DNA of 64,000 nt, from positions 1 to 64,000 of the forward strand of contig NZ_JACHXQ010000011.1 of assembly GCF_014192285.1 (NCBI RefSeq), given 5' to 3'. A program made the position numbers and the translations under genes. The notes under the pieces are model-generated. The model had not been told where the DNA came from, did no database searches, and saw only the letters and a program-made list of their open reading frames with translations. Shown piece after piece: positions 1-64,000 of this stretch (positions within the stretch are counted from its first letter, which is position 1; every line of letters begins with the position of its first letter). Source of the DNA: Halomonas fontilapidosi (GTDB lineage: Bacteria > Pseudomonadota > Gammaproteobacteria > Pseudomonadales > Halomonadaceae).

Positions 1-95
1 CCCGCTACGACAAGTTGGCCAGCAGCTTCAAAGCGATGGTATGCCTGGCCTGCATAGATCGCTGCTTGCGTGCCAACTTTTCAGACAGAACCTAG
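1..95 (+). mobile_element. 3' end of an IS5-like insertion sequence (transposase C-terminus)
   Basis: The frame opening at base 3 encodes about 30 residues beginning RYDKLASSF and ending at a TAG at 93-95. This resembles the C-terminal end of IS5-family DDE transposases (pattern RY-K-A-F-A-V-LACI). The rest of the element lies outside the window. The TAG sits in a CTAG at 92-95, which fits the YTAR target duplication of IS5-group elements, so the IS boundary is probably near base 91. The fragment overlaps the last codons of sbcC on the other strand. Family assignment is from a short segment and is an inference. Confidence 0.6.
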
Positions 96-3000
96 CTTCG
101 CCCGGCTGGTGCCATTGCCCAGCGGCTCCACTTGGATCTGCACCGGGATGCGCTCATGCATCTCCTGCACGTGGGAGATCACGCCGACGCGGCGGCCCAG
201 CGCCTGCAGGCCGTCGAGTGCCTCCATGGCCAGCGCCAGGGATTGCGGGTCGAGGCTGCCGAAGCCTTCGTCGATGAACAGCGATTCGATGGTGAGCTCG
301 CCCGAGGCCATGGAGGCGAGCCCCAGGGCGAGCGCCAGCGAGACCAGGAAGGTCTCGCCACCGGAGAGGGAGTGCACCGAGCGGCGCTCATCGCCCATAT
401 CGAAGTCTTCTACCAGCAGGCCCAGCGGGCTGCCGCCGCGCACCAGTCGATAGCGACGGCTCAGGCCGGCCAGGTGTACGTTGGCGTGCTCGAGCAACTG
501 CTCCAGGTTGTAGGCCTGGGCGATGCGCCGGAAGGTCTTGCCGTCGGCGGAGCCGATCAGCTCGCTGATCTGACCCCAGCGGCGGAACTCGGCCTGGGCG
601 GCGTCCAGCTCGGCCTGGCCGGCCTTGCGGCGCTCACGCTTGCGCTCGTCGTCGCTGAGCGCGAAGGCGGCCTGGTCGCGGACCCGCTGGGCCTCGTCCA
701 GGCGAGGAGCCAGCTCGGCCTGTGCCTCGCTCAGGGCCTCGTGGCGGCGTTGTAGTGTCTCGGCCACGGCGTGGCTGATCAGCGCTTCGTCGCCGTCTTC
801 CTCGCTGGTTTCCTCGCTGTTGCCCTCGATCAGCCCCTGGTCGCGGCGGTGGCGCAGCAGGGCGTCGCGCCGTTCGGCCAGAGTGGCGGCGGCGCGCTGG
901 CGGGCCTGGTCGGCTGCTTCGAGCCGCTGTTCCTCCTGCCGGGCCTCCTCCTCGGACTGGCCGAGCAATCGCGCCAGGGTGGCATCGCTCAGCTCGGGAT
1001 GCGCCTGACGCCATTCGGTGAGCTCGCGGGCCAGGGTCTTCTGCTCCTGGCGTCGCTGGTCGAGCTGCTCGGCCTCGTGCCTGGCCTGCTGGGCGAGGCG
1101 CTGGTGCGCATGCTGGGCCTTGTGCAGCCTCGCCTGGGCGTCATCACGCCTATTTCGGGCGCGCTCCTGGGCCCTGTCGAGTTGCTGCTGCCAGGCGTCC
1201 GGCGAGGCGTGATCGCCGAGTCTTGCAGCGAGGGCGCGGGCGAGTTCGTCGCGCTGCTGCCGCAGGGGAGGCAAACGTTCGTCGAGGTCGCCAAGCTCCC
1301 GGACGAGCTCGCCATGGCGGGCCTCGAGACGCGCGAGCGCCACCCGGCCCTCCTGCAGTGCCTGCTCCAGCGGTGCCAGCTCGGCCTCGGCCTTGGCCAG
1401 TTCATCCAGGCGCTGTTGTTCCCGGTGGCGCTGGGTCTCGCTTTGCTCACTCTGGGTCTGTAGCCAGCCCTCGCGCTCGGGCTCGCTGATGGTGGCGAAT
1501 TCTTCCTGCAGGGGATGCGCCTCCAGGGCCTGGCGGGCGCTATCCCGCTGGCGCTCGGTCGTTGCCTTGTCCTGCCGATGCTGAGCGAGGGCGGCCTCCA
1601 CGGCGCGGTACTCGCCCAGCAGCTCATCGCGCCGCTGCTGGGCCGCGTCGCGCGCTTCGCGGGCCTCGCTGAGCTGGCGGGCTTCCTCCGCCTCCTGGGC
1701 CTCAAGCTGGGCGGCCTCCGGCGTGGCCGGCGGATGCTGCCGCCAGGGGTGATCGTGGCCACCGCACACCGGGCAGGGCTCGCCCTCCTGCAGGGCCTCG
1801 CGCAGCCGCACCACGCTCTCACTGCGCACCGCGCGGCTGCGATCGATCAGCGCGCCGATGCTGTCGAGATGGCTCTGGGCCCTGTCCAGCTGTTCTCGGG
1901 CGGTCTGCCCCTCGGCCAGCAATCGGTCACGACGGCTCTCATCCTCGCTGAGGTGCCTGGCCAGATTCGTCAGGGCCAGTTCGCAGCGGCGGAGTTCCTG
2001 CCAGCGGCTGGTCAGCTCCTCCAGCGCCAGATGACGCCGGGCGGCTCGGTCGTGCGCCTGCTGGGCAGCCTGGCGGGCCTCATCCAGATGTGAGTGAGCG
2101 CCCACCCACTGCTCGAGAGCTGCCTGCCACTCCTTGCGTTGCCGTTCCTTGGCCTGCTGATTCTCTTTGGCCCTGCAATGCTCGCGGGCAAGGGCGTCGG
2201 CCTGTGTCTGCTGCAGGGTGCGGGCCGCCTCCAGGTCGCTGAGCTGTTTCTCCTGGGTGGCAAGGCGCTGGGCCTCCACCCTGGCCTCGTGAAGGGCGGG
2301 CTCGGCGCGGCGTCGGGCCTCGGTGGCCTCGTTGAGTGCCTGCTCGGCCTGCGTCTGAGCGGTCTCTGCCGCCTGCTGCTCGGCCGCAACGGCGTCCCGC
2401 GCTTGCACGGTCTCGGCGTGAGCCGATTCCAGGGCGGCGATCTCGCCGGGCAGGGCGGCCTGGCGGGTAAAGGCATGGCGCCGCGGGGCAATCAGCCGGC
2501 GCCACTTGCGGTCGGCCCGCAGATCAGCGAGCGCGTGCCACTCCGCGTCGGCTGTCTCTTGCCGTGCCAGACCATCGCGGTAGGCCGCGTGCCGCCGGTC
2601 ATCCTCCTCGTGCCAGCGGCGCTTGGCCTGGAGCGATTCCGCCTGGGCCTGCAGGTCAGTGAGTGCCTGCTGGGTGGCAGTGGCAGCGTGTTCCAGCTCG
2701 CTGCGAGCCTCGGCGTCGGCGGGTCGGTCGTCGGCCAGCTTCGCTTCCAGAGCATCCACGGCCTTCCTGGCCTCGCTGGCACGGCGGTAGGCGGCCATGG
2801 AGATCGCCGAGTACTCGGCGGTGCCGGTAAGGCGCTCCAGCAGGTCGCTGCGCTCATTGTCATCGGCCTGGAGGAAGGCGGCGAACTCGCTCTGGGCGAG
2901 CAGCACGGCGCGGGTGAACTGGTCGAAGGTGAGCCCCAGGCGCTCCGGCAGCAGGCGGTCGAACTCGCGCTTCTGGGTAGTGAGCAGCCGGTCGTCTTCG

Positions 3001-3407
3001 AGGTCGCGCAGTGACTGCTCGGCCTTCTGCAGCTTGCCGGCCACCTTTTCCCGGGCGCGCCGCACCGCCCAGCGGGCGCGGTAGCGGCGTCCGTCGCGGC
3101 CCAGGAAGTCCACCTCGGCGAAGCCGGCAGCGGTACCGCGGCGCAGCAGGGTGCGCGGGTCGCTGGTGGTCAGCGTGGAGTCCGCCGTGTCGTCGATCTG
3201 GCTGTCGCGAGCGGGCGCCCGGCGCAGCCGTGGCGTGCTGCCATAGAGTGCCAGGCACAGGGCGTCGAGCAGCGTGCTCTTGCCGGCGCCGGTGGGGCCG
3301 GTAATGGCGAAGAGGCCCGCGTCGCGCAGCGGGGCCACGGTGAAGTCGAGCGCCAGCGGGCCGGGCAGCGAGGCCAGGTTCTCCAGGCGCAGGGCGAGAA
3401 TCCTCAT
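81..3407 (-). CDS. sbcC: SbcC, ATPase subunit of the SbcCD (Mre11-Rad50-like) nuclease
   Basis: Large SMC/Rad50-type ATPase that, with SbcD, opens hairpins and processes blocked DNA ends in the cytoplasm. The 1108-residue protein starts MRILALRLENLASL and has a Walker A GPTGAGKST near residue 40. A long Glu/Gln/Arg/Ala-rich coiled coil is interrupted by a zinc hook CPVCGG (Cys545, Cys548). An LSGGE signature and a Walker B-like SLFIDEGFGSLD lie near the C-terminus, as expected of Rad50-type ATPases. Length is close to E. coli SbcC (about 1050). Its start overlaps the sbcD stop by four bases, so the two are co-translated. The last three residues (GSV) and the stop appear to come from the adjoining IS end, so the native tail may have been lost. 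Confidence 0.95.
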   Translation of the reverse strand: MRILALRLENLASLPGPLALDFTVAPLRDAGLFAITGPTGAGKSTLLDALCLALYGSTPRLRRAPARDSQIDDTADSTLTTSDPRTLLRRGTAAGFAEVDFLGRDGRRYRARWAVRRAREKVAGKLQKAEQSLRDLEDDRLLTTQKREFDRLLPERLGLTFDQFTRAVLLAQSEFAAFLQADDNERSDLLERLTGTAEYSAISMAAYRRASEARKAVDALEAKLADDRPADAEARSELEHAATATQQALTDLQAQAESLQAKRRWHEEDDRRHAAYRDGLARQETADAEWHALADLRADRKWRRLIAPRRHAFTRQAALPGEIAALESAHAETVQARDAVAAEQQAAETAQTQAEQALNEATEARRRAEPALHEARVEAQRLATQEKQLSDLEAARTLQQTQADALAREHCRAKENQQAKERQRKEWQAALEQWVGAHSHLDEARQAAQQAHDRAARRHLALEELTSRWQELRRCELALTNLARHLSEDESRRDRLLAEGQTAREQLDRAQSHLDSIGALIDRSRAVRSESVVRLREALQEGEPCPVCGGHDHPWRQHPPATPEAAQLEAQEAEEARQLSEAREARDAAQQRRDELLGEYRAVEAALAQHRQDKATTERQRDSARQALEAHPLQEEFATISEPEREGWLQTQSEQSETQRHREQQRLDELAKAEAELAPLEQALQEGRVALARLEARHGELVRELGDLDERLPPLRQQRDELARALAARLGDHASPDAWQQQLDRAQERARNRRDDAQARLHKAQHAHQRLAQQARHEAEQLDQRRQEQKTLARELTEWRQAHPELSDATLARLLGQSEEEARQEEQRLEAADQARQRAAATLAERRDALLRHRRDQGLIEGNSEETSEEDGDEALISHAVAETLQRRHEALSEAQAELAPRLDEAQRVRDQAAFALSDDERKRERRKAGQAELDAAQAEFRRWGQISELIGSADGKTFRRIAQAYNLEQLLEHANVHLAGLSRRYRLVRGGSPLGLLVEDFDMGDERRSVHSLSGGETFLVSLALALGLASMASGELTIESLFIDEGFGSLDPQSLALAMEALDGLQALGRRVGVISHVQEMHERIPVQIQVEPLGNGTSRAKLGSV

Positions 3408-4738
3408 GTACGGCCCTCCTGGTCACCTGCACCGTCGGCATCGTCAGCGTCGGCGTCGAGCACGTCCTGGCAGAGCCGGTCGAAGTCGGCAAGCACGTTG
3501 TCACCCGGTGGCTGGCCCCAGTGTTGCGCCCAGGTGCGTTCGAAGAGCTTGCGTGGGCCGAGGGTCTCCAGGTCGACATGCGCCTGCTGCGCCTCGCGCT
3601 CGACCCGGGGCAGGCGACGCTCGAGGCGCAGCAGGCGCAGCGCCTTGCCTTCAAGGGCCGCCTCCACCCGGGCACGCAGGTCGGGAATCGGCGCGTCGAG
3701 TTCGACACGAACCTCCAGCCAGGGCCAGTGCTCTCGCGATAGCGCCCGACCCCGAGCGGGTGATAACTCCCACCCCCGAGCGCCAGACAGGTCGGGATCG
3801 TCGTTCAGCGCCTCGAGCTCGGCCAGTACCTTATCGAGGGGCGCAGGGCCAACGCGCAGCATGGCCACCGGGCGCGGCACGGGGAGCGTCTCTGTCGCGG
3901 CCAGGGCCTCGCCGTCGAGGGTGACCTCCACCACCTGATGGGGGTAGGCTACCTCGCTGAAGTCCAGCGGCAGGGGACTGCCGCTGTAGCGGATGCGCGC
4001 TTCGCCGACCTGCTGGGCGCGGTGCAGGTGGCCCAGCGCCACGTAGGCGATGTCAGGCGGGAAGAGGGTGGCGGAGATCGCTTCCTCGCCGCCGATCACG
4101 ATGGGCCGCTCGCTGGCCTCGGAGACCGCCGCGCCGTGCAGGTGGGCGTGGCTCATCGCCACCAGCGCCTGACCGGGCCGGCGCCGGGCGCGCGCGGCCT
4201 CGATCAGCTGGGCGTGAACGCGGCTGATGCCGCTGACGTAGTCGTTGGGCGCCGCCTCGTCGATCGCCTCGCTGGCCAGCGCTGAACCGGTCACCTCGGC
4301 AGGGCGCAGGAAGGGCAACGCCAGGCACCAGGCGCGGGTCTCGCCGTTTGCGTCGGTGAGTGGCACCAGCAGGTGCTCGGCGTCCAGGCTGCCGTCGTCC
4401 AGCCAGCGCACCCGGCCCAGGGCGTGGGTGCGCAGCCGGCGCATCAGCGGGGCCGGCAGCTCGATGCGGTTGCCGCTGTCGTGGTTACCGGCGATCAGCA
4501 CGATGTCGAGGAGCGGCAGCCGCTGGTGAGCGGAGACGATGAAGTCATAGAGCAGCTCCTGGGCGCGCAGCGAAGGATTGACCACGTCGAAGATATCGCC
4601 GGCCACCAGCAGGGCGTCGGCACGGCGTTCCACCAGGGTGTCGAGCAGCCAGCCGAGAAAGGCGCGATGCTCGGCATGGCGCTCCTGGCCATGGAAGCTC
4701 TGGCCCAGGTGCCAGTCGGCGGTATGAATCAGTTTCAT
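3404..4738 (-). CDS. sbcD: SbcD, nuclease subunit of SbcCD
   Basis: Metallophosphoesterase-fold nuclease partner of SbcC. The 444-residue protein begins MKLIHTADWHLGQ. Phosphoesterase metal motifs are visible in order: TADWHLG (residues 6-12), GDIFD, AGNHDSG, SHAHLHG and GHLHRAQ. The open frame extends 77 codons upstream, but the homologous part begins at 4738, and a GGGAGACCTG ribosome-binding site precedes this ATG. The gene is first in an sbcD-sbcC pair with an ATGA overlap and is divergent from nfi, leaving 73 bases for both promoters. Confidence 0.95.
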   Translation of the reverse strand: MKLIHTADWHLGQSFHGQERHAEHRAFLGWLLDTLVERRADALLVAGDIFDVVNPSLRAQELLYDFIVSAHQRLPLLDIVLIAGNHDSGNRIELPAPLMRRLRTHALGRVRWLDDGSLDAEHLLVPLTDANGETRAWCLALPFLRPAEVTGSALASEAIDEAAPNDYVSGISRVHAQLIEAARARRRPGQALVAMSHAHLHGAAVSEASERPIVIGGEEAISATLFPPDIAYVALGHLHRAQQVGEARIRYSGSPLPLDFSEVAYPHQVVEVTLDGEALAATETLPVPRPVAMLRVGPAPLDKVLAELEALNDDPDLSGARGWELSPARGRALSREHWPWLEVRVELDAPIPDLRARVEAALEGKALRLLRLERRLPRVEREAQQAHVDLETLGPRKLFERTWAQHWGQPPGDNVLADFDRLCQDVLDADADDADGAGDQEGRT

Positions 4739-4811
4739 CAGGTCTCCCTTCCTGCCTGCGTGCCGGGGGCGATAGTCTACGTCACTCACAAGCGGCTGTT
4801 CAGGAGTCTCC

Positions 4812-5537
4812 ATGCCGAGCGCAGATCTCCACGACTGGAACCTTGCCCCGCGTGAGGCCATCGCCCTGCAGACGCGCCTGGCCGGGTATGTGGAACGCGC
4901 CGACCGCCTGGAGCCGGTACGCCGGATCGCCGGGGTGGATATCGGCTTCGAACAGGGTGGCGAGATCACTCGTGCCGCGGTGGTGGTGCTGGCCTGGCCG
5001 CCGCAGGCCTCAGGCGAGTCCGAGCCGGCAACCCTGGAGCCGGCAACCTTGGAGATAGTGGAGCAGGTTGTGCATCGCGAGCCGACGCGTATGCCCTATG
5101 TGCCAGGGCTGTTATCGTTTCGCGAAGTGCCGGCGGCGCTGGCCGCCTTCGAGCGGCTGACGATGACGCCGCAACTGGTGATGGTGGATGGTCAGGGCAT
5201 TGCCCATCCGCGGCGGATTGGCGTGGCCAGCCACCTGGGGCTGTGGCTCGACCTGCCGACCATTGGCGTTGCCAAGTCGCGGCTGTGCGGACGCCACACT
5301 GAGCCGGGACCCGAGCGCGGCGACTGGACGCCGCTGGTGGATGGCCCGGATGACGAAGTGATCGGCGCGGTGCTGCGCTCGCGAGTGAAGGTGAAGCCGA
5401 TCTTTGTCTCGCCGGGGCATCGCGTGTCGCTGGCCACGGCGATCGACTGGGTGACGCGCTGCCTGGGGCGCACCAAGCTGCCGGAGCCGACCCGGCTGGC
5501 GGATCGCCTGGCCTCGCGGCGCGGTGAGCGTCGATAG
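4812..5537 (+). CDS. nfi: Endonuclease V (deoxyinosine 3'-endonuclease)
   Basis: Repair endonuclease that cuts one phosphodiester 3' of deoxyinosine and other deaminated bases. The 241-residue protein carries the family motifs: VAGVDIG-type metal Asp (AGVDIGF), YVPGLLSFRE with the wedge residues, VDGQGIAHPRRIG with the second metal Asp, and GVAKSRLCG with the catalytic Lys. Length matches E. coli Nfi (about 225) plus a small insertion. The insertion holds a duplicated EPATL pentapeptide from a 15-bp tandem repeat. It is divergent from sbcDC, another DNA-end processing system. Confidence 0.95.
   Translation: MPSADLHDWNLAPREAIALQTRLAGYVERADRLEPVRRIAGVDIGFEQGGEITRAAVVVLAWPPQASGESEPATLEPATLEIVEQVVHREPTRMPYVPGLLSFREVPAALAAFERLTMTPQLVMVDGQGIAHPRRIGVASHLGLWLDLPTIGVAKSRLCGRHTEPGPERGDWTPLVDGPDDEVIGAVLRSRVKVKPIFVSPGHRVSLATAIDWVTRCLGRTKLPEPTRLADRLASRRGERR
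5022..5051 (+). repeat. In-frame 15-bp tandem duplication inside nfi
   Basis: Two 15-base units (5022-5036 and 5037-5051) that differ at one position encode EPATLEPATL. The repeat lies in a variable loop before the YVPGLLSFRE motif, so it probably does not disturb the active site. It is a candidate for slippage variation between strains. Confidence 0.7.
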
Positions 5538-5609
5538 GGGCAGATCAGAAGAGAGCCGGGGGGTATAGTGCAACACGTATCTTTTGCTCCCCACGCTGCC
5601 GAGACGATC

Positions 5610-6161
5610 ATGAGAGTACCCCCCGACCCCCTTGCCGCCACCCGTACCTGGGTGGAGACCTTCGTGGTTGCCCGCGACGTCTGTCCCTTCGCCGGCCGTG
5701 AGGTCGCCCGCGACAGCGTCCGCTATGTGGCGGTGCCGGCCGACGATCCCGAGGCCGCGCTGCTGGCGCTGTTCGATGAGTGCCGCCATTTGGATGCCAC
5801 CCCCGAGGTAGAAACCACCCTGCTGGTGCTGACGCCGGGGCTCGAGGCCTTCGACGACTACCTGGACCTGCTGGAGGTCGCCGAGGCGCTGCTCGCCGAG
5901 CAGGGTTATGAGGGCACCTATCAGCTGGCGAGCTTTCACCCTGAGTACGTCTTCGCGGATGCCGAGCCGGAGGATCCCGCCAATTTCACCAACCGTTCAC
6001 CCTTCCCGATGTGGCATTTGCTGCGCGAGGCGGGGCTGGAACGGGCGCTCAACCACCACCCCGACCCGGCGAGCATCCCGGCGCGCAATATCGCGGCCAT
6101 GCGCGAGCTGGGTCATGATGTCCTGTCGGATGCACTCGCCAGGTTGCAGGGCCGCGTCTAG
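5610..6161 (+). CDS. DUF1415 family protein
   Basis: Conserved cytoplasmic protein of unknown function, about 183 residues from the ATG at 5610. An in-frame GTG at 5568 would add 14 residues that do not look conserved. The N-terminus matches the DUF1415 pattern: an ATRTWVETFVVARDVCPFAG stretch followed by VRYVAV, and later a long acidic segment and YQLASFHPEYVFA-like sequence. The invariant Cys-Pro-Phe hints at a metal or redox role, but this is not established for the family. It lies 72 bases after nfi on the same strand and converges on the aldo/keto reductase, with stop codons overlapping by four bases. Confidence 0.8.
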   Translation: MRVPPDPLAATRTWVETFVVARDVCPFAGREVARDSVRYVAVPADDPEAALLALFDECRHLDATPEVETTLLVLTPGLEAFDDYLDLLEVAEALLAEQGYEGTYQLASFHPEYVFADAEPEDPANFTNRSPFPMWHLLREAGLERALNHHPDPASIPARNIAAMRELGHDVLSDALARLQGRV

Positions 6162-7042
6162 ACAATATCCAGCGGCGTCTTGTGGGTCGGCGCTGGGAAG
6201 GCGGCGTCGAGGCGGGCCAGGTGCTCGGCATCCAGCTCGACCGCCAGCGCAGCCGCGTTCTGCTCCACATGCGCGAGGCGGGTGGCCTTGGGAATCGCGA
6301 TCACGTCTCTGTGGCCATTGACCGAGCGAATTGCCCAGGCCAGCAGCAGCTGGGCGGCCGTGATGCCGAGCTCCGCGGCAATGTCGGTCACTTCGGGGTG
6401 AGTGAGCAGGTTGCGGCGCAGCCCACCCGCCTGGGCCAGCGGGCAGTAGGCCATGGTGGGGATGCCCCGCGCGCGCTGCCAGGGCAGCAGCGAGTGTTCG
6501 ATGCCCCGCGAGCCCAGATGGTAGAGCACCTGGTTCACCGCGCAGGTCTCGCCGTCGGGCAGGGCACTCAGCGCGGCCATCTCGTCGACGTCGAAGTTGG
6601 AGACGCCGAAGCGACGGATCTTGCCCGCCTCGCGCAGTCGCTCGAAGGCCTCCAGGGTCTCCTCCAGCGGGATTTTGCCCGGCCAGTGCAGCAGGTAGAG
6701 GTCGAGGTGATCGGTGCGAAGACGCCTGAGGCTCGCCTCGCAGGCGGCGATGGCGCTCTCGCGTCCGGCGTTCCAGGGATAGACCTTGGAGACCAGGAAG
6801 GCCGCGTCGCGGTGACCCGCCAGCGCCTCGCCCACCACGTCCTCGGCGCCGCCATCGCCATACATCTCGGCGGTGTCGATCAGGGTCAGGCCATGGGCCA
6901 GGCCATGCTGCAGGGCCCGTACCTCGTCACGGCGCGGGGCCAGCCCCTCGCCGAGGTACCAGGTGCCCTGGCCGATGGCCGGCAGGTCGATGGCCGGCTC
7001 ATGGGCGGTGGCGGCGAGCTGCACGCTGGGCGATTTCGGCAT
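6158..7042 (-). CDS. Aldo/keto reductase
   Basis: NADPH-dependent (beta/alpha)8 oxidoreductase of the AKR superfamily, 294 residues. The tetrad is readable: Asp and Tyr in LIDTAEMYGDGGAE, Lys in FLVSKVYPWN and His in LYLLHWPGK. The C-terminal part has the cofactor-binding segment ending AIPKATRLAHVEQN. The start at 7042 was chosen over an in-frame ATG at 7081 because a GAGAGG sequence precedes it. The substrate cannot be read from sequence; closest in type are 2,5-diketo-gluconate or YeaE-like reductases. It is divergent from an OsmC-family peroxidase, which suggests a shared reactive-carbonyl or peroxide response, but that is inference. Confidence 0.9.
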   Translation of the reverse strand: MPKSPSVQLAATAHEPAIDLPAIGQGTWYLGEGLAPRRDEVRALQHGLAHGLTLIDTAEMYGDGGAEDVVGEALAGHRDAAFLVSKVYPWNAGRESAIAACEASLRRLRTDHLDLYLLHWPGKIPLEETLEAFERLREAGKIRRFGVSNFDVDEMAALSALPDGETCAVNQVLYHLGSRGIEHSLLPWQRARGIPTMAYCPLAQAGGLRRNLLTHPEVTDIAAELGITAAQLLLAWAIRSVNGHRDVIAIPKATRLAHVEQNAAALAVELDAEHLARLDAAFPAPTHKTPLDIV

Positions 7043-7196
7043 GGGAACCTCTCTCGTGAGTGTTGTGGAAATAGTTTCCATGAAGTCTGGCTGCTGACCG
7101 TCTTCGATGCAATCGGCCTTGTGTCAGGAGATGGGCATCCCCATGCTGTATGGTGAAGTGGCAACGGTTCGTACCTGACAACGATAAGGAGTCGAC
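7043..7196. promoter_or_regulatory. Divergent control region with a palindrome
   Basis: The 154 bases between the divergent reductase and peroxidase genes contain a 15-base inverted repeat, TGGAAA-TAG-TTTCCA, at 7067-7081. A second short inverted repeat (ATGGG/CCCAT) lies near 7130, close to a possible -10 element TATGGT. The first palindrome lies just upstream of the chosen reductase start and could be an operator. No regulator gene is adjacent, so the cognate factor is unknown. Confidence 0.35.
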
Positions 7197-7628
7197 ATGA
7201 GCATTCACAAAACTGGTAGTGCAGTCTGGCAGGGCGGTCTCAAGGACGGCAAAGGCACCGTGTCCACCCAGAGTGGCGTGATCCAGGACGTCCCCTACAG
7301 CTTCGCCAAGCGCTTCGAGGGCGAGGCGGGGTCCAATCCGGAGGAGCTGATCGGCGCCGCCCATGCCAGCTGCTACTCCATGGCCCTGTCGATGATCCTG
7401 GGAGAGGCCGGCCTGACCGCCGAGCGCATCGCCACCGAGGCCAAGGTGACCCTGGCGGAGGTCGAGGGCGGTTTCGCCATTACGGCCATCCACCTCGACA
7501 CCGTGGCGAAGATCCCGGACGCCGACGATGCGGCGTTTCAGGACGCGGCCAACAAGGCCAAGGAGGGCTGCCCGGTCTCGAAGCTGTTCAATGCCGAGAT
7601 CACTCTCTCGGCCAAGCTGGAAGGCTAA
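7197..7628 (+). CDS. OsmC/Ohr-family peroxiredoxin
   Basis: Thiol-dependent peroxidase that reduces organic and inorganic hydroperoxides, 143 residues. The two active cysteines are in HASCYSMALS (Cys59) and EGCPVSKLF (Cys125). Arg39 and Glu50 stand at the positions that activate the peroxidatic Cys in OsmC. AAGGAG lies seven bases before the ATG. The gene stands alone and ends in a very strong hairpin terminator. The sequence is closer to OsmC (starts with an SA-W-G strand) than to Ohr. Confidence 0.93.
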   Translation: MSIHKTGSAVWQGGLKDGKGTVSTQSGVIQDVPYSFAKRFEGEAGSNPEELIGAAHASCYSMALSMILGEAGLTAERIATEAKVTLAEVEGGFAITAIHLDTVAKIPDADDAAFQDAANKAKEGCPVSKLFNAEITLSAKLEG

Positions 7629-7664
7629 CGACAGACAGCCGGTCTGATCGACCGGCTCATATCG

Positions 7665-7696
7665 ACGCCGGGGCCACCCATGGGTGGCCCCGGCGT
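7665..7696 (+). terminator. Intrinsic terminator after the OsmC gene
   Basis: A perfect 16-bp inverted repeat (arms centred at 7680/7681, GC-rich with a CCCATGGG centre) is followed by TTCTTGT. It sits 37 bases past the stop and can serve the convergent amidotransferase gene from the other side. Confidence 0.85.
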
Positions 7697-7748
7697 TCTT
7701 GTATCGGGCGCCTTGGCGTGGCGGGCCGCTGTGGTTTCCCGAGTCGCG

Positions 7749-8435
7749 CTACGAAGAGGCGATGCCGCGTTTGGCGGCCTTGACCAGGGCACGAACCAGT
7801 CGCTGCTGAGGGCGATTGAAGACCAGCCATTCGGGGTGCCACTGTACGCCGATCAGGAACTCGTGGTCGCGAGACTCGATACCCTGCACCAGGCCATCGC
7901 GGTCACGGGCGACGATCTCGATGCCTTTTCCCGTTCGCTGTACCGCCTGATGGTGCAGGCTGTTGATACGGCACCAGCTGACCTTGAGGATGCGATGCAG
8001 CTGGCTGTCGGCGACGATATCCACGGTCTTGCGAGGCAGCACGGTACGCCGCCGCTTGAGGCCTTCATGGGTGGTGTAGATATCCGGGTCGAGGGTGCCG
8101 CCCTGGTAGACATTGATCAGCTGCGCGCCGCGGCAGATACCCAGTACGGGCTTGCCCTCAGGGATGAAGCGCTCCAGCAGTTCGAGTTCGAGCTCGTCGC
8201 GCTGTGGGTCGAGGCGGACGTCGAGTTGCACCTCGGCGTTGTAGAGGTGGGCCTGGATATCGTCCCCGCCGCCGATGATCAGGCCATCGAGGGCGTCGGG
8301 GAAGGGGCGCATGGGCGACAGCCGCAGCGGGCGTCCACCGTGGCGCCAGACGGCGAACCAGTCGAACCACCAGGCGATACGGCTCTTGGCGTCGGAGGTG
8401 GTGATACCGATCAGGGGGCGTGTGGAATGACTCAT
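7749..8435 (-). CDS. Class I glutamine amidotransferase-like hydrolase (PuuD/gamma-Glu-GABA hydrolase type)
   Basis: Hydrolase of the peptidase C26 group, 228 residues. The catalytic Cys lies in LGICRGAQLINV and the His-Glu pair in GVQWHPEW. LIIGGGDDI at the N-terminal side is typical of the PuuD branch, which hydrolyses gamma-glutamyl amides. The start at 8435 overlaps the stop of the upstream amidoligase gene (ATGA at 8432-8435), so the two proteins are made together. The upstream open frame of 47 codons is amidoligase sequence read in another frame. Pairing of a C26 hydrolase with an amidoligase is described in comparative genomics of amidoligases; the natural substrate here is unknown. 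Confidence 0.9.
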   Translation of the reverse strand: MSHSTRPLIGITTSDAKSRIAWWFDWFAVWRHGGRPLRLSPMRPFPDALDGLIIGGGDDIQAHLYNAEVQLDVRLDPQRDELELELLERFIPEGKPVLGICRGAQLINVYQGGTLDPDIYTTHEGLKRRRTVLPRKTVDIVADSQLHRILKVSWCRINSLHHQAVQRTGKGIEIVARDRDGLVQGIESRDHEFLIGVQWHPEWLVFNRPQQRLVRALVKAAKRGIASS

Positions 8436-9427
8436 CGGCGCGTCACCCAGCGGCGCAGGCGGGTGAGCCAGCGGCGCGGCAGAGAGGGGCGGTGACGCGC
8501 CAGGAACTGTTCGCTTCTCTCGGCCAGCGTGTCCGGGGTGGTGGCCAGGCGCTCGACTTCCAGCCAGCGGTTCCACTCGGCCACCGCCCCCCAGCCCGGC
8601 TCGGAGAGCTGGGCATTGGGCAGTCGATAGTGAAAGGTGGGGCGTGGCTTGACCAGCTTGGTGCGCAGCAGCTCATGGGGGTGGTCCGGGCGCAGGTAGG
8701 CGAACAGTGGAAACATGTCCAGTTCGCGGTTTCGGGTCGGGTTATCGGCCAGATAGTCGTCGATCAGGGTGTCCAGGTCCGGTGCATAATCCGGGTCGAG
8801 TATCTTGAGCGCATAGGCTCGGGGAAAAGGGTTGGCGTGCGGCAGGACCTCGCGGGTGATATCCACGTGAATCTGCTCGCGCAGCCAGGCGGCGCTCAGC
8901 AGGTAGGCCCGCAGGTAGGCCAGCAGGCTTTCCGCTTCGAGGCTTGGCACCTCGGGATTGAGGTGCAGGCCGAAGCCATAGAGCAGACTGGCGTCGGTGC
9001 CCTTGGCGCCCTGGTAGCGCAGTGCCTCGAAGAGGGCATCGAGCTCTTCGAGCTCGTCCCAGGGGACCGGCGGACAAACGATCTCGGTGGGCACCAGGCC
9101 GGTGACCACATCGCCGATCAGCTCCCGGGTCCGGGTATGGAAATCCAGGCGCATGCGCGCCCATTCGCTGTCGCCGGCGGCCTCGGCATCCACCACGGCC
9201 TCGTCCGGATGCGCATACTGGGTGTCCAGCTCGATGCCGAATTCGCCCCAGCGGGTGCCGGCCACCCTGAGGCGATGAGGGCTCAGTACCTCGATGGTGC
9301 CGCCGAACAGCTCGCCGACCAGCTCTGCTGTCTTGCGAGGTGGCAGGCCGGCAAACTCGATCTCGACACCGACGCGACGCGTCTTGCCGTCAGCATTGCG
9401 CGGTTCGGGTGGCGATTGTGGCGTCAT
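8432..9427 (-). CDS. Putative amidoligase (glutamine synthetase-like fold)
   Basis: 331-residue protein of the Amidoligase_2 type, predicted to form amide bonds from a carboxylate and an amine using ATP. Visible motifs are VGVEIEFAG near residue 20, FGIELDTQ, a central LHLNPEVPS and HVDITREVL. These acidic and His residues are the expected metal- and nucleotide-binding positions. The start at 9427 is preceded by AGGATG; the longer open frame upstream is low-complexity and looks spurious. It is followed with a four-base overlap by a gamma-glutamyl hydrolase-type amidotransferase. The pair could make and edit a gamma-glutamyl or peptide-like conjugate, but no product can be named. Confidence 0.8.
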   Translation of the reverse strand: MTPQSPPEPRNADGKTRRVGVEIEFAGLPPRKTAELVGELFGGTIEVLSPHRLRVAGTRWGEFGIELDTQYAHPDEAVVDAEAAGDSEWARMRLDFHTRTRELIGDVVTGLVPTEIVCPPVPWDELEELDALFEALRYQGAKGTDASLLYGFGLHLNPEVPSLEAESLLAYLRAYLLSAAWLREQIHVDITREVLPHANPFPRAYALKILDPDYAPDLDTLIDDYLADNPTRNRELDMFPLFAYLRPDHPHELLRTKLVKPRPTFHYRLPNAQLSEPGWGAVAEWNRWLEVERLATTPDTLAERSEQFLARHRPSLPRRWLTRLRRWVTRR

Positions 9428-9470
9428 GTCGGCATCCTGTAATGCGTGATGTCGGCAGCCTATCATATTG

Positions 9471-9493
9471 CCCCGCGCAGCATGGGCGCGGGG
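9471..9493. other. GC-rich hairpin between amidoligase and mscS-type genes
   Basis: Eight-base perfect arms (CCCCGCGC and GCGCGGGG) enclose a seven-base loop. It lies in the 102-base divergent region and would fold in the 5' leader of the channel mRNA. There is no T-run, so a leader structure is as likely as a terminator. Confidence 0.4.
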
Positions 9494-9529
9494 TTCACCA
9501 GGGAGATCAAATGCCAGGGAGTCTAACGA

Positions 9530-11839
9530 GTGCCTGACGCAAACCGCATGCTGCTGCTGATGCGCAGCCTGCTGGGCTGTCTGCTGCTGCTGTCGACGGC
9601 GGCCCTGGCCCAGTCCACGCCTCTTTCCGTCCTGACACCGGGCAGCGGGGAGCAGCCCGCTTCCCACGATCCCGAGGCCTTCCAGGCCTCGCTGGATGAG
9701 GTGATCACCACGCTCGAGGATGCCGAACAGCGCCAGGCCCTGCTGGAGAGCCTGCGCCAGCTGCAGCAGAGCCATCAACCGGCGGCCGAGGACGCCGGCA
9801 TCACCCGTCCCCAGGGCCTTCTTGGTGCCCTGGCGGATACCATCAACGACCTCGGCGAACAGGCCGAGGCCGGCCAGTCGCCGATGGACGAATGGCGGCG
9901 GCAGCTTCGCCAGGGCTGGTCCGATCTGGTGGACCTGATGGTGCAGACCGGCAATGCCGAGCTGCTGCGCTTCGTCATCGAAATGACCGTGCTACTGGTG
10001 ATCTGGGCCGGGCTGCTGGTGATCCTGATCGCCCTTGGGCGGCTGCTGGCCAAGCGCCGCGATTGGCCGCTGGACCTGCCTCGCGAGCCACGCGCCTGGC
10101 TGCTGATTGTGCACTTCCTGCGCCGCATGCTGCCGTGGACGCTGGCGTTTTTGCTGGTGCTGGGCATCGCCCAACTGGTGCCGGAGAGTTCGGGCCGCAC
10201 CGCATCGCTGGTCATTGCCTATATCGCGCTCTGCGGGCGTACCCTGTCGGTGGTGGTGGAGACGGTAATCTCGGTATTTACCAGCGGTCATCGCTTCATC
10301 GCCGTCCAGATCCTCCAGCAGCAGAGCCTCAGGCCGCTGTTCGTCATTGGCGCGCTGATCGCGCTGGGCGATGCCTTCAACTCCGCTCGCCTCTCGGGGA
10401 TCATGGGCGACGATCTGGCGAGCCTGATGTCGGTGCTGGCCAACGTGCTGGCGGCACTGATCAGTGGTCGCTTCATCCTGCGCTTCAAGCGGCCCATCAA
10501 GCACTTGATCCGTAACCGTCCCTATTCCTTGCGACGCGACAAAGGTAGCTCCTCCGAGGTGGTTCGGCTGGTTGGCGGCTTGTGGCATGTGCCGGCCATG
10601 TTGCTGGTGGGAGGCTCGCTGCTGGCGATCTTCATCACGGTGGGTGATGTGGGGACGGCGCTGGCCCGCTCGATCATCTCCGCATCGCTGCTGGTGCTGA
10701 CCCTGGTCGTCACTGGCCTGATCCGACGGCACGGCGAGCGTCGCGCCAAGCGCCGCCGGCTGAGCGACTATCGCAAGCGCCTGGAGCGCTTCGGCTATGC
10801 GCTGGCTCATGTGCTGGCCTGGATCGCCTTTGCGGAGCTTTCGCTGCAGGTATGGGGGGCGTCGCTGATCGGGATCGGCCAGCAGGGGGTGGCCAGTGTG
10901 CGCATCGGCCAGGCGCTGCTGGCGATTGGCTTCACCGTGCTGCTGGCCTGGTTGATCTGGATCTTTGCCGACACCGCCATCCAGCGCGCCCTGACCAGCC
11001 CCGCACGGGCCCGCGGGCGCCGGGTCAACCTGGCGCGCGCGCAGACCATCACGCCGATGATCCGTAACATCATCTTTGCCACCATCGTGATCGTTGCCTC
11101 GATCGTCGGCCTGGCCAACCTCGGCGTGAACGTCACGCCGCTGCTGGCCGGTGCGGGGGTGATCGGCCTGGCCGTCGGTTTCGGCGCCCAGACCCTGGTA
11201 CAGGACCTGATCACCGGCATCTTCATCCTCATCGAGGATTCGCTGGCGGTGGACGACTTCGTCAGGATCAATGGCCACATTGGCACCGTCGAGGGGCTGA
11301 CGCTGCGTACCGTACGCCTGCGCGACCTGGACGCGGTCGTCCACATCATCACCTTCAGTCGCATCGAGTCCATCCACAACATGTCGCGCCAGTTCGGCAT
11401 CGCCTTGATGCGGGTCCGCATCCCCTTCGACATGAAGATCGACGATGCCACCACCCTGATGCAGGAGACCGCGCTGGAACTGCGCCGGGATCCGATGATG
11501 CGCCACTACATCTGGTCGCCGCTCGAGATGCAGGGCATCGACAGTTTCGACGACGGCTGCGCCATCCTGCGCATGCGCTTCCGTACGGCGCCAGAAATGC
11601 AGTGGGACGTGTCACGGGCCTTCAACCTGCTGCTCAAGCAGCGCATGGAGCAGCAGTCCGTCGACCTCGGCGTGCCGCGGCTCAGCGTCAGCATGGAAGG
11701 ACGTGGCGGGGGCCGCCTGGATGGAACCGGCGAGGGCGCCGAGGAGCGCGATGCCAGCGGTCGGCAGCCCGGTGAGGCCGGTATCGCCGACCCCGCCGGC
11801 GATACCAGCCCCCGAGGCAGCTCCCCGGACCCGGTCTAG
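9530..11839 (+). CDS. Large MscS-family mechanosensitive channel
   Basis: Inner-membrane osmotic safety channel, 769 residues. A signal peptide (residues 1-27, ending ALAQ) is followed by a periplasmic helical domain to about residue 145. Many membrane segments follow and then the MscS pore and beta domain. The pore helix is read as LLAGAGVIGLAVGFGAQTLV, followed by DLITGIFILIED and the VRINGHIGTVEGL beta domain. The C-terminal tail after residue 720 is Gly/Pro-rich and probably disordered. It is over twice the length of E. coli MscS, like the MscK/YbiO/YjeP group. The GTG start is supported by GGGAG eight bases upstream. An ATG at 9511 with its own ribosome site opens an 8-codon frame overlapping this start. 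Confidence 0.92.
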   Translation: MPDANRMLLLMRSLLGCLLLLSTAALAQSTPLSVLTPGSGEQPASHDPEAFQASLDEVITTLEDAEQRQALLESLRQLQQSHQPAAEDAGITRPQGLLGALADTINDLGEQAEAGQSPMDEWRRQLRQGWSDLVDLMVQTGNAELLRFVIEMTVLLVIWAGLLVILIALGRLLAKRRDWPLDLPREPRAWLLIVHFLRRMLPWTLAFLLVLGIAQLVPESSGRTASLVIAYIALCGRTLSVVVETVISVFTSGHRFIAVQILQQQSLRPLFVIGALIALGDAFNSARLSGIMGDDLASLMSVLANVLAALISGRFILRFKRPIKHLIRNRPYSLRRDKGSSSEVVRLVGGLWHVPAMLLVGGSLLAIFITVGDVGTALARSIISASLLVLTLVVTGLIRRHGERRAKRRRLSDYRKRLERFGYALAHVLAWIAFAELSLQVWGASLIGIGQQGVASVRIGQALLAIGFTVLLAWLIWIFADTAIQRALTSPARARGRRVNLARAQTITPMIRNIIFATIVIVASIVGLANLGVNVTPLLAGAGVIGLAVGFGAQTLVQDLITGIFILIEDSLAVDDFVRINGHIGTVEGLTLRTVRLRDLDAVVHIITFSRIESIHNMSRQFGIALMRVRIPFDMKIDDATTLMQETALELRRDPMMRHYIWSPLEMQGIDSFDDGCAILRMRFRTAPEMQWDVSRAFNLLLKQRMEQQSVDLGVPRLSVSMEGRGGGRLDGTGEGAEERDASGRQPGEAGIADPAGDTSPRGSSPDPV

Positions 11840-11958
11840 TCACGCATGGCGCGGCATGGGATCACTGTCGAACGTCGCGACAGCCTGCCTCTGAAGGTCT
11901 CCCGCCTGTGCCGTGAGGGGGCCTTCCCTTGGCTGGAGCCGGTTCATGAGGAGTGGCT

Positions 11959-12099
11959 ATGGACGCAAAGGCAGCAGGCGAGCGAATTTTGGATATAACG
12001 TCTAGTTTTAGTGAACGTTGTAAAGGATCAACAGCTTTCGTGAGCATTGGCAGGCTGCTCGTGCTGGATAAACGTGCTGGCACGTTCGCACCGGCATAG
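11959..12099 (+). pseudogene. Small ORF resembling the N-terminus of a TetR regulator
   Basis: The interval 11840-12145 has no full gene. Inside it a 46-codon frame starts at 11959 with a good GAGGAG site. It reads AGERILDITSSFSERC and later IGRLLVLDKRAGTF, reminiscent of the first helices and recognition region of TetR proteins (RILD-A-LF-E-G pattern), but it stops at 12097-12099 before any ligand domain. Base composition drops sharply from about 11980, unlike the flanking genes. It may be a decayed regulator fragment brought in with the neighbouring cytochrome gene, or a chance frame. Nothing else was recognised in the gap apart from a 16-base palindrome at 12071-12086. Confidence 0.3.
12071..12086. 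promoter_or_regulatory. Perfect palindrome upstream of the cytochrome b561 gene
   Basis: AACGTGC-TG-GCACGTT is a 16-base perfect inverted repeat 60 bases before the cytochrome start. It could be an operator or a small hairpin. No regulator can be assigned. Confidence 0.3.
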
Positions 12100-12145
12100 A
12101 GTGCGTCTTTACTATCTGTTAGCCCATCGACAAAGGGGGGAGGAG

Positions 12146-12673
12146 ATGACTGATCCCGGCCGCTACTCGGCTATATCTACTATCAATCATTGGGTTACCG
12201 CATTGCTTGTCGTCGTGATGCTTGTGCTCGGCTTCGCAGCGGGGGCAGCACCCTCAGAGGCGATAGCAGAATATGTGATGGCGGTTCATATTTCGTTGGG
12301 ATTCTTTGTGTTGATCTTCGTCGCCTGGAGGGTGATGTTCAGGCTGTACGAAGGCTTCCCCGCAAACGTCGGGCCAACGGCAATGGAGCGCTGGGCTGCC
12401 TATTTGGTACACCGGGCGATACTCATTCTACTCGCACTCCAGGTCGTCAGTGGACCAATGTATCTGTTCACGGAGAACGAATGCATGGATGTCTTCGGGT
12501 GGTTTTCCGTTTGCGTACCACTGGAGAGCCTATCGATTATCCATGAGCCTATGGAATGGATCCATTTGAACATTGGCATATATGTCCTTCCGGCTTTACT
12601 TATGCTGCATTTTCTCGGCGCCATCCGGCACTACGCAGTGGACAAGAGACAGGAAACACCTTCAGACCTGTAA
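12146..12673 (+). CDS. Cytochrome b561 family protein
   Basis: Di-haem membrane cytochrome of the bacterial CybB type that moves electrons between quinol and a partner such as superoxide or a periplasmic donor. The 175-residue protein has four hydrophobic segments. Candidate haem His residues are in STINHWVTA (His15), VMAVHISLG, EPMEWIHLNIG and LMLHFLGAIRHY. GGGGAGGAG precedes the ATG. Codon choice (ATA, TTG, CTA, AGG) and lower GC differ from the neighbours and point to horizontal acquisition. It is bounded by integron-like cores and is the only gene of the putative cassette. Confidence 0.88.
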   Translation: MTDPGRYSAISTINHWVTALLVVVMLVLGFAAGAAPSEAIAEYVMAVHISLGFFVLIFVAWRVMFRLYEGFPANVGPTAMERWAAYLVHRAILILLALQVVSGPMYLFTENECMDVFGWFSVCVPLESLSIIHEPMEWIHLNIGIYVLPALLMLHFLGAIRHYAVDKRQETPSDL

Positions 12674-12690
12674 GCCATTTCGCGTTGCAG

Positions 12691-12781
12691 CTCTAACAAG
12701 GGCAGCAACCGGCGCAGGGTTAACCGTCGGCTTCAGAACGAGCGATCCGCTGCTTCGCCGTTCCAAATCGGCGCGTTAGCC
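12691..12781 (+). repeat. attC-like recombination site
   Basis: The 91-base segment starts with CTCTAAC 18 bases after the cytochrome stop and ends with GTTAGCC. The outer pair CTAAC/GTTAG is complementary. An inner pair AACCGGCG (12707-12714) and CGCCGTT (12756-12762) is complementary apart from one extra C, which would be an extrahelical base. Spacing, length and inner/outer box order match attC sites (about 57-141 bases). The terminal residues outside the CTAAC core do not pair. Confidence 0.5.
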
Positions 12782-12874
12782 GAGCGTTATATCGGTACAA
12801 CCTGATCGTGCTTCCCGTCAAAAGATCGAACGGGCCGTTAGCTTTACCTTTTCCTGTCCCCCATCGGCGTCGCC

Positions 12875-13615
12875 TTACAGTGTCTCTTCCAGGAGCATGG
12901 CGAGCCGCTTATGGTGCAGGGCATCGGCGGCCGCGTCGTAGGACGGGGCATCCTTGGCGGTGAAGCCGTGGGCGGCGCCCTTGTAGAGCTCCGTGGTGAA
13001 GTGCACGCCGGCCCGGGCCAATGCCTCGTCCAGGCGGGCGATCTGCTCGGGCGGCAACAGCGCATCCTGGTCGGCATGACCGAAATAGACCCGCGCTTCG
13101 ATGGCATTGACCACCTGCGCGGGACTGTCGGGACCGTCATCCGGTGCCAGGCGAGCCGAGTGGAAGCCGGCCGCGGCGGCCACGCGATCAGGGTGTTGGG
13201 CCGCCATGCGCAGTGCGAAAGCGCCGGTCATGCAGTAGCCGACCACGCCCACCTCGCCGTGTGCGAACTCGGCTTCGCTATCGAGGCAGCTCAGCAGGGC
13301 GCGGAAGTCTCGAGCCTGTGCTTCGGGTGTCAGGCGGGCGGCATAGTCGAGCAGGGTCGGCCGCACGTCCGGGTCGCGAAAGGACGTGCCCTCCGGTACC
13401 ACCCTGCCTGCTGCGTCGCGGTAGTAGAGGTTGGGCATCAGCACGGCGTAGCCGTTGTCGGCGATCTGCTGGGCCTTCTCGTGATAGCAGGGGCGCAGGC
13501 CGCCGATATCGGAGAACAGCACCACCGCCGGCAGCGGGCCGGCGGCGTTGTCGGGCGTGACGATATAGGCATCGATGGTGCCGTCGGCGGCGGGAATGTC
13601 GATGGCGCGAAACAT
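12875..13615 (-). CDS. Dienelactone hydrolase family protein
   Basis: Alpha/beta-hydrolase of the DLH type, 246 residues. The nucleophile Cys is in GVVGYCMTGAFA, the Asp in FGHADQDALLPP and the His in GAAHGFTAKD, giving the Cys-Asp-His triad of carboxymethylenebutenolidase relatives. The N-terminus (DGTIDAYIVTPDNA) is typical of DLH proteins. Substrate is uncertain, since many DLH homologues act on other esters or lactones. It lies downstream of cdd on the same strand with a 66-base gap. It may be read through from the deo operon or be independent. Confidence 0.9.
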   Translation of the reverse strand: MFRAIDIPAADGTIDAYIVTPDNAAGPLPAVVLFSDIGGLRPCYHEKAQQIADNGYAVLMPNLYYRDAAGRVVPEGTSFRDPDVRPTLLDYAARLTPEAQARDFRALLSCLDSEAEFAHGEVGVVGYCMTGAFALRMAAQHPDRVAAAAGFHSARLAPDDGPDSPAQVVNAIEARVYFGHADQDALLPPEQIARLDEALARAGVHFTTELYKGAAHGFTAKDAPSYDAAADALHHKRLAMLLEETL

Positions 13616-13681
13616 GAGCAGGCTCCGACGTTTCCAGAGTGAGAGACGAAAGCATAGCCGCTGTCACCAGTCTTGCAGGGC

Positions 13682-14089
13682 CTAGGGGCTCAGGTTCTCG
13701 GGCCCGAAGGAGTCCGGCAGCAGCGCCTCCATGTCGTACGTCTTGAGCAATCCGCCCTCGGCATCCACCACGCGGATGCGGGTCTCGGGGGTGGCGAACT
13801 CGCGGATGCGCTGGCGGCAGTCGCCGCAGGGCGTGCAGAGGTGCCGGCCGGGACCGATCACCCAGACCTCGCGCAGCTGGCGCTCGCCGGCGCTGGCCAT
13901 GGCGGCGAGCGCCGAGGCCTCGGCGCAGATGCCCTTGTAGTGGGCCACCTCCACGTTGGCCCCGGCGTAGCGGGTGCCGCTCTCGCTGACTACCAGGGCG
14001 CCCACCGGATGGCGGGAGTAGGGCGCATAGGCGCGCTCGCGCACCGCCAGCAGTGCCGCGACGATGTCGGTATCGACGGTCTCGTTCAT
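13682..14089 (-). CDS. cdd: Cytidine deaminase
   Basis: Zinc enzyme converting cytidine and deoxycytidine to uridine and deoxyuridine, 135 residues, the short homotetrameric type. The zinc site is CAEASAL (Cys55, proton shuttle Glu57) and PCGDC (Cys88, Cys91). The start overlaps the deoD stop by four bases. It closes the nupC-deoCABD-cdd operon, so pyrimidine nucleoside salvage is co-expressed with nucleoside cleavage. Confidence 0.96.
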
Positions 14090-14820
14090 GACGTGATTCC
14101 CTTTGCCGCGTCATCGCGCAGCACGCTCTCCAGGGCGATCTCCATCATCTCGTCGAAGCTTCGCTCGCGCGCGGTGCTGTCGAGGGAGTCGCCCTTGAGG
14201 ATATGGTCGGAGACGGTACAGACGGTGGCCGCGCGGGCGCCGAACTCGGCGGCAACACCATAGAGGCCGGCGGCCTCCATCTCCACGCCGACGATAGCGT
14301 AGCGTTTGAGCAGCTCGGCGGTCTCCGGCCGCGGGTCGTAGAAGAGATCCGCCGAAAAGAGGTTGCCGATCCGCGCTGCCACGCCAAGATCACTGGCGGC
14401 GTCGGCCAGCGCTCGCGTCAGGGCGAAGTCGGCGGTGGCGGCGAAGTCCATGCCGCCGAACCGCGTGCGGTTGACGCCGGAGTCGGTGCAGGCACCCAGG
14501 CCGATCACGACGTCGCGCACCGCCACGTCGTCGCGTACCGCACCGCACGAACCGACACGAATCAGCGTGCCCACGCCGTACTCGGTGATCAGCTCCTTGG
14601 CGTAGATGGAGACCGAGGGAATGCCCATGCCATGGCCCATCACCGAGATCTCGCGGCCCTTGTAGCGTCCGGTATAGCCGGACATGCTGCGCACCGTGTT
14701 GACCTCGCGCACCTCGTCGAGAAAGGTCTCGGCGATGTAGCGGGCGCGCAGCGGGTCGCCGGGCATCAGTACGGTATCGGCGAAATCGCCGCGCTCGGCA
14801 TTGATATGGGGTGTGGCCAT
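14086..14820 (-). CDS. deoD: Purine nucleoside phosphorylase, DeoD type
   Basis: Hexameric phosphorylase that splits purine (deoxy)nucleosides with phosphate into base and (deoxy)ribose-1-phosphate. The 244-residue protein begins [20 protein letters not shown]. It has the phosphate-binding MPGDPLRA and GHGMGIPS segments, RVGSCGAV, and [11 protein letters not shown] with the substrate Glu, plus the catalytic Asp in VSDHILKG. The start overlaps the deoB stop by one base (TGATG). Length equals that of E. coli DeoD (239) within a few residues. Confidence 0.97.
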
Positions 14821-16115
14821 CAGTGACCTCCCGTTGCGTTGGATAGCGGGGTGGAAGACGCGGCAGATGGAAGAAAGCTCTCGCCGTCGTCCATGGGCGC
14901 AAGGCCCAGGTGGCTCGCCAGGCTCTGGCCGATGTCGGCGAAGGTCTCGCGGGCCCCCAGCGGGCCCGCGGTGAGGCCGGCGCCCAGCGCCAGCACCGGA
15001 ATGTGCTCGCGAGTATGGTCGGTGCCCGTCCAGGTGGGGTCGCAGCCATGGTCAGCGGTGAGAATCAGCAGGTCATCGTCCTGCAGCTTGCCCAGCAGCT
15101 CGGGCAGGCGAGCGTCGAAGTGCTCGAGGGCTGCGGCGTAGCCGGCCACGTCACGGCGGTGACCGTGAACCATGTCGAAATCCACGAAGTTGGTCATGAT
15201 CAGGCTGTGCGCGCCGGTGTCGTCCATGGCCGCCAGGGTGGCATCCATCAGGGCGTCATGGCCGCTGGCCTTCAGCGTTCGCGTGATGCCGCAGTGGGCG
15301 TAGATATCGGCGATCTTGCCGATGCCCACCACCGTGCCGCCATCGTCATGCAGCTTCTGAAGCACCGTCGGGGCGGGTGGCTCGACGCTGTAGTCGCGAC
15401 GATTTGCCGTGCGGGTGAAGCTGGCGGCGTCCGTGCCGGCCGCCCTTTCGCCGAGAAAGGGGCGGGCGATCACCCGGCCGATGTTGTAGGGCGCGAGCAG
15501 CCGGCGGGCGGTCTCGCAGACAGAATAGAGCCGCTCCAGGCCGAAAGCCTCTTCATGGGCGGCGATCTGGAACACCGAGTCTGCCGAGGTATAGACGATG
15601 GGCTTGCCACTCTCGACGTGTGCCTCGCCGAGCCGGGTGATGATCTCGGTGCCGGAGGCGTGGCAGTCGCCGATTACGCCGGGTAGCCCCGCCTCCTGCA
15701 CCAGGGCCTCAAGCAACTCGGGCGGGAAACTCTGCTGCTTGTTCGGGAAATAGCCCCACTCGAAGCGCACCGGGACGCCGGCGATTTCCCAGTGACCGGA
15801 GGGCGTGTCCTTGCCGGAGGAGAGCTCCCGGGCATGGCCCCAGGCGCCGACGACCGCGTCAGGCAGCGTGAGGCCCTCGGCCCAGTTGCCGGTGCTGGCG
15901 TGGTGGGCATGCAAGAGCCCCAGGCGTGCCAGATTCGGCAGCTCTAGCGGCCCTTGGCGGCCCGCGCCGGGGCCACTTGGAAGGTCGCATGCTCCGCGGG
16001 CACAGGCGGCGGCGATATGACCCAGGGTATCGGCACCGGCATCGCCGAAACGGGCGGCATCCGGCGTTGCGCCGATGCCGAAGGAGTCGAGCACGAGCAC
16101 GATGGCGCGGGTCAT
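14820..16115 (-). CDS. deoB: Phosphopentomutase
   Basis: Alkaline-phosphatase-fold mutase that interconverts (deoxy)ribose-1-phosphate and -5-phosphate, linking the phosphorylases to DeoC. The 431-residue protein starts [16 protein letters not shown] with the first metal Asp. It later has the [11 protein letters not shown] phosphothreonine segment, [13 protein letters not shown] and [11 protein letters not shown] metal motifs, and TDHTREHIP. Its start overlaps the deoA stop by four bases (16112-16115). Confidence 0.97.
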
Positions 16116-17452
16116 GGGGCCTCCCGACGGATGATGTCATGAATCAGCGGTAGGGACGTGACAGGGCCATCGCCTACCTGGATGGCGTCGCGGACCTGCC
16201 GGGCAGCCCGATCGGCGTCGTCGGCGCTGGCGGCGTGAACCAGCGCCAGCGGGCGCTCGGCGTCCACGGCTTCGCCCAGGGAAGCGATGCGTGATAGCCC
16301 GACGGCGGGGTCGATGGCCTCGCCGGGGGCGCGTCGGCCACCGCCAAGGGCCACCACGGCCAGGCCCAGGGCGCGGGTATCGATCTCCTCGATCCGGCCT
16401 GGGTGCGTGGCATGCACTGCTCGAGTGACCGGCGCCTCGGGCAGATAGCGGCCGGGGTCCTCCAGCAGGTCACGGGGGCCGCCGAGCCCGGCCACCATGC
16501 GCGCAAAACGCTCGGCGGCCGCTCCTGAGGCCAGCGTCTCGTCGAGCCGCACCAGGGCCGCATCGCGAGAGTCGGCCAGGCGGCCAGCCAGCAGCAGCTC
16601 GGCGGCCAGGTCGCGGGTGACGGCCAGCAGGCGGCCGTGGCGCTTCTCGCCGCCGAGCAGGCGCAGCGCCTCGCGCACTTCGATGGCATTGCCGGCGCAG
16701 GGGGACAGCGGCTGACTCATGTCGGTGACCAGCGCGGTGGTCGGTGTCCCGGCCCGGCTTGCCACCTCGGCGATGGTCTCGGCGAGTTCACGAGATTTTT
16801 CGGCAGTGGGCATAAAGGCCCCGCTGCCGCTCTTGACGTCCATCACCAGCGCATCCAGGCCGCAGGCCAGCTTCTTGCCGAGAATCGAGCTGACGATCAG
16901 CGGCAGCGACTCCACGGTGGCGGTGACGTCGCGCACCGCGTAGAGGCGGCTGTCGGCCGGCGCCAGGTCGGCGGTCTGGCCGATGATCGCCACGCCGACT
17001 TCCTTGACCAGGCGGCGAAAGGTGGCGGTATCCGGCGTGACGGAGTAGCCGGGGATCGCCTCAAGCTTGTCCAGCGTGCCGCCGGTATGGCCCAGTCCAC
17101 GGCCGGAGACCATCGGCACGTGCCCGCCACAGGCGGCGATCCAGGGGCCGAGCACCAGCGAGACGAGGTCGCCCACGCCGCCGGTGGAGTGCTTGTCGAG
17201 CACCGGCCCGGGCAGGTCGAGGTCGGGCCAGGCGAGCACCTCGCCGGAGTCGCGGATCGCCTCGGTCAATGCCACCGTCTCCTCGGCCTCCATGCCCCGC
17301 AGGAAAATCGCCATGGCCAGGGCTCCCACCTGGGCATCCGAGAGGCTGCCATCGGCGATGCCGGCGACCAGCTGCCGGATCGCGTCGCGGCCCAGGGCGA
17401 GGCCGTCGCGCTTGGCGCGGATCAGTTCCTGGGGGAGCGTCTGGCGGCCCAT
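16112..17452 (-). CDS. deoA: Thymidine phosphorylase
   Basis: Glycosyltransferase family 3 enzyme that cleaves thymidine and deoxyuridine with phosphate. The 446-residue protein starts [17 protein letters not shown]. Phosphate-binding [28 protein letters not shown] and [20 protein letters not shown] are clear family signatures. Length agrees with E. coli DeoA (440). The start shares a base with the deoC stop, consistent with translational coupling. Confidence 0.97.
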
Positions 17453-18228
17453 CAGTCGTCCTCGGACGTCGCGTTGCCCTGGCCGTCGCCGCGCAGGGTC
17501 TCCAGCAGGTTGCCGAGCAGCCCCGAGGCGCCGAAGCGCAAGTGAGCTGGCGTAATCCAGGCCACGCCCATCAGGCGCTCGGCGAGTTGCAGATAGGCCA
17601 GGGCGTCCTCGACGGTACGCACGCCACCGGCGGCCTTGAAACCGACGTCGCGGCCGCTGTCACGGATCACGCTCAACAGCGTCTCGGCCGCTTCCAGGGT
17701 GGCGTTGACCGCCACCTTGCCGGTGGAGGTCTTGAGGAAGTCGGCACCGCCTTCCAGGGCCAGCTCGCCGGCGCGGCGGATCAGGGCCGGATCCTTGAGC
17801 TCGCCGGTCTCCAGGATCACCTTGAGCGTGGCATCGCCGGCGGCCTGCTTGCAGGCCTCGACCAGCTCGCGGCCGGTCTCCTCGTCGCCGGCCATCAGGG
17901 CGCGCCAGGGGAAGACCACATCGACCTCGTCGGCGCCGGAGGCCGCGGCCGCGCGGGTTTCGCGGGCGGCCGCCATGATGTCGTCGTTGCCGTGGGGAAA
18001 GTTGGTGACCGTGGCCACCTTGACGATGCCTTCGAGGCCGTGGGCCTTCAGCGCGCGCCGTGCGGTAACCACGAAAGCCGGGTAGATGCAGACCGCCGCC
18101 GGCGTGCCGGCGGGTGTCTTGGCGCTCTGGCAGAGCGCCTCGATGGTAGCGTCGCTGTCGTCGTCATTGAGACTGGTAAGGTCCATCAGCGCCAGGGCCT
18201 GGCGCGCGGCCTGCTGCAGTTCGGTCAT
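17452..18228 (-). CDS. deoC: Deoxyribose-phosphate aldolase
   Basis: Class I aldolase splitting 2-deoxyribose-5-phosphate into acetaldehyde and glyceraldehyde-3-phosphate, the last step of the operon. From the ATG at 18228 the protein has 258 residues, like E. coli DeoC (259). Motifs are [32 protein letters not shown], and [11 protein letters not shown] with the Schiff-base Lys. The open frame continues upstream but that part is antisense or out-of-frame nupC sequence. A 32-base gap separates it from nupC. Confidence 0.96.
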
Positions 18229-18260
18229 GGAAGTTTCCTGTAAATGGTTTAGCGGCTTTT

Positions 18261-19529
18261 TCAGCTGCCCAGGGCGAGAAAGAAGCCGGCGATGGAGGCC
18301 GACATCAGGTTGGAGAGCGTGCCGGCCAGCACGGCCTTGAGGCCGAACCGTGCGATCTCGTGGCGGCGGCTCGGCGCGATGCTGCCCAGGCCACCGAGCA
18401 GGATGGCAATCGAGGCCAGGTTGGCAAAGCCGCACAGGGCGAAGGAGAGGATGGCCATGGTATGCGGCGTCATCGTCTGACCGGTCGCCGCAACCACTTC
18501 CTCGCCGCTCAGGTAGGGGGCCAGGTTGATGTAGGCCACGAACTCGTTGACCACCACTTTCTGGCCGATAAAGGAGCCGGCCAGGGTGGCTTCTTCCCAG
18601 GGCACGCCGAGCAGGAAGGCCAGCGGGGCGAATAGCCAGCCGAGGATCCACTCCAGGCTCAGCGCCTCGAACCCGAACCAGCCGCCGATGCCGCCCAGCA
18701 TGCCGTTGATCAGCGCGATCAGGCCGATGAAGGCAATCAGCATGGCCCCCACGTTGGCGGCCAGCTTCAGGCCCGAGCTCGCACCGGCCGCGGCGGCGTC
18801 GAGCACGTTGCTGGGCCGGTCCGGTTCCTCCTCCTGCTCCTCCTCAACCTTCGAGACACTGTCCTCCGGCGCTCGGGTCTCGGGCATGATCAGCTTGGCG
18901 AACAGCAGTCCACCCGGGGCGGCCATGAAGGAGGCGGCCACCAGGTACTCCATGGGCACGCCCATGGCAGCGTAGCCGGCCAGCACCGAGCCGGCCACCG
19001 AGGCCAGGCCACCGCACATCACGGCAAACAGCTGGGAAGGCGTCATGCGGGCAATGAAGGGCCGCACCACCAGCGGTGCTTCGGTCTGGCCGACGAAGAT
19101 ATTGGCGGTGGCGGAGAGCGACTCGGTGCGTGAGGTACCCAGCGCTTTCTGCAGGGCCCCGCCAAGCAGGCGGATCACCCACTGCATGATCCCCAGGTAG
19201 TAGAGCACGGCAATCAGTGACGAGAAGAAGATGATGACCGGCAGTACCTTGATCGCGAAGACGAAGCCGATGTTATCCACCTCGGCGAGGCCTCCGAAGA
19301 CAAAGCTGATGCCGTCGTTGGCGTAGAGCACGACCTGGCTGACGCCGTCGGAAATGGTCTTGAGCACCGTCTGCCCGAAGGGCACGTAGAGCACGAAAGC
19401 GCCGATGCCGGCCTGGATGGCAAAGGCACCCACGACGGTCCGCATGCGGATGGCGCGGCGATCGTAGGAGAAGATGAGGGCGATGGCCACGAGGGTCATC
19501 ATGCCCACCAGGCTCATGAAGAGGGTCAT
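18261..19529 (-). CDS. nupC: Concentrative nucleoside transporter (CNT/NupC type)
   Basis: Cation-coupled inner-membrane nucleoside importer, 422 residues with about eight membrane segments and re-entrant loops. Long stretches match the Vibrio cholerae CNT of known structure, for example [35 protein letters not shown] and the [12 protein letters not shown] segment. V. cholerae CNT uses sodium, which would suit a halophile, but coupling ion is inferred. It is the first gene of the operon, so uptake and breakdown of nucleosides are expressed together. Its promoter overlaps the DeoR-type operator array. Confidence 0.95.
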
Positions 19530-19594
19530 GGGAGCACCTGTCTGACGGGGCGGCCTGGGGTGGCAGGCATCCGGGTGAGTGTGAGGTGCAAACT

Positions 19595-19621
19595 ATAACA
19601 TTTGGTGTTATTTTTCTAACA
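19595..19621. promoter_or_regulatory. DeoR-type operator array
   Basis: Three half-sites alternate in orientation: ATAACA (19595-19600), TGTTAT (19606-19611) and CTAACA (19616-19621). The right-hand pair reads TGTTATTTTTCTAACA and matches the E. coli DeoR operator (TGTTAGAATTCTAACA) at 13 of 16 bases. It lies between divergent nupC and deoR. A possible nupC -10 element (TATAGT on the minus strand) abuts it, so binding would block transcription of the deo operon and perhaps deoR. Confidence 0.8.
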
Positions 19622-19659
19622 TCTTTCTCCTCATCGGGTCGTTGAAAGTATGGCAGCAC

Positions 19660-20394
19660 ATGAATGAACGCAGTGTCCGGCGACTCGCCCGGCTGAGTGA
19701 TGCCCTGGCGGGCGGTGGCAGTCTGCACCTGCATGATGCGGCGGAACTCTGCGGCGTCTCGGAGATGACTATCCGCCGTGACTTGGCCGCCGGAGATGGC
19801 AAGTTGCGGCTAATGGGCGGCCACCTGGTGCGCAGCGACGATCCGCGCTACGCACCGCACTACGACCTGGCCGTACAGCAGGACCGCCATGCCGAGGCCA
19901 AGCGCCGACTCTGTGCCTTGGCCTCCCGACATATCGAGCCCGGCGACACCCTGTTCATCGATTGCGGCACGACGCTGATGCCATTAGCCGCGGCTCTGCC
20001 AGCCGACGCCTCGCTGACCGTGGTGACCTATGCCCTGAACGTGGCCAACGCGGTCAGTGCTCTGCCGGGGGTGTGCCTGATCCTGCTGGGCGGGGTCTAC
20101 CATGGCTCGTCGCGCTCCTTCGCCAGTGACACCATGGGCGATGCCATTCGACGTCTCGGCATCAACAAGGCCTTCCTCTCCGCGGCGGGAGTGCATCGCG
20201 AGAGGGGCCTGAGCTGTTTTCATTTCCATGAGGTGGCGCCCAAGCAGGCAGCGATCGCCACCGCGGCGCACCGCCTGCTGGTCGTGGACGAGAGCAAGCT
20301 GGGCGTGATTCGCCCGGCGCGTTTCGCTGCCTTCGAGGAGGTCGACGAGCTCATCACCGACGGCGAGCGTGCCATGGCGGCCGGATCGGTTTGA
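19660..20394 (+). CDS. deoR: DeoR, deoxyribonucleoside operon repressor
   Basis: DeoR-family transcription factor, 244 residues from the ATG at 19660; a TTG at 19642 is an alternative. The N-terminal helix-turn-helix reads LHLHDAAELCGVSEMTIRRD, nearly the same as E. coli DeoR. The effector domain contains LFIDCGTTLMP, FLSAAGVHRERGLSCF and LLVVDESKLGVIRPAR, again matching E. coli DeoR rather than the sugar-operon paralogues. In E. coli the inducer is deoxyribose-5-phosphate. The gene faces nupC-deoCABD-cdd across a matching operator. Confidence 0.93.
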   Translation: MNERSVRRLARLSDALAGGGSLHLHDAAELCGVSEMTIRRDLAAGDGKLRLMGGHLVRSDDPRYAPHYDLAVQQDRHAEAKRRLCALASRHIEPGDTLFIDCGTTLMPLAAALPADASLTVVTYALNVANAVSALPGVCLILLGGVYHGSSRSFASDTMGDAIRRLGINKAFLSAAGVHRERGLSCFHFHEVAPKQAAIATAAHRLLVVDESKLGVIRPARFAAFEEVDELITDGERAMAAGSV

Positions 20395-20441
20395 TGTGGG
20401 CGGCCGAAACCTGTCCGGAATCAAGGCGTAGCGGTCAAAGG

Positions 20442-20476
20442 GTTGCTAACTTGTTAAAGGTGAGACATACAATAGC
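20442..20476 (+). promoter_or_regulatory. Weak promoter candidate for the CBS/BON gene
   Basis: TTGCTA near 20442 and TACAAT near 20467 resemble -35 and -10 boxes but are 19 bases apart. It is the best match in the 111 bases after deoR. Confidence 0.25.
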
Positions 20477-20505
20477 GTCCCCTAATCGTTCGGAGATTCC
20501 ATCCC

Positions 20506-21189
20506 ATGCAAGCCGCAGATGTCATGACCCCCAACGTGATTACGGTCACTCCCGACAGCGAAGTCAGCGAGATCGCCAGCCTGCTGCTGGAGCACGGCAT
20601 CAGTGCCGTGCCAGTGGTGGATGCCGATGACAATGTGCTCGGCATCGTCAGCGAAGGGGACTTGATTCGCCGAGTCGAGAACAACGGCGACCAGCACAAG
20701 TCCTGGTGGCTGAAGCTCTTCAGCGGTGGCGGCAACGCCGTCGACTACGTCAAGAGTCATGGCCGCAAGGCCGGTGAGGTCATGACGCCACATCCCCTCA
20801 CCATCAACGAGGATGAACCACTGCACAATATCGCCGCGTTGCTCGAGAAGCGTCATATCAAGCGTGTACCGGTGGTGCGGGACGGTAAGCTGGTGGGCAT
20901 CGTCAGCCGTGCCAACCTGCTGCGCGGTTTCTCGGTGAACCGCCAGCCGGCCGGCGGCGACGACGACCGGGCGATCCGTGATGCCATCGTCAAGGAAGTG
21001 GACGACAACACCGGCGTCATGGTCGACCGGCTCAACATCATCGTGTCCGACGGCAAGGTGCAGCTCTGGGGGCTGGTGGACAGCAAGGAACAACGCTGGG
21101 CCGTTCAGGTCGCGGCGGAGAACATCGACGGTGTGAAGGAAGTGGAGAACAACCTGGGCTTCATGCCACGAGGCATGGGCGGCTACTGA
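20506..21189 (+). CDS. CBS-pair and BON domain protein
   Basis: 227-residue soluble protein. The first CBS motif (residues 1-60: ADVMTPNVITVTPDSEV, ending LGIVSEGDLIRR) and the second (about 85-145: VMTPHPLTINEDEP, ending VGIVSRANLLRG) form a Bateman module that usually binds adenine nucleotides. A C-terminal BON domain (about 150-222: ending KEVENNLGFMP) may bind membranes or ligands. This architecture is common in proteobacteria but its target is unknown. It is a single gene with its own terminator. Confidence 0.9.
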   Translation: MQAADVMTPNVITVTPDSEVSEIASLLLEHGISAVPVVDADDNVLGIVSEGDLIRRVENNGDQHKSWWLKLFSGGGNAVDYVKSHGRKAGEVMTPHPLTINEDEPLHNIAALLEKRHIKRVPVVRDGKLVGIVSRANLLRGFSVNRQPAGGDDDRAIRDAIVKEVDDNTGVMVDRLNIIVSDGKVQLWGLVDSKEQRWAVQVAAENIDGVKEVENNLGFMPRGMGGY

Positions 21190-21213
21190 GGTCACGACCT
21201 CTCGGCGCATGCA

Positions 21214-21245
21214 ACAGCGGGGCGGCCAGATGGCCGCCCCGCTGT
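21214..21245 (+). terminator. Intrinsic terminator after the CBS/BON gene
   Basis: Fifteen-base perfect arms (ACAGCGGGGCGGCCA and its complement) enclose a two-base GA loop 25 bases past the stop. A T-poor tail (TCGTTA) follows. It also faces the convergent aminotransferase. Confidence 0.8.
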
Positions 21246-21304
21246 CGTTAAAGGTCCGTCATGATCGAGTGCTGGGCTCTCACCCTGATGTAATGCGTGG
21301 CGAC

Positions 21305-22441
21305 TCAGTCGTCGGCGCTGCGCACCTTGGTCAGGGCCGTTTCCAGACTCTCGAGAGTGCGCTCCGGGTGGTGGAGTTTATCGAGGCCGAACAAGCCAAT
21401 GCGGAAGGCACGATAATCGTTGCCTTCGTCACACATCAGCGGCACGCCCGCCGCCACCTGAACACCGGCCGCGAGGAACTTGCCGACGATGCCCTCGTCG
21501 CGGGTGTAGCAGACCACCACGCCGGGCGCTTCGAAGCCGGGCGCCGCAACGCTGCGAAAGCCGTGTTCGGCGAGCATCCCGCGAACCCGGCGGCCGACTT
21601 CCCACTGCTCGTCACGTACCTTGTTGAAGCCATATTCCCGGGTTTCGCGCATCACATCGCGCAGCTGGCGCAGGCCGTCGGTGGGCAGGGTGGCGTGATA
21701 GGCATGGCTGCCGGTCTCGTAGGTTTCCATGATCGACAGCCACTTCTTCAGGTCGCAGGCGAAGCTGGTGCTGGTCGTCTCCTCGATGATCTCACGAGCC
21801 TGGCGAGAGAGCATGACCATGCCGCAGCAGGGGCTGGCGCTCCAGCCCTTCTGCGGGGCACTGACCAGCACGTCGACGCCGATGTCCTGCATGTCGACCC
21901 AGAGGGTGCCGGAGGCAATGCAGTCGAGCACAAATAGGCCACCCTGCTCGTGGATGGCATCGGCGATCTGGCGCAGGTAGTCATCCGGCAACAGCATGCC
22001 CGAAGAGGTTTCCACATGCGGGGCGAAGACGATATCGGGCTGCTGGTCATGGATAGACTCGACCACCTCCTCGATGGGGGGTGGAGCGAAGGGCGAGGTC
22101 TGATCATCATCGTCGAGGCGACGCGCCTTGAGCACGTCGACCTCGGCGGGGATCTGGCCCATATCGAGGATCTGGCTCCAGCGGTAGCTAAACCAGCCGT
22201 TGCGGATCACCAGGCAGCTGCGCCCCTTGGCGAACTGGCGCGCTACGGCCTCCATGCCGAAGGTCCCGCTCCCGGGAACGATCACCGTCGAGTGGGCGTT
22301 ATACACCTCTTTCAGCGTGGAGGAGACGTCACGCATCACGCCCTGAAAGCTCTGCGACATATGGTTCAGGGCGCGGTCGGTGTAGACCACCGAGTATTCG
22401 AGCAGTCCATCTGGGTCGACATCGGGTAGCAAGCCGGCCAT
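21305..22441 (-). CDS. Class V aminotransferase (alanine-glyoxylate / serine-pyruvate type)
   Basis: PLP enzyme of fold type I, 378 residues from the ATG at 22441. That ATG has GGAG seven bases upstream, while the ATG four codons earlier has no ribosome site. Readable features are VIVPGSGTFGMEA (cofactor phosphate region), FVLDCIASGTLWVD with the pyridine-N Asp, and the Schiff-base Lys in VSAPQKGWSAS. Family members use alanine, serine or aminoethylphosphonate as donor and glyoxylate or pyruvate as acceptor; the substrate cannot be fixed here. It lies 127 bases downstream of pta on the same strand and may be a separate unit. Confidence 0.85.
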   Translation of the reverse strand: MAGLLPDVDPDGLLEYSVVYTDRALNHMSQSFQGVMRDVSSTLKEVYNAHSTVIVPGSGTFGMEAVARQFAKGRSCLVIRNGWFSYRWSQILDMGQIPAEVDVLKARRLDDDDQTSPFAPPPIEEVVESIHDQQPDIVFAPHVETSSGMLLPDDYLRQIADAIHEQGGLFVLDCIASGTLWVDMQDIGVDVLVSAPQKGWSASPCCGMVMLSRQAREIIEETTSTSFACDLKKWLSIMETYETGSHAYHATLPTDGLRQLRDVMRETREYGFNKVRDEQWEVGRRVRGMLAEHGFRSVAAPGFEAPGVVVCYTRDEGIVGKFLAAGVQVAAGVPLMCDEGNDYRAFRIGLFGLDKLHHPERTLESLETALTKVRSADD

Positions 22442-22568
22442 TTCGTTCTCCATGTTGATTCGTGCCTTCCGGGGCGAAGGCTGCAGGTGCCTAAAGCATA
22501 TGCCCATTGATGCGTTGCGACCAGCCATGTGCCGCCATCGGGCCTGCGGCACGGGCCATTCGGCGCTC

Positions 22569-24764
22569 TTAGTCGGGCGAGGCTGCATTGCTTTGCTGAG
22601 CCGCCTGAATGGCGGTCAGGGCGATGGTGTAGACGATGTCATCGACCAGGGCGCCACGAGAGAGGTCATTCACCGGCTTGTTGAGGCCCTGCAGCATGGG
22701 GCCGACGCTGACCACGCCGGCACTGCGCTGGACCGCCTTGTAGGTGGTGTTGCCGGTGTTGAGGTCGGGGAAGACGAAGACCGTGGCGCGCCCCGCCACC
22801 GGGGAGTCGGGGGCCTTCTGGCGGCCCACGCTCTCGATGGCCGCGGCGTCATACTGCAGCGGGCCGTCGATGCACAGCGCGGGCTCGCGCTCCCGGGCGA
22901 TCCGGGTGGCCTGGCGGACCTTCTCCACGTCGGCGCCACTGCCGGATTCACCGGTAGAGTAGCTGATCATGGCCACCCGAGGTTCGATGCCGAAGGCCGC
23001 GGCGGAACGGGCGCTCTGGATGGCGATTTCGGCCAGCGTCTCGGCATCCGGGTCGGGATTCACGGCGCAGTCGCCGTAGACCACCACCTGCTCGGGCAGC
23101 AGCATGAAGAAGATCGAGGACACCTGCCGATAGCCCGGTGCCGTCTTGATCAGCTGAAAGGCGGGGCGCACGGTATTGGCGGTAGTGTGGATCGCACCGG
23201 AGACCAGGCCATCCACCTCATTCTCGGCCAGCATCATGGTGCCGAGTACCACGTTGTCCTGTAGTTGGTCGCTGGCGGTCAGCGCGTTGAGCTTGTCGCG
23301 GCGTCGTTCGACCATCGAGGCCACGTAGTCGTCGCGAATGCGGGCGGGGTCGAGGATCTCGAGCGCCTCGGGTAGCTCGATGCCGCGCTGTCGGGCGACG
23401 TCCTCGACCTCCTCGCGCCTGGCCAGCAGCACGCAGCGGGCGATGCCACGCTGCTGGCAGAGCACGGCGGCTTCCACGGTGCGCGGCTCGCTGCCCTCAG
23501 GCAGCACGATGCGCTTGCTTGCCTGTTGAGCCAGCTTGACCAGCTGATGACGGAAGGCGGCGGGAGAGAGTCGGCTCGGATAGCCGCGGCTGAGGTTCTC
23601 CTTGAGCCACTGCAGGTCGAGGTGGTCGGCGACGAAGCGCGTCACCTGTTCGGCCCGCTCCGGGTCGTCGATGGGGATGTCGTTGGCCATGCGATCGAGG
23701 CGTTGGGCCGTGGCAAAGCTGTCGGAGTCCACCGCCATCACCGGCAGCCCGCTGCGCAGCGCCGGCCGGCAGAACTCGATCATGGCCTCATCGGGCAATT
23801 CGCCATGGCTCAGCAGGATGCCTGCAAGAGGCACGCCGTTCATGGTCGCGAGGGCGGCGGCGAGCAGGTTGTCATCACGGTCGCCGGGCGTGACCAGCAG
23901 ACGCCCCGGACGGAACACGTGCAGGGCGTGGGAGGCGCTGCGCGCGCAGAGGCTGGTGCCCAGTACGCGACGGCTGGCGGCCTCGCCCTCGTGCAGGAAG
24001 CGTGCTTCCAGCGCACGGGCGACGTCCAGCACCCGCGGTGCCGAGAGGGTCGCATGCCAGGGCACCGCGCCGATCAGGTTGAAGCGCTCACTACCCAGGG
24101 CGGGCAGGTAGCGGCTCAGGTCGTCCATCAGCTGCGCATCGCGTCGGGCGGCGAGCTCGGGGGCCGCCAGCGATGCGGCGTCGTCGCCATCCGGCAGGGG
24201 ACGCAGCCGCATCAGGATGCAGCCCAGGGTGCGCGGCGAGTCGACGCCATCGAAGGCCTGGGCATGCATGTCGAGGCGTTCTGCCAGATCCCGGGGATCA
24301 CTCAGGTCGCCGTCGGCGACGAGAATGATGCGGGCATTGAGGGCATGGGCCAGCTGGGCATTGAGCTGCGTCGCATAGCTGCTGTGCGGGCTGGGCGCCA
24401 TCCCCTCGATCACCACCAGCTCCGGGGCGTCGCCCGACGCCGGGGTGGCGACCCGGGCATGGCGCTCCACGGCCTCCTCCATCAGCTCGTCGCTGCGGTC
24501 CTCTCTTAGCAGGCGTTCCAGCCTGGCCTGGGACAGCGGTGATGGCGGTGCCAGCCCCAGTGTGCTGGCCGCCAGGGCGCAGGATCGCTCCGGCCCGTCG
24601 CCGTTGAGCTCGTCCTGTCGGAACGGTTTGAGAAAGCCGGCCTTGAGCCCCAGGGTATCCAGGGCACGGATCAGGCCCAGACAGGCCGACGTCAGGCCCA
24701 CGCCGCTGTCGGTAGGCACCAGCAGCAGGTTGCGGGGCTCGGGACGATGGTCAAGTGGCGTCAT
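22569..24764 (-). CDS. pta: Phosphate acetyltransferase, long form
   Basis: Converts acetyl-CoA and phosphate to acetyl phosphate and CoA. The 731-residue protein has the N-terminal P-loop-like domain ([17 protein letters not shown]), a central DRTGG domain, and the C-terminal catalytic domain with [31 protein letters not shown] and [14 protein letters not shown]. This is the E. coli-type architecture (714 residues). The ATG at 24764 lies inside the end of ackA (14-base overlap), so ackA and pta are translationally coupled. Confidence 0.96.
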
Positions 24765-25944
24765 GATGGCTCTCTTGCAGCAGCTGGCGGGTTTCCTCGG
24801 CGATACGGCCCTCTTCATCGGTGGGGATGACCCACACTTGGGGACCGCCCGCCGCGGGGTCGATGCGGCCCTCGCGGCCGCCCACAGTAGCGGCGTTGGC
24901 CCTGGCGGCCAGTTTCAGGCCGAAGTGGGGAAGCTGTTCGATCACTCGCGCACGTACGGCGCTGGCATTCTCGCCAATGCCGCCGGTAAAGGCGATGCCA
25001 TCCAGACGAGGCAGCGCGCAGGAGAGGCTCGCCAGCGACTTGGCCACGCGGTAGCAGAACACCTCGATGGCCAACACCGCGCCCGAGTGGTGCTCGGCCG
25101 CGGCCTGCTCGAGGCGACGCATGTCATTGGAGAGGCCGGAGAGCCCCAGCAGGCCGCTCTGCTTGTTGAGCAGGGTGTCGATACGCTCGATCGACCAGCC
25201 CAGCTGGCGGGCCAGGTGAGCATGCAGGCCCGGGTCGACGTCGCCGCTGCGAGTGCCCATTACCAGGCCTTCCAGCGGTGTCAGCCCCATGCTGGTATCG
25301 ACGCTTTCTCCCTGCCAGACCGCGCAGGTAGAGCAGCCGTTGCCCAGGTGGGCGATCAGCCAGCCGCCATGGGGGCGCTCGCTTACGGTCTCGAGTCGCG
25401 CACTCACGTGCGCATGGCTGCTGCCATGGAAGCCGTAGCGGCGGATGCCGTGGTTGCGATAGAGGCCTTCCGGCAGCGCATAGCGATAGGCCCGAGGCGG
25501 CAGGGTTTGATGGAAGGCGGTATCGAAGACCGCCACCTGAGGCAGGTCGGGGAAGAGCGCCAGGGTCGCGGTTACCCCCGCGAGATTGGCCGGGTTGTGC
25601 AGCGGTGCCAGGGCGCCGGTGGCCTCGATGGCCCGCTGCACGCCGGCATCCAGGCGCGTGGCGCGGGTGAAGCGCTCACCGCCATGCACGATGCGATGTC
25701 CCACCGCCACGGGGTGCTGCCCCTCCAGGCTTTCCAGGATCGCCTTCATGGCTTCGCTGTGATCGGCACCGTGCAGCGGGCGCGAGAACGCTCGGCCGGC
25801 GCCGTCGACTCCCGTGAGGCGAGCATCCACGCCACGCAGGCGCTCGGCCTGACCGGCCAGGCGAGATTCGTCGGGAGCCGCGGGGACGAGAGCGTACTTG
25901 ATGGACGAGGAACCGCAGTTGATCACCAGTATCGGATCGTTCAT
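24751..25944 (-). CDS. ackA: Acetate kinase
   Basis: ASKHA-fold kinase interconverting acetyl phosphate plus ADP and acetate plus ATP. The 397-residue protein starts [19 protein letters not shown]. It has the catalytic region [17 protein letters not shown], the phosphate-binding HLGNGCS and [19 protein letters not shown], and FTGGIGENA. The start at 25944 fits the family N-terminus; the 41 upstream codons do not. It is first in the ackA-pta pair. An inverted repeat TTGCA-G-TGCAA at 26023-26033 lies upstream. Confidence 0.96.
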
Positions 25945-26022
25945 GTCGCGTCCTGTCAGGGGTGTCGGGTGCGCGGAGGGTGTCAGTGGCGACTGGCGCC
26001 GCGGCAAGGTGAATCTAGCATG

Positions 26023-26033
26023 TTGCAGTGCAA
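26023..26033. promoter_or_regulatory. Small palindrome upstream of ackA
   Basis: TTGCA-G-TGCAA, 79 bases before the ackA start, is a perfect inverted repeat in the probable promoter region. It fits a TGCRNYGCA pattern that I associate with PhaR-type regulators, but this link is tentative. Confidence 0.25.
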
Positions 26034-26175
26034 GATGCAGTGACTTCAACGGCTTGAGGGCAAGCACCTAGCCCCTTTGGCTATTTGCTGGGCGGCCCAT
26101 GTTGCACGTTAGTCGAAGCTGTACCAGAATGAAGATTGCGTGGGGAAACGCTGTTTCCTAACTTGGAGGTTGACC

Positions 26176-26679
26176 ATGAAGACCATCACGATTTCCGCCG
26201 TTTGCGCCGCCCTGCTGCTGGCCGGGGCTACCGCCCATGCCCAGGGCAGCCCGATGAACTATCAGCCCAGCCCCTACCTCGGTGGCGACGTGCTGTTCTG
26301 GGACCTCGACCCTGACCGGGGCCACAGCTTCGACAGCACCGGCCTGCGTCTGCGGGCCGGCGTGGCGTTCAACGACTATTTCGCCCTGGAAGGCCATCTT
26401 GGCACCGGCGGCTCAGACGGCAATGTCGAACTGGACTACCTGGCCGGTGGCTATGCCAAGGGCATCGTGCCGATCGCCCCGGAGTTCCGCCTCTATGGTC
26501 TGGCAGGCTTCACCGAAGTAGATCTCGACGTGGATGACGAGAGCGGCTTCTCCTACGGTGCCGGCGCCGAGTTCGACATGACGCCCAGCCTCGCGGTGGG
26601 CGCGGACTACATGCGCTACCTGGACGATTCGAACTACACCTTCGATGCGGCGAGTCTCGGGGTAACGTTCCGCTTCTGA
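26176..26679 (+). CDS. Small outer-membrane beta-barrel protein
   Basis: 167-residue secreted protein. A signal peptide (residues 1-22, cut after AHA) is followed by alternating amphipathic strands rich in Gly, Tyr and Asp, ending in the C-terminal aromatic LGVTFRF required for BAM insertion. It resembles the OmpA-like or porin-family 8-strand barrels with no extra periplasmic domain. TTGGAGG precedes the ATG. The mature protein is strongly acidic, as expected in a halophile. It is monocistronic with its own terminator. Function is unknown. Confidence 0.82.
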   Translation: MKTITISAVCAALLLAGATAHAQGSPMNYQPSPYLGGDVLFWDLDPDRGHSFDSTGLRLRAGVAFNDYFALEGHLGTGGSDGNVELDYLAGGYAKGIVPIAPEFRLYGLAGFTEVDLDVDDESGFSYGAGAEFDMTPSLAVGADYMRYLDDSNYTFDAASLGVTFRF

Positions 26680-26702
26680 ACGTTTGCCCCATGCGTCACC
26701 AC

Positions 26703-26742
26703 GACGTCCCTCGGTTGCCCGCCGTGGGGCGTCTGTTTTTTT
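26703..26742 (+). terminator. Intrinsic terminator after the outer-membrane protein gene
   Basis: An eight-pair stem (GACGTCCC with GGGGCGTC, one G-T pair) closes a 15-base loop and is followed by TGTTTTTTT. It starts 24 bases after the stop. Confidence 0.85.
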
Positions 26743-26939
26743 ATGGTGCATTCAGCTAGTGCATTCAGGCTGCCCCCGAGTGACGTATCTGACGCGCCGT
26801 GTTGTCGAGGGGGCCGTACCGACGGGAGTGATCAAGGATGGCTGGCGGTTGCCAGGCGTTCTGCCAGCAAATGGCACATTTCATGCAGTGTGCTTTGTGT
26901 CCATCGTCCAGCGACTGTCTCTGCCCGGGAGCTCTCCTC

Positions 26940-27824
26940 ATGAATGCACTCACTCTGCCGGATACCGCCTCGGCTCCGCGACTGCTGTTTACCGACCTGG
27001 ACGGTTCGCTGCTGGATCCGTGTCGTGACGATTGGCGCGCTGCCCGTCCCTGGTTGGCGCGTCTCAAGCAGCTGGATGTGCCGGTGATTCCGGTTACTTG
27101 CCGGACGCGTAGCGAGATCCTGCCGCTGCGCCAGGCCTTGGGCCTGACCCACACGCCCTTCATCGCCGAGAGCGGTGCCCTGGTGGGGCTACCGCCGGCG
27201 TGGCGTCACGCCCGCCTCGAGCGGCCCGGTCCGGATGGTCTGGTGGTTCGCGCCCTGGGGGTGGATATCAGTTTCATTCGCCAGCGTCTGCGGGTGTGGC
27301 GTGAGCGGCTGGGCGCGCGCTTTACCACCATGAGCGAGATGCCCCTGGATGAGCTGATGGCCTTCACGGGACTCGGTGAGTCCGATGCGCGTCTGGCAAG
27401 AATGCGGGAAGGCAGCGAACCGCTGCTCTGGCATGGGGATGATCGCAGCCTGGCGGCCTTCCGCGAGGGGTTGGCGGGCGATGGACTGTGTCTGGTGCGC
27501 GGTGGGCGGTTCTGGCATGTGACCGGCACCTCGCACAAGGGGAGTGCCGTGAGCTGGCTGATCGAGCGCTTTGCGGCCCTGCGTGGTCAGCGTCCACTTA
27601 CCCTGGCGCTGGGCGATGGTCCCAACGACGTGCCCATGCTAGAGGCAGTGGATCACGCCGTGGTGATACCCGGCAGTCATGGCCTCGAGGTGGTCCCCCA
27701 GCAGCAGCGTCTCTATCGCAGCAAGGCCAATGGCCCGGCCGGCTGGGCCGAGGGTGTGAGCCATTGGTGGGGGCGAGCGGAGAGCGTCCGCCCCGCTGCC
27801 ATGGTGGCGGCCGGGGCAAGCTAG
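26940..27824 (+). CDS. HAD-IIB phosphatase, mannosyl-3-phosphoglycerate phosphatase type
   Basis: 294-residue HAD-superfamily phosphatase. Motif I is LLFTDLDGSLLD (nucleophile Asp19, acid Asp21), motif II VIPVTCRT, the Lys is in SHKGSAVSWL, and motif III is LALGDGPNDVPML. The cap and FIAESGALV segment fit the MPGP/YedP branch, which dephosphorylates mannosyl- or glucosyl-3-phosphoglycerate to make a compatible solute. That role would suit a halophile, but no synthase gene is in the window. The start at 26940 has GGGAG nine bases upstream; an earlier in-frame GTG or ATG lacks one. The 260 bases upstream hold the previous terminator and no other gene. Confidence 0.85.
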   Translation: MNALTLPDTASAPRLLFTDLDGSLLDPCRDDWRAARPWLARLKQLDVPVIPVTCRTRSEILPLRQALGLTHTPFIAESGALVGLPPAWRHARLERPGPDGLVVRALGVDISFIRQRLRVWRERLGARFTTMSEMPLDELMAFTGLGESDARLARMREGSEPLLWHGDDRSLAAFREGLAGDGLCLVRGGRFWHVTGTSHKGSAVSWLIERFAALRGQRPLTLALGDGPNDVPMLEAVDHAVVIPGSHGLEVVPQQQRLYRSKANGPAGWAEGVSHWWGRAESVRPAAMVAAGAS

Positions 27825-27891
27825 TATTCCCTCTACGGCCTGTCCCCGGCGCCCCTTATTTCACAGTGGCAACAGCCCTCGAGGTCGTGGG

Positions 27892-28560
27892 CTAGCTTGC
27901 CCGGTCCAGCCCCATCTGCCAGAAGTCGATCTCCAGGCGTGTGGCATCCCGGAATACTTCGACGAGCTCATTGAAACGGCGTGGCGTGACCTCCGCCAGG
28001 CGCGCGTCGAGCCAGGCGAGTTCATCGTTCATGGCGGCCTGGAATTCGTCGCTCTCGTACATGGCGATCCAGGCGTCATAGGGGTTGGCGTTGCCACGCA
28101 CCGTGAACGACTGGGCATTGAGCCAGTTGGCGATCACCCCGTAGCCCACCAGGCAGGGGGCCAGCGCCACATGCAGGTCGAGCAGGTCGCCCCGTTGGCC
28201 GGTATCCAGGACGTAGCGGGTGTAGGCGAGCGTGGCGCGGGCTTCGGGCAGGGTGGCCAGATCCTCCTCGCTGATGCCCCAGTCGCGGCAGTAGCCGATA
28301 TGCAGGTCCAGTTCCACGTCGAGGATCGCCTTGAGGCCCTCGTGGGCCTGGCGCAGGTCGGCCAGGGTGCGGCTCTTGAAGGCGGCTAACGCGTAGGCGC
28401 GGGCAAAGTGGATCAGGAAGAGGTAGTCCTGCTGCAGGTAGTGGCGGAAGGCGCCCTCGCCGAGTGTGCCGTTGCCCAGTTCGCGCACGAAGGGGTGCTC
28501 GATATAGGCGCGCCAGTCATCCTGGCAGGCGTCGGTGAGGTCGCTGAAACGATAGCCCAT
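27892..28560 (-). CDS. tenA: TenA, thiaminase II / aminopyrimidine aminohydrolase
   Basis: Haem-oxygenase-like helical enzyme that salvages thiamine breakdown products by hydrolysing aminopyrimidines to HMP. The 222-residue protein has the active-site Asp45 in QQDYLFLIHF, YCRDWGIS, and the catalytic Cys136 in LAPCLVGYG, with a late Glu in RLEIDFW. A TPP riboswitch lies 100 bases upstream on the same strand, which supports a thiamine role. It stands alone; no other thi genes are nearby. Confidence 0.94.
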   Translation of the reverse strand: MGYRFSDLTDACQDDWRAYIEHPFVRELGNGTLGEGAFRHYLQQDYLFLIHFARAYALAAFKSRTLADLRQAHEGLKAILDVELDLHIGYCRDWGISEEDLATLPEARATLAYTRYVLDTGQRGDLLDLHVALAPCLVGYGVIANWLNAQSFTVRGNANPYDAWIAMYESDEFQAAMNDELAWLDARLAEVTPRRFNELVEVFRDATRLEIDFWQMGLDRAS

Positions 28561-28660
28561 GTCGACTCCAGACGTTGGTGGCGATCCGGTCGTCGGGCGT
28601 GCGAGGGAGGGGATGGGCCGGTGGTGGCAGGCGGCTCGCCTGGGTGGCCCATCGCCTGAT

Positions 28661-28763
28661 TTCCTACGCCGGTACGAGCCGGATCAGGTTCCACGGGATC
28701 AGCGCTGTGTTCCTCATGGAACGTGCGCCATCTCAGCCGGAACTCACCGGCACCCCGTCAAGC
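28661..28763 (-). ncRNA. TPP riboswitch (THI element)
   Basis: Read on the minus strand, the element has the conserved GGGGTGCC start near 28757-28750, CTGAGAT in the pyrimidine-binding loop, then CGTGGAACCTGATC and a CCGGCGTAGGAA end near 28661. These are the signature blocks of TPP aptamers in the right order and spacing, with a short variable hairpin between. It precedes tenA by about 100 bases, so thiamine pyrophosphate probably lowers tenA expression. Confidence 0.93.
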
Positions 28764-28832
28764 GATGGGACGAGTCTAGCAGGCTGGTCGTGACTTGCCA
28801 GCCCCGCCGTGGTTGACACACAGGGGGGACGG

Positions 28833-29453
28833 CTATTGCCTGATCGCCTCGAGTTCGAGGATCAGCTCCACCTCGTCGCCGACCAGGCCATTATCGACGC
28901 CGTAGGTCATTCCCCAGTTGCTGCGGGCAATGGTGGTGCGCACCGACAGGCCCAGGGTGTGCTGTTCATGACCGAAGGGGTAGGCGTCGGCCTTGTTGAG
29001 CGTGACCTCCAGGGTGACGGGGTGGGTCTCGCCGAGCAGGCTCAGGTCACCTTCCAGGGTGCCCTCGCTGTCACTATGTGCCGTGAAGTCGGTGACCTCG
29101 AAGACAATCGTCGAATGGCGGCTCGCGTCGAGGAAGTCGTCACTGCGTAGGTGGTTATCACGCTCCTCGTGGTTGGTGAACACGCTGTCGGTGGCAATCT
29201 CGACGGTGCCCGAGTGCAGTTCTCGTGTCTGCTCGTCGTAGACGAACTCGCCCCGGCCTTCCAGGAACATGCCCAGGGTGTCGGCGTAACCGACGTGTTC
29301 GGTCAAAAAGCCGATAGAGAAGTGGTCAGGGTCGATTTCATAGGTACGCGGCTCGGCATTGACCGATGGCACCCAGAGGGCGCCCAGTGCCAGGGTGAGC
29401 CCTGCGGCAATGGGCAACGAGGCGCGTGGGGTATGCTGGAGTGATGAAGGCAT
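28833..29453 (-). CDS. YceI family periplasmic protein
   Basis: Lipocalin-like secreted protein that in relatives binds isoprenoid chains. 206 residues with a signal peptide ending near residue 33 (SVNA/EPR). The mature part starts YEIDPDHFSIGF and has strands typical of YceI, including the DDFLDASRHSTIVFEVT and LLGETHPVTLEVTL regions. A second YceI protein lies at 43758-44357, with low similarity. It is 47 bases upstream of the phosphatidyltransferase gene on the same strand. Function is not established. Confidence 0.9.
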   Translation of the reverse strand: MPSSLQHTPRASLPIAAGLTLALGALWVPSVNAEPRTYEIDPDHFSIGFLTEHVGYADTLGMFLEGRGEFVYDEQTRELHSGTVEIATDSVFTNHEERDNHLRSDDFLDASRHSTIVFEVTDFTAHSDSEGTLEGDLSLLGETHPVTLEVTLNKADAYPFGHEQHTLGLSVRTTIARSNWGMTYGVDNGLVGDEVELILELEAIRQ

Positions 29454-29500
29454 GAGCGTGTCCTTTCACGAGTGGCTGCTGGCCCGACCTTCCTTCGGCG

Positions 29501-30238
29501 TCATGCCGAGGCGTGGCGATACAGCCAGCGGATATCGATGATGAACGATCCGGCCAGGCCGGCCAGCGCGCTACCCGTCACCCAGGTCGTGGCCGTGGCA
29601 CCGGCAACGGGGAGCAGGGCGACCATCAAGGCAACCACTTGCCAGACACAGATCGCCTTGCGACGAAGACTCTGCGGCAGGGGAGCCGTCAGCCAGGAGA
29701 ACGGCAGTCCCGCCATGACAAAAGCGTAGCGCATGCCGCCGATGGCCAACACCCAGGGACCTGCCTTGTCGAGCAACACCACTGCCACGCATAGCACCAG
29801 GATCAGAAAGGCATCGAGCTCCATGTCGAAACGTGCCCCGAAATCGCTCTGGGTCGAGGTGCGACGGGCGACGGCACCGTCCACCCCATCCAGTACCAGC
29901 GCCAGCAGAGCCAGGACGGCGAAGGGGAGAGGGTGTCGCGTCAACAGGCCGGGGTCGGCCAGGATCCCCGTCAGCAGGGCAATCAGACAGCCACGGCCCA
30001 GCGTGATGCGGTTGGCCAGGCCCAGCCCCTGCCAGGGAGCGGGGACGCCGGTCAGGATGCAGCCCGCCATCAAGAGGTAGGATGTCGCTGCCAAGAGGAG
30101 GACCCACAGGCTAGGATCAAGCCAAGCCCACAGCAGTGCCAGTGAGGCAAGCAGTCCCAGGCCGCCTGCGCCAAGGTCACGTAACAGCGGCAGGGTCAGT
30201 CGTCTGGCGGGGTCAGGACTCGATTGACAGTATTGCAT
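29501..30238 (-). CDS. CDP-alcohol phosphatidyltransferase family protein
   Basis: Integral membrane enzyme predicted to transfer a phosphatidyl or phospho group from a CDP-alcohol. 245 residues with about six membrane segments. The diagnostic motif is complete: D-G-x2-A-R-x8-G-x3-D-x3-D in DGAVARRTST followed by GARFDMELD. The acceptor alcohol is unknown. The start at 30238 has no clear Shine-Dalgarno site; an in-frame ATG at 30304 is an alternative, but a plausible -10 element lies between them. It is divergent from the pterin-like cluster. Confidence 0.82.
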   Translation of the reverse strand: MQYCQSSPDPARRLTLPLLRDLGAGGLGLLASLALLWAWLDPSLWVLLLAATSYLLMAGCILTGVPAPWQGLGLANRITLGRGCLIALLTGILADPGLLTRHPLPFAVLALLALVLDGVDGAVARRTSTQSDFGARFDMELDAFLILVLCVAVVLLDKAGPWVLAIGGMRYAFVMAGLPFSWLTAPLPQSLRRKAICVWQVVALMVALLPVAGATATTWVTGSALAGLAGSFIIDIRWLYRHASA

Positions 30239-30261
30239 TGTGCAGCCCACTATGGATGTAT

Positions 30262-30300
30262 CACTATTGTAGAAGAATGAGCATAACGGCAACAGTAGTG
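30262..30300. promoter_or_regulatory. Inverted repeat in the divergent region before the pterin-like cluster
   Basis: CACTATTGT (30262-30270) and ACAGTAGTG (30292-30300) are complementary except at one base. The region is AT-rich and contains a minus-strand TACAAT. It may hold an operator or promoter for either divergent gene. No local regulator gene is present. Confidence 0.3.
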
Positions 30301-30407
30301 TCATAAGATTTCAGTGGTGGCCATTCAAGTGCCTGATGTTGGCCGCTACGCGTCACGCGCCGAAATGGTCTGTGGTGAGAATTGATATAGCCGATAGGGA
30401 TGTTGCC

Positions 30408-31394
30408 ATGCCACATGCGAACGCGACTGCCTTCTGGGTCCTGGCGCCGGGTCAGGGTGCGGTGTGCGAGGAAGCGTTAGCCATGCCCGGTGCCGGCGAA
30501 GTGGCCGTGAGAACGCTCTATAGCGGCGTCAGCCGAGGCACCGAGTCGCTGGTATTCGGGGGTCTCGTGCCGGAAAGCGAATGGCAGCGTATGCGTGCCC
30601 CGTTTCAGGAGGGAGATTTTCCCGGCCCGGTCAAGTACGGCTACATCAGTACTGGCGTTGTCGAGGCTGGCGAGCCGAGCCTGATGGGCCGTGAGGTATT
30701 CTGCCTCTATCCGCACCAGGATCGCTATGTGGTGCCGGCAGACGCCGTGGTCCCCCTGCCGGAAGGTCTGCCGGCCTCCCGGGCGGTATTGGCCGCCAAC
30801 ATGGAAACTGCTATCAATGGCGTCTGGGACGCCGCCCCGGGGGTAGGCGACCGAATTACGGTGGTTGGTGCCGGCGTGACCGGCAGCCTGATCGCCTGGC
30901 TATGTGCCGCCATTCCCGGTACCCGGACCTGTCTGGTGGATGTGTCGCCGGGGCGAGCCGAGCTCGCCGGGGCACTGGGTATCGATTTCTGCCTGCCCGA
31001 CCAGGCGCCCGCCGACAACGATCTGGTGGTTCACGCCAGCGGCAATCCCGCCGGGCTGCGTCAGGCACTGACGCTGGCCGGTAACGAGGCGCGGGTCGTG
31101 GAGATGAGCTGGTTCGGCAGCCAGGCGGTGACCCTGCCGCTGGGAGAGGCCTTCCACTCGCGCCGCCTGACCCTGCAAGCCAGCCAGGTAGGGCATATGC
31201 CGGCCGATCACGCGACGCGCTGGGATTCCCGCCGACGCCTGGCGCTGGCGCTGGACTTGCTGCGCGACCCCTGCCTCGACGCCCTGATCACGGGCGAGAG
31301 CGCCTTCCACGAGTTACCGGCGGTGATGTCACGCCTGGCCGAAGGTGGCGGGGACGTGCTCTGCCACCGAATCCGTTATTCGTCCTTTTCCTGA
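30408..31394 (+). CDS. MDR-superfamily dehydrogenase lacking the usual zinc ligands
   Basis: 328-residue medium-chain dehydrogenase/reductase. The N-terminal catalytic domain has YSGVSRGTESLVFGG where zinc alcohol dehydrogenases carry a catalytic Cys, and no GHE motif follows, so catalytic zinc is probably absent. The Rossmann domain reads ITVVGAGVTGSLIAWL. The SRGTE pattern recalls BchC-like and related dehydrogenases. AGGGA lies nine bases before the ATG at 30408. It is first in a tight five-gene run (17-base gap to the PTPS gene, then four-base overlaps), so it probably acts on an intermediate of that pathway. Confidence 0.85.
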   Translation: MPHANATAFWVLAPGQGAVCEEALAMPGAGEVAVRTLYSGVSRGTESLVFGGLVPESEWQRMRAPFQEGDFPGPVKYGYISTGVVEAGEPSLMGREVFCLYPHQDRYVVPADAVVPLPEGLPASRAVLAANMETAINGVWDAAPGVGDRITVVGAGVTGSLIAWLCAAIPGTRTCLVDVSPGRAELAGALGIDFCLPDQAPADNDLVVHASGNPAGLRQALTLAGNEARVVEMSWFGSQAVTLPLGEAFHSRRLTLQASQVGHMPADHATRWDSRRRLALALDLLRDPCLDALITGESAFHELPAVMSRLAEGGGDVLCHRIRYSSFS

Positions 31395-31411
31395 TACGAG
31401 GAACCTGCCTC

Positions 31412-31810
31412 ATGTACCGCCTGAACGTTCGCGACCATTTCATGATCGCCCACAGCTTCAGCGGCGACGTCTTCGGACCCGCCCAGCGAACGCACGGTGC
31501 CACCTATGTGGTCGACGTGACCTTCCAGCGGCGTGAACTCGATGAGGATGACCTGGTCGTGGATATCGGCCTGGCCGGCGAAGCGCTCAAGACGGTGCTT
31601 TCCGAATTCAATTTCCAGAACCTCGATGAGGTGGAGGAGTTCAAGGGGCGTAACACCACCACCGAGTTCATGGCGCGGGTGGTCTTTGAACGTCTTGCCA
31701 CCGCCATACAGCTCGGCCATCTCGGCGATGCCGCCATGGGACTCGACTCCCTGTGCGTGACCCTGCATGAATCGCATGTCGCCTGGGCAAGCTTCGAGGG
31801 CGAGCTTTGA
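31412..31810 (+). CDS. PTPS/QueD-fold protein with a non-canonical active site
   Basis: 132-residue member of the 6-pyruvoyl-tetrahydropterin synthase / 6-carboxytetrahydropterin synthase superfamily. The fold pattern is clear: HFMIAHSF, RTHGATYVVDV, VVDIG, the GRNTTTEFMA segment and LHESHVAW with the pterin-anchoring Glu120. The active site departs from QueD. The catalytic Cys position is Ala24, the second His of HGH is Ala30, and the Asp-His pair aligns with Asn67-Phe68. It therefore probably does not run the normal PTPS or QueD reaction. It overlaps the next gene by four bases. Confidence 0.85.
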   Translation: MYRLNVRDHFMIAHSFSGDVFGPAQRTHGATYVVDVTFQRRELDEDDLVVDIGLAGEALKTVLSEFNFQNLDEVEEFKGRNTTTEFMARVVFERLATAIQLGHLGDAAMGLDSLCVTLHESHVAWASFEGEL

Positions 31811-32934
31811 AGCCTCAACAGGCGGTGGCCGAGCTGACCTTCATCGTCGCCGGTGACCCGGACCAGTGGACCGGCGGCTACGTCTACGACGCCCGCATCG
31901 TCGCGGAACTGCGCCGACAGGCGTGGCGTGTGGACGTAGTGGGCCTCGAGGGGCGTTTCCCGCAGGCCGATCAGCGGGCGCGCCGGAGCCTGTCGCAGGC
32001 CCTGGCAGCCCTGTCCGATACTGCCCTTGTGGTCATCGATGGCCTGGCCATGGGCGGTCTGGCCGAGGAGGTCGAGCGCGAGGCCGAGCGTCTGCAAATT
32101 GTCTCGCTCGTCCATCACCCCCTGGCCGACGAGGCCGGCCTCGACGAGGCGCAGCGCCGCGCGTTCCGCGATAGCGAGGCTCGAGCCCTGGCCGCCGCGC
32201 GTCGCGTGATCGTCACCAGCCAGCATACGGCCAGCGCGCTGCGCGACTACGGCGTCCCCGCGCAGCGCCTCCGGGTCGTCGAGCCCGGTGTCGACAAGGC
32301 CTCGCCGGCCACCGGTGCACAGGACCAGGAGGCCACCACCCGGCCCTGGCGTCTGCTCTGTGTGGCGACACTGATTCCGCGCAAGGGGCTCGGCCTGCTG
32401 GTCGAAGCGTTGGCCTGCCTTACCGATCGACCCTGGGTTTGCGAGATCGTCGGCAGTCATGATCGCGACCCTGCCCATGCCGCCCACTTGCGCGAGATCA
32501 CGCGTCGGCATGGCCTGACGGAGCGCATCATCTGGGCCGGTGAGCGGGACGCCGATGCCCTGGACGCCGCCTATCAGCGGGCCGATCTCTTCGTGCTGCC
32601 CTCGCTCTACGAGGGCTACGGCATGGTCGTGACCGAGGCGCTCTCGCGAGGGCTGCCGGTGATCACCACCACCGGTGGGGCGCTGGCCGATACCCTGCCG
32701 CCCGAGGCAGGCATCGCGGTACCTCCCGGTGATGCCGGCGCACTGCGAGAGGCCTTGTCGCGTTGGCTGGGTGACGCCGACACCCGGCGAGAGCTGCGTC
32801 ATGGCGCCTATCGGGCGAGGCAGCGGCTGACCGACTGGCAACAGGCGGGGCAACGTTTCCTGGCCGCTCTGGAAGGGCTTCCCGACATGTCGATCGCCGG
32901 CACCTTCCGAGCCGAGCGGGGGCTGCCGTCATGA
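31807..32934 (+). CDS. GT4-family glycosyltransferase
   Basis: 375-residue retaining GT-B glycosyltransferase. The donor-binding end has LIPRKGLGLLVEAL, ADLFVLPSLYEGYGMVVTEA with the E-x7-E motif, and GLPVITTTGGA. The start is a TTG at 31807 inside the stop of the PTPS gene (TTGA overlap); no better in-frame start is nearby. The acceptor is unknown, but its place between pterin- or pyrimidine-type genes suggests it glycosylates the pathway product. Its stop overlaps the methyltransferase start (ATGA). Confidence 0.88.
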   Translation: MKPQQAVAELTFIVAGDPDQWTGGYVYDARIVAELRRQAWRVDVVGLEGRFPQADQRARRSLSQALAALSDTALVVIDGLAMGGLAEEVEREAERLQIVSLVHHPLADEAGLDEAQRRAFRDSEARALAAARRVIVTSQHTASALRDYGVPAQRLRVVEPGVDKASPATGAQDQEATTRPWRLLCVATLIPRKGLGLLVEALACLTDRPWVCEIVGSHDRDPAHAAHLREITRRHGLTERIIWAGERDADALDAAYQRADLFVLPSLYEGYGMVVTEALSRGLPVITTTGGALADTLPPEAGIAVPPGDAGALREALSRWLGDADTRRELRHGAYRARQRLTDWQQAGQRFLAALEGLPDMSIAGTFRAERGLPS

Positions 32935-33806
32935 GGGCTTCCACCTCCCATGACCTGTTCTCGGCGCAGTGGCTGGCGCTGCGGGAAGGGCTGGATGCCC
33001 AGTCACGCAGCCATCGCCTGACCGGGCTGGCCGTGGACTGGCTGAAGGCCCGCACTGCGCCCCACGGTATCATCGATCTGGGCAGCGGCAGTGGCAGCAA
33101 TCAGCGCTTCCTGGCGCCACGCCTGCCCGGCCCCCAGCACTGGCGACTGGTTGACCATGACCCCGAGCTGTTGAGCCATGCTCGCCGGCGCGGCCGGCGC
33201 CTTCGCGACCGGGCAGGGGCACCGCCGGCCGTGGAGACCCTGTGTCGCGGCCTGTCGCCGATCGACCGCGAGCTGCTCACCGGTATCGACCTGGTGACGG
33301 CCTCGGCGCTGCTCGACCTGATGCCCCGCGCCTGGGCGGCCGCGCTGGTCGCTGCCTGTGCAGCGCAGGGCCAGGCCTTGTTACTGACCCTCAACGTGGA
33401 TGGCGACTGGGCCTTCCTCGACCGCCAGGGCGCGCGTGTCGAAGACAGCGAGGACATCGCCGTGCGCACCCTCTTCCAGACCCATCAGTACCGCGACAAG
33501 GGCCTGGGGCCGGCGTTGGCCGGCGAGGCGCCCGCGGTGCTGGCCAGCATGCTGCTGGACGCGGGGTTCCAGGTGGAGAGCGATGCGACGCCCTGGCACC
33601 TGGTGGCCGGCGATACTACACATCCCGGCCTGGCCGAGGCCCTGGTCGTCGGCTGGCACGATGCCGCCGTGGAGGAGGCACCGGCGCAGCGCGCTCGCCT
33701 GGGCGCCTGGCGCGACCGGCGCCTGGCCGACCTCCATGCCGGGGAGCTCGGGGTGACGGTGGGACACCGTGATCTCTTTGCCTGCCCGATACGGGGGGCG
33801 CCATGA
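32931..33806 (+). CDS. Class I SAM-dependent methyltransferase
   Basis: 291-residue Rossmann methyltransferase. Motif I is IIDLGSGSGSN (about residues 46-56) and the acidic residue of motif II is in RLVDHDPEL. IDLVTASALLDL occupies the motif IV position. The substrate is unknown. It overlaps the glycosyltransferase gene upstream and the membrane protein gene downstream by four bases each, so it is part of the same translationally coupled unit. Confidence 0.85.
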   Translation: MRASTSHDLFSAQWLALREGLDAQSRSHRLTGLAVDWLKARTAPHGIIDLGSGSGSNQRFLAPRLPGPQHWRLVDHDPELLSHARRRGRRLRDRAGAPPAVETLCRGLSPIDRELLTGIDLVTASALLDLMPRAWAAALVAACAAQGQALLLTLNVDGDWAFLDRQGARVEDSEDIAVRTLFQTHQYRDKGLGPALAGEAPAVLASMLLDAGFQVESDATPWHLVAGDTTHPGLAEALVVGWHDAAVEEAPAQRARLGAWRDRRLADLHAGELGVTVGHRDLFACPIRGAP

Positions 33807-34773
33807 TCCTGGCGCCATCCTCCCGCCTGTGGCGCCCTCTGGCCAGCCTGCTGCTGCTGGCCGGGCTCTGGGTCTGGCTCGAGCCGGGGGAGGTGATCGG
33901 CGCGGTCGGCCCCCTGGCACCGGGCTGGATCGTGCTGGCCCTGGCCCTGACGCTGCCGCAGATGCTGCTTTCCGCCTGGCGCTGGCGACTCACCGCGTGC
34001 CGGCTCGGCCTGTCGCTGGACTGGGCGCGTGCGCTGCGCGAATACTACCTGGCCATGTTTCTCAATCAGGTACTGCCCGGCGGCGTGGCAGGGGATGCTG
34101 CCCGCGCCTGGCGACACTCCCGGGCCAGCGGCCGGCGCGGCAGTGCCTGGCGGGCGGTGATCATCGAGCGCGCCTCGGGCCAGCTGGCGCTGCTGTTGCT
34201 GACGCTGCTGGTCGTGGCCCTCTCCCCCTTGTGGCAGGGATGGCTCGGCGGGGCGCTGGCGGGCCTCGCTTCACCGGGCTGGCTGATGGCCGCTGCGCTG
34301 CTGGTCGTGGCGACAGTGCCGGCGATACGCCACCTGCTGCGTCGACCGCCGGCGGCACTGGCCGGCCTGGGGAGTGACCTGCGCCACAGCCTGCTGGCAT
34401 CGTCGATCTGGCCCCGACAGCTCCTCGGCTCGCTGCTGGTGGTCCTGAGCTATGCCCTGGTATTCGTCTGTGCGGCCCGGGCGATCGGTGTCACCCTGCC
34501 GCTGGGCACCCTGCTGTCGCTGGTGCCTCCGGTGCTATTGGCGATGTTGATCCCGCTTTCGCTGGCGGGCTGGGGGCTGCGCGAAGGAGCGGCGGCGCTG
34601 GTCTGGGGGTTGGCGGGCCTGCCGCCGGCCGAGGGTGTGGCGGTGTCGATGGCCTATGGTCTGCTGGTGCTGCTGGCGAGCCTGCCCGGTGCCCTCTTCC
34701 TGCCGGGTCTGGCGCGCCGGCGTGCCATGTCGACGCCGTCGATGGCGGGCCCCGCGGGGTCAGGGTCGGCTGA
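33803..34773 (+). CDS. UPF0104/YbhN-like membrane protein (frame issue at 3' end)
   Basis: Polytopic membrane protein of the lysylphosphatidylglycerol synthase transmembrane / UPF0104 family, about 315 residues of recognisable sequence. Family motifs are FLNQVLPGGVAGDAARAWR, IIERASGQLALLLL, and the C-terminal SLAGWGLREGAAALVWGL. Such proteins often accompany glycosyltransferases and may move lipids or glycolipids. No in-frame stop follows the domain: the frame stays open to 35695, antisense to the whole reductase gene. A TGA in another frame at 34771-34773 would end the gene naturally. The end given here assumes a one-base frameshift near the GC-run at 34746-34759 and is uncertain. Confidence 0.7.
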
Positions 34774-35605
34774 GATCCAGGTCGAAGAGGGTGTCGTCGC
34801 CGCAGCGGAAGGTTCGCGTGACGGGGCGACGCGCTTGATCAAGGGTGGCAATGGGCGTCATGGCCAGTCCCGGCCGACCGGAGCCGATCAGCAGCGGCGC
34901 CACCAGCAGGTGCAGGCGGTCCAGCACGTCGGCCTCCAGGAATCTCGACACCGTGACGCCGCCGCCCTCGATCAGCACGCGCTTGAGTCCCTGCGCGGCG
35001 AGCGCCTCGAGCACGACGGCGGGGGTGAATCCATCGGTGCCCAGCGGCAGCCGCAAACGGGTGACGTGGTCGGCCGCCGGGGCGGGAATGACCGCCTGCT
35101 CGCCGACCAGATGCAGGCAGGGGGCCTGCGCCTCGCGCAGCAGGCGCAGCGACGCCGGTACCCGTCCACGAGGGTCGAGGATCACCCGCACCGGCTGGCG
35201 CCCGTCGACGTGGCGGACCGTGAGCAAGGGGTCGTCCTCGCAGGCGGTACCGGCACCGATCACCACGGCGTCGACCAGCGCTCTCAGCCGATGCAGGTGG
35301 ACGCGACTCTCGAGGCCGTTGATGTAGTGAGAGTGCCCGCGCTCGGTGGCAATGCGGCCGTCCAGGCTCTGGCCGAGCTGCGCCACGGCCAGGCGGCCGC
35401 GATGCATGGCCAGCGGCGTCAGATTGTCGAGCAGCGCTCGGGCCTCGTCGCTTGCCGGGACGTCCGACGTCCAGCCGTCGGCCGTCAGGCAAAGCGGACC
35501 GTCTCTGACCATTGGCGACGCGCGACGGGCCACGTCATCACGGGCCCGGCAGAGGGCCTGCCAGGCCGTTGCCGGATCCAGGGGTTCGAGCTGGGTCGGG
35601 GGCAT
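34760..35605 (-). CDS. RibD C-terminal-type pyrimidine reductase (no deaminase domain)
   Basis: 281-residue protein with the NADPH-dependent RibD_C/DHFR-like reductase domain from about residue 70. LAVAQLGQSLDGRIATERG, SHYINGLESRVHLHRLRALVDAVVIG and GTACEDDPLLTVR are closely related to riboflavin-pathway reductases. The CHAE zinc deaminase domain of bacterial RibD is absent; instead about 65 unassigned residues precede the reductase. It converges on the UPF0104 gene and is divergent from the GTP cyclohydrolase II-like gene, with 76 bases between. It would reduce a ribosylaminopyrimidine to the ribityl form in an accessory pathway. Confidence 0.88.
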   Translation of the reverse strand: MPPTQLEPLDPATAWQALCRARDDVARRASPMVRDGPLCLTADGWTSDVPASDEARALLDNLTPLAMHRGRLAVAQLGQSLDGRIATERGHSHYINGLESRVHLHRLRALVDAVVIGAGTACEDDPLLTVRHVDGRQPVRVILDPRGRVPASLRLLREAQAPCLHLVGEQAVIPAPAADHVTRLRLPLGTDGFTPAVVLEALAAQGLKRVLIEGGGVTVSRFLEADVLDRLHLLVAPLLIGSGRPGLAMTPIATLDQARRPVTRTFRCGDDTLFDLDLSRP

Positions 35606-35681
35606 GAGGTCTCCGGGTCAGAGGAAAGACGTCATCATGCGCAGTCCGCCTCGGCGGTACAAGGCGTGCAAGGAGGGCTCC

Positions 35682-36824
35682 ATGCATCAGGTTGAACGGG
35701 CAATCTTCGATCTTCGACGCGGGCTGCCGGTGGTGGTCATCGCCGGGGACACTCACGTGCTGGTCCAGGCCACCGAGGGTACGGCCGAGGCGTCGGTATC
35801 TCGGCTGGCCGATCTCGCCGGCAACACCCCCTCGCTGGTGCTGAGTCGTCACCGGCTGGCAGCGCTGGGCGAGTCGGACACCCGCGGGTCGGCACGGTTG
35901 CCCCTGCCGGCGGGCACCGGTCGGCGGCGACTCGTCGACCTGGCCTTCGGACTCAGCCCGGAACTGGCCCTGGGCCGCGACGAGCTGGCCGAGTGTCGTC
36001 GCTCGCTGGCGCCCGCACAGCCGGCCGACCGGGCGGCATTGGCGCTGATGCGCCGTGCGCTGTTGATTCCGGCAGCGCTGGTCGCCCGGGTCGGCGAGGC
36101 GCAGCGGCCTGCCGTCGAGGCCCGGCTGGCAGAAGGGGCCTGGCTGGCCGTCCGTGCCGATCAGGCCGAGCGTTGCCTGGAGGGCGGTATCGGCATGCTG
36201 CAGCAGGTCAGCGAGGCACGCATTCCCTTGGCCGAAGCCTTCGACTGTCGCTTCATCCTGTTTCGGGAAGCCGACGGCCTGCGTGAGCACGTGGCGGTGG
36301 TGATCGGCGAGCCGGGCAAGGACAACGCGGCGGTGCCGCTGCGCCTGCATTCGGCCTGCCTGACCGGGGATCTGTTCGGCAGCCTGCGCTGCGACTGCGG
36401 CGAGCAGCTGCGCAATGCCGTGGCCGATATCCAGGCGCTGGGCGGCGGCGTGCTGCTCTACCTGGCCCAGGAGGGGCGAGGCATCGGGCTGGCCAACAAG
36501 CTGCGCGCTTATACCCTCCAGGACAGCGGTCTGGACACCCTGGATGCTGACCAGGTGCTGGGGTTCGGTGAGGACGAGCGCCACTATGGGGTGGCCGTGG
36601 ACATTCTGGATGCCCTGAGCATTCGCCGCGTGCAGCTGTTGACCAACAATCCGGGCAAGATGGCGGCCCTCACCGAAGGCGGTATCGAGGTAGTGGAACG
36701 CCAGGCGCTGTATGGCAGCCTCAACGACCACAACCGCCGCTATCTCAGCGCCAAATCGGAGCGCGCCGGTCATCTGCTCGATGCCGTGTTCGAGAGCGAT
36801 CAGGACCCCGCCACGGGGTCCTGA
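35682..36824 (+). CDS. GTP cyclohydrolase II-like protein with extra N-terminal domain
   Basis: 380-residue protein. The C-terminal half (about 180-375) is a complete RibA domain: zinc Cys226, Cys237 and Cys239 in HSACLTGDLFGSLRCDCG, YLAQEGRGIGLANKL, LGFGEDERHYGVA and LTNNPGKM. The reaction would open GTP to a diaminopyrimidinone with loss of formate and pyrophosphate. The N-terminal 170 residues are not a recognisable RibB domain, though the layout recalls RibBA fusions. AAGGAGG precedes the ATG. Its place beside a RibD-type reductase and PTPS-fold gene indicates a pathway paralogue, not the housekeeping riboflavin gene. Confidence 0.9.
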   Translation: MHQVERAIFDLRRGLPVVVIAGDTHVLVQATEGTAEASVSRLADLAGNTPSLVLSRHRLAALGESDTRGSARLPLPAGTGRRRLVDLAFGLSPELALGRDELAECRRSLAPAQPADRAALALMRRALLIPAALVARVGEAQRPAVEARLAEGAWLAVRADQAERCLEGGIGMLQQVSEARIPLAEAFDCRFILFREADGLREHVAVVIGEPGKDNAAVPLRLHSACLTGDLFGSLRCDCGEQLRNAVADIQALGGGVLLYLAQEGRGIGLANKLRAYTLQDSGLDTLDADQVLGFGEDERHYGVAVDILDALSIRRVQLLTNNPGKMAALTEGGIEVVERQALYGSLNDHNRRYLSAKSERAGHLLDAVFESDQDPATGS

Positions 36825-36832
36825 CGCGCGTT

Positions 36833-37648
36833 CTAGCGGCTGAGGGCGTCGCCGAGCGGTATCTCGCCGGTCTCGCGCAGGATGCGGGCGATGCGCTGGC
36901 CGTAATGTGCCACTAGCTGCTCGCCGAGCTCGGCGGTGCCCAGGGGAGCGTTGCCGACCACCCCGCCGGGATGCAGGTCCTCGGCCAGCCAGGCGAAGGC
37001 GGCCTCGCCCTCAGGGCCCAGCAGCAGCCCTTGCCCCTCCATGACCTCGCCCCGTGAATGGGGCTGGTCCAGCTTGTCGAGGCGCACCTTGTGCGGGGCC
37101 AGATGGCGCATCATGGCGGTCTCCAGCGCGCCGCCATGAAGCCCGTGGCGCAGCTCGTCGACGGGCAGGCTGGCCTCGGGCAGGTCATCCGGTAGCGGCA
37201 TTCTCGTGTAGTGGACCTTGACCACCAGCATGCCGTGCCGGCGGCGCAGTCTCAGGGCGGCCAGGTCGATCACCGCCTTGTTGCCGCCGTGGCTATTGAT
37301 CACGACCAGGCGCTCGAGGCCGGCATGCGCGACGGCGTCGCCATGGGCCTCCAGAGTGGCTATGGCCAGTTCGGGCGGCAGGCTGAGGGTGCCGGGAAAG
37401 CTCAGGTGCTCGTCGCTGGCGCCTATCGCCATCGACGGCAGTCGCACCAGCGGGAAGGGCTCGGAAAGGAGAGTCAGCGCCTTCTCAAGCAGCCCTTCAC
37501 CAATATCCAGGTCGGTGGAGAGCGGTAGATGGTCGCCGTGCTGTTCGATGGCGCCCACCACCATGACGGCCACGCCATGGCGCGGCAGGGTCGCTATCTC
37601 GTCACTGGTGAGATCCTGCCAGCGGGGGCTGAGGATGGGATCACTCAT
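36833..37648 (-). CDS. Creatininase-family amidohydrolase
   Basis: 271-residue metal-dependent amidohydrolase. The metal site is readable: EQHGDHLP (Glu35, His37, His40), STDLDIGE (Asp46), VVINSHGGNK and LHGGALETA. The family includes creatininase, MftE and the archaeal formamidopyrimidine deformylase ArfB. It ends eight bases from the convergent GTP cyclohydrolase II-like gene. Its start at 37648 overlaps the fkbM gene by eight bases, so it is translated with the opg operon. Deformylation of a GTP-derived pyrimidine is an attractive but unproven role. Confidence 0.88.
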   Translation of the reverse strand: MSDPILSPRWQDLTSDEIATLPRHGVAVMVVGAIEQHGDHLPLSTDLDIGEGLLEKALTLLSEPFPLVRLPSMAIGASDEHLSFPGTLSLPPELAIATLEAHGDAVAHAGLERLVVINSHGGNKAVIDLAALRLRRRHGMLVVKVHYTRMPLPDDLPEASLPVDELRHGLHGGALETAMMRHLAPHKVRLDKLDQPHSRGEVMEGQGLLLGPEGEAAFAWLAEDLHPGGVVGNAPLGTAELGEQLVAHYGQRIARILRETGEIPLGDALSR

Positions 37649-38480
37649 GGCGTGTGCGCTCCGTGTCGTATCGATGATCGATGGCATGTGCGATGTGCCG
37701 CGCATAGAGGTCGCCCGAGGCGAGCCCGTCGGCACCTGCGGCCAACCAGTCGCGCGTGGCCGCCGCTGAACGCCAGGCGGCCCACGTGAACCGCCGCTGC
37801 TCGCCGGCAATGACGTTGAACTGGTAACTCCCCAGTTCCTCCAGCCGTGCCACGCAGCGCTCGGCCACGTCCAGGGCGCCGGCCACGAACTCCACCGAGA
37901 CCCCGGCGATGGGCTGCGTCAGTCCGGCCAGTACCTCGGCCTCGAAGCCCTCCACGTCGATCTTGCAGAAGCGCGGCAACCCATGGTCGGCAATCAGCGT
38001 GTCGAGCGTGGTCACCGGAACGCGCTGGCGACCCTGCCAGCGTACCTTGCGAAAACCGGCGTTGCGCTCGCCGATGTCACGGCGCCATTCATGGGCCAGG
38101 GTGGAGACCGTCGGCGTCGCCTCGCTGACCGCCAGCTCGGCTGTCCCGGGCGTGGCACCCGCCGCACAGGGCAGCAGGGTGACGCCGCGGCGTCGACCCA
38201 CCAGGCGCTTCAGCCAGGGAAACAGCACCGGCTGCGGCTCGAGCGCGATCACGCGGGCGCCCAGCGCCTGGAAGGCCGCGGTGCGATCGCCCAGGTGAGC
38301 GCCGATGTCGAACACCAGGTCGTCAGGACCGATGAACTCGGCATAGAGCCGCTGCAGGCCTCGCTGGCGGCCCGGCCGCCAGTAGATCAGCAGTGAACGG
38401 GCCAGGCCCAGGTAACGTGGCAGATGATAGGCCGCGGTGACCAGTCGGCTGGGCATGAGGGGGCTATCGGCATGCTTCAT
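37641..38480 (-). CDS. FkbM-family methyltransferase
   Basis: 279-residue SAM-dependent methyltransferase. LVFDIGAHLGDRTAAF is motif I, VIALEPQP motif II, and VTTLDTLIADHGL with FCKIDVEGFEAEVLAGL is the FkbM signature. Family members O-methylate sugars, lipids or polyketides. The ATG at 38480 overlaps the opgH stop by four bases. Its position in the opg operon suggests it may methylate the glucan or a linked molecule; this is not a usual opg gene. Confidence 0.88.
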   Translation of the reverse strand: MKHADSPLMPSRLVTAAYHLPRYLGLARSLLIYWRPGRQRGLQRLYAEFIGPDDLVFDIGAHLGDRTAAFQALGARVIALEPQPVLFPWLKRLVGRRRGVTLLPCAAGATPGTAELAVSEATPTVSTLAHEWRRDIGERNAGFRKVRWQGRQRVPVTTLDTLIADHGLPRFCKIDVEGFEAEVLAGLTQPIAGVSVEFVAGALDVAERCVARLEELGSYQFNVIAGEQRRFTWAAWRSAAATRDWLAAGADGLASGDLYARHIAHAIDHRYDTERTRHE

Positions 38481-40426
38481 TCGGATTTCGCCTTGACATG
38501 GTGGCTCGCCTGGCGCGTCGACCCGGCGGGCGTCGCCTCGCACGGCGACACAGCGGCTCGGGGTGGCCAGCGGGAAAACGACTGCAGGGGCATCTCGCCG
38601 GGCGATTCCGGCGGCGGGGGCGCCAGGTGGGCCCCGGCCGGGCTGAACGCGGCTGTTGCTGGCTGCTGCAGTAGCCGGCTGGGTGTCACCTCCGCCGGCG
38701 CCTTCAGCAGGCCGGCGCGGAAGAGCCGACGGCCATGGGCGAGGCTGCTGGTTATCCTGACCAGTGGTGCGGCCATCAGCAGGCCCAGCCAGACGGGCGC
38801 GAGCCACCAGAAGAACAGCGGGGCGAGCAGGTAGGTCGACCCGGCCCATAGCGCGCCGACCAGGGTTGTGAGCCAGGTATGGCGAAACGCCTTGCCCCAG
38901 GGGACCGCTCGCCCCTCGCGAATCTGGGCGTCCCAGCTGACCCGTCTGCCGCCAAGAACGCCCAGGATGAACCCGCTGTGCAGCAGCATCATGACCGGGG
39001 CGATCAGCACGGCGATGGCCATTTCCAGCAGGCTGCTGGCCAGCAGGGAGGCTCTGCCGCCGAAGTCGTGGGGTCGCTGAATGAGTGCTAGCAGCAGGCC
39101 CAGCACCTTCGGCAGCATCAGTACCAGCGCCGTACTGAATAGCAGCGGCATGATCAGGTCGGGCGTGTTGACGGGCCAGTCGGGAGAGAGCTGATAGCCG
39201 GCACTGAAGAAGTCATGGCGACCCTGGGCCCGACCGATGGCGTCCAGGGTGCCGATGAGCAGCATCACTCCCCATAGCAGCGAGGTCAGATAGGCCAGCG
39301 CGCCGAACAGGAAATGCAGGCGGCTCATGAGCGGCAGGCCGGCAGCGCCGAGCAGCCGCAGATGCTGCAGGTTGCCCTGTATCCAGCGCCTGTCGCGCTT
39401 GGCGAACTCGAGGATATTGCTGGGGACCTCCTCGAAGCTGTCACCGAGCCGCGTCTCCAGATGGACCTCCCAGCCGGCCCGGCGCATCAGCGCCGCCTCG
39501 ACGAAGTCGTGGCTGAGTATCTCGCCACCCAGCGGCGGCTTGCCGGCCAGTTCCGGCAAGCCGCAACTGGCCATGAAGGCTCGGGTGCGCAGGATGGCAT
39601 TGTGGCCCCAGAAGTTCGCGCCATGGCCCTGCCAGAAACATTGTCCGGTGGCGAGCAGGGGACTGTGCAGGGCCGCGGCGAACTGGATGAAGCGCCCGAA
39701 GACGCTGGCCGAGCGGACCGGAATGGGGACCGTCTGGATCAGGCCGATAGCGGGGTTGGCCTGCATGGTGGCCACCAGTGCCACCAGCGTTCGGCCGCCC
39801 ATGAGGCTGTCCGCGTCCAGTACCACCAGGTAGTGGTAGCGATGGCCCCAGCGCCGGCAGAAGTCTGCCAGGTTGCCGGCCTTGCGACCGTGGTTGGCTT
39901 CGCGGCGGCGATAGTGGACCACCAGCCGAGGGGCGAGTCGCTGTTGCAGGCCCGCGATGGCGGTTTCCTCCCGGCGGGCGATCGCCTCGTCCTGGGTATC
40001 GCTCAGCACGAACACCTCGAAGCCCTTGGCCTGGGGCTGATCGAGCAGCGAACGACAGGTGCTTTCCAGGCCGGCCACGACACGCCTGGGATCCTCGTTG
40101 TAGATGGGCATCACCAGTGCCGTATGGTGTTTCCCCGGCTCTCTCACCCCGGGTTGGGACGCGAGGCGGGCCAGGGTCAAGGGATCACGACGCGTCAGCT
40201 GCAGCAAAAAGCCGATGATCGCCGTCCAGAAGGCGATGGTGATCCAGCCGAAGGTGATCACGAACAGGCCGAGAATGATGCCCTGCAGCAGCGTGATGCC
40301 GTTGACGCGCAGGATCTCGACCATGGCCGCGCTACCCAGGGCGGTCGTGGCGAGCACCAGCAGGGTCACGCCTACCTGCCGCGCGGCCAGCCAGGGCACG
40401 CGAGGCGAGCGGTCAGCGAAGTTCAT
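38477..40426 (-). CDS. opgH: OpgH, periplasmic glucan glucosyltransferase (short form)
   Basis: Inner-membrane GT2 glucosyltransferase that builds the beta-1,2-linked glucan backbone from UDP-glucose. The 649-residue protein has ALVMPIYNEDP, LVVLDADSLMGG, LSHDFVEAALMRRAGW and RDRRWIQGN (DxD, ED and QxxRW-like motifs), with about six membrane segments around the catalytic domain. E. coli OpgH has 847 residues; the long cytoplasmic N-terminus that binds FtsZ is missing. The C-terminal 60 residues are Pro/Ala-rich. It overlaps opgG by 14 bases and fkbM by four. Confidence 0.94.
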   Translation of the reverse strand: MNFADRSPRVPWLAARQVGVTLLVLATTALGSAAMVEILRVNGITLLQGIILGLFVITFGWITIAFWTAIIGFLLQLTRRDPLTLARLASQPGVREPGKHHTALVMPIYNEDPRRVVAGLESTCRSLLDQPQAKGFEVFVLSDTQDEAIARREETAIAGLQQRLAPRLVVHYRRREANHGRKAGNLADFCRRWGHRYHYLVVLDADSLMGGRTLVALVATMQANPAIGLIQTVPIPVRSASVFGRFIQFAAALHSPLLATGQCFWQGHGANFWGHNAILRTRAFMASCGLPELAGKPPLGGEILSHDFVEAALMRRAGWEVHLETRLGDSFEEVPSNILEFAKRDRRWIQGNLQHLRLLGAAGLPLMSRLHFLFGALAYLTSLLWGVMLLIGTLDAIGRAQGRHDFFSAGYQLSPDWPVNTPDLIMPLLFSTALVLMLPKVLGLLLALIQRPHDFGGRASLLASSLLEMAIAVLIAPVMMLLHSGFILGVLGGRRVSWDAQIREGRAVPWGKAFRHTWLTTLVGALWAGSTYLLAPLFFWWLAPVWLGLLMAAPLVRITSSLAHGRRLFRAGLLKAPAEVTPSRLLQQPATAAFSPAGAHLAPPPPESPGEMPLQSFSRWPPRAAVSPCEATPAGSTRQASHHVKAKSE

Positions 40427-41975
40427 CGGGGTTCCAGATATAGTTCCAGGTTTCGCTCATGGGCGCATCGCGCAGCGTCAACCCCAGGCGCATGTCCACG
40501 GGACGCCTCCCCTCGGGCTGCACCCTGAAGGAGGCGCGCCAGGTGTCGCCGTCGGGCAGGCGCTGCACCGTTACCTGCCGGGCCTGGCCGCTCGAGAGCT
40601 CGAGTTCGGCGACCACCGGGTGGGTGTCGTCCAGGCTCGAGAGCTCCCCGCCACGGAAATCGACCACGAACTGACGGAGGCTGCGCGGCGGTGGGTCACG
40701 CTGGCCTGGAACGGCCCCCCAGCCTTGTCGGGTGCGCAGGGTCTGGGCCAGGGCCTGCTCGGGATGTCGGGCATCGAAGGTCGCGAGCCGGTAGCGATAG
40801 GTGCGCGACTCGCCCGCTGCGAGCGGCTGCTCGGGGACCCAGTAGGTGACGATGTTGTCGTGGGTCTCCGAGTCGCTGGGAATCTCGACCAGTTCCACGC
40901 TGCCCGTCCCCCAGTCGTCGAGTGGGGCGATCCAGTGGCTGGGGCGCCGCTCGTAGCGGGACTCCATGTCCAGGTAGCGGGCGAAATCTCGGTCTCGCTG
41001 GGCCAGGCCGAAGCCCGCGGGATGGGTGTCCTGCAGGCGAGTGACGCGTAGTTCGCGTGGGTTGTTGAGCGGGCGCCAGATCCACTCGCCGGCATGGGTC
41101 TGCATCAGCAGGCCCTGGGAATCATGCACCTGGGGACGGAAGTCATCGGCAGGGTAGGGACTGACGTCGCCGTGCATGAACATGCTGGTCAGCGGCGCGA
41201 TACCCAGCTTCGCCACCTCCACGCGGGCGAACAGGCGTGCCTCGATGTCCACCTCGACCTGCTCGCCGGCATGCACCCGGAAATGGTAAGCCCCGGCGAG
41301 CGAGGGGCTGTCGAGCAGGGCGATGATGTCGATATGCGACGCCATCGGCTCGGGCTGTACCAGCCAGAATTCTGTGAAGGCCGGGAACTCTTCACCGCGC
41401 GAAGACGCCGTATCGATCGCCAGACCTCGAGCCGAGAGGCCGTATCCCTGATCGCGGCCTACCAGGCGAAAGTAGCTCGCGCCCTGGAAGACCAGGAACT
41501 CGTCATGGTAGTCCTCTCGATTGAGGGGGTAGTGCAGGCGAAACCCGGCGTAGCCGGCCCCACTCAGGTCCTGCTCCTTGAGTGGCGCGGCCGCGGCGTC
41601 GTAGCGAAACAGGGAGGGCTGGAAGGGCAAAGGCCGAGGCTGCCCGTCCTCGATCAGATTCAGGCGGACCGGTCGCTCGAACAGGAAGCCCGTGTGGAAT
41701 AGCTGGAGCGAGAATAGCGCCTCGCCCCGCCACACGGCGGCCTCCGGGCGAAAGCGAATCGCACGATAGGCATCATAGTCGAGATCACGCAGTGCGCGGG
41801 GTAGATTGCCGGCCGGGTCATCGAAAGGTGATGCCGCGAGCTGGCGAGCGCGCTGCGTGACGTCGGCGAAGATCTCGGATGCATCCGGAGCGGGCGCAGC
41901 CCAGCTCGCAGGCGTGATGCTGGCGATAAGCAGGCCGCTGGCCAGCCACCATAATGGCGACAAGGGTGGGGGCAC
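40413..41975 (-). CDS. opgG: OpgG/MdoG, periplasmic glucan biosynthesis protein
   Basis: Secreted beta-sandwich protein required for periplasmic glucan synthesis, recently viewed as a glucan-processing glycosidase family. 520 residues with a signal peptide ending near residue 26 (SWA/APA). The MdoG domain shows RPEAAVWRGEALFSLQLFHTG-like sequence, SYFRLVGRDQGYGLSARGLAI and HWIAPLDDWGTGSVELVEIP. The GTG start at 41975 is supported by AAGGAGG nine bases upstream. It is the first gene of an opgG-opgH-fkbM-creatininase operon and is divergent from a sulfatase-fold transferase. Confidence 0.94.
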   Translation of the reverse strand: MPPPLSPLWWLASGLLIASITPASWAAPAPDASEIFADVTQRARQLAASPFDDPAGNLPRALRDLDYDAYRAIRFRPEAAVWRGEALFSLQLFHTGFLFERPVRLNLIEDGQPRPLPFQPSLFRYDAAAAPLKEQDLSGAGYAGFRLHYPLNREDYHDEFLVFQGASYFRLVGRDQGYGLSARGLAIDTASSRGEEFPAFTEFWLVQPEPMASHIDIIALLDSPSLAGAYHFRVHAGEQVEVDIEARLFARVEVAKLGIAPLTSMFMHGDVSPYPADDFRPQVHDSQGLLMQTHAGEWIWRPLNNPRELRVTRLQDTHPAGFGLAQRDRDFARYLDMESRYERRPSHWIAPLDDWGTGSVELVEIPSDSETHDNIVTYWVPEQPLAAGESRTYRYRLATFDARHPEQALAQTLRTRQGWGAVPGQRDPPPRSLRQFVVDFRGGELSSLDDTHPVVAELELSSGQARQVTVQRLPDGDTWRASFRVQPEGRRPVDMRLGLTLRDAPMSETWNYIWNPDELR

Positions 41976-42042
41976 GGCGTGATCCTCCTTGAACGATGTC
42001 TCTCGACGAGATGGTAACGGGCCCCATAACCGGTTGTCGGGA

Positions 42043-42070
42043 CTCAGCTATACAAACATTATACACTGAG
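42043..42070 (-). promoter_or_regulatory. Likely opgG promoter
   Basis: On the minus strand a consensus TATAAT (42063-42058) lies 83 bases before the opgG start. It sits inside a CTCAG...CTGAG inverted repeat (42043-42047 and 42066-42070). The -35 box is weak, so an activator or alternative factor may help. This is the only strong match in the divergent region. Confidence 0.4.
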
Positions 42071-42097
42071 CGCGCTCTGGTCCATCTGTCCCGGTGA

Positions 42098-43744
42098 ATG
42101 CCCATGTCGTTACCTTCTGGAATCCGCTGGTGCTTGAGTCTGGTGATGCTCAACGTCGTGTTGCTGGCACCAGTATGGCTGTTGCACGGCGGCCCGAGAC
42201 AGCACTGGATGGCCCTCGAGGCGTTCCTGCTGGCGGGGGGACTGGCGTTGCTGCCATCGGCCGGTCGGTTCGTCGGGCTGCGTTGGTCGCTGGTCGCGCT
42301 GATCATGACAGTGTTGCTGGTCGGCCTGGGAGACGTGGCGACCCACCTGGCGTTCGGACGTTCACTGAACCTCTACTTCGATCTTCCCCTGCTGCGTTCG
42401 GTCTTCCACCTGCTCGAGGGCAATCTGGGGGGCCCGGTCGCTAGCCTGATCAGCCTGCTCGGCTTGATCCTGCTGGCTGTCACGGCCTGGCTGCTGGCGA
42501 AGATGCTCGCGAGCCTGCAGGGCAGGGCGCGCCGACCGCGCGCGGTGGTCGGCGCCTGGGGGATGCTGGCGGTGAGTGGCATGCTGATCCTCGCCGAGTT
42601 TGACGAAGTCCGACCGCTGCCGGTGGCCCGTACGCCCCTGCTGGATACCCTGCAGTTCCAGGGGCAACAGTGGATCGAGACGCGCCGTGCCCACCGCGAC
42701 TTCGCCGAGCGCATGGCGTCGTCCCCCGTTCAGGAGACCGCCTTGCCGGGGCTTGCCGGGCGCGATGTGGTGCTGGTCTTCGTGGAGTCCTACGGCATCT
42801 CGGCGCTGTTCGATGATCGCTATGCGCGGGTGCTGGACCCGCGCCTTGATGGCATGGCCGAGCGCCTCGACGCCGCCGGTCTCTCGGTGGCCTCTGGCCT
42901 CCTGGACTCGCCGATCCGCGGTGGTCAGTCGTGGCTGGCCCATGCCACGCTGCTGAGCGGTCTGCGCATCGACAACTCGCTCTGGTATCGCCTGATGCTG
43001 GACAGTGAGCGCACGACCCTGGTCGATGACTTTCGCGCCACCGGCCACCGCACCCTCGCGGTGATGCCGGCCATTACCATGGCCTGGCCGGAGGGCCGGG
43101 CCTACGGGTTCGACGAGATCCATGCCGCGGCGGACCTCGAGTATGCCGGCCCGCCGCTGAACTGGGTGACGATGCCAGACCAGTACACCCTGCACCATTT
43201 CCAGACGCAGATCCGCAACGGTTCAGCAGCCTCCCAGCACGCTGAGTCGGCGCCGCTCTTCGCCCAGCTCGCGCTGATCAGTAGCCATGCGCCCTGGACA
43301 CCCATCCTGCCGGTGCTCGACGACTGGAGCGCGGTGGGTGACGGCAGCGTCTTTGCCCGCTGGGAAGACGCCGGCGAATCACCCGATCAACTCTGGCAGG
43401 ACCTGGAACGGGTGCGCGACCACTACGCCCGGTCACTGGACTATGCGCTGGGGGCCAGCCTCCGCTGGGCCGAGGATTTCGTGGACCAACAGACCCTGAT
43501 GATTCTGCTGGGGGACCACCAGCCAGCGCCCCTGATCACCGGCGACAACGCCAGTGGCGCCGTCCCGGTGCATGTCATCAGCGGTGACGCCGGTCTGCTC
43601 GAGCCCTTTCATGCACGAGGCTTTGTGTCCGGTCTCCATCCACCGCGTCCCGACGGCTATCCTGATGGCGAGGTGGCAGGTCAGCAGGCCCTGCGCGGCT
43701 GGCTTCATGAGGCGTTCGGTGTGAAGGAGACAACGGGTGAATAA
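42098..43744 (+). CDS. Sulfatase-fold membrane transferase (LTA synthase/OpgB-like)
   Basis: 548-residue inner-membrane protein. Four or five N-terminal membrane segments (to about residue 165) are followed by an alkaline phosphatase-fold domain. DVVLVFVESYGIS holds the first metal Glu, GGQSWLAHATLLSG the probable nucleophile region, and LLGDHQPAPL the second metal Asp-His pair. Such enzymes move phosphoglycerol or phosphoethanolamine from phospholipids to sugars. Being divergent from opgGH, it is a candidate for decorating periplasmic glucans as OpgB does, but this is inference. It ends 13 bases before a YceI gene. Confidence 0.82.
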   Translation: MPMSLPSGIRWCLSLVMLNVVLLAPVWLLHGGPRQHWMALEAFLLAGGLALLPSAGRFVGLRWSLVALIMTVLLVGLGDVATHLAFGRSLNLYFDLPLLRSVFHLLEGNLGGPVASLISLLGLILLAVTAWLLAKMLASLQGRARRPRAVVGAWGMLAVSGMLILAEFDEVRPLPVARTPLLDTLQFQGQQWIETRRAHRDFAERMASSPVQETALPGLAGRDVVLVFVESYGISALFDDRYARVLDPRLDGMAERLDAAGLSVASGLLDSPIRGGQSWLAHATLLSGLRIDNSLWYRLMLDSERTTLVDDFRATGHRTLAVMPAITMAWPEGRAYGFDEIHAAADLEYAGPPLNWVTMPDQYTLHHFQTQIRNGSAASQHAESAPLFAQLALISSHAPWTPILPVLDDWSAVGDGSVFARWEDAGESPDQLWQDLERVRDHYARSLDYALGASLRWAEDFVDQQTLMILLGDHQPAPLITGDNASGAVPVHVISGDAGLLEPFHARGFVSGLHPPRPDGYPDGEVAGQQALRGWLHEAFGVKETTGE

Positions 43745-43757
43745 TTCGGGAGGCAAG

Positions 43758-44357
43758 ATGTCACGAGAGTCCACGATAATGGCGCGGTGTGCCGCGACGA
43801 CCGCGGCAATGCTGCTTTTCAGCCTGCTCGGCCTGACCGGCGCTTCTGCCGCCGAGACCTGGGAGCTCGACCGCGAGGCGAGCCGTATTGAAATGATCGG
43901 CACCGCCGACGGCCGCGAGGCGGTCACTCGTGTCGAGGACTTCGACGTCGACCTTGACGGCGACCTGGATCAGCCGGGGGAGGGCCATGTCGTGCTGACC
44001 CTTCGCTCGGAAAGCATCACCGGCGGCAACGACATCGTCGATGGCATGCTGCACGGGCACAACTGGTTCGACGTCGAGAACTACCCTGAGATCGTCTTGC
44101 GCAGTACCGACATCCAGGCGCCGGCCGCCGGCGAGCTGCGCATCGAGGGCGAGCTCGAGCTGCGCGGCGAGACCTACCCGCTGACGGTGCCGGTGAACTG
44201 GACGCGGCAGGGCGATCGGGTCAGCGTCAATGGCCGCCTGACCCTGGACCGCACCGATTTCGACATGGGACGCGGTGCCTGGCGCTCCGAAGGCACGGTT
44301 AAACATGAGGTCCACGTCGACTTCACCATCGAACTGCTGGCGCCATCGCCCTCCTGA
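43758..44357 (+). CDS. YceI family secreted protein
   Basis: 199 residues from the ATG at 43758, which has GGGAGG before it; an earlier in-frame GTG overlaps the upstream gene and lacks such a site. A signal peptide ends near ASA/AETWELD. The mature lipocalin-like domain shows HGHNWFDVENYPEIVLRS and LRGETYPLTVPVNW, both YceI hallmarks. It probably forms one unit with the sulfatase-fold transferase. Ligand unknown. Confidence 0.88.
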   Translation: MSRESTIMARCAATTAAMLLFSLLGLTGASAAETWELDREASRIEMIGTADGREAVTRVEDFDVDLDGDLDQPGEGHVVLTLRSESITGGNDIVDGMLHGHNWFDVENYPEIVLRSTDIQAPAAGELRIEGELELRGETYPLTVPVNWTRQGDRVSVNGRLTLDRTDFDMGRGAWRSEGTVKHEVHVDFTIELLAPSPS

Positions 44358-44411
44358 TGCTGACGGCGAGTCGCCTCGCTCCCCCTGTGACCCTGGCTGC
44401 TGGCGGCCTCT

Positions 44412-44774
44412 TCAGGAGCCGCTGGCGGTGCGGGCAGCCACCACGGAGATTTCTACCAACAGCTCCGGGCTCGCCATCCGTGCCTCGACACAGGCCCGTG
44501 CCGGTGCCTTCCCTTCGGGTACCCAGGCGTCCCATACGCGGTTCATCTCCTCGAAAAGCGCCATATCTTTCAGATAGAGGGTGGCGGAGAGCAGGTGGTC
44601 ACGGTCGCTGCCTGCCGAGGTAAGCAAGGCATCGACCTTGGCCAGCATGGTTTCGGTCTGGCCGATGATGTCGGTCTTCCTGTCTTCCGCGACCTGACCG
44701 CAGAGGTAGATGGTGTCATTGTGGATGACGGCGCGACTCATGCGCGTCCCGACGTCCTGGCGTTCAATAGGCAT
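44412..44774 (-). CDS. RidA family enamine/imine deaminase
   Basis: 120-residue trimeric YjgF/RidA-type protein. The catalytic Arg is in [12 protein letters not shown], and YLCGQVAED and [13 protein letters not shown] are family segments. RidA proteins hydrolyse 2-aminoacrylate and other imines released by amino-acid oxidation or PLP enzymes. The start at 44774 fits the family N-terminus. It follows the oxidase genes by 26 bases on the same strand, so it probably clears the imine product of that oxidase. Confidence 0.92.
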
Positions 44775-44800
44775 CGCAAGTCTCCTAGGTTGGGTGATGG

Positions 44801-46204
44801 TCACTCCGCGATATCCGCGAGTTCGCCCAGGGTGAGCGGTTTGATCGGCGGGCGGATGTGGTAGTAGCCGACGGCATCGATGGGCAGGCCAGATCGGTCG
44901 GCCAGTATCTGCGACACCGTCAGACCGCAAAGGCGCCCCTGACAGGGGCCCATGCCGGCCCGGCAGAAGGCCTTTGCCTGATTGGGGCCCCGGCAGCCCG
45001 CGTCGGCGATCTGGCGAAGCTCGCCAGCCGTGACCTCCTCGCAGCGGCACACGATGGTGTCGTCCTCGGGCACCTGGAATGAGCGGGCGGGTTGGTAGAG
45101 CACGTCCAAAAAGGGGCGGATGACGTGCTGGGGACTCAGTCGCCGGAAAATCGGTGCTGATCTCTTATCGCGCTCCGCTTCCTCCAGCCGCTCCAGTTGC
45201 CTGGCAATCTGCAACACCGACAGCCGCCCGGCTTCCTCCGCCGCCTGGGCCCCGGCAATGCCGCTTGAGTCGCCTGCCACGAAGATGCCGGCTCGGGAGG
45301 TCTCGCCCCAGGCATCGACCCGGGGCGCCCAGCACTGCTGGTGTGCGTTCCAGTCGTGCTCGAGCTCCAGTGCCCGGGTGAGCTGCACGTTGGGCACGAC
45401 ACCTTGATGGACCAGAAGCGTGCGGCAGTCGAGTTGGTGCTCGATGCCCTTCCGGCGATAGTGCACCTTGCTGACCTGGTCCCCCTGTTCCGACTCGGCA
45501 CGCAGCTCCTCCACACCGGTAATGTGCGGAATCCCCGACCGCTTGAGTGCCCGCAGCAGTCCAACTCCCTTGAAAAGTAGCTTGGGGTTGCGCAGCGCAC
45601 CGATGCTGTGACGTACCGCGCGGCGGTAGTTATCCCGGGGGGTGGTATCCAGCACGGCGTCGATGGGAACGCCTGCATGAGTCAGCTGGGAGGCTACGAG
45701 CAGCAGGAGAGGGCCACTGCCGGCCAGCACCAACGGTGTCGGTGGCACCATCGCGCTAGACTTGAGCAGCACCTGGGCGGCGCCGCAGGTCATGACACCA
45801 GGCAGTGTCCAACCCGGAAAGGGCACGGGTCTCTCCTGGGCGCCGGTCGCGACCAGCAGCCGTCGCGCGTGGACCTGCTGACTGCGGCCACGGCGTGAGA
45901 CGTTGAGCGTCAGGTCTTCATCGACCCCCCACACCGTAGTGCCGGGAAGGTAGTCAATAGCCGCGGCCTGCATAGCCTCAAGGAGCACGCGGCCCTGGTA
46001 GTAGTCAGCGCCCAGCACCCCCTCATCAGCCAACGGGGCGCGTCCGATGGCGCGATAGATCTGCCCACCCGCTTCCTCCTGCTCATCAAGAAGTGCCGTG
46101 TGCAGCCCGAGTCTTCCCGCTTCGGCGGCGGCAGCCATGCCGGCGGGGCCTGAACCGATGATTGCGAGATCATAGCGATTCTGGGTCGTGTCGTGATCGC
46201 TCAT
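44801..46204 (-). CDS. Opine/hydroxyproline-type oxidase, large FAD subunit (OoxA/HcnB-like)
   Basis: 467-residue flavoprotein. The N-terminal FAD site is [17 protein letters not shown], a second nucleotide site is [14 protein letters not shown], and [10 protein letters not shown] lies later. A C-terminal BFD-like [2Fe-2S] region carries [11 protein letters not shown] and [14 protein letters not shown]. This matches the alpha subunit of octopine/nopaline oxidase, D-hydroxyproline dehydrogenase and hydrogen cyanide synthase. It overlaps the small ferredoxin-like subunit gene by four bases. The physiological substrate is an N-substituted or imino amino acid by family inference. Confidence 0.9.
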
Positions 46205-46533
46205 GGGGTGACCTCCTGCGGAGGCTCGTGGATGTCGCGGGCGCCAACCTGACGGTGAATCTGCATCCCCTCCTGGATTCTCACCATGCAGCCCTGCTGG
46301 TTGGCCACCCCGTCGATGACCAACAGGCATTCGAAGCACGCGCCCATCAGGCAGTAGGGTGCCCGCTGGCTTCCGCTCGCGGGTGTTGAGCGGGATGGCA
46401 CCAGGCCGGCTGCCAGCACGGCTGCGGCTGCCGTGTCATGACGGTCGACCTTGATCGCTTGTCCCTCGACGTAGACCGTCGTCGGATCCAACGAGCGCGT
46501 GAGAAGGCGTTCAAAGCGTGAAGCGTTCGGCAT
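46201..46533 (-). CDS. (2Fe-2S)-binding small subunit of the oxidase (HcnA-like)
   Basis: 110-residue ferredoxin-like protein. The cluster ligands are in PYCLMGACFECLLVIDG (C-x4-C-x2-C) with a further Cys in NQQGCMVRI. This is the gamma subunit type that links the two FAD subunits in opine and hydroxyproline oxidases. The start at 46533 lies 23 bases inside the end of the upstream gene, and the stop overlaps the next start by four bases, so all three subunits are coupled. Confidence 0.88.
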   Translation of the reverse strand: MPNASRFERLLTRSLDPTTVYVEGQAIKVDRHDTAAAAVLAAGLVPSRSTPASGSQRAPYCLMGACFECLLVIDGVANQQGCMVRIQEGMQIHRQVGARDIHEPPQEVTP

Positions 46534-47635
46534 GAAAAACCTCCATTGAAGCGTCGTCTCGATCGCCGGCGATCCAGTCGGCCAGCGGCCCCTCATGGAA
46601 GGCCGCCAGGGTCACCCCACTGTGGCAGGTCACCAGATAGGCGCCGGGACACTGGCTCGAAGCCTGGTAGATCGGGTAGCCATCGGGGGTCATGACGCGA
46701 AGCGCGCCCCAGGCGCGGACCAGTTTCACGTCGCGGAGCAGGGGGAACAGCCGTATGGCCCGTTGGGCGATCTTGGCCATGACCTCGGTGGTGGTCCCGC
46801 TGTCGAAGCCCACATCCTCCTTGGAATCACCCACCTGGACCGTGCCCTCGCCGGTCTGGCGAACGTGACCAGTGGGATACTCCAGGAAGGGACGAACCCT
46901 TTCACCCACGAGCACTTGCCCCCGGTTGGGGGACAACGGTGCTGCCAGGCCCACCTGCGGTGCCAGTTCACGGTTGCCCAGGCCGGCCGCCAGCACGACC
47001 CGTTTGCAGGTCCAGTCACCGTTCGGGGCATGCAGCTTGAAGCCCGACGACAGAGGGGCGATCTGCTGGACCCGGCCGGCATTTTCGATGGTGCCACCGA
47101 GCGCCTTGAAGCGTTCCGTCAGGGCACGTAACAGCAACAGCGGGTTGACGTGGCCGTCTTCCGGGCACCAGGTGGCACCGGCCACGGTGTCGCCTATCTC
47201 GGGAATCTTCTCCCTCACCTGCTGCAGGTCGAGTGTTTCGTAGGGATAGTCGCCATCGGCGGCATCGCGCATCTTGGCCAGCATGCCGTCGCGGGCCTCG
47301 AGTTCCTGTTCGGTCAGGCAGAGGTACAGGCCGCCACGTTGTTGCAGTTGCACATCGATGCCCGTGGTGTCCTGAAGCTGGGTAGCGAAGGCAGGCCACA
47401 ATCGTGCAGAGAGGCGTGTGATATCGGCATATTTCGGCAGGGTGTCTCCTTTCCCTTGTACCCATACCAGACCGAAATTACCCCTTGAGGCGCGCAATGC
47501 CACATCACCTTCATCAAGCACGGCAACGCGCAGTCCATTGCGTTGCAGTCCCAGTGCCACCGCTAAACCGACCAGACCGCCGCCTATGAGGCAGACGTCA
47601 GCGGTACGCGTCCCCTGCATCGTGGGTTGCGTCAT
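46511..47635 (-). CDS. Opine/hydroxyproline-type oxidase, DAO-fold FAD subunit (OoxB/HcnC-like)
   Basis: 374-residue amine/amino-acid oxidoreductase of the DAO family and the expected catalytic subunit. FAD site: VCLIGGGLVGLAVALGL. SRGNFGLVW is a common DAO feature after the first strand. The C-terminal GYPIYQ and TCHSGVTLAAF with GPLADWIAG form the family ending. The start at 47635 fits the FAD-site spacing. It is first of the three oxidase genes and follows a hairpin after the TRAP receptor gene. Confidence 0.9.
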   Translation of the reverse strand: MTQPTMQGTRTADVCLIGGGLVGLAVALGLQRNGLRVAVLDEGDVALRASRGNFGLVWVQGKGDTLPKYADITRLSARLWPAFATQLQDTTGIDVQLQQRGGLYLCLTEQELEARDGMLAKMRDAADGDYPYETLDLQQVREKIPEIGDTVAGATWCPEDGHVNPLLLLRALTERFKALGGTIENAGRVQQIAPLSSGFKLHAPNGDWTCKRVVLAAGLGNRELAPQVGLAAPLSPNRGQVLVGERVRPFLEYPTGHVRQTGEGTVQVGDSKEDVGFDSGTTTEVMAKIAQRAIRLFPLLRDVKLVRAWGALRVMTPDGYPIYQASSQCPGAYLVTCHSGVTLAAFHEGPLADWIAGDRDDASMEVFHAERFTL

Positions 47636-47668
47636 GGTGAGTCCTTGCGTTGTTCCGGTAGGATAATG

Positions 47669-47690
47669 GGTCCGGCCGCATGGCCGGACC
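47669..47690 (-). terminator. Hairpin between TRAP receptor and oxidase genes
   Basis: Nine-base perfect arms (GGTCCGGCC and GGCCGGACC) with a four-base loop lie ten bases past the receptor stop. There is no T-run on the minus strand, so it may partly terminate or stabilise the receptor mRNA, leaving the oxidase genes at a lower level. Confidence 0.5.
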
Positions 47691-47700
47691 ATGAAGCGGA

Positions 47701-48699
47701 TCAGCGAAGGGCGCGGTCCAGTACATCGTTCGCCCAGTCGGCGCCGATATCGTCGAGAATGACGGGCCACACTGTCTCGCGGACGATTTCCGCATGCTTG
47801 GCGATCTGCTCATCAGAGACCGAAATGATGGTGGCACCCGACTCCTCTAGCAGCTTCTCGTTGCGAGCCTGGTCGGCTTCTGCGTTCTCCCAGCGGCTTT
47901 CCTCGAAGCGTTTTGCGGCGTCCGACAAGGCCGTCTGCTGGGCGTCGGTCAGGCCGTCATAGGTTGGCTCGTTGATCAGCAGGTACCACATCTCGAAGTG
48001 GGTGTTGAGCGGCAGGTAATATTCCGTCACATCGCGGAAGGACGCATAGTATCCTTCTGCACCTGACCCCATGATGCCATCAACAACCCCGGTCTGAATG
48101 GCGGTAAAAGCATCGGAGAAGGGCAGAGGCGAGCCGATATACCCGATGTTGTCCGCCATCAACTGGAAGGACTTCATCGGCGGAACCCGCAGTCTGGCAC
48201 CCTTGTCCACTGTCGGGTCTGCAGGGTTTTCTACGTCGGTATTCAGTGCAACGCCGCCGAAGTATACCGGCCAGGCGCCCAGCACATGGATATCCTGATC
48301 CGCATAGAGCTCCTCGACCGTCTCGCGCATTGGCGCACCGTCCGTGAAGGTTTTTTCTGCGTGCTCCCAGGTCTGAACGAGATAGGGAAGGTAGGCCAGT
48401 TGGAAGCGACGGTCGACCTCGGAAGAGGGCGGCTGGACAGCCATATCCACCGAGCCGATGCTGAGCCCTTCCTGTACCGTGGTGTAGTCGCCAAGGGCGC
48501 TTGCAGGGAAGAGTCGTACATTCACGGCTCCATCGGTCGCACTTTTCACCTCCTCGGCAAAGGCGCGAGCGTCCTTGTCGATTGCCGTGCCCTCGGGGCG
48601 GACATGCGACAGTTGCAGTGTGGCTGCTTCGGCCATGGTGGTGATGGAAGCTGACATGGCAACAGCAGCCGTCAGGATTTTCATTGATGGCATTTTCAT
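47701..48699 (-). CDS. TRAP transporter substrate-binding protein (DctP type)
   Basis: 332-residue periplasmic receptor. A signal peptide covers residues 1-25 (ending AEA/ATLQL). The family signature is GARLRVPPMKSF with the carboxylate-binding Arg, and VDGIMGSGAEGYY and a conserved YLLINEPTYD follow. The ATG at 48699 has GTGGAG eight bases upstream; a GTG four codons earlier is an alternative. TRAP receptors bind carboxylated solutes, which fits the amino-acid-like substrate expected for the oxidase. A 7-bp inverted repeat (48732-48750) lies in its leader. Confidence 0.92.
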   Translation of the reverse strand: MKMPSMKILTAAVAMSASITTMAEAATLQLSHVRPEGTAIDKDARAFAEEVKSATDGAVNVRLFPASALGDYTTVQEGLSIGSVDMAVQPPSSEVDRRFQLAYLPYLVQTWEHAEKTFTDGAPMRETVEELYADQDIHVLGAWPVYFGGVALNTDVENPADPTVDKGARLRVPPMKSFQLMADNIGYIGSPLPFSDAFTAIQTGVVDGIMGSGAEGYYASFRDVTEYYLPLNTHFEMWYLLINEPTYDGLTDAQQTALSDAAKRFEESRWENAEADQARNEKLLEESGATIISVSDEQIAKHAEIVRETVWPVILDDIGADWANDVLDRALR

Positions 48700-48731
48700 T
48701 GTTTTCTCCACTCTTGCATTGCGGGTGTATT

Positions 48732-48750
48732 GATCGCAGGGAGTGCGATC
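48732..48750. other. Inverted repeat between TRAP permease and receptor genes
   Basis: GATCGCA and TGCGATC flank a five-base loop 33 bases upstream of the receptor start and just past the large-permease stop. Such hairpins often stabilise receptor mRNA in transporter operons. Confidence 0.4.
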
Positions 48751-48752
48751 GA

Positions 48753-50051
48753 TCAGTAGCCGAACATTCCGGGCAGGAACTCGGAAAGATCGGGCCAGGC
48801 TGAAACGAGTATCACGACCGGGACGTAGCCGAAGAAAATCAGGGTCATGGCAGGCTTAACCACCTCGGTGAACTTGACTTTGCCGATTCGCGCACCGAGG
48901 TAGAGGATGCTGGCGTATGGCGGTGTCACGCCACCCATGGCGGTGTTGACGCCCATGATGGCGGCGAACTGTACCGGGCTGACGCCCAGGGCTTCCATCA
49001 GCGGAAGCAGGAGTGGGCCGGTCAGGATGATAGCGGTTATATCGTTGACCACCATGCCAATACCGAACAGCATCAGGTTGATCATCAACAGCAGGAGGAA
49101 CTTGTTATCGGTGATCTGGAAGATCATCTCGACCAGTGCCTGAGGGATACCCTCCCGCACGAACAGCTGGCTCAGGATAAGGCTGAACAGGATCATGATC
49201 AGAATCGCACCGACGGAGGTAGCGGATTCTTTGCCTGATTCGAGCAGGGTCTTCCAGGTCAGCCCCCGGTAGATCATGAAGCCGACGGGCAGGGCGTAGA
49301 TGACAGCCACCGCTGCTGCTTCGGTAGGCGTCATGATGCCACCGTAAATCCCGCCGAGAATGATCACGGGCATCAGCAGGGCAGGGAGGGCATGGATGGT
49401 GCGACGCCCCGCATCGCGAACTCGCTGGTCGAAGTTCATCGGCTCGTCGAGTATCAGATCGAACTTGCGCGACATGACCATGTTGACGATGCAGAAATTG
49501 ACCATGATCAGCAGTCCCGGTCCCAGAGTGGCCAGGAAGCTTGCCAAGATAGAGGTGTCGGTTACCCAGCCATAAACAATCATGGTGACGCTGGGAGGAA
49601 TAAGAAGGCCGAGGATCGAGGAGTTCGCAATCAGCGCGGTGGAGTACGCACGGGGATACCCCTTGCGTTCCATCTCAGGAATCAGGATGGGGCCAATGGC
49701 AGCAATGCCGGTCAGACCACTGCCGGAAATGGCGCCAATGATGGCGCAGCTGATCGATGCCATAACGCCAAGCCCACCGCGAATGCGTCCTACGAAGACA
49801 TTGACGAACTTGAGGAGGCTCGACGCGATACCACTAACGCTCATCAACGTGCCGGCAAAGACGAAGAGGGGGATCGCCAACAGGATCGGGTTGGTAAGCT
49901 GGCTGAAGCCCCACATCATCATGCCCCGCATGGTGGACTCTCCGATCATGGTCATGACCATGAGCGCCGCACCAAAACAGTAGGGAAGGGGGACGCCGAG
50001 CGTCAGCATCAGGATCAGTACGGCAAATGCCAGAAGGGCTATCTCAATCAT
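48753..50051 (-). CDS. TRAP transporter large permease (DctM type)
   Basis: 432-residue inner-membrane protein with about twelve hydrophobic segments, driving sodium-coupled uptake together with the small permease and receptor. LALAF-like N-terminus, LLAIPLFVFAGTLM, SGSGLTGIAAIGPILIPEM and MGGVTPPYASILYLG are DctM signatures. It overlaps the small permease gene by eight bases. Confidence 0.94.
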   Translation of the reverse strand: MIEIALLAFAVLILMLTLGVPLPYCFGAALMVMTMIGESTMRGMMMWGFSQLTNPILLAIPLFVFAGTLMSVSGIASSLLKFVNVFVGRIRGGLGVMASISCAIIGAISGSGLTGIAAIGPILIPEMERKGYPRAYSTALIANSSILGLLIPPSVTMIVYGWVTDTSILASFLATLGPGLLIMVNFCIVNMVMSRKFDLILDEPMNFDQRVRDAGRRTIHALPALLMPVIILGGIYGGIMTPTEAAAVAVIYALPVGFMIYRGLTWKTLLESGKESATSVGAILIMILFSLILSQLFVREGIPQALVEMIFQITDNKFLLLLMINLMLFGIGMVVNDITAIILTGPLLLPLMEALGVSPVQFAAIMGVNTAMGGVTPPYASILYLGARIGKVKFTEVVKPAMTLIFFGYVPVVILVSAWPDLSEFLPGMFGY

Positions 50052-50610
50052 TGTTCCTGTCCTTCTTGTTATCAGTCAGTACCTTGAATTCCTGAACTTC
50101 TGCGGTTTCGGGGTAATCGGGATCGCCACTCGGGTGATCCGGAGCCTGGCGAATGCCGAACAGGTAGCCGAGATTGCGCAGCAAGTGCCACACGGTAAAG
50201 ATGATCATCAGGAACAGGCCGACCATCAGGGCGGACTCGTAGATGATGGTGGGGATATAGAGCGTGGGGGTGCTCTTGCCGATGCGTGAGGCGTAGCTGA
50301 AATAGTCCCAAGCCCAGGTAGCCAGCCAGATCGAGACCACCACACTGATGGTGTCGGCAAGGGCCTGCAGAAAGGCTCTTGCCCGCTCTGTCTTCAAGAA
50401 AATGTCCAGCACATTGGCTCTGATCTGGGTGTCCTCACGCGAGGCGTTGACACTTCCTAGCATGTAGAGCCATAGGGTGGGGATCAGCGTGGCCTCTTCG
50501 AGGCCCATGACGGGCATCTCAAGGAGGTAGCGGGTGATGACCTGGATAAACTGGCTGCCCGCCACTAGGACGATCAGCAAGGTCAGGGTGTAGCGAAAGA
50601 ATCGTTCCAT
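50044..50610 (-). CDS. TRAP transporter small permease (DctQ type)
   Basis: 188-residue inner-membrane protein with four membrane segments. The start at 50610 (MERFFRYTLTLLIVLV) has AAGG eight bases upstream. RYLLEMPVMGLEEATLI and the central REDTQIRANVLDIFL are typical of DctQ. The open frame extends upstream, and an ATG near 50668 is a possible alternative. It is the first gene of the operon and is divergent from the LysR regulator. Confidence 0.88.
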   Translation of the reverse strand: MERFFRYTLTLLIVLVAGSQFIQVITRYLLEMPVMGLEEATLIPTLWLYMLGSVNASREDTQIRANVLDIFLKTERARAFLQALADTISVVVSIWLATWAWDYFSYASRIGKSTPTLYIPTIIYESALMVGLFLMIIFTVWHLLRNLGYLFGIRQAPDHPSGDPDYPETAEVQEFKVLTDNKKDRNND

Positions 50611-50680
50611 AAGGCCTTCTCGCGTTTTGTGTTTGTCTGCCAGGGCCGTGATGTAGCTCATCGACATCTTGGAAGTCGCC

Positions 50681-50723
50681 ATGTATAACATCAAATCGTT
50701 TATGTGCATCTGTTGATAACATA
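50681..50723. promoter_or_regulatory. Candidate operator for the LysR-type regulator
   Basis: The 141-base divergent region has ATAACAT at 50685-50691 and again at 50716-50722, 31 bases apart (about three helical turns). Inverted pairs ATGT/ACAT (50681-50691) and TATGT/ACATA (50701-50723) surround them. This arrangement suits a LysR tetramer bound at two sites upstream of the TRAP operon. Confidence 0.45.
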
Positions 50724-50751
50724 GTGTTTTCAAGTTGCCGGGAGCGCACGC

Positions 50752-51693
50752 ATGGCGAAGTTGACGTACCGACAGATCGAAGCCTTCCGGGCGGTCATGA
50801 TCAGTGGCACCACCAGTGGGGCGGCGGAGATCCTCTATGTCTCGCAGCCAGCCATCAGTCGCTTGCTGGCGGACTTCGAGGAGACGATCGGCGTCAAGAT
50901 GTTCGAACGACAACGGCGCCGGCTGAGCCCCACCCCAGAGGCGCGCTTTTTCTACGAGGAAGTGGAGCGGGCCTTTGTCTCTCTGGAGAAGCTCTCTCGC
51001 GCGGCGGAGGAACTCAGGGAATTTCACCTGGGAACCTTGCGCATCGCTTCCATGCCGGCCGTGTCGGTAGAGTTTCTCCCGGCCTTGACCGATCAGTTCT
51101 GTCAAGCGCATCCCGGTGTGTCCGTCACTCTTCAGGTACGCAGCACGCAGCAGGTGGCCGACCTGGTGGCCAGTCAGCACTTCGATCTGGGGGTGATTTC
51201 GGGCATAGAACTCAACGACCCGGCTATCGAGGCCAGGGTCCTCGCTGACAGCCGCCTGGTCTGCGTGTTACCGCCCGGCCATCGGCTGGCTGATCGAAAC
51301 GTCATCCTGCCCCGAGACCTGGAGGGAGAGATCTTCGTGTCACTGGGCTCGGAGCAGAGCATCCGCCACAAGATCGATAGCGTCTTCGAACGTGAGGGCG
51401 TGAGCCGCCAGTTGATGATCGAGACTCAGCTACATTACGCCGCATGCGCCTTCGTGCTCGCTGGCAGCGGCGTCTCCTTGGTCGACCCCATTACGGCTTG
51501 GCACTATCGGCGGCTCGGCCTGGTCGTGACGCGCTTCGAACCGAGGGTGCCTTACCGATACAGTATGATCTTCCCCAAGCAGAGGGGGCAGTCGGGGCTG
51601 ACCAGGGCGTTCCTGGAGCTGCTGGATAATTCGCTCGTGGAGCTCGAGGAAGCGTCGGCCGGCCTGTTTGAGAGGCAGGTGCCGCCTGGATAG
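50752..51693 (+). CDS. LysR-type regulator (OccR/NocR-like)
   Basis: 313-residue transcription factor. The N-terminal helix-turn-helix reads TYRQIEAFRAVMISGTTSGA and LYVSQPAISRLLADFE, closely like OccR/NocR, which control octopine and nopaline catabolism. The rest is a substrate-binding co-inducer domain beginning LGTLRIASMPAVS. It is divergent from a TRAP-oxidase-RidA operon that it probably activates when the substrate is present. Co-inducer identity is unknown. Confidence 0.92.
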   Translation: MAKLTYRQIEAFRAVMISGTTSGAAEILYVSQPAISRLLADFEETIGVKMFERQRRRLSPTPEARFFYEEVERAFVSLEKLSRAAEELREFHLGTLRIASMPAVSVEFLPALTDQFCQAHPGVSVTLQVRSTQQVADLVASQHFDLGVISGIELNDPAIEARVLADSRLVCVLPPGHRLADRNVILPRDLEGEIFVSLGSEQSIRHKIDSVFEREGVSRQLMIETQLHYAACAFVLAGSGVSLVDPITAWHYRRLGLVVTRFEPRVPYRYSMIFPKQRGQSGLTRAFLELLDNSLVELEEASAGLFERQVPPG

Positions 51694-51737
51694 CCAGGTG
51701 TATCAGCGGCCAGCGGTGGGTCCTGGCGGCGGGGATG

Positions 51738-52667
51738 TCAATAGAGCCGAAAACGCTTGAAGTCCGGGCGACCCTCGGCTTCCTGGGGGGTCTTGCGAAA
51801 GCGCTTGTACTCCCACTGGTACTGGGCCGGGTCCAGGGCGATGGCGGCTTCCACGCTGGCGTTGACGCCGGTGGCCGAGGTGATCTCGTCCGCGGAGTAG
51901 ACCCGCTCGTCGGCGGCCAGGAAATGCACCGCGTACCCCTTGCCGGGCAGGCGCAGCGCGACGCCGGTGACGACCCGTGCTTCGGTGCGTGCCACCAGCT
52001 TGGGCAGCAGGGTGGCGGTGTAGGCGAGCCGCTCATGGAAGGGGGCGAACACGCCACTGCCCCAGTCGGGTTCCTGGTCAGGCAGGATGCCCACCGCCTC
52101 GCAACGCTTGAGTGCCTTGAGCAGGGCCGCCACGCCTCGCGCGTTGGTGGGCACCAGATGTGCCCCGCGGCGCTCTCGGCCCTGGCGAATGATCGGGTCC
52201 AGCGGGGCGAGTTTGGGCGGTTCGTACATGGCGGTGAACGGAAAGTGGCCGGAAAGCCAGAAGTTGAGCACCTCCCAGTTGCCGAAGTGGGGAGCCAGCA
52301 CGATCACGCCGCGCCCCTCGGCCCGGGCCTCATCGAGCAGTTCGCGGCCATGCACCGCGAGGATCGCCGCCTCGACCCGCTCGGGGGCACCCATCCAGGC
52401 AAACCCCAGTTCGAGCATGGTGGCGGTTGAGTGGGTCAGGCTCTGTCGGCAGAGCCTGTGGCGCTCGGCCGGTTGGCGGGACGGGTAGACCTCGGCAAGG
52501 TTGGTTCGGGTGACCTGACGCTCTCGGCGGCTCAGGCGCTCCACCAGCGGGCCCACCAGCCGCGCCAGTCGCCACAGGGTAGTGAGACGGCGGCCGGCGA
52601 GACTGCGCCACAGGGTCGCAATGGCGCGGGCCATGAAGGCGCTCGAGCGGGACTCACCTGCGTCCAT
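51738..52667 (-). CDS. LpxL/HtrB-type lysophospholipid acyltransferase
   Basis: 309-residue membrane-associated acyltransferase of the lipid A late-acyltransferase family. The catalytic motif is VLAPHFGNWEVLNFW (H-x4-E type), followed by MYEPPK, GRERRGAHLVPTN and GILPDQEPDWGSGVFAPF. It has an N-terminal hydrophobic segment. The start at 52667 lacks a clear ribosome site; Met12 (52634) is possible. Acyl chain and acceptor cannot be read from sequence. It lies three bases after the small membrane protein gene. Confidence 0.9.
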   Translation of the reverse strand: MDAGESRSSAFMARAIATLWRSLAGRRLTTLWRLARLVGPLVERLSRRERQVTRTNLAEVYPSRQPAERHRLCRQSLTHSTATMLELGFAWMGAPERVEAAILAVHGRELLDEARAEGRGVIVLAPHFGNWEVLNFWLSGHFPFTAMYEPPKLAPLDPIIRQGRERRGAHLVPTNARGVAALLKALKRCEAVGILPDQEPDWGSGVFAPFHERLAYTATLLPKLVARTEARVVTGVALRLPGKGYAVHFLAADERVYSADEITSATGVNASVEAAIALDPAQYQWEYKRFRKTPQEAEGRPDFKRFRLY

Positions 52668-52670
52668 GGA

Positions 52671-53054
52671 TCAAATCCACCAGGTATCCACGTTTTCCGG
52701 TGCGCGTTTCTCGTTGAGGGCCTTGAGCCCCTTCACGCAGCGAATCACCAGCCAGACCACCGCGGCCAGCCAGGTGAGAAAACCGATGAGCACCAGGGTC
52801 AGCAGGCCGGAAATACCGAAATAGAGTAGGGCGATCCAGAAGGTGCGGATCTGGTAGCGGTAGTGCTCATCGAGCCAGGTCGGCCCATTGCCACGGTAGA
52901 CGTAGGCAATCACCACGCCGACCAGCGAAGTGAGGCCGCCGGTGACCATGCCGGCCAGGTGCAGCACATACACCACGATGGGAATCGTGGTATCCGGAAG
53001 GGGGCCCTGCTCGGTGACGGGGCGGTTGTCGTCTTGCGGAAGGTGGTCGCTCAT
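52671..53054 (-). CDS. Small DUF4870/COG3671-like membrane protein
   Basis: 127-residue protein with three predicted membrane segments (about 25-45, 65-85 and 88-110) and an acidic, hydrophilic N-terminus. The conserved-looking TIPIVVYVLHLAGM and HYRYQIRTFW segments fit an uncharacterised membrane family. Start at 53054. It is packed three bases upstream of the acyltransferase gene. Function unknown. Confidence 0.7.
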   Translation of the reverse strand: MSDHLPQDDNRPVTEQGPLPDTTIPIVVYVLHLAGMVTGGLTSLVGVVIAYVYRGNGPTWLDEHYRYQIRTFWIALLYFGISGLLTLVLIGFLTWLAAVVWLVIRCVKGLKALNEKRAPENVDTWWI

Positions 53055-53120
53055 GTCGCATCTCTGAAGATCGATTTTGACGCCAATCATACCGGTCAAG
53101 CACGGCAATGCCACGGGGTG

Positions 53121-53513
53121 TCAGTCGCTGCGGTGCTTCACCGGGCGGCTGATCTCCAGCAGGTTGCCGTCCGGGTCGCGCAGGTAGAGCGAGTTGATTT
53201 CGCCGGTCGCGCCCTGGCGGGCGACCGGGCCGAGCTCCACCTCGACGTCGAGCGCCTCCAGGTGGCGCTGGACCTCATCGAGCGGCAGCAGGCTGCGCAG
53301 GCAGAGGTCCAGGCTGCCCGGTGTGGGCGTGGCGGCACGTGGCGTCACGTCGGTGGCGGTCCAGTGCAGCCGCAGTGCCACGTCGCCCAGCATCAGGTCG
53401 ACGCGCTCACGGTCGCGATAGCGCACTTCCAGTCCCAGCACCCGCGAGTAGAAATCGACGGCACGGGAAATGTCGGTCACGGTGATGACCAGGTGGTCCA
53501 GACCTGACAGCAT
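53121..53513 (-). CDS. VOC/glyoxalase superfamily protein
   Basis: 130-residue single VOC domain. It begins MLSGLDHLVITVTDISRAVDFYSRVLG with the first metal His, and ends SLYLRDPDGNLLEI with the metal Glu. The ATG at 53513 has AGGAG six bases upstream. Proteins of this size act as dioxygenase-like, isomerase or resistance enzymes; the reaction is not evident. It is divergent from the methyltransferase gene. Confidence 0.87.
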   Translation of the reverse strand: MLSGLDHLVITVTDISRAVDFYSRVLGLEVRYRDRERVDLMLGDVALRLHWTATDVTPRAATPTPGSLDLCLRSLLPLDEVQRHLEALDVEVELGPVARQGATGEINSLYLRDPDGNLLEISRPVKHRSD

Positions 53514-53583
53514 TCGGGGCTCCTTGCGGGGGTTCTGGCGAAGCAGGGGATTCTGGGAAACATGTTCGGGTACAGAGGATACG

Positions 53584-54222
53584 ATGATGCTGACCTGTCC
53601 GCTATGTGGGACCACCGACACCGGACACTTTCACCGTGACGCACGTCGCGATTACCGCCGCTGTCAGCACTGCGCGCTGGTGTTCGTGCCACCCCACCAG
53701 CGGCTCGGGCCGGCGCAGGAGCGGGATGTCTATGATCAGCACGAGAATGCGCCGGATGATCCCGGCTACCGTCGCTTCCTGTCGCGGCTGTTCGACCCGC
53801 TGAGCCAGCGACTGCCGCCCGGTGCCCGGGGGCTGGACTTTGGCGCCGGCCCGGGGCCGACATTGTCGGTCATGTTTGAGGAGGCGGGCCACCCGATGGC
53901 GATCTATGATCCTTTCTACTCACCCGACACGAGTGTGCTGCAGCGCGAGTACGACTTTATCACTGCCACTGAAGTGGCCGAGCATCTGTTCGAGCCCGGG
54001 CGTGAGCTGTCGATGCTCGGCGACAGGCTGGCGTCCGGCGGCTGGTTGGGCCTGATGACCAAGCGCGTCACCAGCCACGACGCCTTCACGCGCTGGCACT
54101 ACATCCTCGACCCCACCCATGTGGTGTTCTTCAGCGAGGCGACTTTCATATGGCTGGCCGGCTACCTGGACATGCAGGTCGAGTTCCCGGCGCCGGATGT
54201 GGCACTGCTGCAGAAACGTTAG
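53584..54222 (+). CDS. Class I methyltransferase with N-terminal zinc-ribbon-like motif
   Basis: 212-residue protein. Residues 4-30 hold CPLCG and CQHC, a possible zinc ribbon. GLDFGAGPGPTLSVMF is motif I, and FITATEVAEHLFEPG with a later LGLMTKRV matches Methyltransf_23-type enzymes. The start ATG-ATG at 53584 follows the divergent VOC gene. Substrate unknown. A REP-like palindrome lies 41 bases after the stop. Confidence 0.82.
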   Translation: MMLTCPLCGTTDTGHFHRDARRDYRRCQHCALVFVPPHQRLGPAQERDVYDQHENAPDDPGYRRFLSRLFDPLSQRLPPGARGLDFGAGPGPTLSVMFEEAGHPMAIYDPFYSPDTSVLQREYDFITATEVAEHLFEPGRELSMLGDRLASGGWLGLMTKRVTSHDAFTRWHYILDPTHVVFFSEATFIWLAGYLDMQVEFPAPDVALLQKR

Positions 54223-54263
54223 CAATATCATCATTGGGCATGGACATGATAAGTATCGCGTAG

Positions 54264-54290
54264 GCCGGATAAGCCGAAGGCGCATCCGGC
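54264..54290. repeat. REP-like palindromic element
   Basis: GCCGGAT (54264-54270) and ATCCGGC (54284-54290) pair, with GCC/GGC inside. Sequence and flanks (GTA-GGCCGGATAAG) strongly recall enterobacterial REP units. It lies between two co-oriented genes. Only one copy was seen in the window. Confidence 0.6.
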
Positions 54291-54439
54291 GTTACAAAAC
54301 GATTGACTCGCCGCCGACCGGGAGTATGATTCGCGCGCTCACGATGCCTGAAGCATCGTAACCGATGCCGCTGAGCGGGCACTTCAGGACACTCTCTGCC
54401 ACGCTTTTTTCCTTAACACCTGCTGCTGTGAGGCCCTTC

Positions 54440-55846
54440 ATGTCGCGGCATCTGCTGGCCATGGCCCTGGCTCCCCTCCTGGGGCTTTTCATCCTCGGCA
54501 TCGGCAACGGTTTCCTGGCCACGGTGATTACCCTGCGCCTGGACGCTGCCGGCGAGTCGGCGGTGGTGATCGGCTGGGTCTCCTCGGCCTACTTCATCGG
54601 CCTGGCGCTGGGCGCCATGCTCAACGATCGGCTGCTGCTGCGCATTGGCCATATCCGCGCCTACGGCAGCTTCGCCTCGCTGGTGGCGGTCACCGTGCTG
54701 TTGCAGGGGCTGGTGGCCGAGCCCTGGGCCTGGTTCACTCTGCGCCTGATCGGTGGCTGGGCCACGGTGGGCGTCTATCTGGTGATCGAGAGCTGGCTGC
54801 TGGCCTCAGGCGATGCCAAGGTGCGTGGCCGGCTGCTGGCGCTCTACATGATCTCGCTCTACGCCGCCGGCGTTCTTGGCCAGCTGTTGCTGGGCGTCAC
54901 CGAGGCCATGGGCGGGGCGGCATCGTTCATGGTGATCGGCATGTTGGCGTCGCTCTCGGTGCTGCCCATGGCGATGATCCCGCGGGTCTCGCCGCTGATC
55001 GAGAAGGCCGAGCCGCTGTCGCCGCTGCGCCTGATCACTTTGACACCCACCGGGGTGATGGGCAGCTTCGGCTCGGGCGTGATGGTCGCGGCGGTCTACT
55101 CGCTGCTGCCGCTCTATCTGCAACGCACCGGTCTTGCCGTCAGCCAGATCGGCCAGCTGATGGCGGTGGTTGTGCTCGGGGCCATGCTGCTGCAGTACCC
55201 GGTGGGGCGCTGGTCGGACCGTCATGATCGGCAGCTGGTACTGATCCTGATCGGGGCCTTCTGCACGCTGATCTCTGCGGCCGTCCTCTGGCTGCCGATG
55301 AATGCGTGGCTGCTGGCCGGCTTGCTGTTCCTGCTGGGGGGTGGCGTCTTCTCGCTCTACCCGGTGGCGGTGGGGCATGCCGCCGACCGTGCCCCGGCCG
55401 GCGCGCTGGTGCGCATGAGCCAGGGCCTGCTGCTGATCAACGCCATCGGCTCGGCGCTCAGCCCTCCGCTGGTCTCGCCGGTAATGAGCCTGTTGGGCGA
55501 TGCCGGTCTGTTCTGGGCGTTCGGCGCCATGGGGCTGTTCCTGCTGGCCTTCTTCGGCTGGCGACGCAGCGTGCGTCCGGCGCCGGTGCCGGTGGCGCCC
55601 TTCTCGCCCAGCACGCCGATGTCGGCGGCGGGAGCGGAGCTCGCGGTCACCGATGAGTGGCTGCAGGGTGCCATCGAGCACGAGCACGTCGAAGACCTCT
55701 CCGGGGTCGTGCCCGAGGTGGCGGTGGCTGAACCGCTGGTGGGGCCGCCACCGCCCAACGAGGCACACATCGCCTACTACGAGGATGGGTCGACCTCCGT
55801 CGCGGTCTCGCCGGATGACGAATCGTGTCCTCGCGATAGTCGCTAA
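54440..55846 (+). CDS. MFS transporter (YcaD-like)
   Basis: 468-residue inner-membrane transporter with twelve predicted helices. The start at 54440 has GAGG eight bases upstream and begins at the first helix. The loop after helix 2 (LNDRLLLRIGHIRAYG) is in the position of the MFS motif A, and VESWLLASG fits the YcaD branch. About 70 acidic residues after the last helix form a cytoplasmic tail rich in Glu, Asp and Pro. Substrate unknown. It ends in a hairpin terminator. Confidence 0.9.
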   Translation: MSRHLLAMALAPLLGLFILGIGNGFLATVITLRLDAAGESAVVIGWVSSAYFIGLALGAMLNDRLLLRIGHIRAYGSFASLVAVTVLLQGLVAEPWAWFTLRLIGGWATVGVYLVIESWLLASGDAKVRGRLLALYMISLYAAGVLGQLLLGVTEAMGGAASFMVIGMLASLSVLPMAMIPRVSPLIEKAEPLSPLRLITLTPTGVMGSFGSGVMVAAVYSLLPLYLQRTGLAVSQIGQLMAVVVLGAMLLQYPVGRWSDRHDRQLVLILIGAFCTLISAAVLWLPMNAWLLAGLLFLLGGGVFSLYPVAVGHAADRAPAGALVRMSQGLLLINAIGSALSPPLVSPVMSLLGDAGLFWAFGAMGLFLLAFFGWRRSVRPAPVPVAPFSPSTPMSAAGAELAVTDEWLQGAIEHEHVEDLSGVVPEVAVAEPLVGPPPPNEAHIAYYEDGSTSVAVSPDDESCPRDSR

Positions 55847-55855
55847 AGGCCCAGG

Positions 55856-55882
55856 CGCCCGCCAACCCCAGGCGGGCGTCTT
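55856..55882 (+). terminator. Terminator after the MFS gene
   Basis: CGCCCGCC (55856-55863) and GGCGGGCG (55871-55878) pair around a seven-base loop and are followed by TCTT, ten bases past the stop. Confidence 0.7.
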
Positions 55883-55913
55883 CGCGTCGACTTAGGGCTA
55901 ATGGTTAACGAAA

Positions 55914-55928
55914 AGTAGGGAATCTACT
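55914..55928. promoter_or_regulatory. Small inverted repeat before the acyl-CoA dehydrogenase gene
   Basis: AGTAG-GGAAT-CTACT lies 32 bases upstream of the start and overlaps a possible -10 box TACTAT. It could be a repressor site for the beta-oxidation genes. No regulator gene is adjacent. Confidence 0.3.
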
Positions 55929-55959
55929 ATCGTGGCCTTATTTGACCCTGAGGTGATCC

Positions 55960-57777
55960 ATGACGCCCTACGCTGCCCCCGTCCGCGATGTTCGCTTCGT
56001 GCTGGAGGAGATGCTCGAGCACGGCTCGCTGGCTCTGCCCGGTTTCGAGGAGTCCAGCCCCGACCTGGTCGAGGCCGTGCTGGAAGAGGCCGCCAGGCTC
56101 TCCGGCGAGGTCTGGGCGCCACTCAATGCCAGCGGTGACCATCAGGGCTGCAGCCGTCAGGACGACGGCAGCGTGACCCTTCCCGACGGTTTTGCCGAGG
56201 CCTACCAGGCCTACGCCGAGGGTGGCTGGAACGGCATCGGTGTCGCCGAGTCGCTGGGCGGCCAGGGGCTGCCCGAGGTAGTGGCCAGTGCCGTCCAGGA
56301 GATGCTTCACGGCGCCAACATGGCCCTGGGCCTGTGCCCCATGCTCACCGCCGGGGCCATCGAGGCCCTGGCCCACCACGGCAGCGAAGAGCAGCAGGCC
56401 ATCTATCTGCCGAAGCTGGTGGAGGGCACCTGGACCGGCACCATGAACCTCACCGAGTCGCAGGCCGGCTCGGACCTTTCCAAGGTGCGCACCCGTGCCG
56501 TGCCGTGTCCTGAGGAAGAGGGCAATCACTATCGTCTGTTCGGCCAGAAGATCTATATCACCTGGGGCGAACACGATGCCGCCGAGAACATCATTCATCT
56601 GGTGCTGGCGCGCAAGCCGGACGCACCCGAGGGCAACAAGGGCATCTCGCTGTTCCTGGTGCCCAAGTTCCTGGTCAACGCCGACGGCAGCCTGGGCGAG
56701 CGCAATGACGTCACCTGCGCCTCCCTCGAGCACAAGATGGGCATCCATGGCTCGCCTACCTGCACCTTGAGCTTCGGTGAAGGGAAAGGCGCCATCGGCT
56801 ATCTGGTGGGCAAGGAGGGCCGTGGCCTCAACCACATGTTCACCATGATGAACGAGGCGCGCCACAAGGTGGGCATCCAGGGCATCGGGGTGGCCGAGCG
56901 GGCCTGCCAGCAGGCCTTCGCCTACGCCCTGGACCGCATGCAGGGGCGCAGCCCACGCTCCGGCCGCAGCGACTGCCCCATCAGCGACCATCTCGACGTG
57001 CGTCGCATGCTGCTCTCCATGCGTGCCCGCACCGACGCCCTGCGCGCCCTGGCACTTGCCTGCGCCGCCCAGCTTGACCAGGCCCGTCATGCCAGCGATG
57101 CCAGCGAGCGTGCGGCCGCGCAGGCGCGAGTCGATGTGTTGATTCCGGTGGTCAAGGCCTTCTCCACCGACCAGGCGGTGGAGATTGCCTCGCTGGGCAT
57201 TCAGGTACACGGCGGCATGGGCTTCATCGAGGAGGGCGGTGCCGCCCAGCTGCTGCGCGACGCGCGCATTGCCCCCATCTATGAAGGCACCAATGGAATC
57301 CAGGCCCTGGACCTGGCGGGGCGCAAGCTGCAGCGCGACGGCGGAGCGGCTCTGGCCGGCCTGATCGGCGACGTCGAGGCCACCGCGGCGGCGCTCGAGC
57401 AGACCCCTGAGCTGGCAGCGCTGGGCGAGAGCCTGGCGGCGGGCGCCGGTGACCTGCGCACCGCCATGGCCGAGGTGCTCAAGGCGGGCAGCGATGCCGA
57501 GCACGGCGCCGATGCCGTCCAGGCCTATGCGACCCCTTTCCTCAACCTGGCCGGCCACGTGCTGTGTGCCTGGCAGATGGGCGAGGCGGCCCTCAAGGCC
57601 AATGCCGCGATAGCCGAAGGCCGCGAGGGACCCGGAGGGCCGGACCCCTTCTACCAGGCCAAGCTGCAGAGCGCCGACTACGCCATTCGCCAATGGCTAC
57701 CGGTGGGCCGCGCCCAGCGGGCGGTGATCGAGGCCGGCATGGCGAGTCTTGCCGCCTTCGACGCGGCCAGCCAGTGA
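55960..57777 (+). CDS. Acyl-CoA dehydrogenase, long (DmdC-like) form
   Basis: 605-residue FAD-dependent dehydrogenase that introduces a 2,3 double bond into an acyl-CoA. MNLTESQAGSDL contacts the flavin, YITWGEHD and the catalytic Glu region YEGTNGIQALDL follow. The extended C-terminal domain is typical of the 590-600 residue group that includes methylmercaptopropionyl-CoA dehydrogenase DmdC. GAGGTG precedes the ATG. With the following synthetase, 3-hydroxyacyl-CoA dehydrogenase and hydratase it forms a complete activation and beta-oxidation set. Chain preference is unknown. Confidence 0.92.
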   Translation: MTPYAAPVRDVRFVLEEMLEHGSLALPGFEESSPDLVEAVLEEAARLSGEVWAPLNASGDHQGCSRQDDGSVTLPDGFAEAYQAYAEGGWNGIGVAESLGGQGLPEVVASAVQEMLHGANMALGLCPMLTAGAIEALAHHGSEEQQAIYLPKLVEGTWTGTMNLTESQAGSDLSKVRTRAVPCPEEEGNHYRLFGQKIYITWGEHDAAENIIHLVLARKPDAPEGNKGISLFLVPKFLVNADGSLGERNDVTCASLEHKMGIHGSPTCTLSFGEGKGAIGYLVGKEGRGLNHMFTMMNEARHKVGIQGIGVAERACQQAFAYALDRMQGRSPRSGRSDCPISDHLDVRRMLLSMRARTDALRALALACAAQLDQARHASDASERAAAQARVDVLIPVVKAFSTDQAVEIASLGIQVHGGMGFIEEGGAAQLLRDARIAPIYEGTNGIQALDLAGRKLQRDGGAALAGLIGDVEATAAALEQTPELAALGESLAAGAGDLRTAMAEVLKAGSDAEHGADAVQAYATPFLNLAGHVLCAWQMGEAALKANAAIAEGREGPGGPDPFYQAKLQSADYAIRQWLPVGRAQRAVIEAGMASLAAFDAASQ

Positions 57778-57783
57778 TCTTCC

Positions 57784-57808
57784 CGCCGCCGGCCTCGCGC
57801 CGGCGGCG
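57784..57808 (+). other. Hairpin between dehydrogenase and synthetase genes
   Basis: Ten-base perfect GC-rich arms with a five-base loop lie between the acyl-CoA dehydrogenase stop and the synthetase ribosome site. It may attenuate or stabilise the polycistronic mRNA; there is no T-run. Confidence 0.45.
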
Positions 57809-57838
57809 TGCTTTCCAGACCACGCTACGGAGTCAACC

Positions 57839-59470
57839 ATGAGCCAGAGCATCTTCGAGCAGGGCCTTCCCCGGACCCCCGCCAACTTCGTGGCGCTCTC
57901 GCCACTGACCTTCATCGAGCGCACCGCCTCGGTCTATCCGGACTATCCGGCAGTGGTCTACGGCGCGACCCGCCGCGACTGGGGCACCACCTGGGAGCGC
58001 TGCCGGCGGCTCGCCTCGGCACTGGAGCAGCGCGGTATCAAGCCGGGGGAAACGGTGGCCGCCATGCTGCCCAACGTGCCGGCCATGTTCGAGGCCCACT
58101 TCGGCGTGCCGCTGGCCGGCTGCGTGCTCAACACCCTCAACATCCGCCTGGATGCCGACGCTATCGCCTACATGCTCGAGCATGGCGAAGCGAAGGCGGT
58201 CCTCGTCGACCCCGAGTTCAGCGACGTCATCGAGGCCGCGGTGGCCAAGCTCGAGACCCCGCCCCTGATCATCGACGTGGCCGACGCGCAGTTCGTGCCC
58301 GACGGTCGCGCCATCGGTGAGCTCGAGTACGAGGCGCTGCTGGCGGAGGGCGATCCCGCCTATCCCTATCGGCTACCCGAGGACGAGTGGCAGGCGATCT
58401 CCCTCAACTACACCTCCGGCACGACCGGCAAGCCCAAGGGGGTGGTCTACCACCATCGCGGCGCCCATCTGAATGCCACCAGCAATATTCTGGTGTGGGC
58501 CATGCCCCACCATCCGATCTACCTCTGGACCCTGCCGATGTTCCACTGCAACGGCTGGTGCTTCCCCTGGACCATCGCCGCGGCCGCCGGCACCAACATC
58601 TGCCTGCGCAAGGTCGAGCCGAAGAAGGTCATGGACCTGATCGCCGACGAAGGGGTCACCCACTTCAGCGGTGCGCCCATCGTGCTCAATGGCCTGGTCA
58701 ATCTGCCGAACGACGAGAAGCGCGACTTCGACCATCCGGTCAAGGTCACCACTGCCGGTGCCGCGCCGCCCGCCTCGGTGATCGCCGGGGTCGAGCAACT
58801 GGGCATCGACGTGACTCACGTCTACGGGCTCACCGAGGTCTACGGCCCGGTGACCTCCTGTGCCTGGCGCGAGGCCTGGGATGAGCTGCCGATGGAAGAG
58901 CGTGCCAAGCTGAAGTCCCGGCAGGGGGTTCGCTACCACATGCTCGAGGCGCTCTGCGTGGCCGACCCCAATACTCTGGAGCCGGTGCCCAAGGATGGCC
59001 AGACCATCGGCGAAATCCTGATGCGTGGCAACAACGTGATGAAGGGCTACCTGAAGAACGAGGTGGCCACCGAGCAGGCCCTCGAGGGTGGCTGGTACCA
59101 TACCGGCGACCTCGCCGTGTGGCACCCGGACGGCTATATCGAGATCAAGGACCGCTCCAAGGACATCATCATTTCCGGCGGCGAGAATATCTCCACCATC
59201 GAGGTGGAAGACACCATCTACTCGCACCCGGCGGTGGAAGAGGCTGCGGTGGTGGCCAGACCCGACGAAAAATGGGGCGAGACGCCCTGCGCCTTCGTCA
59301 AGTTGAAGGTCGGCTACGATGAGGTCACCGAGCAGGAGATCATCGATCACTGCCGTAAGCACCTGGCGCACTTCAAGGCGCCGAAGACGGTGGTCTTCAG
59401 TGAGCTGCCCAAGACCTCCACCGGCAAGATCCAGAAGTTCGTGCTGCGCGACGAGGCCCGCAAGCAGTAA
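57839..59470 (+). CDS. Acyl-CoA synthetase (DmdB-like AMP-binding enzyme)
   Basis: 543-residue ANL-superfamily ligase that activates a carboxylate through an acyl-adenylate. Core motifs are [42 protein letters not shown] and the catalytic Lys in [10 protein letters not shown]. The [11 protein letters not shown] segment is typical of the short/medium-chain and DmdB-type group. The ATG at 57839 has CGGAG in front; the upstream 30 codons are hairpin sequence. Second gene of the fatty-acid set. Confidence 0.93.
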
Positions 59471-59479
59471 CCCGACCAG

Positions 59480-59522
59480 CCTTTACCCCAATACGTAAAG
59501 GCTGCAGCGAGCGGCTGCAGCC
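59480..59522 (+). other. Two nested inverted repeats after the acyl-CoA synthetase gene
   Basis: CTTTAC/GTAAAG (59481-59500) is followed by GGCTGCAG/CTGCAGCC (59500-59522). They may form a weak terminator or processing site ahead of the next gene's own ribosome site at about 59540. Confidence 0.45.
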
Positions 59523-59550
59523 CCATCAATGACATGAAGGAGAGGATGTA

Positions 59551-60399
59551 ATGAGTGAGCAAGCGATCGGCGTGGTCGGCGCCGGCACCATGGGGCAGGG
59601 CATCGCCCAGGTCCTGGTCACCAGCGGTTTCGCCGTCAAGCTCTACGACGTGGCCGACGAGCAGCTGGAACGCGCGCGTGGCGCCATCGACAAGGGCCTT
59701 GGCAAGCTGGTGGCCAAGGAGAAGCTCAGCGACGACGACCGCAAGGCGGCCCTGTCGCGCCTGGATACCGCCACCGCGCTGGAGGCCCTGCGTGACTGCG
59801 AGGTGATCATCGAGGCGGCCCCCGAGCAGCCCGAGCTCAAGGAGAAGCTGTTTCGCGACCTGAGCCAGCTGACCAACGAGGCGATCCTGGCCTCCAACAC
59901 CTCCTCACTGTCGCTGACACGACTCGCCGCCGTCTGCGAGCGCCCCGAGCGGGTGGTGGGCATGCACTTCTTCAACCCGGTGCCGGTGCTCAAGCTGGTC
60001 GAGGTGATTCGCGCCGAGCAGACCAGTGACGCCACCGTGGCGCGCATCGAGCAGCTGGCCGCCGACCTCGGCAAGACCGCAGTGCCGGTAGGCGACTCGC
60101 CCGGCTTCGCGGTCAATCGCCTGCTGGTGCCGATGATCAATGAGGCGGCTTTCCTGGTGCAGGAGGGCGCCGCCACCCCCGAAGCCGTGGACGAGGCCAT
60201 GAAGCTGGGCGCCGCCCACCCCCTGGGCCCGCTGGCGCTGGCCGACCTGATCGGCCTGGACGTCTGCCTGGCGATCATGGAGGTGCTGCAGGAGGGCTTC
60301 GGCGACCCGAAATACCGCCCCTGCCCGCTGCTCAAGCGCATGGTCGATGCCGGCTACCTGGGTCGGAAGACCGGCCGCGGCTTTCACGTCTACTCCTAG
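59551..60399 (+). CDS. 3-hydroxybutyryl-CoA dehydrogenase
   Basis: 282-residue NAD-dependent 3-hydroxyacyl-CoA dehydrogenase. The cofactor site is [29 protein letters not shown] carries the catalytic His, and [16 protein letters not shown] and [12 protein letters not shown] follow. Single-domain size points to short-chain substrates, as in HbdA or PaaH. AAGGAGAGG precedes the ATG. Confidence 0.95.
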
Positions 60400-60416
60400 G
60401 GCGTGCCGGTATCTTC

Positions 60417-60475
60417 TGTAGGAGTGCAGATTTTCTGCGCGAAGGCGCCGTCAGGCGCCCCCGCAGCAGATGCCT
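60417..60475. repeat. REP/ERIC-like structured repeat
   Basis: The segment starts TGTAGGAG and contains GCAGATTTTCTGC, paired GGCGCC boxes at 60444-60449 and 60454-60459, and an outer CTGCG/CGCAG pair. The layout resembles Pseudomonas-type REP units found between genes. It lies between hbd and the hydratase gene, in a 185-base gap with no other feature. Confidence 0.45.
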
Positions 60476-60584
60476 GGTCGGCAGGAATCCACCAAGGAAG
60501 CATTGCTGCCCAACCAAGCGTTCGCTAGGGTTGGGCGATACTGTCTTGCCTTCCTCAACGCAACAACAAGTCCCAGGAGCCCCC

Positions 60585-61358
60585 ATGAGTGAAAAACTGA
60601 TCGAGGTGGTCGAGAACGCCGGTATCGTGCGTCTGACCATCAGTCGTCCCAAGGCGCTGAATGCGCTGAACAGTGACGTGCTGGCCGAGCTGGGCAGTGT
60701 GCTGTCCGACCTGGAAGCGCGTGACGACCTGCGTGCCGTGCTGATCACCGGCGCCGGCGACAAGTCCTTCGTGGCCGGTGCCGACATCGGTGAGATGCGC
60801 GACAAGACCCCGGAAGAGGCGCGCGCCTTCGCCCGCCAGGCGCTGGCGACCTTCAAGCGTCTGGAGACCCTGCCGGTGCCCACCGTGGCGCTGGTCAACG
60901 GCTTCTGCCTGGGCGGCGGCTGCGAGCTGGCGCTGGCCTGTGACTGGGCAGTGGCCAGCGACAATGCCATCTTCGGCCAGCCGGAAGTGCTGCTCGGCGT
61001 GATTCCCGGCTTCGGCGGTACCCAGCGTCTGCCGCGCCGGGTGGGCCCCGCCATGGCCATCGACCTGGTCGCCACGGGACGCAAGATCGACGCCAGCGAG
61101 GCGTTGCGCATCGGTCTGGTCAACCGCGTGATGGCCCCCGCTGAACTCGAGGCCTATACCGAGGAGCTCACCAAGCAGCTTTCCGGCAATGGCCCCGAGG
61201 CCGTGCGCGGTGCCAAGCAGGCGGTGCACGATGGCCTGGATCAGGACCTCGAAAGCGCCCTGTCGCTGGAAACCAGCCTGTTCGCGCTGTGCTTCGCCGG
61301 CAAGGAGCAGAAGGAGGGCATGAGCGCCTTCGTCGAGAAGCGCAAGCCCAACTTCTGA
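60585..61358 (+). CDS. Enoyl-CoA hydratase (crotonase family)
   Basis: 257-residue crotonase that hydrates 2-enoyl-CoA. Both catalytic glutamates are present, in GGGCELALACD and FGQPEVLLGVIPG. The oxyanion-hole region is FVAGADIGEM. CAGGAG precedes the ATG. It has its own upstream gap of 185 bases and so may have a separate promoter. Together with the three upstream genes it supplies activation, dehydrogenation, hydration and hydroxyacyl oxidation; a thiolase is not in the window. Confidence 0.95.
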   Translation: MSEKLIEVVENAGIVRLTISRPKALNALNSDVLAELGSVLSDLEARDDLRAVLITGAGDKSFVAGADIGEMRDKTPEEARAFARQALATFKRLETLPVPTVALVNGFCLGGGCELALACDWAVASDNAIFGQPEVLLGVIPGFGGTQRLPRRVGPAMAIDLVATGRKIDASEALRIGLVNRVMAPAELEAYTEELTKQLSGNGPEAVRGAKQAVHDGLDQDLESALSLETSLFALCFAGKEQKEGMSAFVEKRKPNF

Positions 61359-61373
61359 GGGCAGCCAGCGTGT

Positions 61374-61415
61374 GACGCCAACGGCCGTGGCGGAAACGCC
61401 ACGGCCGTTGGCGTC
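61374..61415. terminator. Bidirectional hairpin between hydratase and ectD
   Basis: A perfect 19-bp inverted repeat (61374-61392 and 61397-61415) closes a GAAA tetraloop. It lies between convergent genes and probably stops both transcripts, although T-runs are short on both sides. Confidence 0.75.
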
Positions 61416-61421
61416 TGCGCA

Positions 61422-62372
61422 TCAGCGCAGCGGGTCGACGCCCTGTCCGGAGAGCTCCGGGAAATCGTCGTGCATCGTCAGCGGCTCGATGTTGCCGCGC
61501 GTGGCCAGGAAGTCCGGCCGCCGTGAGGGGGCCGCATAGGGCTCGTCGAGCGCGTTGTCCACGCTGTTGTAGACGAAGAACAGGTTGGAGCGCGGCCAGG
61601 GCGACATGTTCTCGTTCGAGGCATGCAGCGTGTTGCACTCGAACAGCAGCAGCGAGCCGGCCGGCCCCTTGGGGGCCTGGATGCCGCCACGTTCGGCCAG
61701 GTCGGCCAGCGCCTGCTGGTCGGGCACGCCCAGCTTCTGGGCCTTCAGCGACTCCTGCCAATTCGCCTCGGGGGTCTCGCCCATGCAGGGTACGAACTGG
61801 CGGTGGGAGCCGGGAATCAGCATCAGCGGGCCATTGAACTCGCTGTTGTCGGTGAGCATCAGCGAAGCGCTCACCGCCCGCATGCGCGGCATGCCATCCT
61901 CGGCGTGCCAGGTTTCGAAGTCCGAATGCCAGTCGAAGCCGCTGCCCTGGAAGCCGAACTTGTCGTTGATACGCGACTGGTGGATATACACCTCGCTGCC
62001 CAGCAGCTGCCGCACCATGCCCAGAATGCGCGGGTCGCGGGTCAGGCGATCGAAGTGCTCCGAGAGCTGGTGCATGCCGAACACGGAACGAATGGCACCA
62101 CTGTTCGGATCCTTGATGACCTGCTCGGAGTCCATCAGCGAATCGTCGTTGGCCATCTCCTTGAGCTCTTCGAAGAATGGCTCGATGCGGTCGCGCGAGA
62201 AGAAGCCGTCGAACCACAGGAAACCGTCTCGCTCGTAACGCGAGAGGGCCACCTCATCCAGCGGGCCCTCCCAGCGACGCTGGTTGCGGGCGTGCACCAC
62301 CGGGTCCTTGCGGGGGAGTGGTGCGCGGTACTGGGTGAGACGCGTGGGGTAGGGGTCGTGACGGTCCACCAT
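61422..62372 (-). CDS. ectD: Ectoine hydroxylase
   Basis: Non-haem Fe(II)/2-oxoglutarate dioxygenase that converts ectoine to 5-hydroxyectoine. The 316-residue protein has the EctD signature FDWHSDFETWHAEDGMP (iron ligands His149, Asp151), the third ligand His250 in ECNTLHASNE, and Arg261 for 2-oxoglutarate. PHYH-like fold elements surround them. GGAGG lies ten bases before the ATG. It is solitary; ectABC are not in this window, as is often seen in Halomonas. Expression is probably salt- or heat-induced, though no promoter motif was identified. Confidence 0.95.
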   Translation of the reverse strand: MVDRHDPYPTRLTQYRAPLPRKDPVVHARNQRRWEGPLDEVALSRYERDGFLWFDGFFSRDRIEPFFEELKEMANDDSLMDSEQVIKDPNSGAIRSVFGMHQLSEHFDRLTRDPRILGMVRQLLGSEVYIHQSRINDKFGFQGSGFDWHSDFETWHAEDGMPRMRAVSASLMLTDNSEFNGPLMLIPGSHRQFVPCMGETPEANWQESLKAQKLGVPDQQALADLAERGGIQAPKGPAGSLLLFECNTLHASNENMSPWPRSNLFFVYNSVDNALDEPYAAPSRRPDFLATRGNIEPLTMHDDFPELSGQGVDPLR

Positions 62373-62444
62373 AGAGAAATTGCCTCCTGATCGCTGTCAA
62401 GTGACTCTCGTATGCAGTTACCCTCTGGTCGAGATCGCTGGAGT

Positions 62445-63233
62445 TCAACCCCTTCTCTCATCTGCACGGGTGGAACGGCCCTGCTCTGCCGGTTGCGCCA
62501 GTGTCTTGCGCAGCTGCGCCACCCGCTCCTCCATGCGCGCGACATGGCTGCCGTGCCAGTAGAGCTTGCCGCAGGCCTCGCACTGCAGAAAGTCGTCCAC
62601 GTACTGACGCGTCAGCGGCTCGAGCCGGTCGATCACGGACGCCTTGTCGACGGTAACCAGGCGGCCATTGCAGTCCGTACAGCGGGTAAAGGGCGCGAAC
62701 ATCGGGGCGAGGTTGAACTCCCTGCACACCTCCTCGACCTGCTGCCAGGGTGCGTCGGCGCGAACGTAGTAGGCAAGCTGGATGCGCTTGCGCCTGAGCA
62801 GCAGGCGGTCGCGGGTCAATACCACGCGCTGCTGCTGCTCGGCCTGGGCCGCCAGCTTGGCGTCGCCGATGTCATTGTCGTACCGGCAGTCGAAGCCGAG
62901 CAGGCGCAGGTAGCGAGCCAGGCGGCCCAGTTGGGCATCCGCCAGGAAGCGCGGACAAGCGGGTGGGCGAGGGCGCAGGTGGCGAGCGGCCCTTGGGGCC
63001 GTCGTCCAGGGGTAGACCGCCACCCGCTCGCCGCCGCCGAGCATGTGCTCGAAGCCGACCGAGGCACCGTCGACCAGAATGACGTCCACCTCGGTATGCG
63101 GGACTCCCAGCGACTCAATGACGTCCTTGATGGCGGCCCGGCGTGAGGCGTCATGGGTCAGGGGCGTTCCGCGCGACGCTGGCGGCAGGAAATCGTTGAG
63201 CCGGTCATGGAACCGGAATTCGGCATGGGGCAT
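62445..63233 (-). CDS. Mut7-C RNase-domain protein with N-terminal ubiquitin-like domain
   Basis: 262-residue protein of the Mut7-C type. The N-terminal 85 residues (FRFHDRLNDFL to GERVAVYP) match the Mut7-C ubiquitin-like domain. The PIN-like RNase domain follows with RFLADAQLGRLARYLRLLGFD, VVLTRDRLLL, and a zinc ribbon of CTDCNG and CEACGKLYWHG. Predicted to act on RNA; target unknown. The start at 63233 fits the domain start; the extra upstream codons have none. It is 72 bases upstream of ectD on the same strand. Confidence 0.88.
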   Translation of the reverse strand: MPHAEFRFHDRLNDFLPPASRGTPLTHDASRRAAIKDVIESLGVPHTEVDVILVDGASVGFEHMLGGGERVAVYPWTTAPRAARHLRPRPPACPRFLADAQLGRLARYLRLLGFDCRYDNDIGDAKLAAQAEQQQRVVLTRDRLLLRRKRIQLAYYVRADAPWQQVEEVCREFNLAPMFAPFTRCTDCNGRLVTVDKASVIDRLEPLTRQYVDDFLQCEACGKLYWHGSHVARMEERVAQLRKTLAQPAEQGRSTRADERRG

Positions 63234-63266
63234 GGCACTCCCCTTCGAGGACACTCTGCGACCAGT

Positions 63267-64000
63267 CTAGGCCATCCGACGGCGGCGTTGTCCGATCATG
63301 CGGGTGGCGATAGCGGTGCCGGTCAGGGTGATCGCCATGCCGGCGATGATCTGCAGGCTGAGGCTTTCGCCCAGCAGCAGGTAGCCCCATATCAGGGCGC
63401 TCACCGGCACCAGGAAGGTTACCGTGGAAGTGGCCGTGGCCCCGGCGCTGGCGATCAACCCGAAGTAGAGCAGAAAGGCCACCGTCGTGCTGAGCACGGC
63501 CAGCGCCAGAGCATTGGCCCAGGCCAGGCCGCTGATCGGCGCCTCGGGCCACAGCATCAGCCCCGGGACGAGCAGGATCAGCGCCGACATGGCGGTGCTG
63601 CCGGCAGCCAACACCCGCACCGGCAGGTGCGCGAGATAGGTCTTCGAGTAGTTGCCTGCCACCCCGTAGCAGAAGGTCGCGCCCAGTACCGCGAGGATGA
63701 ACCAGCCGTCGCCGCCCAGGGCGAAGTCGAGGCGGTCGGCCGAGAGCACGTAGACGCCGAACAGCGCCATGGCGAGTCCCAGGTACTGCTGGCGCTGGAT
63801 GGGCGTGGCGAAGAACAGCGCGCCGAGCAGGGCCGTGAAGATCGGCGTGGTGGCGTTGATCAGCGACGTGAAGCCCGCCTCCAGGCGAGTGGTGGCGAGC
63901 GCCAGCAGCGAAAAGGGCAGCACATGGTTGATCAACCCCAGCAGGAAGAGTCTGCCGGCATTCTCGCGGACCAGCGTTAAGTAGCGAACGCTCAGCAGCA
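63267..64000 (-). CDS. EamA/DMT-family transporter (partial, cut by the window edge)
   Basis: Inner-membrane permease of the drug/metabolite transporter superfamily. The readable part has about 244 residues and remains in frame to the window end, so the true start lies outside. Motifs include LPFSLLALATTRLEAGFTSL, INATTPIFTALLGALFF and VPVSALIWGYLLLGE, the two EamA repeats. About eight of ten helices are present. Substrate unknown. It is 33 bases upstream of the Mut7-C gene on the same strand. Confidence 0.88.
   Translation of the reverse strand, partial: LLSVRYLTLVRENAGRLFLLGLINHVLPFSLLALATTRLEAGFTSLINATTPIFTALLGALFFATPIQRQQYLGLAMALFGVYVLSADRLDFALGGDGWFILAVLGATFCYGVAGNYSKTYLAHLPVRVLAAGSTAMSALILLVPGLMLWPEAPISGLAWANALALAVLSTTVAFLLYFGLIASAGATATSTVTFLVPVSALIWGYLLLGESLSLQIIAGMAITLTGTAIATRMIGQRRRRMA

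Follow-up and report, generated by a model that had tools for sequence, protein, structure and literature searches.

A conserved gene cluster of Halomonas fontilapidosi with a probable role in making a product from ring-opened GTP

The window analyzed here, a 64,000-nucleotide stretch of the Halomonas fontilapidosi genome (contig NZ_JACHXQ010000011.1), contains a gene cluster that very probably encodes a dedicated pathway starting from ring-opened GTP. Eight of its genes form a unit that is widely conserved in four bacterial phyla and in haloarchaea. We propose, with slightly less than even confidence in the complete scheme, that this patchily distributed pathway converts GTP into a sugar-bearing, methylated pyrimidine or pterin that would be joined to a lipid, flipped and, in some lineages, delivered to periplasmic glucan. 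Whether the product is lipid-linked, a step that we infer, is an even call, and its transfer to glucan is rather doubtful. No described pathway or product for this gene combination was found in the searchable literature.

Results

Gene content and layout of the cluster

ORF analysis and Pfam searches located all eight families that the initial annotation had placed between positions 30408 and 37648. On the plus strand, a zinc-less MDR dehydrogenase gene (30408-31394, with an alternative start at 30336) is followed by genes coding for a PTPS-fold protein of COG0720 (31412-31810; Pfam PTPS, 89 bits), a GT4 glycosyltransferase (31807-32934, assigned by Pfam match), a class I SAM methyltransferase (32931-33806) and an LPG_synthase_TM/UPF0104 flippase-like protein (33803-35695; LPG_synthase_TM, 134 bits over residues 14-294). 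Three of the four junctions in this packed block have the 4-base overlaps previously described, but a 17-base gap separates the MDR and PTPS genes. The methyltransferase scored below the Pfam cut-offs; for its predicted model (pLDDT 94.9), the nearest solved folds are SAM methyltransferases. A RibD_C reductase without deaminase domain (34760-35605, minus strand; RibD_C, 127 bits), RibA, a GTP cyclohydrolase II (GCH II) with an N-terminal extra domain (35682-36824, plus strand; GTP_cyclohydro2, 184 bits), and a creatininase-family metal amidohydrolase (36833-37648, minus strand; Pfam, 199 bits) complete the set.

These eight genes are all real, but the unit is larger than first delimited. Divergent from the MDR gene lies a CDP-alcohol phosphatidyltransferase gene (29501-30304, minus strand; CDP-OH_P_transf, 60 bits), with a first YceI-like gene beside it (28833-29453, minus strand; YceI, 129 bits). 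On the other side, the minus strand codes for an FkbM-family methyltransferase (37641-38516, start codon uncertain; Methyltransf_21, 52 bits), an MdoH/OpgH-like GT2 protein (38477-40426; GT2-type Pfam, matched by the annotated MdoH of locus L011) and the periplasmic glucan protein MdoG/OpgG (40413-41975; MdoG, 632 bits). The plus strand then codes for a membrane sulfatase-fold, LtaS/EptA-like putative phospho-headgroup transferase (42098-43744; Sulfatase, 25.1 bits for a cut-off of 25) and, at the far end, a second YceI-like protein (43737-44357; YceI, 87 bits). The phosphatidyltransferase and these envelope genes had been overlooked.

Conservation of the cluster

A scan using the PTPS-like protein as query yielded at least 585 relatives, and gene content was compared in 97 loci from Proteobacteria, Gemmatimonadota, Acidobacteriota, Actinomycetota and haloarchaea. 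MDR, PTPS, GT4 and methyltransferase genes were present in 95, 96, 92 and 89 loci, respectively, the RibD-type reductase in 74, the flippase-like protein in 53, creatininase in 48 and RibA in 42, the latter being absent from 55. RibD was found in none of the six haloarchaeal loci and in only 5 of the 12 actinobacterial ones, and two Streptomyces loci contained PTPS alone with none of the other searched genes. Since the same neighbourhood recurs in the 97 loci examined, with these two PTPS-only exceptions, the co-occurrence is beyond chance; the conserved neighbourhood anticipated in other genomes is thus evident.

The CDP-alcohol phosphatidyltransferase is a ninth core gene, found in 75 of the 97 loci, which include nine of the 12 from actinobacteria and three of the six from haloarchaea. 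In 47 of the 75 it lies directly upstream of MDR and divergent from it. The remaining 22 loci, some of them cut contigs, yielded no such gene. FkbM (36 loci), the LtaS/EptA-fold protein (26), MdoG (24), MdoH (24) and YceI (22) form a looser envelope set. Pairwise identities of MDR, PTPS, GT4, methyltransferase, RibD and phosphatidyltransferase run parallel (r 0.55-0.90, uncorrected for shared species history). GT4 and methyltransferase share a single ORF in 17 loci, and single ORFs seen once each in MAGs unite creatininase with RibD (L052) and the phosphatidyltransferase with either YceI (L041) or the sulfatase-fold protein.

GTP-opening enzymes and creatininase

All 42 RibAs of the cluster keep the three zinc cysteines of GTP cyclohydrolase II. 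The full reaction of this enzyme requires the Tyr that stands at position 105 in E. coli; the window RibA has Tyr, as do 35 of the 42 cluster proteins, and the remaining seven, all actinobacterial, have Met. GCH III adjoins MDR in two of the six haloarchaeal loci. Because the opener enzyme varies by lineage (Tyr-type RibA, Met-type RibA or archaeal GCH III) while the gene company stays, these observations point to ring-opened GTP as the precursor.

The window RibA starts, in an aligned start region, at the ATG at 35682, which is preceded by AAGGAGG. Its extra domain, noted in the initial annotation, is present and N-terminal but not unique, being common to the known family NF006456, with which residues 4-368 of 381 align (325 bits, below the cut-off of 464). 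The suggestion that the rib genes are paralogues of others in the genome was borne out by a total of three GCH II domains and two RibD_C domains, the window RibD being a paralogue of C7:13733.

Positions E35, H37, D46, H120 and E176 of creatininase, which we take to be metal ligands, are each conserved in 47 of 48 proteins, the 48th having a gap. Creatininase accompanies Met-type RibA in seven of seven loci and Tyr-type RibA in 29; it is missing in six Tyr-type loci and present in 12 loci without RibA. The window protein was rejected both as the formamide hydrolase ArfB (NF033501, 20.8 bits compared to a cut-off of 180) and as MftE (TIGR03964, 96.5 bits compared to 172).

The MDR and PTPS-IV proteins

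Among the 95 MDR proteins, SG(I/V)SRGTE- and KYGY-type motifs, which presumably cover the positions expected for zinc ligands, are nearly invariant. Ser42, Thr45 and Glu46 occupy ligand places in 94 of 95 proteins (one gap), on which ground we rejected a zinc-dependent alcohol dehydrogenase; Tyr77 (94 of 95) and Tyr79 (95 of 95) also stand at such places.

FGPAQ, the PTPS-IV signature according to PMC5445326, occurs in the window PTPS. Of 95 cluster proteins, 90 have it; it is missing in L095 and in the haloarchaeal L097-L100. As the latter are four intact proteins without FGPAQ, the haloarchaeal proteins may represent a different subfamily. QueD (PTPS-I) is characterized, according to PMC5041015 and PMC5445326, by a catalytic Cys and an HGH zinc motif (CxxxHGH). 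By that definition the window protein was rejected as QueD, having FGPAQxxHGA instead, with Ala24 and Ala30 in 91 of 95 cluster proteins each. Alignment to solved PTPS gave the same replacements, with Ala in place of the Cys and HGA in place of HGH, and the PTPS catalytic residues are lost; SCO6650 (PDB 3d7j) is a close relative, scoring 224 bits to the profile. PTPS-IV was linked to archaeal F420 by an unpublished claim quoted in PMC5041015 and to FolE2 neighbours in PMC5445326. The ORF clustering of 89 loci brought up no conserved neighbour of FolE2 type.

RibD lies antisense within the flippase frame

Bifunctional RibD was rejected as the identity of the window RibD: RibD_C is the sole RibD domain in its 281 residues, bifunctional models scored below their cut-offs and Pfam gave no match to a deaminase domain. 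At 630 codons, the UPF0104 frame continues without a stop as far as 35695, crossing the whole of RibD in antisense and entering RibA by 14 nt; its membrane part extends to about 34690 and is followed by a tail encoded antisense to RibD. The flippase frame of Halomonadaceae relatives likewise crosses RibD without stops.

We consider it quite improbable that this read-through is a chance product of codon usage without meaning. Only 2.4 antisense stops would be expected in the GC-rich window, and in lower-GC relatives RibD has a higher GC3 (0.706 compared to 0.60-0.66) and also reduced CTT, TTT, TAT, GCA, GCT and AAA codons; moreover, the conservation of the tail amino acids exceeds that of antisense controls only slightly. 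However, RibD of 12 lower-GC relatives contains no TTA, CTA or TCA codon, where 57, 48 and 19 are expected, TTG, TCT and AGT are in excess, and the remaining two antisense frames have 5-17 stops. The nested arrangement is a good natural case of possible translation through an antisense gene.

Phosphatidyltransferase and envelope proteins

We take DxxDGxxARxxxxxxxxGxxxDxxxD to be the motif of CDP-alcohol phosphatidyltransferases; its eight tested residues (D, D, G, A, R, G, D and D) are identical in 73 of 73 aligned proteins, and solved enzymes gave short, weak matches only. The model of the sulfatase-fold protein (pLDDT 87) has helices over residues 7-208, then an alkaline-phosphatase-superfamily domain whose best fold matches are LtaS, LtaP and GacH (Z 21.0-20.6), with EptC, ICR/MCR and BcsG below. 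Asp223, Glu230, Ser278, His397, Asp473 and His474 are invariant in 20 of 20 aligned proteins, the invariant Ser278-Trp279 standing at the nucleophile place. Among 61 genomes drawn from the family, MdoG was present in 36 of 36 with PTPS-IV compared to 9 of 25 others (Fisher p 1e-8) and, by genus, in 13 of 13 compared to 6 of 11 (p 0.011). Because the phosphatidyltransferase and the envelope genes are present, the picture shifts from the free natural product originally envisaged towards a lipid-linked envelope component.

Discussion

As a whole, the earlier reading of the cluster as a GTP-derived pyrimidine or pterin pathway is partly supported, and a reduced, glycosylated and methylated product handled by a flippase fits our findings. 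We infer the reactions and the product from the observed conservation, paralogy, conserved catalytic and metal residues, shared ORFs and folds. RibA, or GCH III in haloarchaea, would open GTP, and in loci without RibA we assume supply by the housekeeping enzyme. Where the opener is Met-type RibA or GCH III, giving a formylated product, deformylation would fall to the creatininase-family amidohydrolase. RibD, which has no deaminase domain, would reduce the ribosyl chain, yielding 2,5-diamino-6-ribitylamino-pyrimidinone phosphate. This pyrimidine or its side chain might be reworked by PTPS, a T-fold protein, together with MDR, a zinc-less enzyme of polyol type, possibly with closure to a pterin. 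A sugar and a methyl group would be added by GT4 and the methyltransferase, the CDP-alcohol phosphatidyltransferase would join the product to a phospholipid, and the UPF0104 protein would flip it. In lineages with the LtaS/EptA-fold enzyme and MdoG/MdoH, the phospho-headgroup would then probably be passed to periplasmic glucan. Several of the observations above count against the scheme: creatininase is not confined to loci with formyl-making openers, RibA is lacking in more than half of the loci and RibD in the haloarchaeal and most actinobacterial ones, the phosphatidyltransferase matches solved enzymes only weakly and is missing from 22 loci, the sulfatase-fold, MdoG/H and YceI genes are present in roughly one locus in four, two Streptomyces loci have PTPS alone, the four intact haloarchaeal PTPS proteins are without FGPAQ, and published remarks connect PTPS-IV with F420 and FolE2. 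In the fullest version of the scheme, in our view a rather unlikely one, the GTP-derived ribitylamino-pyrimidine or pterin serves as headgroup in a so far undescribed glycosylated phospholipid. Once flipped, this would be donated to osmoregulated periplasmic glucans by the LtaS-like enzyme of some lineages, making a nucleotide-derived envelope decoration common to bacteria and haloarchaea.

The product might instead be free and secreted, a pterin or pyrimidine that has been glycosylated and methylated and acts as a signal, pigment or antimetabolite; the phosphatidyltransferase, YceI and MdoGH would then be envelope genes of their own that do no more than accompany it. We hold this to be somewhat unlikely. 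Glycosylated pterins occur in cyanobacteria, MDR-PTPS-GT4-methyltransferase is the most constant block of the cluster, and FkbM, sulfatase-fold, MdoGH and YceI genes are found in between a quarter and a third of loci. Against a free product stand the frequency of the phosphatidyltransferase, actinobacterial and haloarchaeal loci included, that of the flippase-type protein, and the two MAG loci in which the phosphatidyltransferase shares an ORF with YceI or with the sulfatase-fold protein. A redox carrier or antioxidant bound to the membrane, in which a reduced pterin or flavin-like head on a lipid anchor acts with YceI and cytochrome b561, seems improbable: the window has a YceI gene at either end of the cluster, and cytochrome b561 occurs in six of the 97 loci, with annotated genes in L007, L010 and L101, but this makes it rare, no redox partner is constant, and such a carrier has no need for GT4, the methyltransferase or the LtaS-like enzyme.

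Very improbable, finally, is an ordinary supply role, in which PTPS would work for queuosine or folate synthesis and the rib genes for riboflavin. In its favour, the ordinary queD sought elsewhere in the genome did not appear: PF01242 has the window PTPS as its single match in this genome, no separate QueD came to light and QueC is present; G155 and G156 are alike with respect to PF01242. Yet the QueD motif described above is missing. In addition to PTPS-IV, 33 of the 36 genomes of the family that have it encode another PTPS-domain protein of weak score (a PTPS-domain protein is present in 19 of the 25 that lack PTPS-IV), and the genome has other rib genes and two FolB matches.

If the proposed pathway from ring-opened GTP is correct, the PTPS-IV family gains a function, there is a possible reason for the extra GTP cyclohydrolases kept by many bacteria, and a GTP-derived lipid or envelope modification could be revealed.

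Like the headgroup transferases LtaS, OpgB and EptA, the sulfatase-fold protein has long N-terminal helices preceding its domain, and the window gene adjoins MdoG; its predicted model matches LtaS with a Z of 21.0 and an rmsd of 4.0 over 281 aligned residues. It differs by the invariant Ser of GGxSW at the place of the nucleophile, which is Thr in LtaS/EptA, and by identities of 11-16 % in the top three fold matches. OpgB, presumably a phospholipid-headgroup transferase of the LtaS/EptA kind, was absent from the fold matches. Toxoflavin-type clusters share the use of paralogous RibA-like and RibD-like enzymes in secondary metabolism and, to our knowledge, are set apart by having no PTPS, GT4 or CDP-alcohol phosphatidyltransferase. 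The archaeal riboflavin route, which consists of GCH III/ArfA, the formamide hydrolase ArfB and the reductase ArfC, resembles the cluster in GTP opening, a creatininase-family protein and a deaminase-less RibD_C-type reductase, as well as in the GCH III beside MDR in two haloarchaeal loci; in contrast, the bacterial opener is GCH II and the window creatininase scores far below the ArfB cut-off. Neither lumazine synthase nor riboflavin synthase was among the conserved neighbours in the ORF clustering of 89 loci.

The SCO6650-SCO6655 region of Streptomyces coelicolor contains, in SCO6650, the solved protein close to the window PTPS family, and Streptomyces loci of the 97-locus set have an MDR-PTPS-GT4-methyltransferase-creatininase-RibA content. 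SCO6655 reportedly yields a formylated pyrimidine owing to a Tyr to Met change, a finding said to be that of Spoonamore et al. in 2006. Compared to this region, the window RibA keeps Tyr, and the window further contains genes for FkbM, MdoGH, the sulfatase-fold protein and YceI.

Gene content and distribution of the cluster

The assembly holding the window spans 3.6 Mb in 23 contigs and is 99.99% complete. All eight gene families of the initial annotation were found where it had placed them. Its claim of 4-nt overlaps throughout the MDR-PTPS-GT4-methyltransferase-UPF0104 block held for three of the four junctions and failed for the fourth. The RibD homologue is indeed reductase-only, with RibD_C present and the deaminase domain absent. 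The view that the rib genes are extra copies was borne out by further domains elsewhere in the genome: GCH II occurs three times (contig positions C6:68428 and C7:15448, and the window) and RibD_C twice (C7:13733 and the window). Two YceI genes (28833-29453 and 43737-44357) flank the extended cluster on either side.

The annotation had also proposed looking for the neighbourhood in other genomes, and the same setting recurs across the 97 loci compared. Scanning with a profile of seven PTPS proteins gave at least 585 confirmed relatives, of which the best 80 were retained; the window and 16 plasmid loci completed the set. Gene content was determined by tblastn, and matches for the window locus were counted only within 25,000-46,000. 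Counts among all 97 loci, followed in brackets by those among the 81 with at least 5 kb on either side of PTPS, were as follows: MDR 95 (79), PTPS 96 (81), GT4 92 (77), methyltransferase 89 (77), CDP-alcohol phosphatidyltransferase (CDP-PT) 75 (65), RibD 74 (68), flippase-like UPF0104 protein 53 (48), creatininase 48 (42), RibA 42 (39), FkbM 36 (32), sulfatase-fold protein 26 (24), MdoH 24 (23), MdoG 24 (23), YceI 22 (20), cytochrome b561 6 (6) and GCH III 2 (1). Because the loci are akin and were chosen by PTPS or MDR similarity, they do not represent independent events. The closest named locus by PTPS protein among the matches listed is that of Halomonas ventosae (89%). Apart from antisense frames, clustering of ORFs from 89 loci revealed only two conserved neighbours beyond the named genes: a LysR-like frame in 11 loci and a frame for an ABC-transporter ATPase in 14.

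Across whole genomes the distribution is patchy: the FGPAQ-bearing PTPS subfamily, PTPS-IV, occurs in 36 of 61 genomes drawn from the Halomonadaceae; sampling the Gammaproteobacteria evenly gave 4 of 143 genomes, that of the window included. The gene set is real and widely shared; our literature search found neither a paper describing this cluster nor a described pathway for the set.

Several plasmid loci depart from the common arrangement. The Streptomyces loci L095 and L102 carry PTPS and no other searched cluster gene, and in both there are cupin, MBL-fold, BTAD-regulator and sigma-70 genes nearby. On Haloarcula marismortui pNG700 (L012, ~12976-13413) the PTPS frame is apparently broken, with the flanking MDR and GT4 intact. 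Ribokinase/PfkB-type kinase genes adjoin the cluster in the Rhodobacterales loci L009 and L096, as does an inositol-monophosphatase-family gene in L096; these could possibly provide extra pathway steps.

The cluster product is probably derived from ring-opened GTP

The three zinc cysteines are kept in all 42 cluster RibAs. The residue that aligns with E. coli Tyr105 is Tyr in 35 of them and Met in 7, the latter from Streptomyces and Amycolatopsis. In Natrarchaeobaculum and Haloarcula pelagica, GCH III lies immediately before MDR. Since different enzymes fill the GTP-opening step in one setting, ring-opened GTP is the likely origin, and derivation of the cluster product from GTP is well supported.

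The product of GCH III is a formylated pyrimidine, and Spoonamore et al. reportedly observed in 2006 that Met-type RibA makes one too. The archaeal formamide hydrolase belongs to the creatininase family (named NCBIfam model). A role of the cluster creatininase purely as formamide deformylase fits all seven Met-type RibA loci, each of which carries the gene, but 29 Tyr-type loci carry it as well; we therefore retain formamide deformylation, as predicted from sequence, only as its likeliest role. Twelve loci have creatininase without RibA and six have Tyr-type RibA without creatininase; none was found at the two GCH III loci within the stretch examined. Creatininase and RibD form a single ORF in the MAG locus L052.

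PTPS-IV lacks the usual catalytic residues

Compared with solved PTPS enzymes, Cys and the second His of HGH are replaced by Ala and the Asp-His pair is altered, positions that we take to be the catalytic sites. Ala24 and Ala30 are found in 91 of 95 cluster PTPS sequences, and His14, His28, Glu85 and Glu120 are invariant in all 95. With these catalytic positions substituted, the bacterial PTPS should, judging by sequence, perform different chemistry on a pterin/pyrimidine-like ligand. FGPAQ, which a passage of PMC5445326 names as the signature of PTPS-IV, is present in the window protein; the motif is missing from the four haloarchaeal sequences L097-L100 and from the orphan L095. A passage of PMC5041015 quotes an unpublished claim linking archaeal PTPS-IV to F420. 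The structure of a relative of the cluster PTPS, SCO6650, has been solved as 3d7j, an entry that labels the protein uncharacterised.

A QueD/folate role was rejected on the motif and because 33 of the 36 PTPS-IV genomes of the family have an additional PTPS-domain protein. The annotation had suggested checking for an ordinary queD elsewhere in the genome; by PF01242 the window PTPS is the sole match there, and no second match was found in genomes G155 and G156 either, which leaves some doubt on this rejection. Halomonadaceae genomes, whether they have PTPS-IV or not, also contain a frame of ~280-540 codons in which one or two PTPS domains match weakly (e.g. G187:C1:2890948 and G145:C27:166746-167477); it probably encodes the QueD-like protein of the family.

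The flippase-like frame remains open antisense to RibD

The flippase-like ORF (33803-35695, + strand) has no stop before RibD (34760-35605, - strand), runs in register and antisense to the whole of it, and ends 14 nt inside RibA (35682-36824, + strand). The order flippase(+), RibD(-), RibA(+) is found in 20 Halomonadaceae loci, 17 of which are open across all of RibD; L025 and L056 are open save for the last 69 nt, and L026 has a normal flippase stop despite this order. Subtracting the end of the flippase-like ORF from the RibA start gives -13 in 15 loci. RibA start minus RibD start is 41, 77, 86, 98, 113, 149 or 182 nt in 15 loci, all 2 modulo 3, and 153 nt, outside this pattern, in L032 and L046. 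Stops fall within RibD in the Halomonadaceae loci L023, L024 and L044, which have no RibA at that place, and in the Marinobacter loci L031, L053, L055 and L065. A downstream RibA as the cause of the open frame nevertheless does not hold for the non-Halomonadaceae loci L019, L036, L057 and L087, where RibA lies downstream and the flippase stop is normal, or for Streptomyces L084, where the frame is open though RibA is 758 nt off; the link is thus not general.

Three in-register antisense stops were observed in RibD against 140 expected, a depletion overstated by the choice of the 20 loci for long flippase ORFs. In 12 lower-GC relatives, every one with a long flippase ORF, RibD contains no TTA, CTA or TCA codons, where the usage of neighbouring genes would predict 57, 48 and 19, and TTG, TCT and AGT are over-represented. 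RibD of these relatives is also low in CTT (32 against 57.7), TTT (14 against 84), TAT (3 against 33), GCA, GCT and AAA, and its GC3 exceeds that of other genes. There are 5-17 stops in the two remaining antisense frames of RibD, and 3-22 in the in-register antisense frames of MDR, RibA, creatininase and CDP-PT at the same loci. Four-fold site identity over 11 species pairs is 0.695 in RibD against 0.579-0.621 in its neighbours, and is highest in 8 of the 11 pairs, not in every one. Amino acid conservation of the flippase tail is only slightly above that of antisense controls. The open frame through RibD seems to be under selection, and we read the overlap as translated and retained mainly stop-free; perhaps it forms a translational bridge bringing the + strand message to RibA.

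The envelope is a plausible destination of the product

The CDP-PT motif is kept in all 73 aligned sequences, and in 47 of the 75 loci that have it the gene is divergent from MDR and directly upstream of it. CDP-PT forms a single ORF with YceI in the MAG locus L041 and with the sulfatase-fold protein in the MAG locus L049. A single ORF covers both GT4 and methyltransferase at 17 loci, L022, L031 and L053 among them; 12 of these are from Halomonadaceae, 4 from Marinobacter and 1 from a Gemmatimonadales MAG. A fold search with the methyltransferase returned generic SAM methyltransferases and nothing more specific. MdoG is present in 36/36 PTPS-IV genomes of the family against 9/25 without PTPS-IV, an association with p = 1e-8 by genome, inflated by genera lacking both, and p = 0.011 by genus. 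The envelope is a plausible destination of the cluster product. The early pathway steps would follow from the named enzyme families; we infer the lipid acceptor, the transfer step and the points at which PTPS and MDR act.

A sequence search of the sulfatase-fold protein against solved chains gave no match. The protein has an invariant Ser-Trp, presumably at the place of the Cys/Ser motif of sulfatases, and metal-type Asp/Glu/His residues invariant in 20/20 sequences. Its predicted model (pLDDT 87) best matches LtaS (Z 21.0, rmsd 4.0, 281 residues), followed by LtaP (Z 20.8, rmsd 4.2, 271 residues) and GacH (Z 20.6, rmsd 3.3, 259 residues); EptC, ICR/MCR and BcsG rank under these, and true sulfatases appear from Z 18.4. 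The first group of matches, headed by LtaS, LtaP and GacH, transfers phosphoglycerol or phosphoethanolamine from lipid to polymer.
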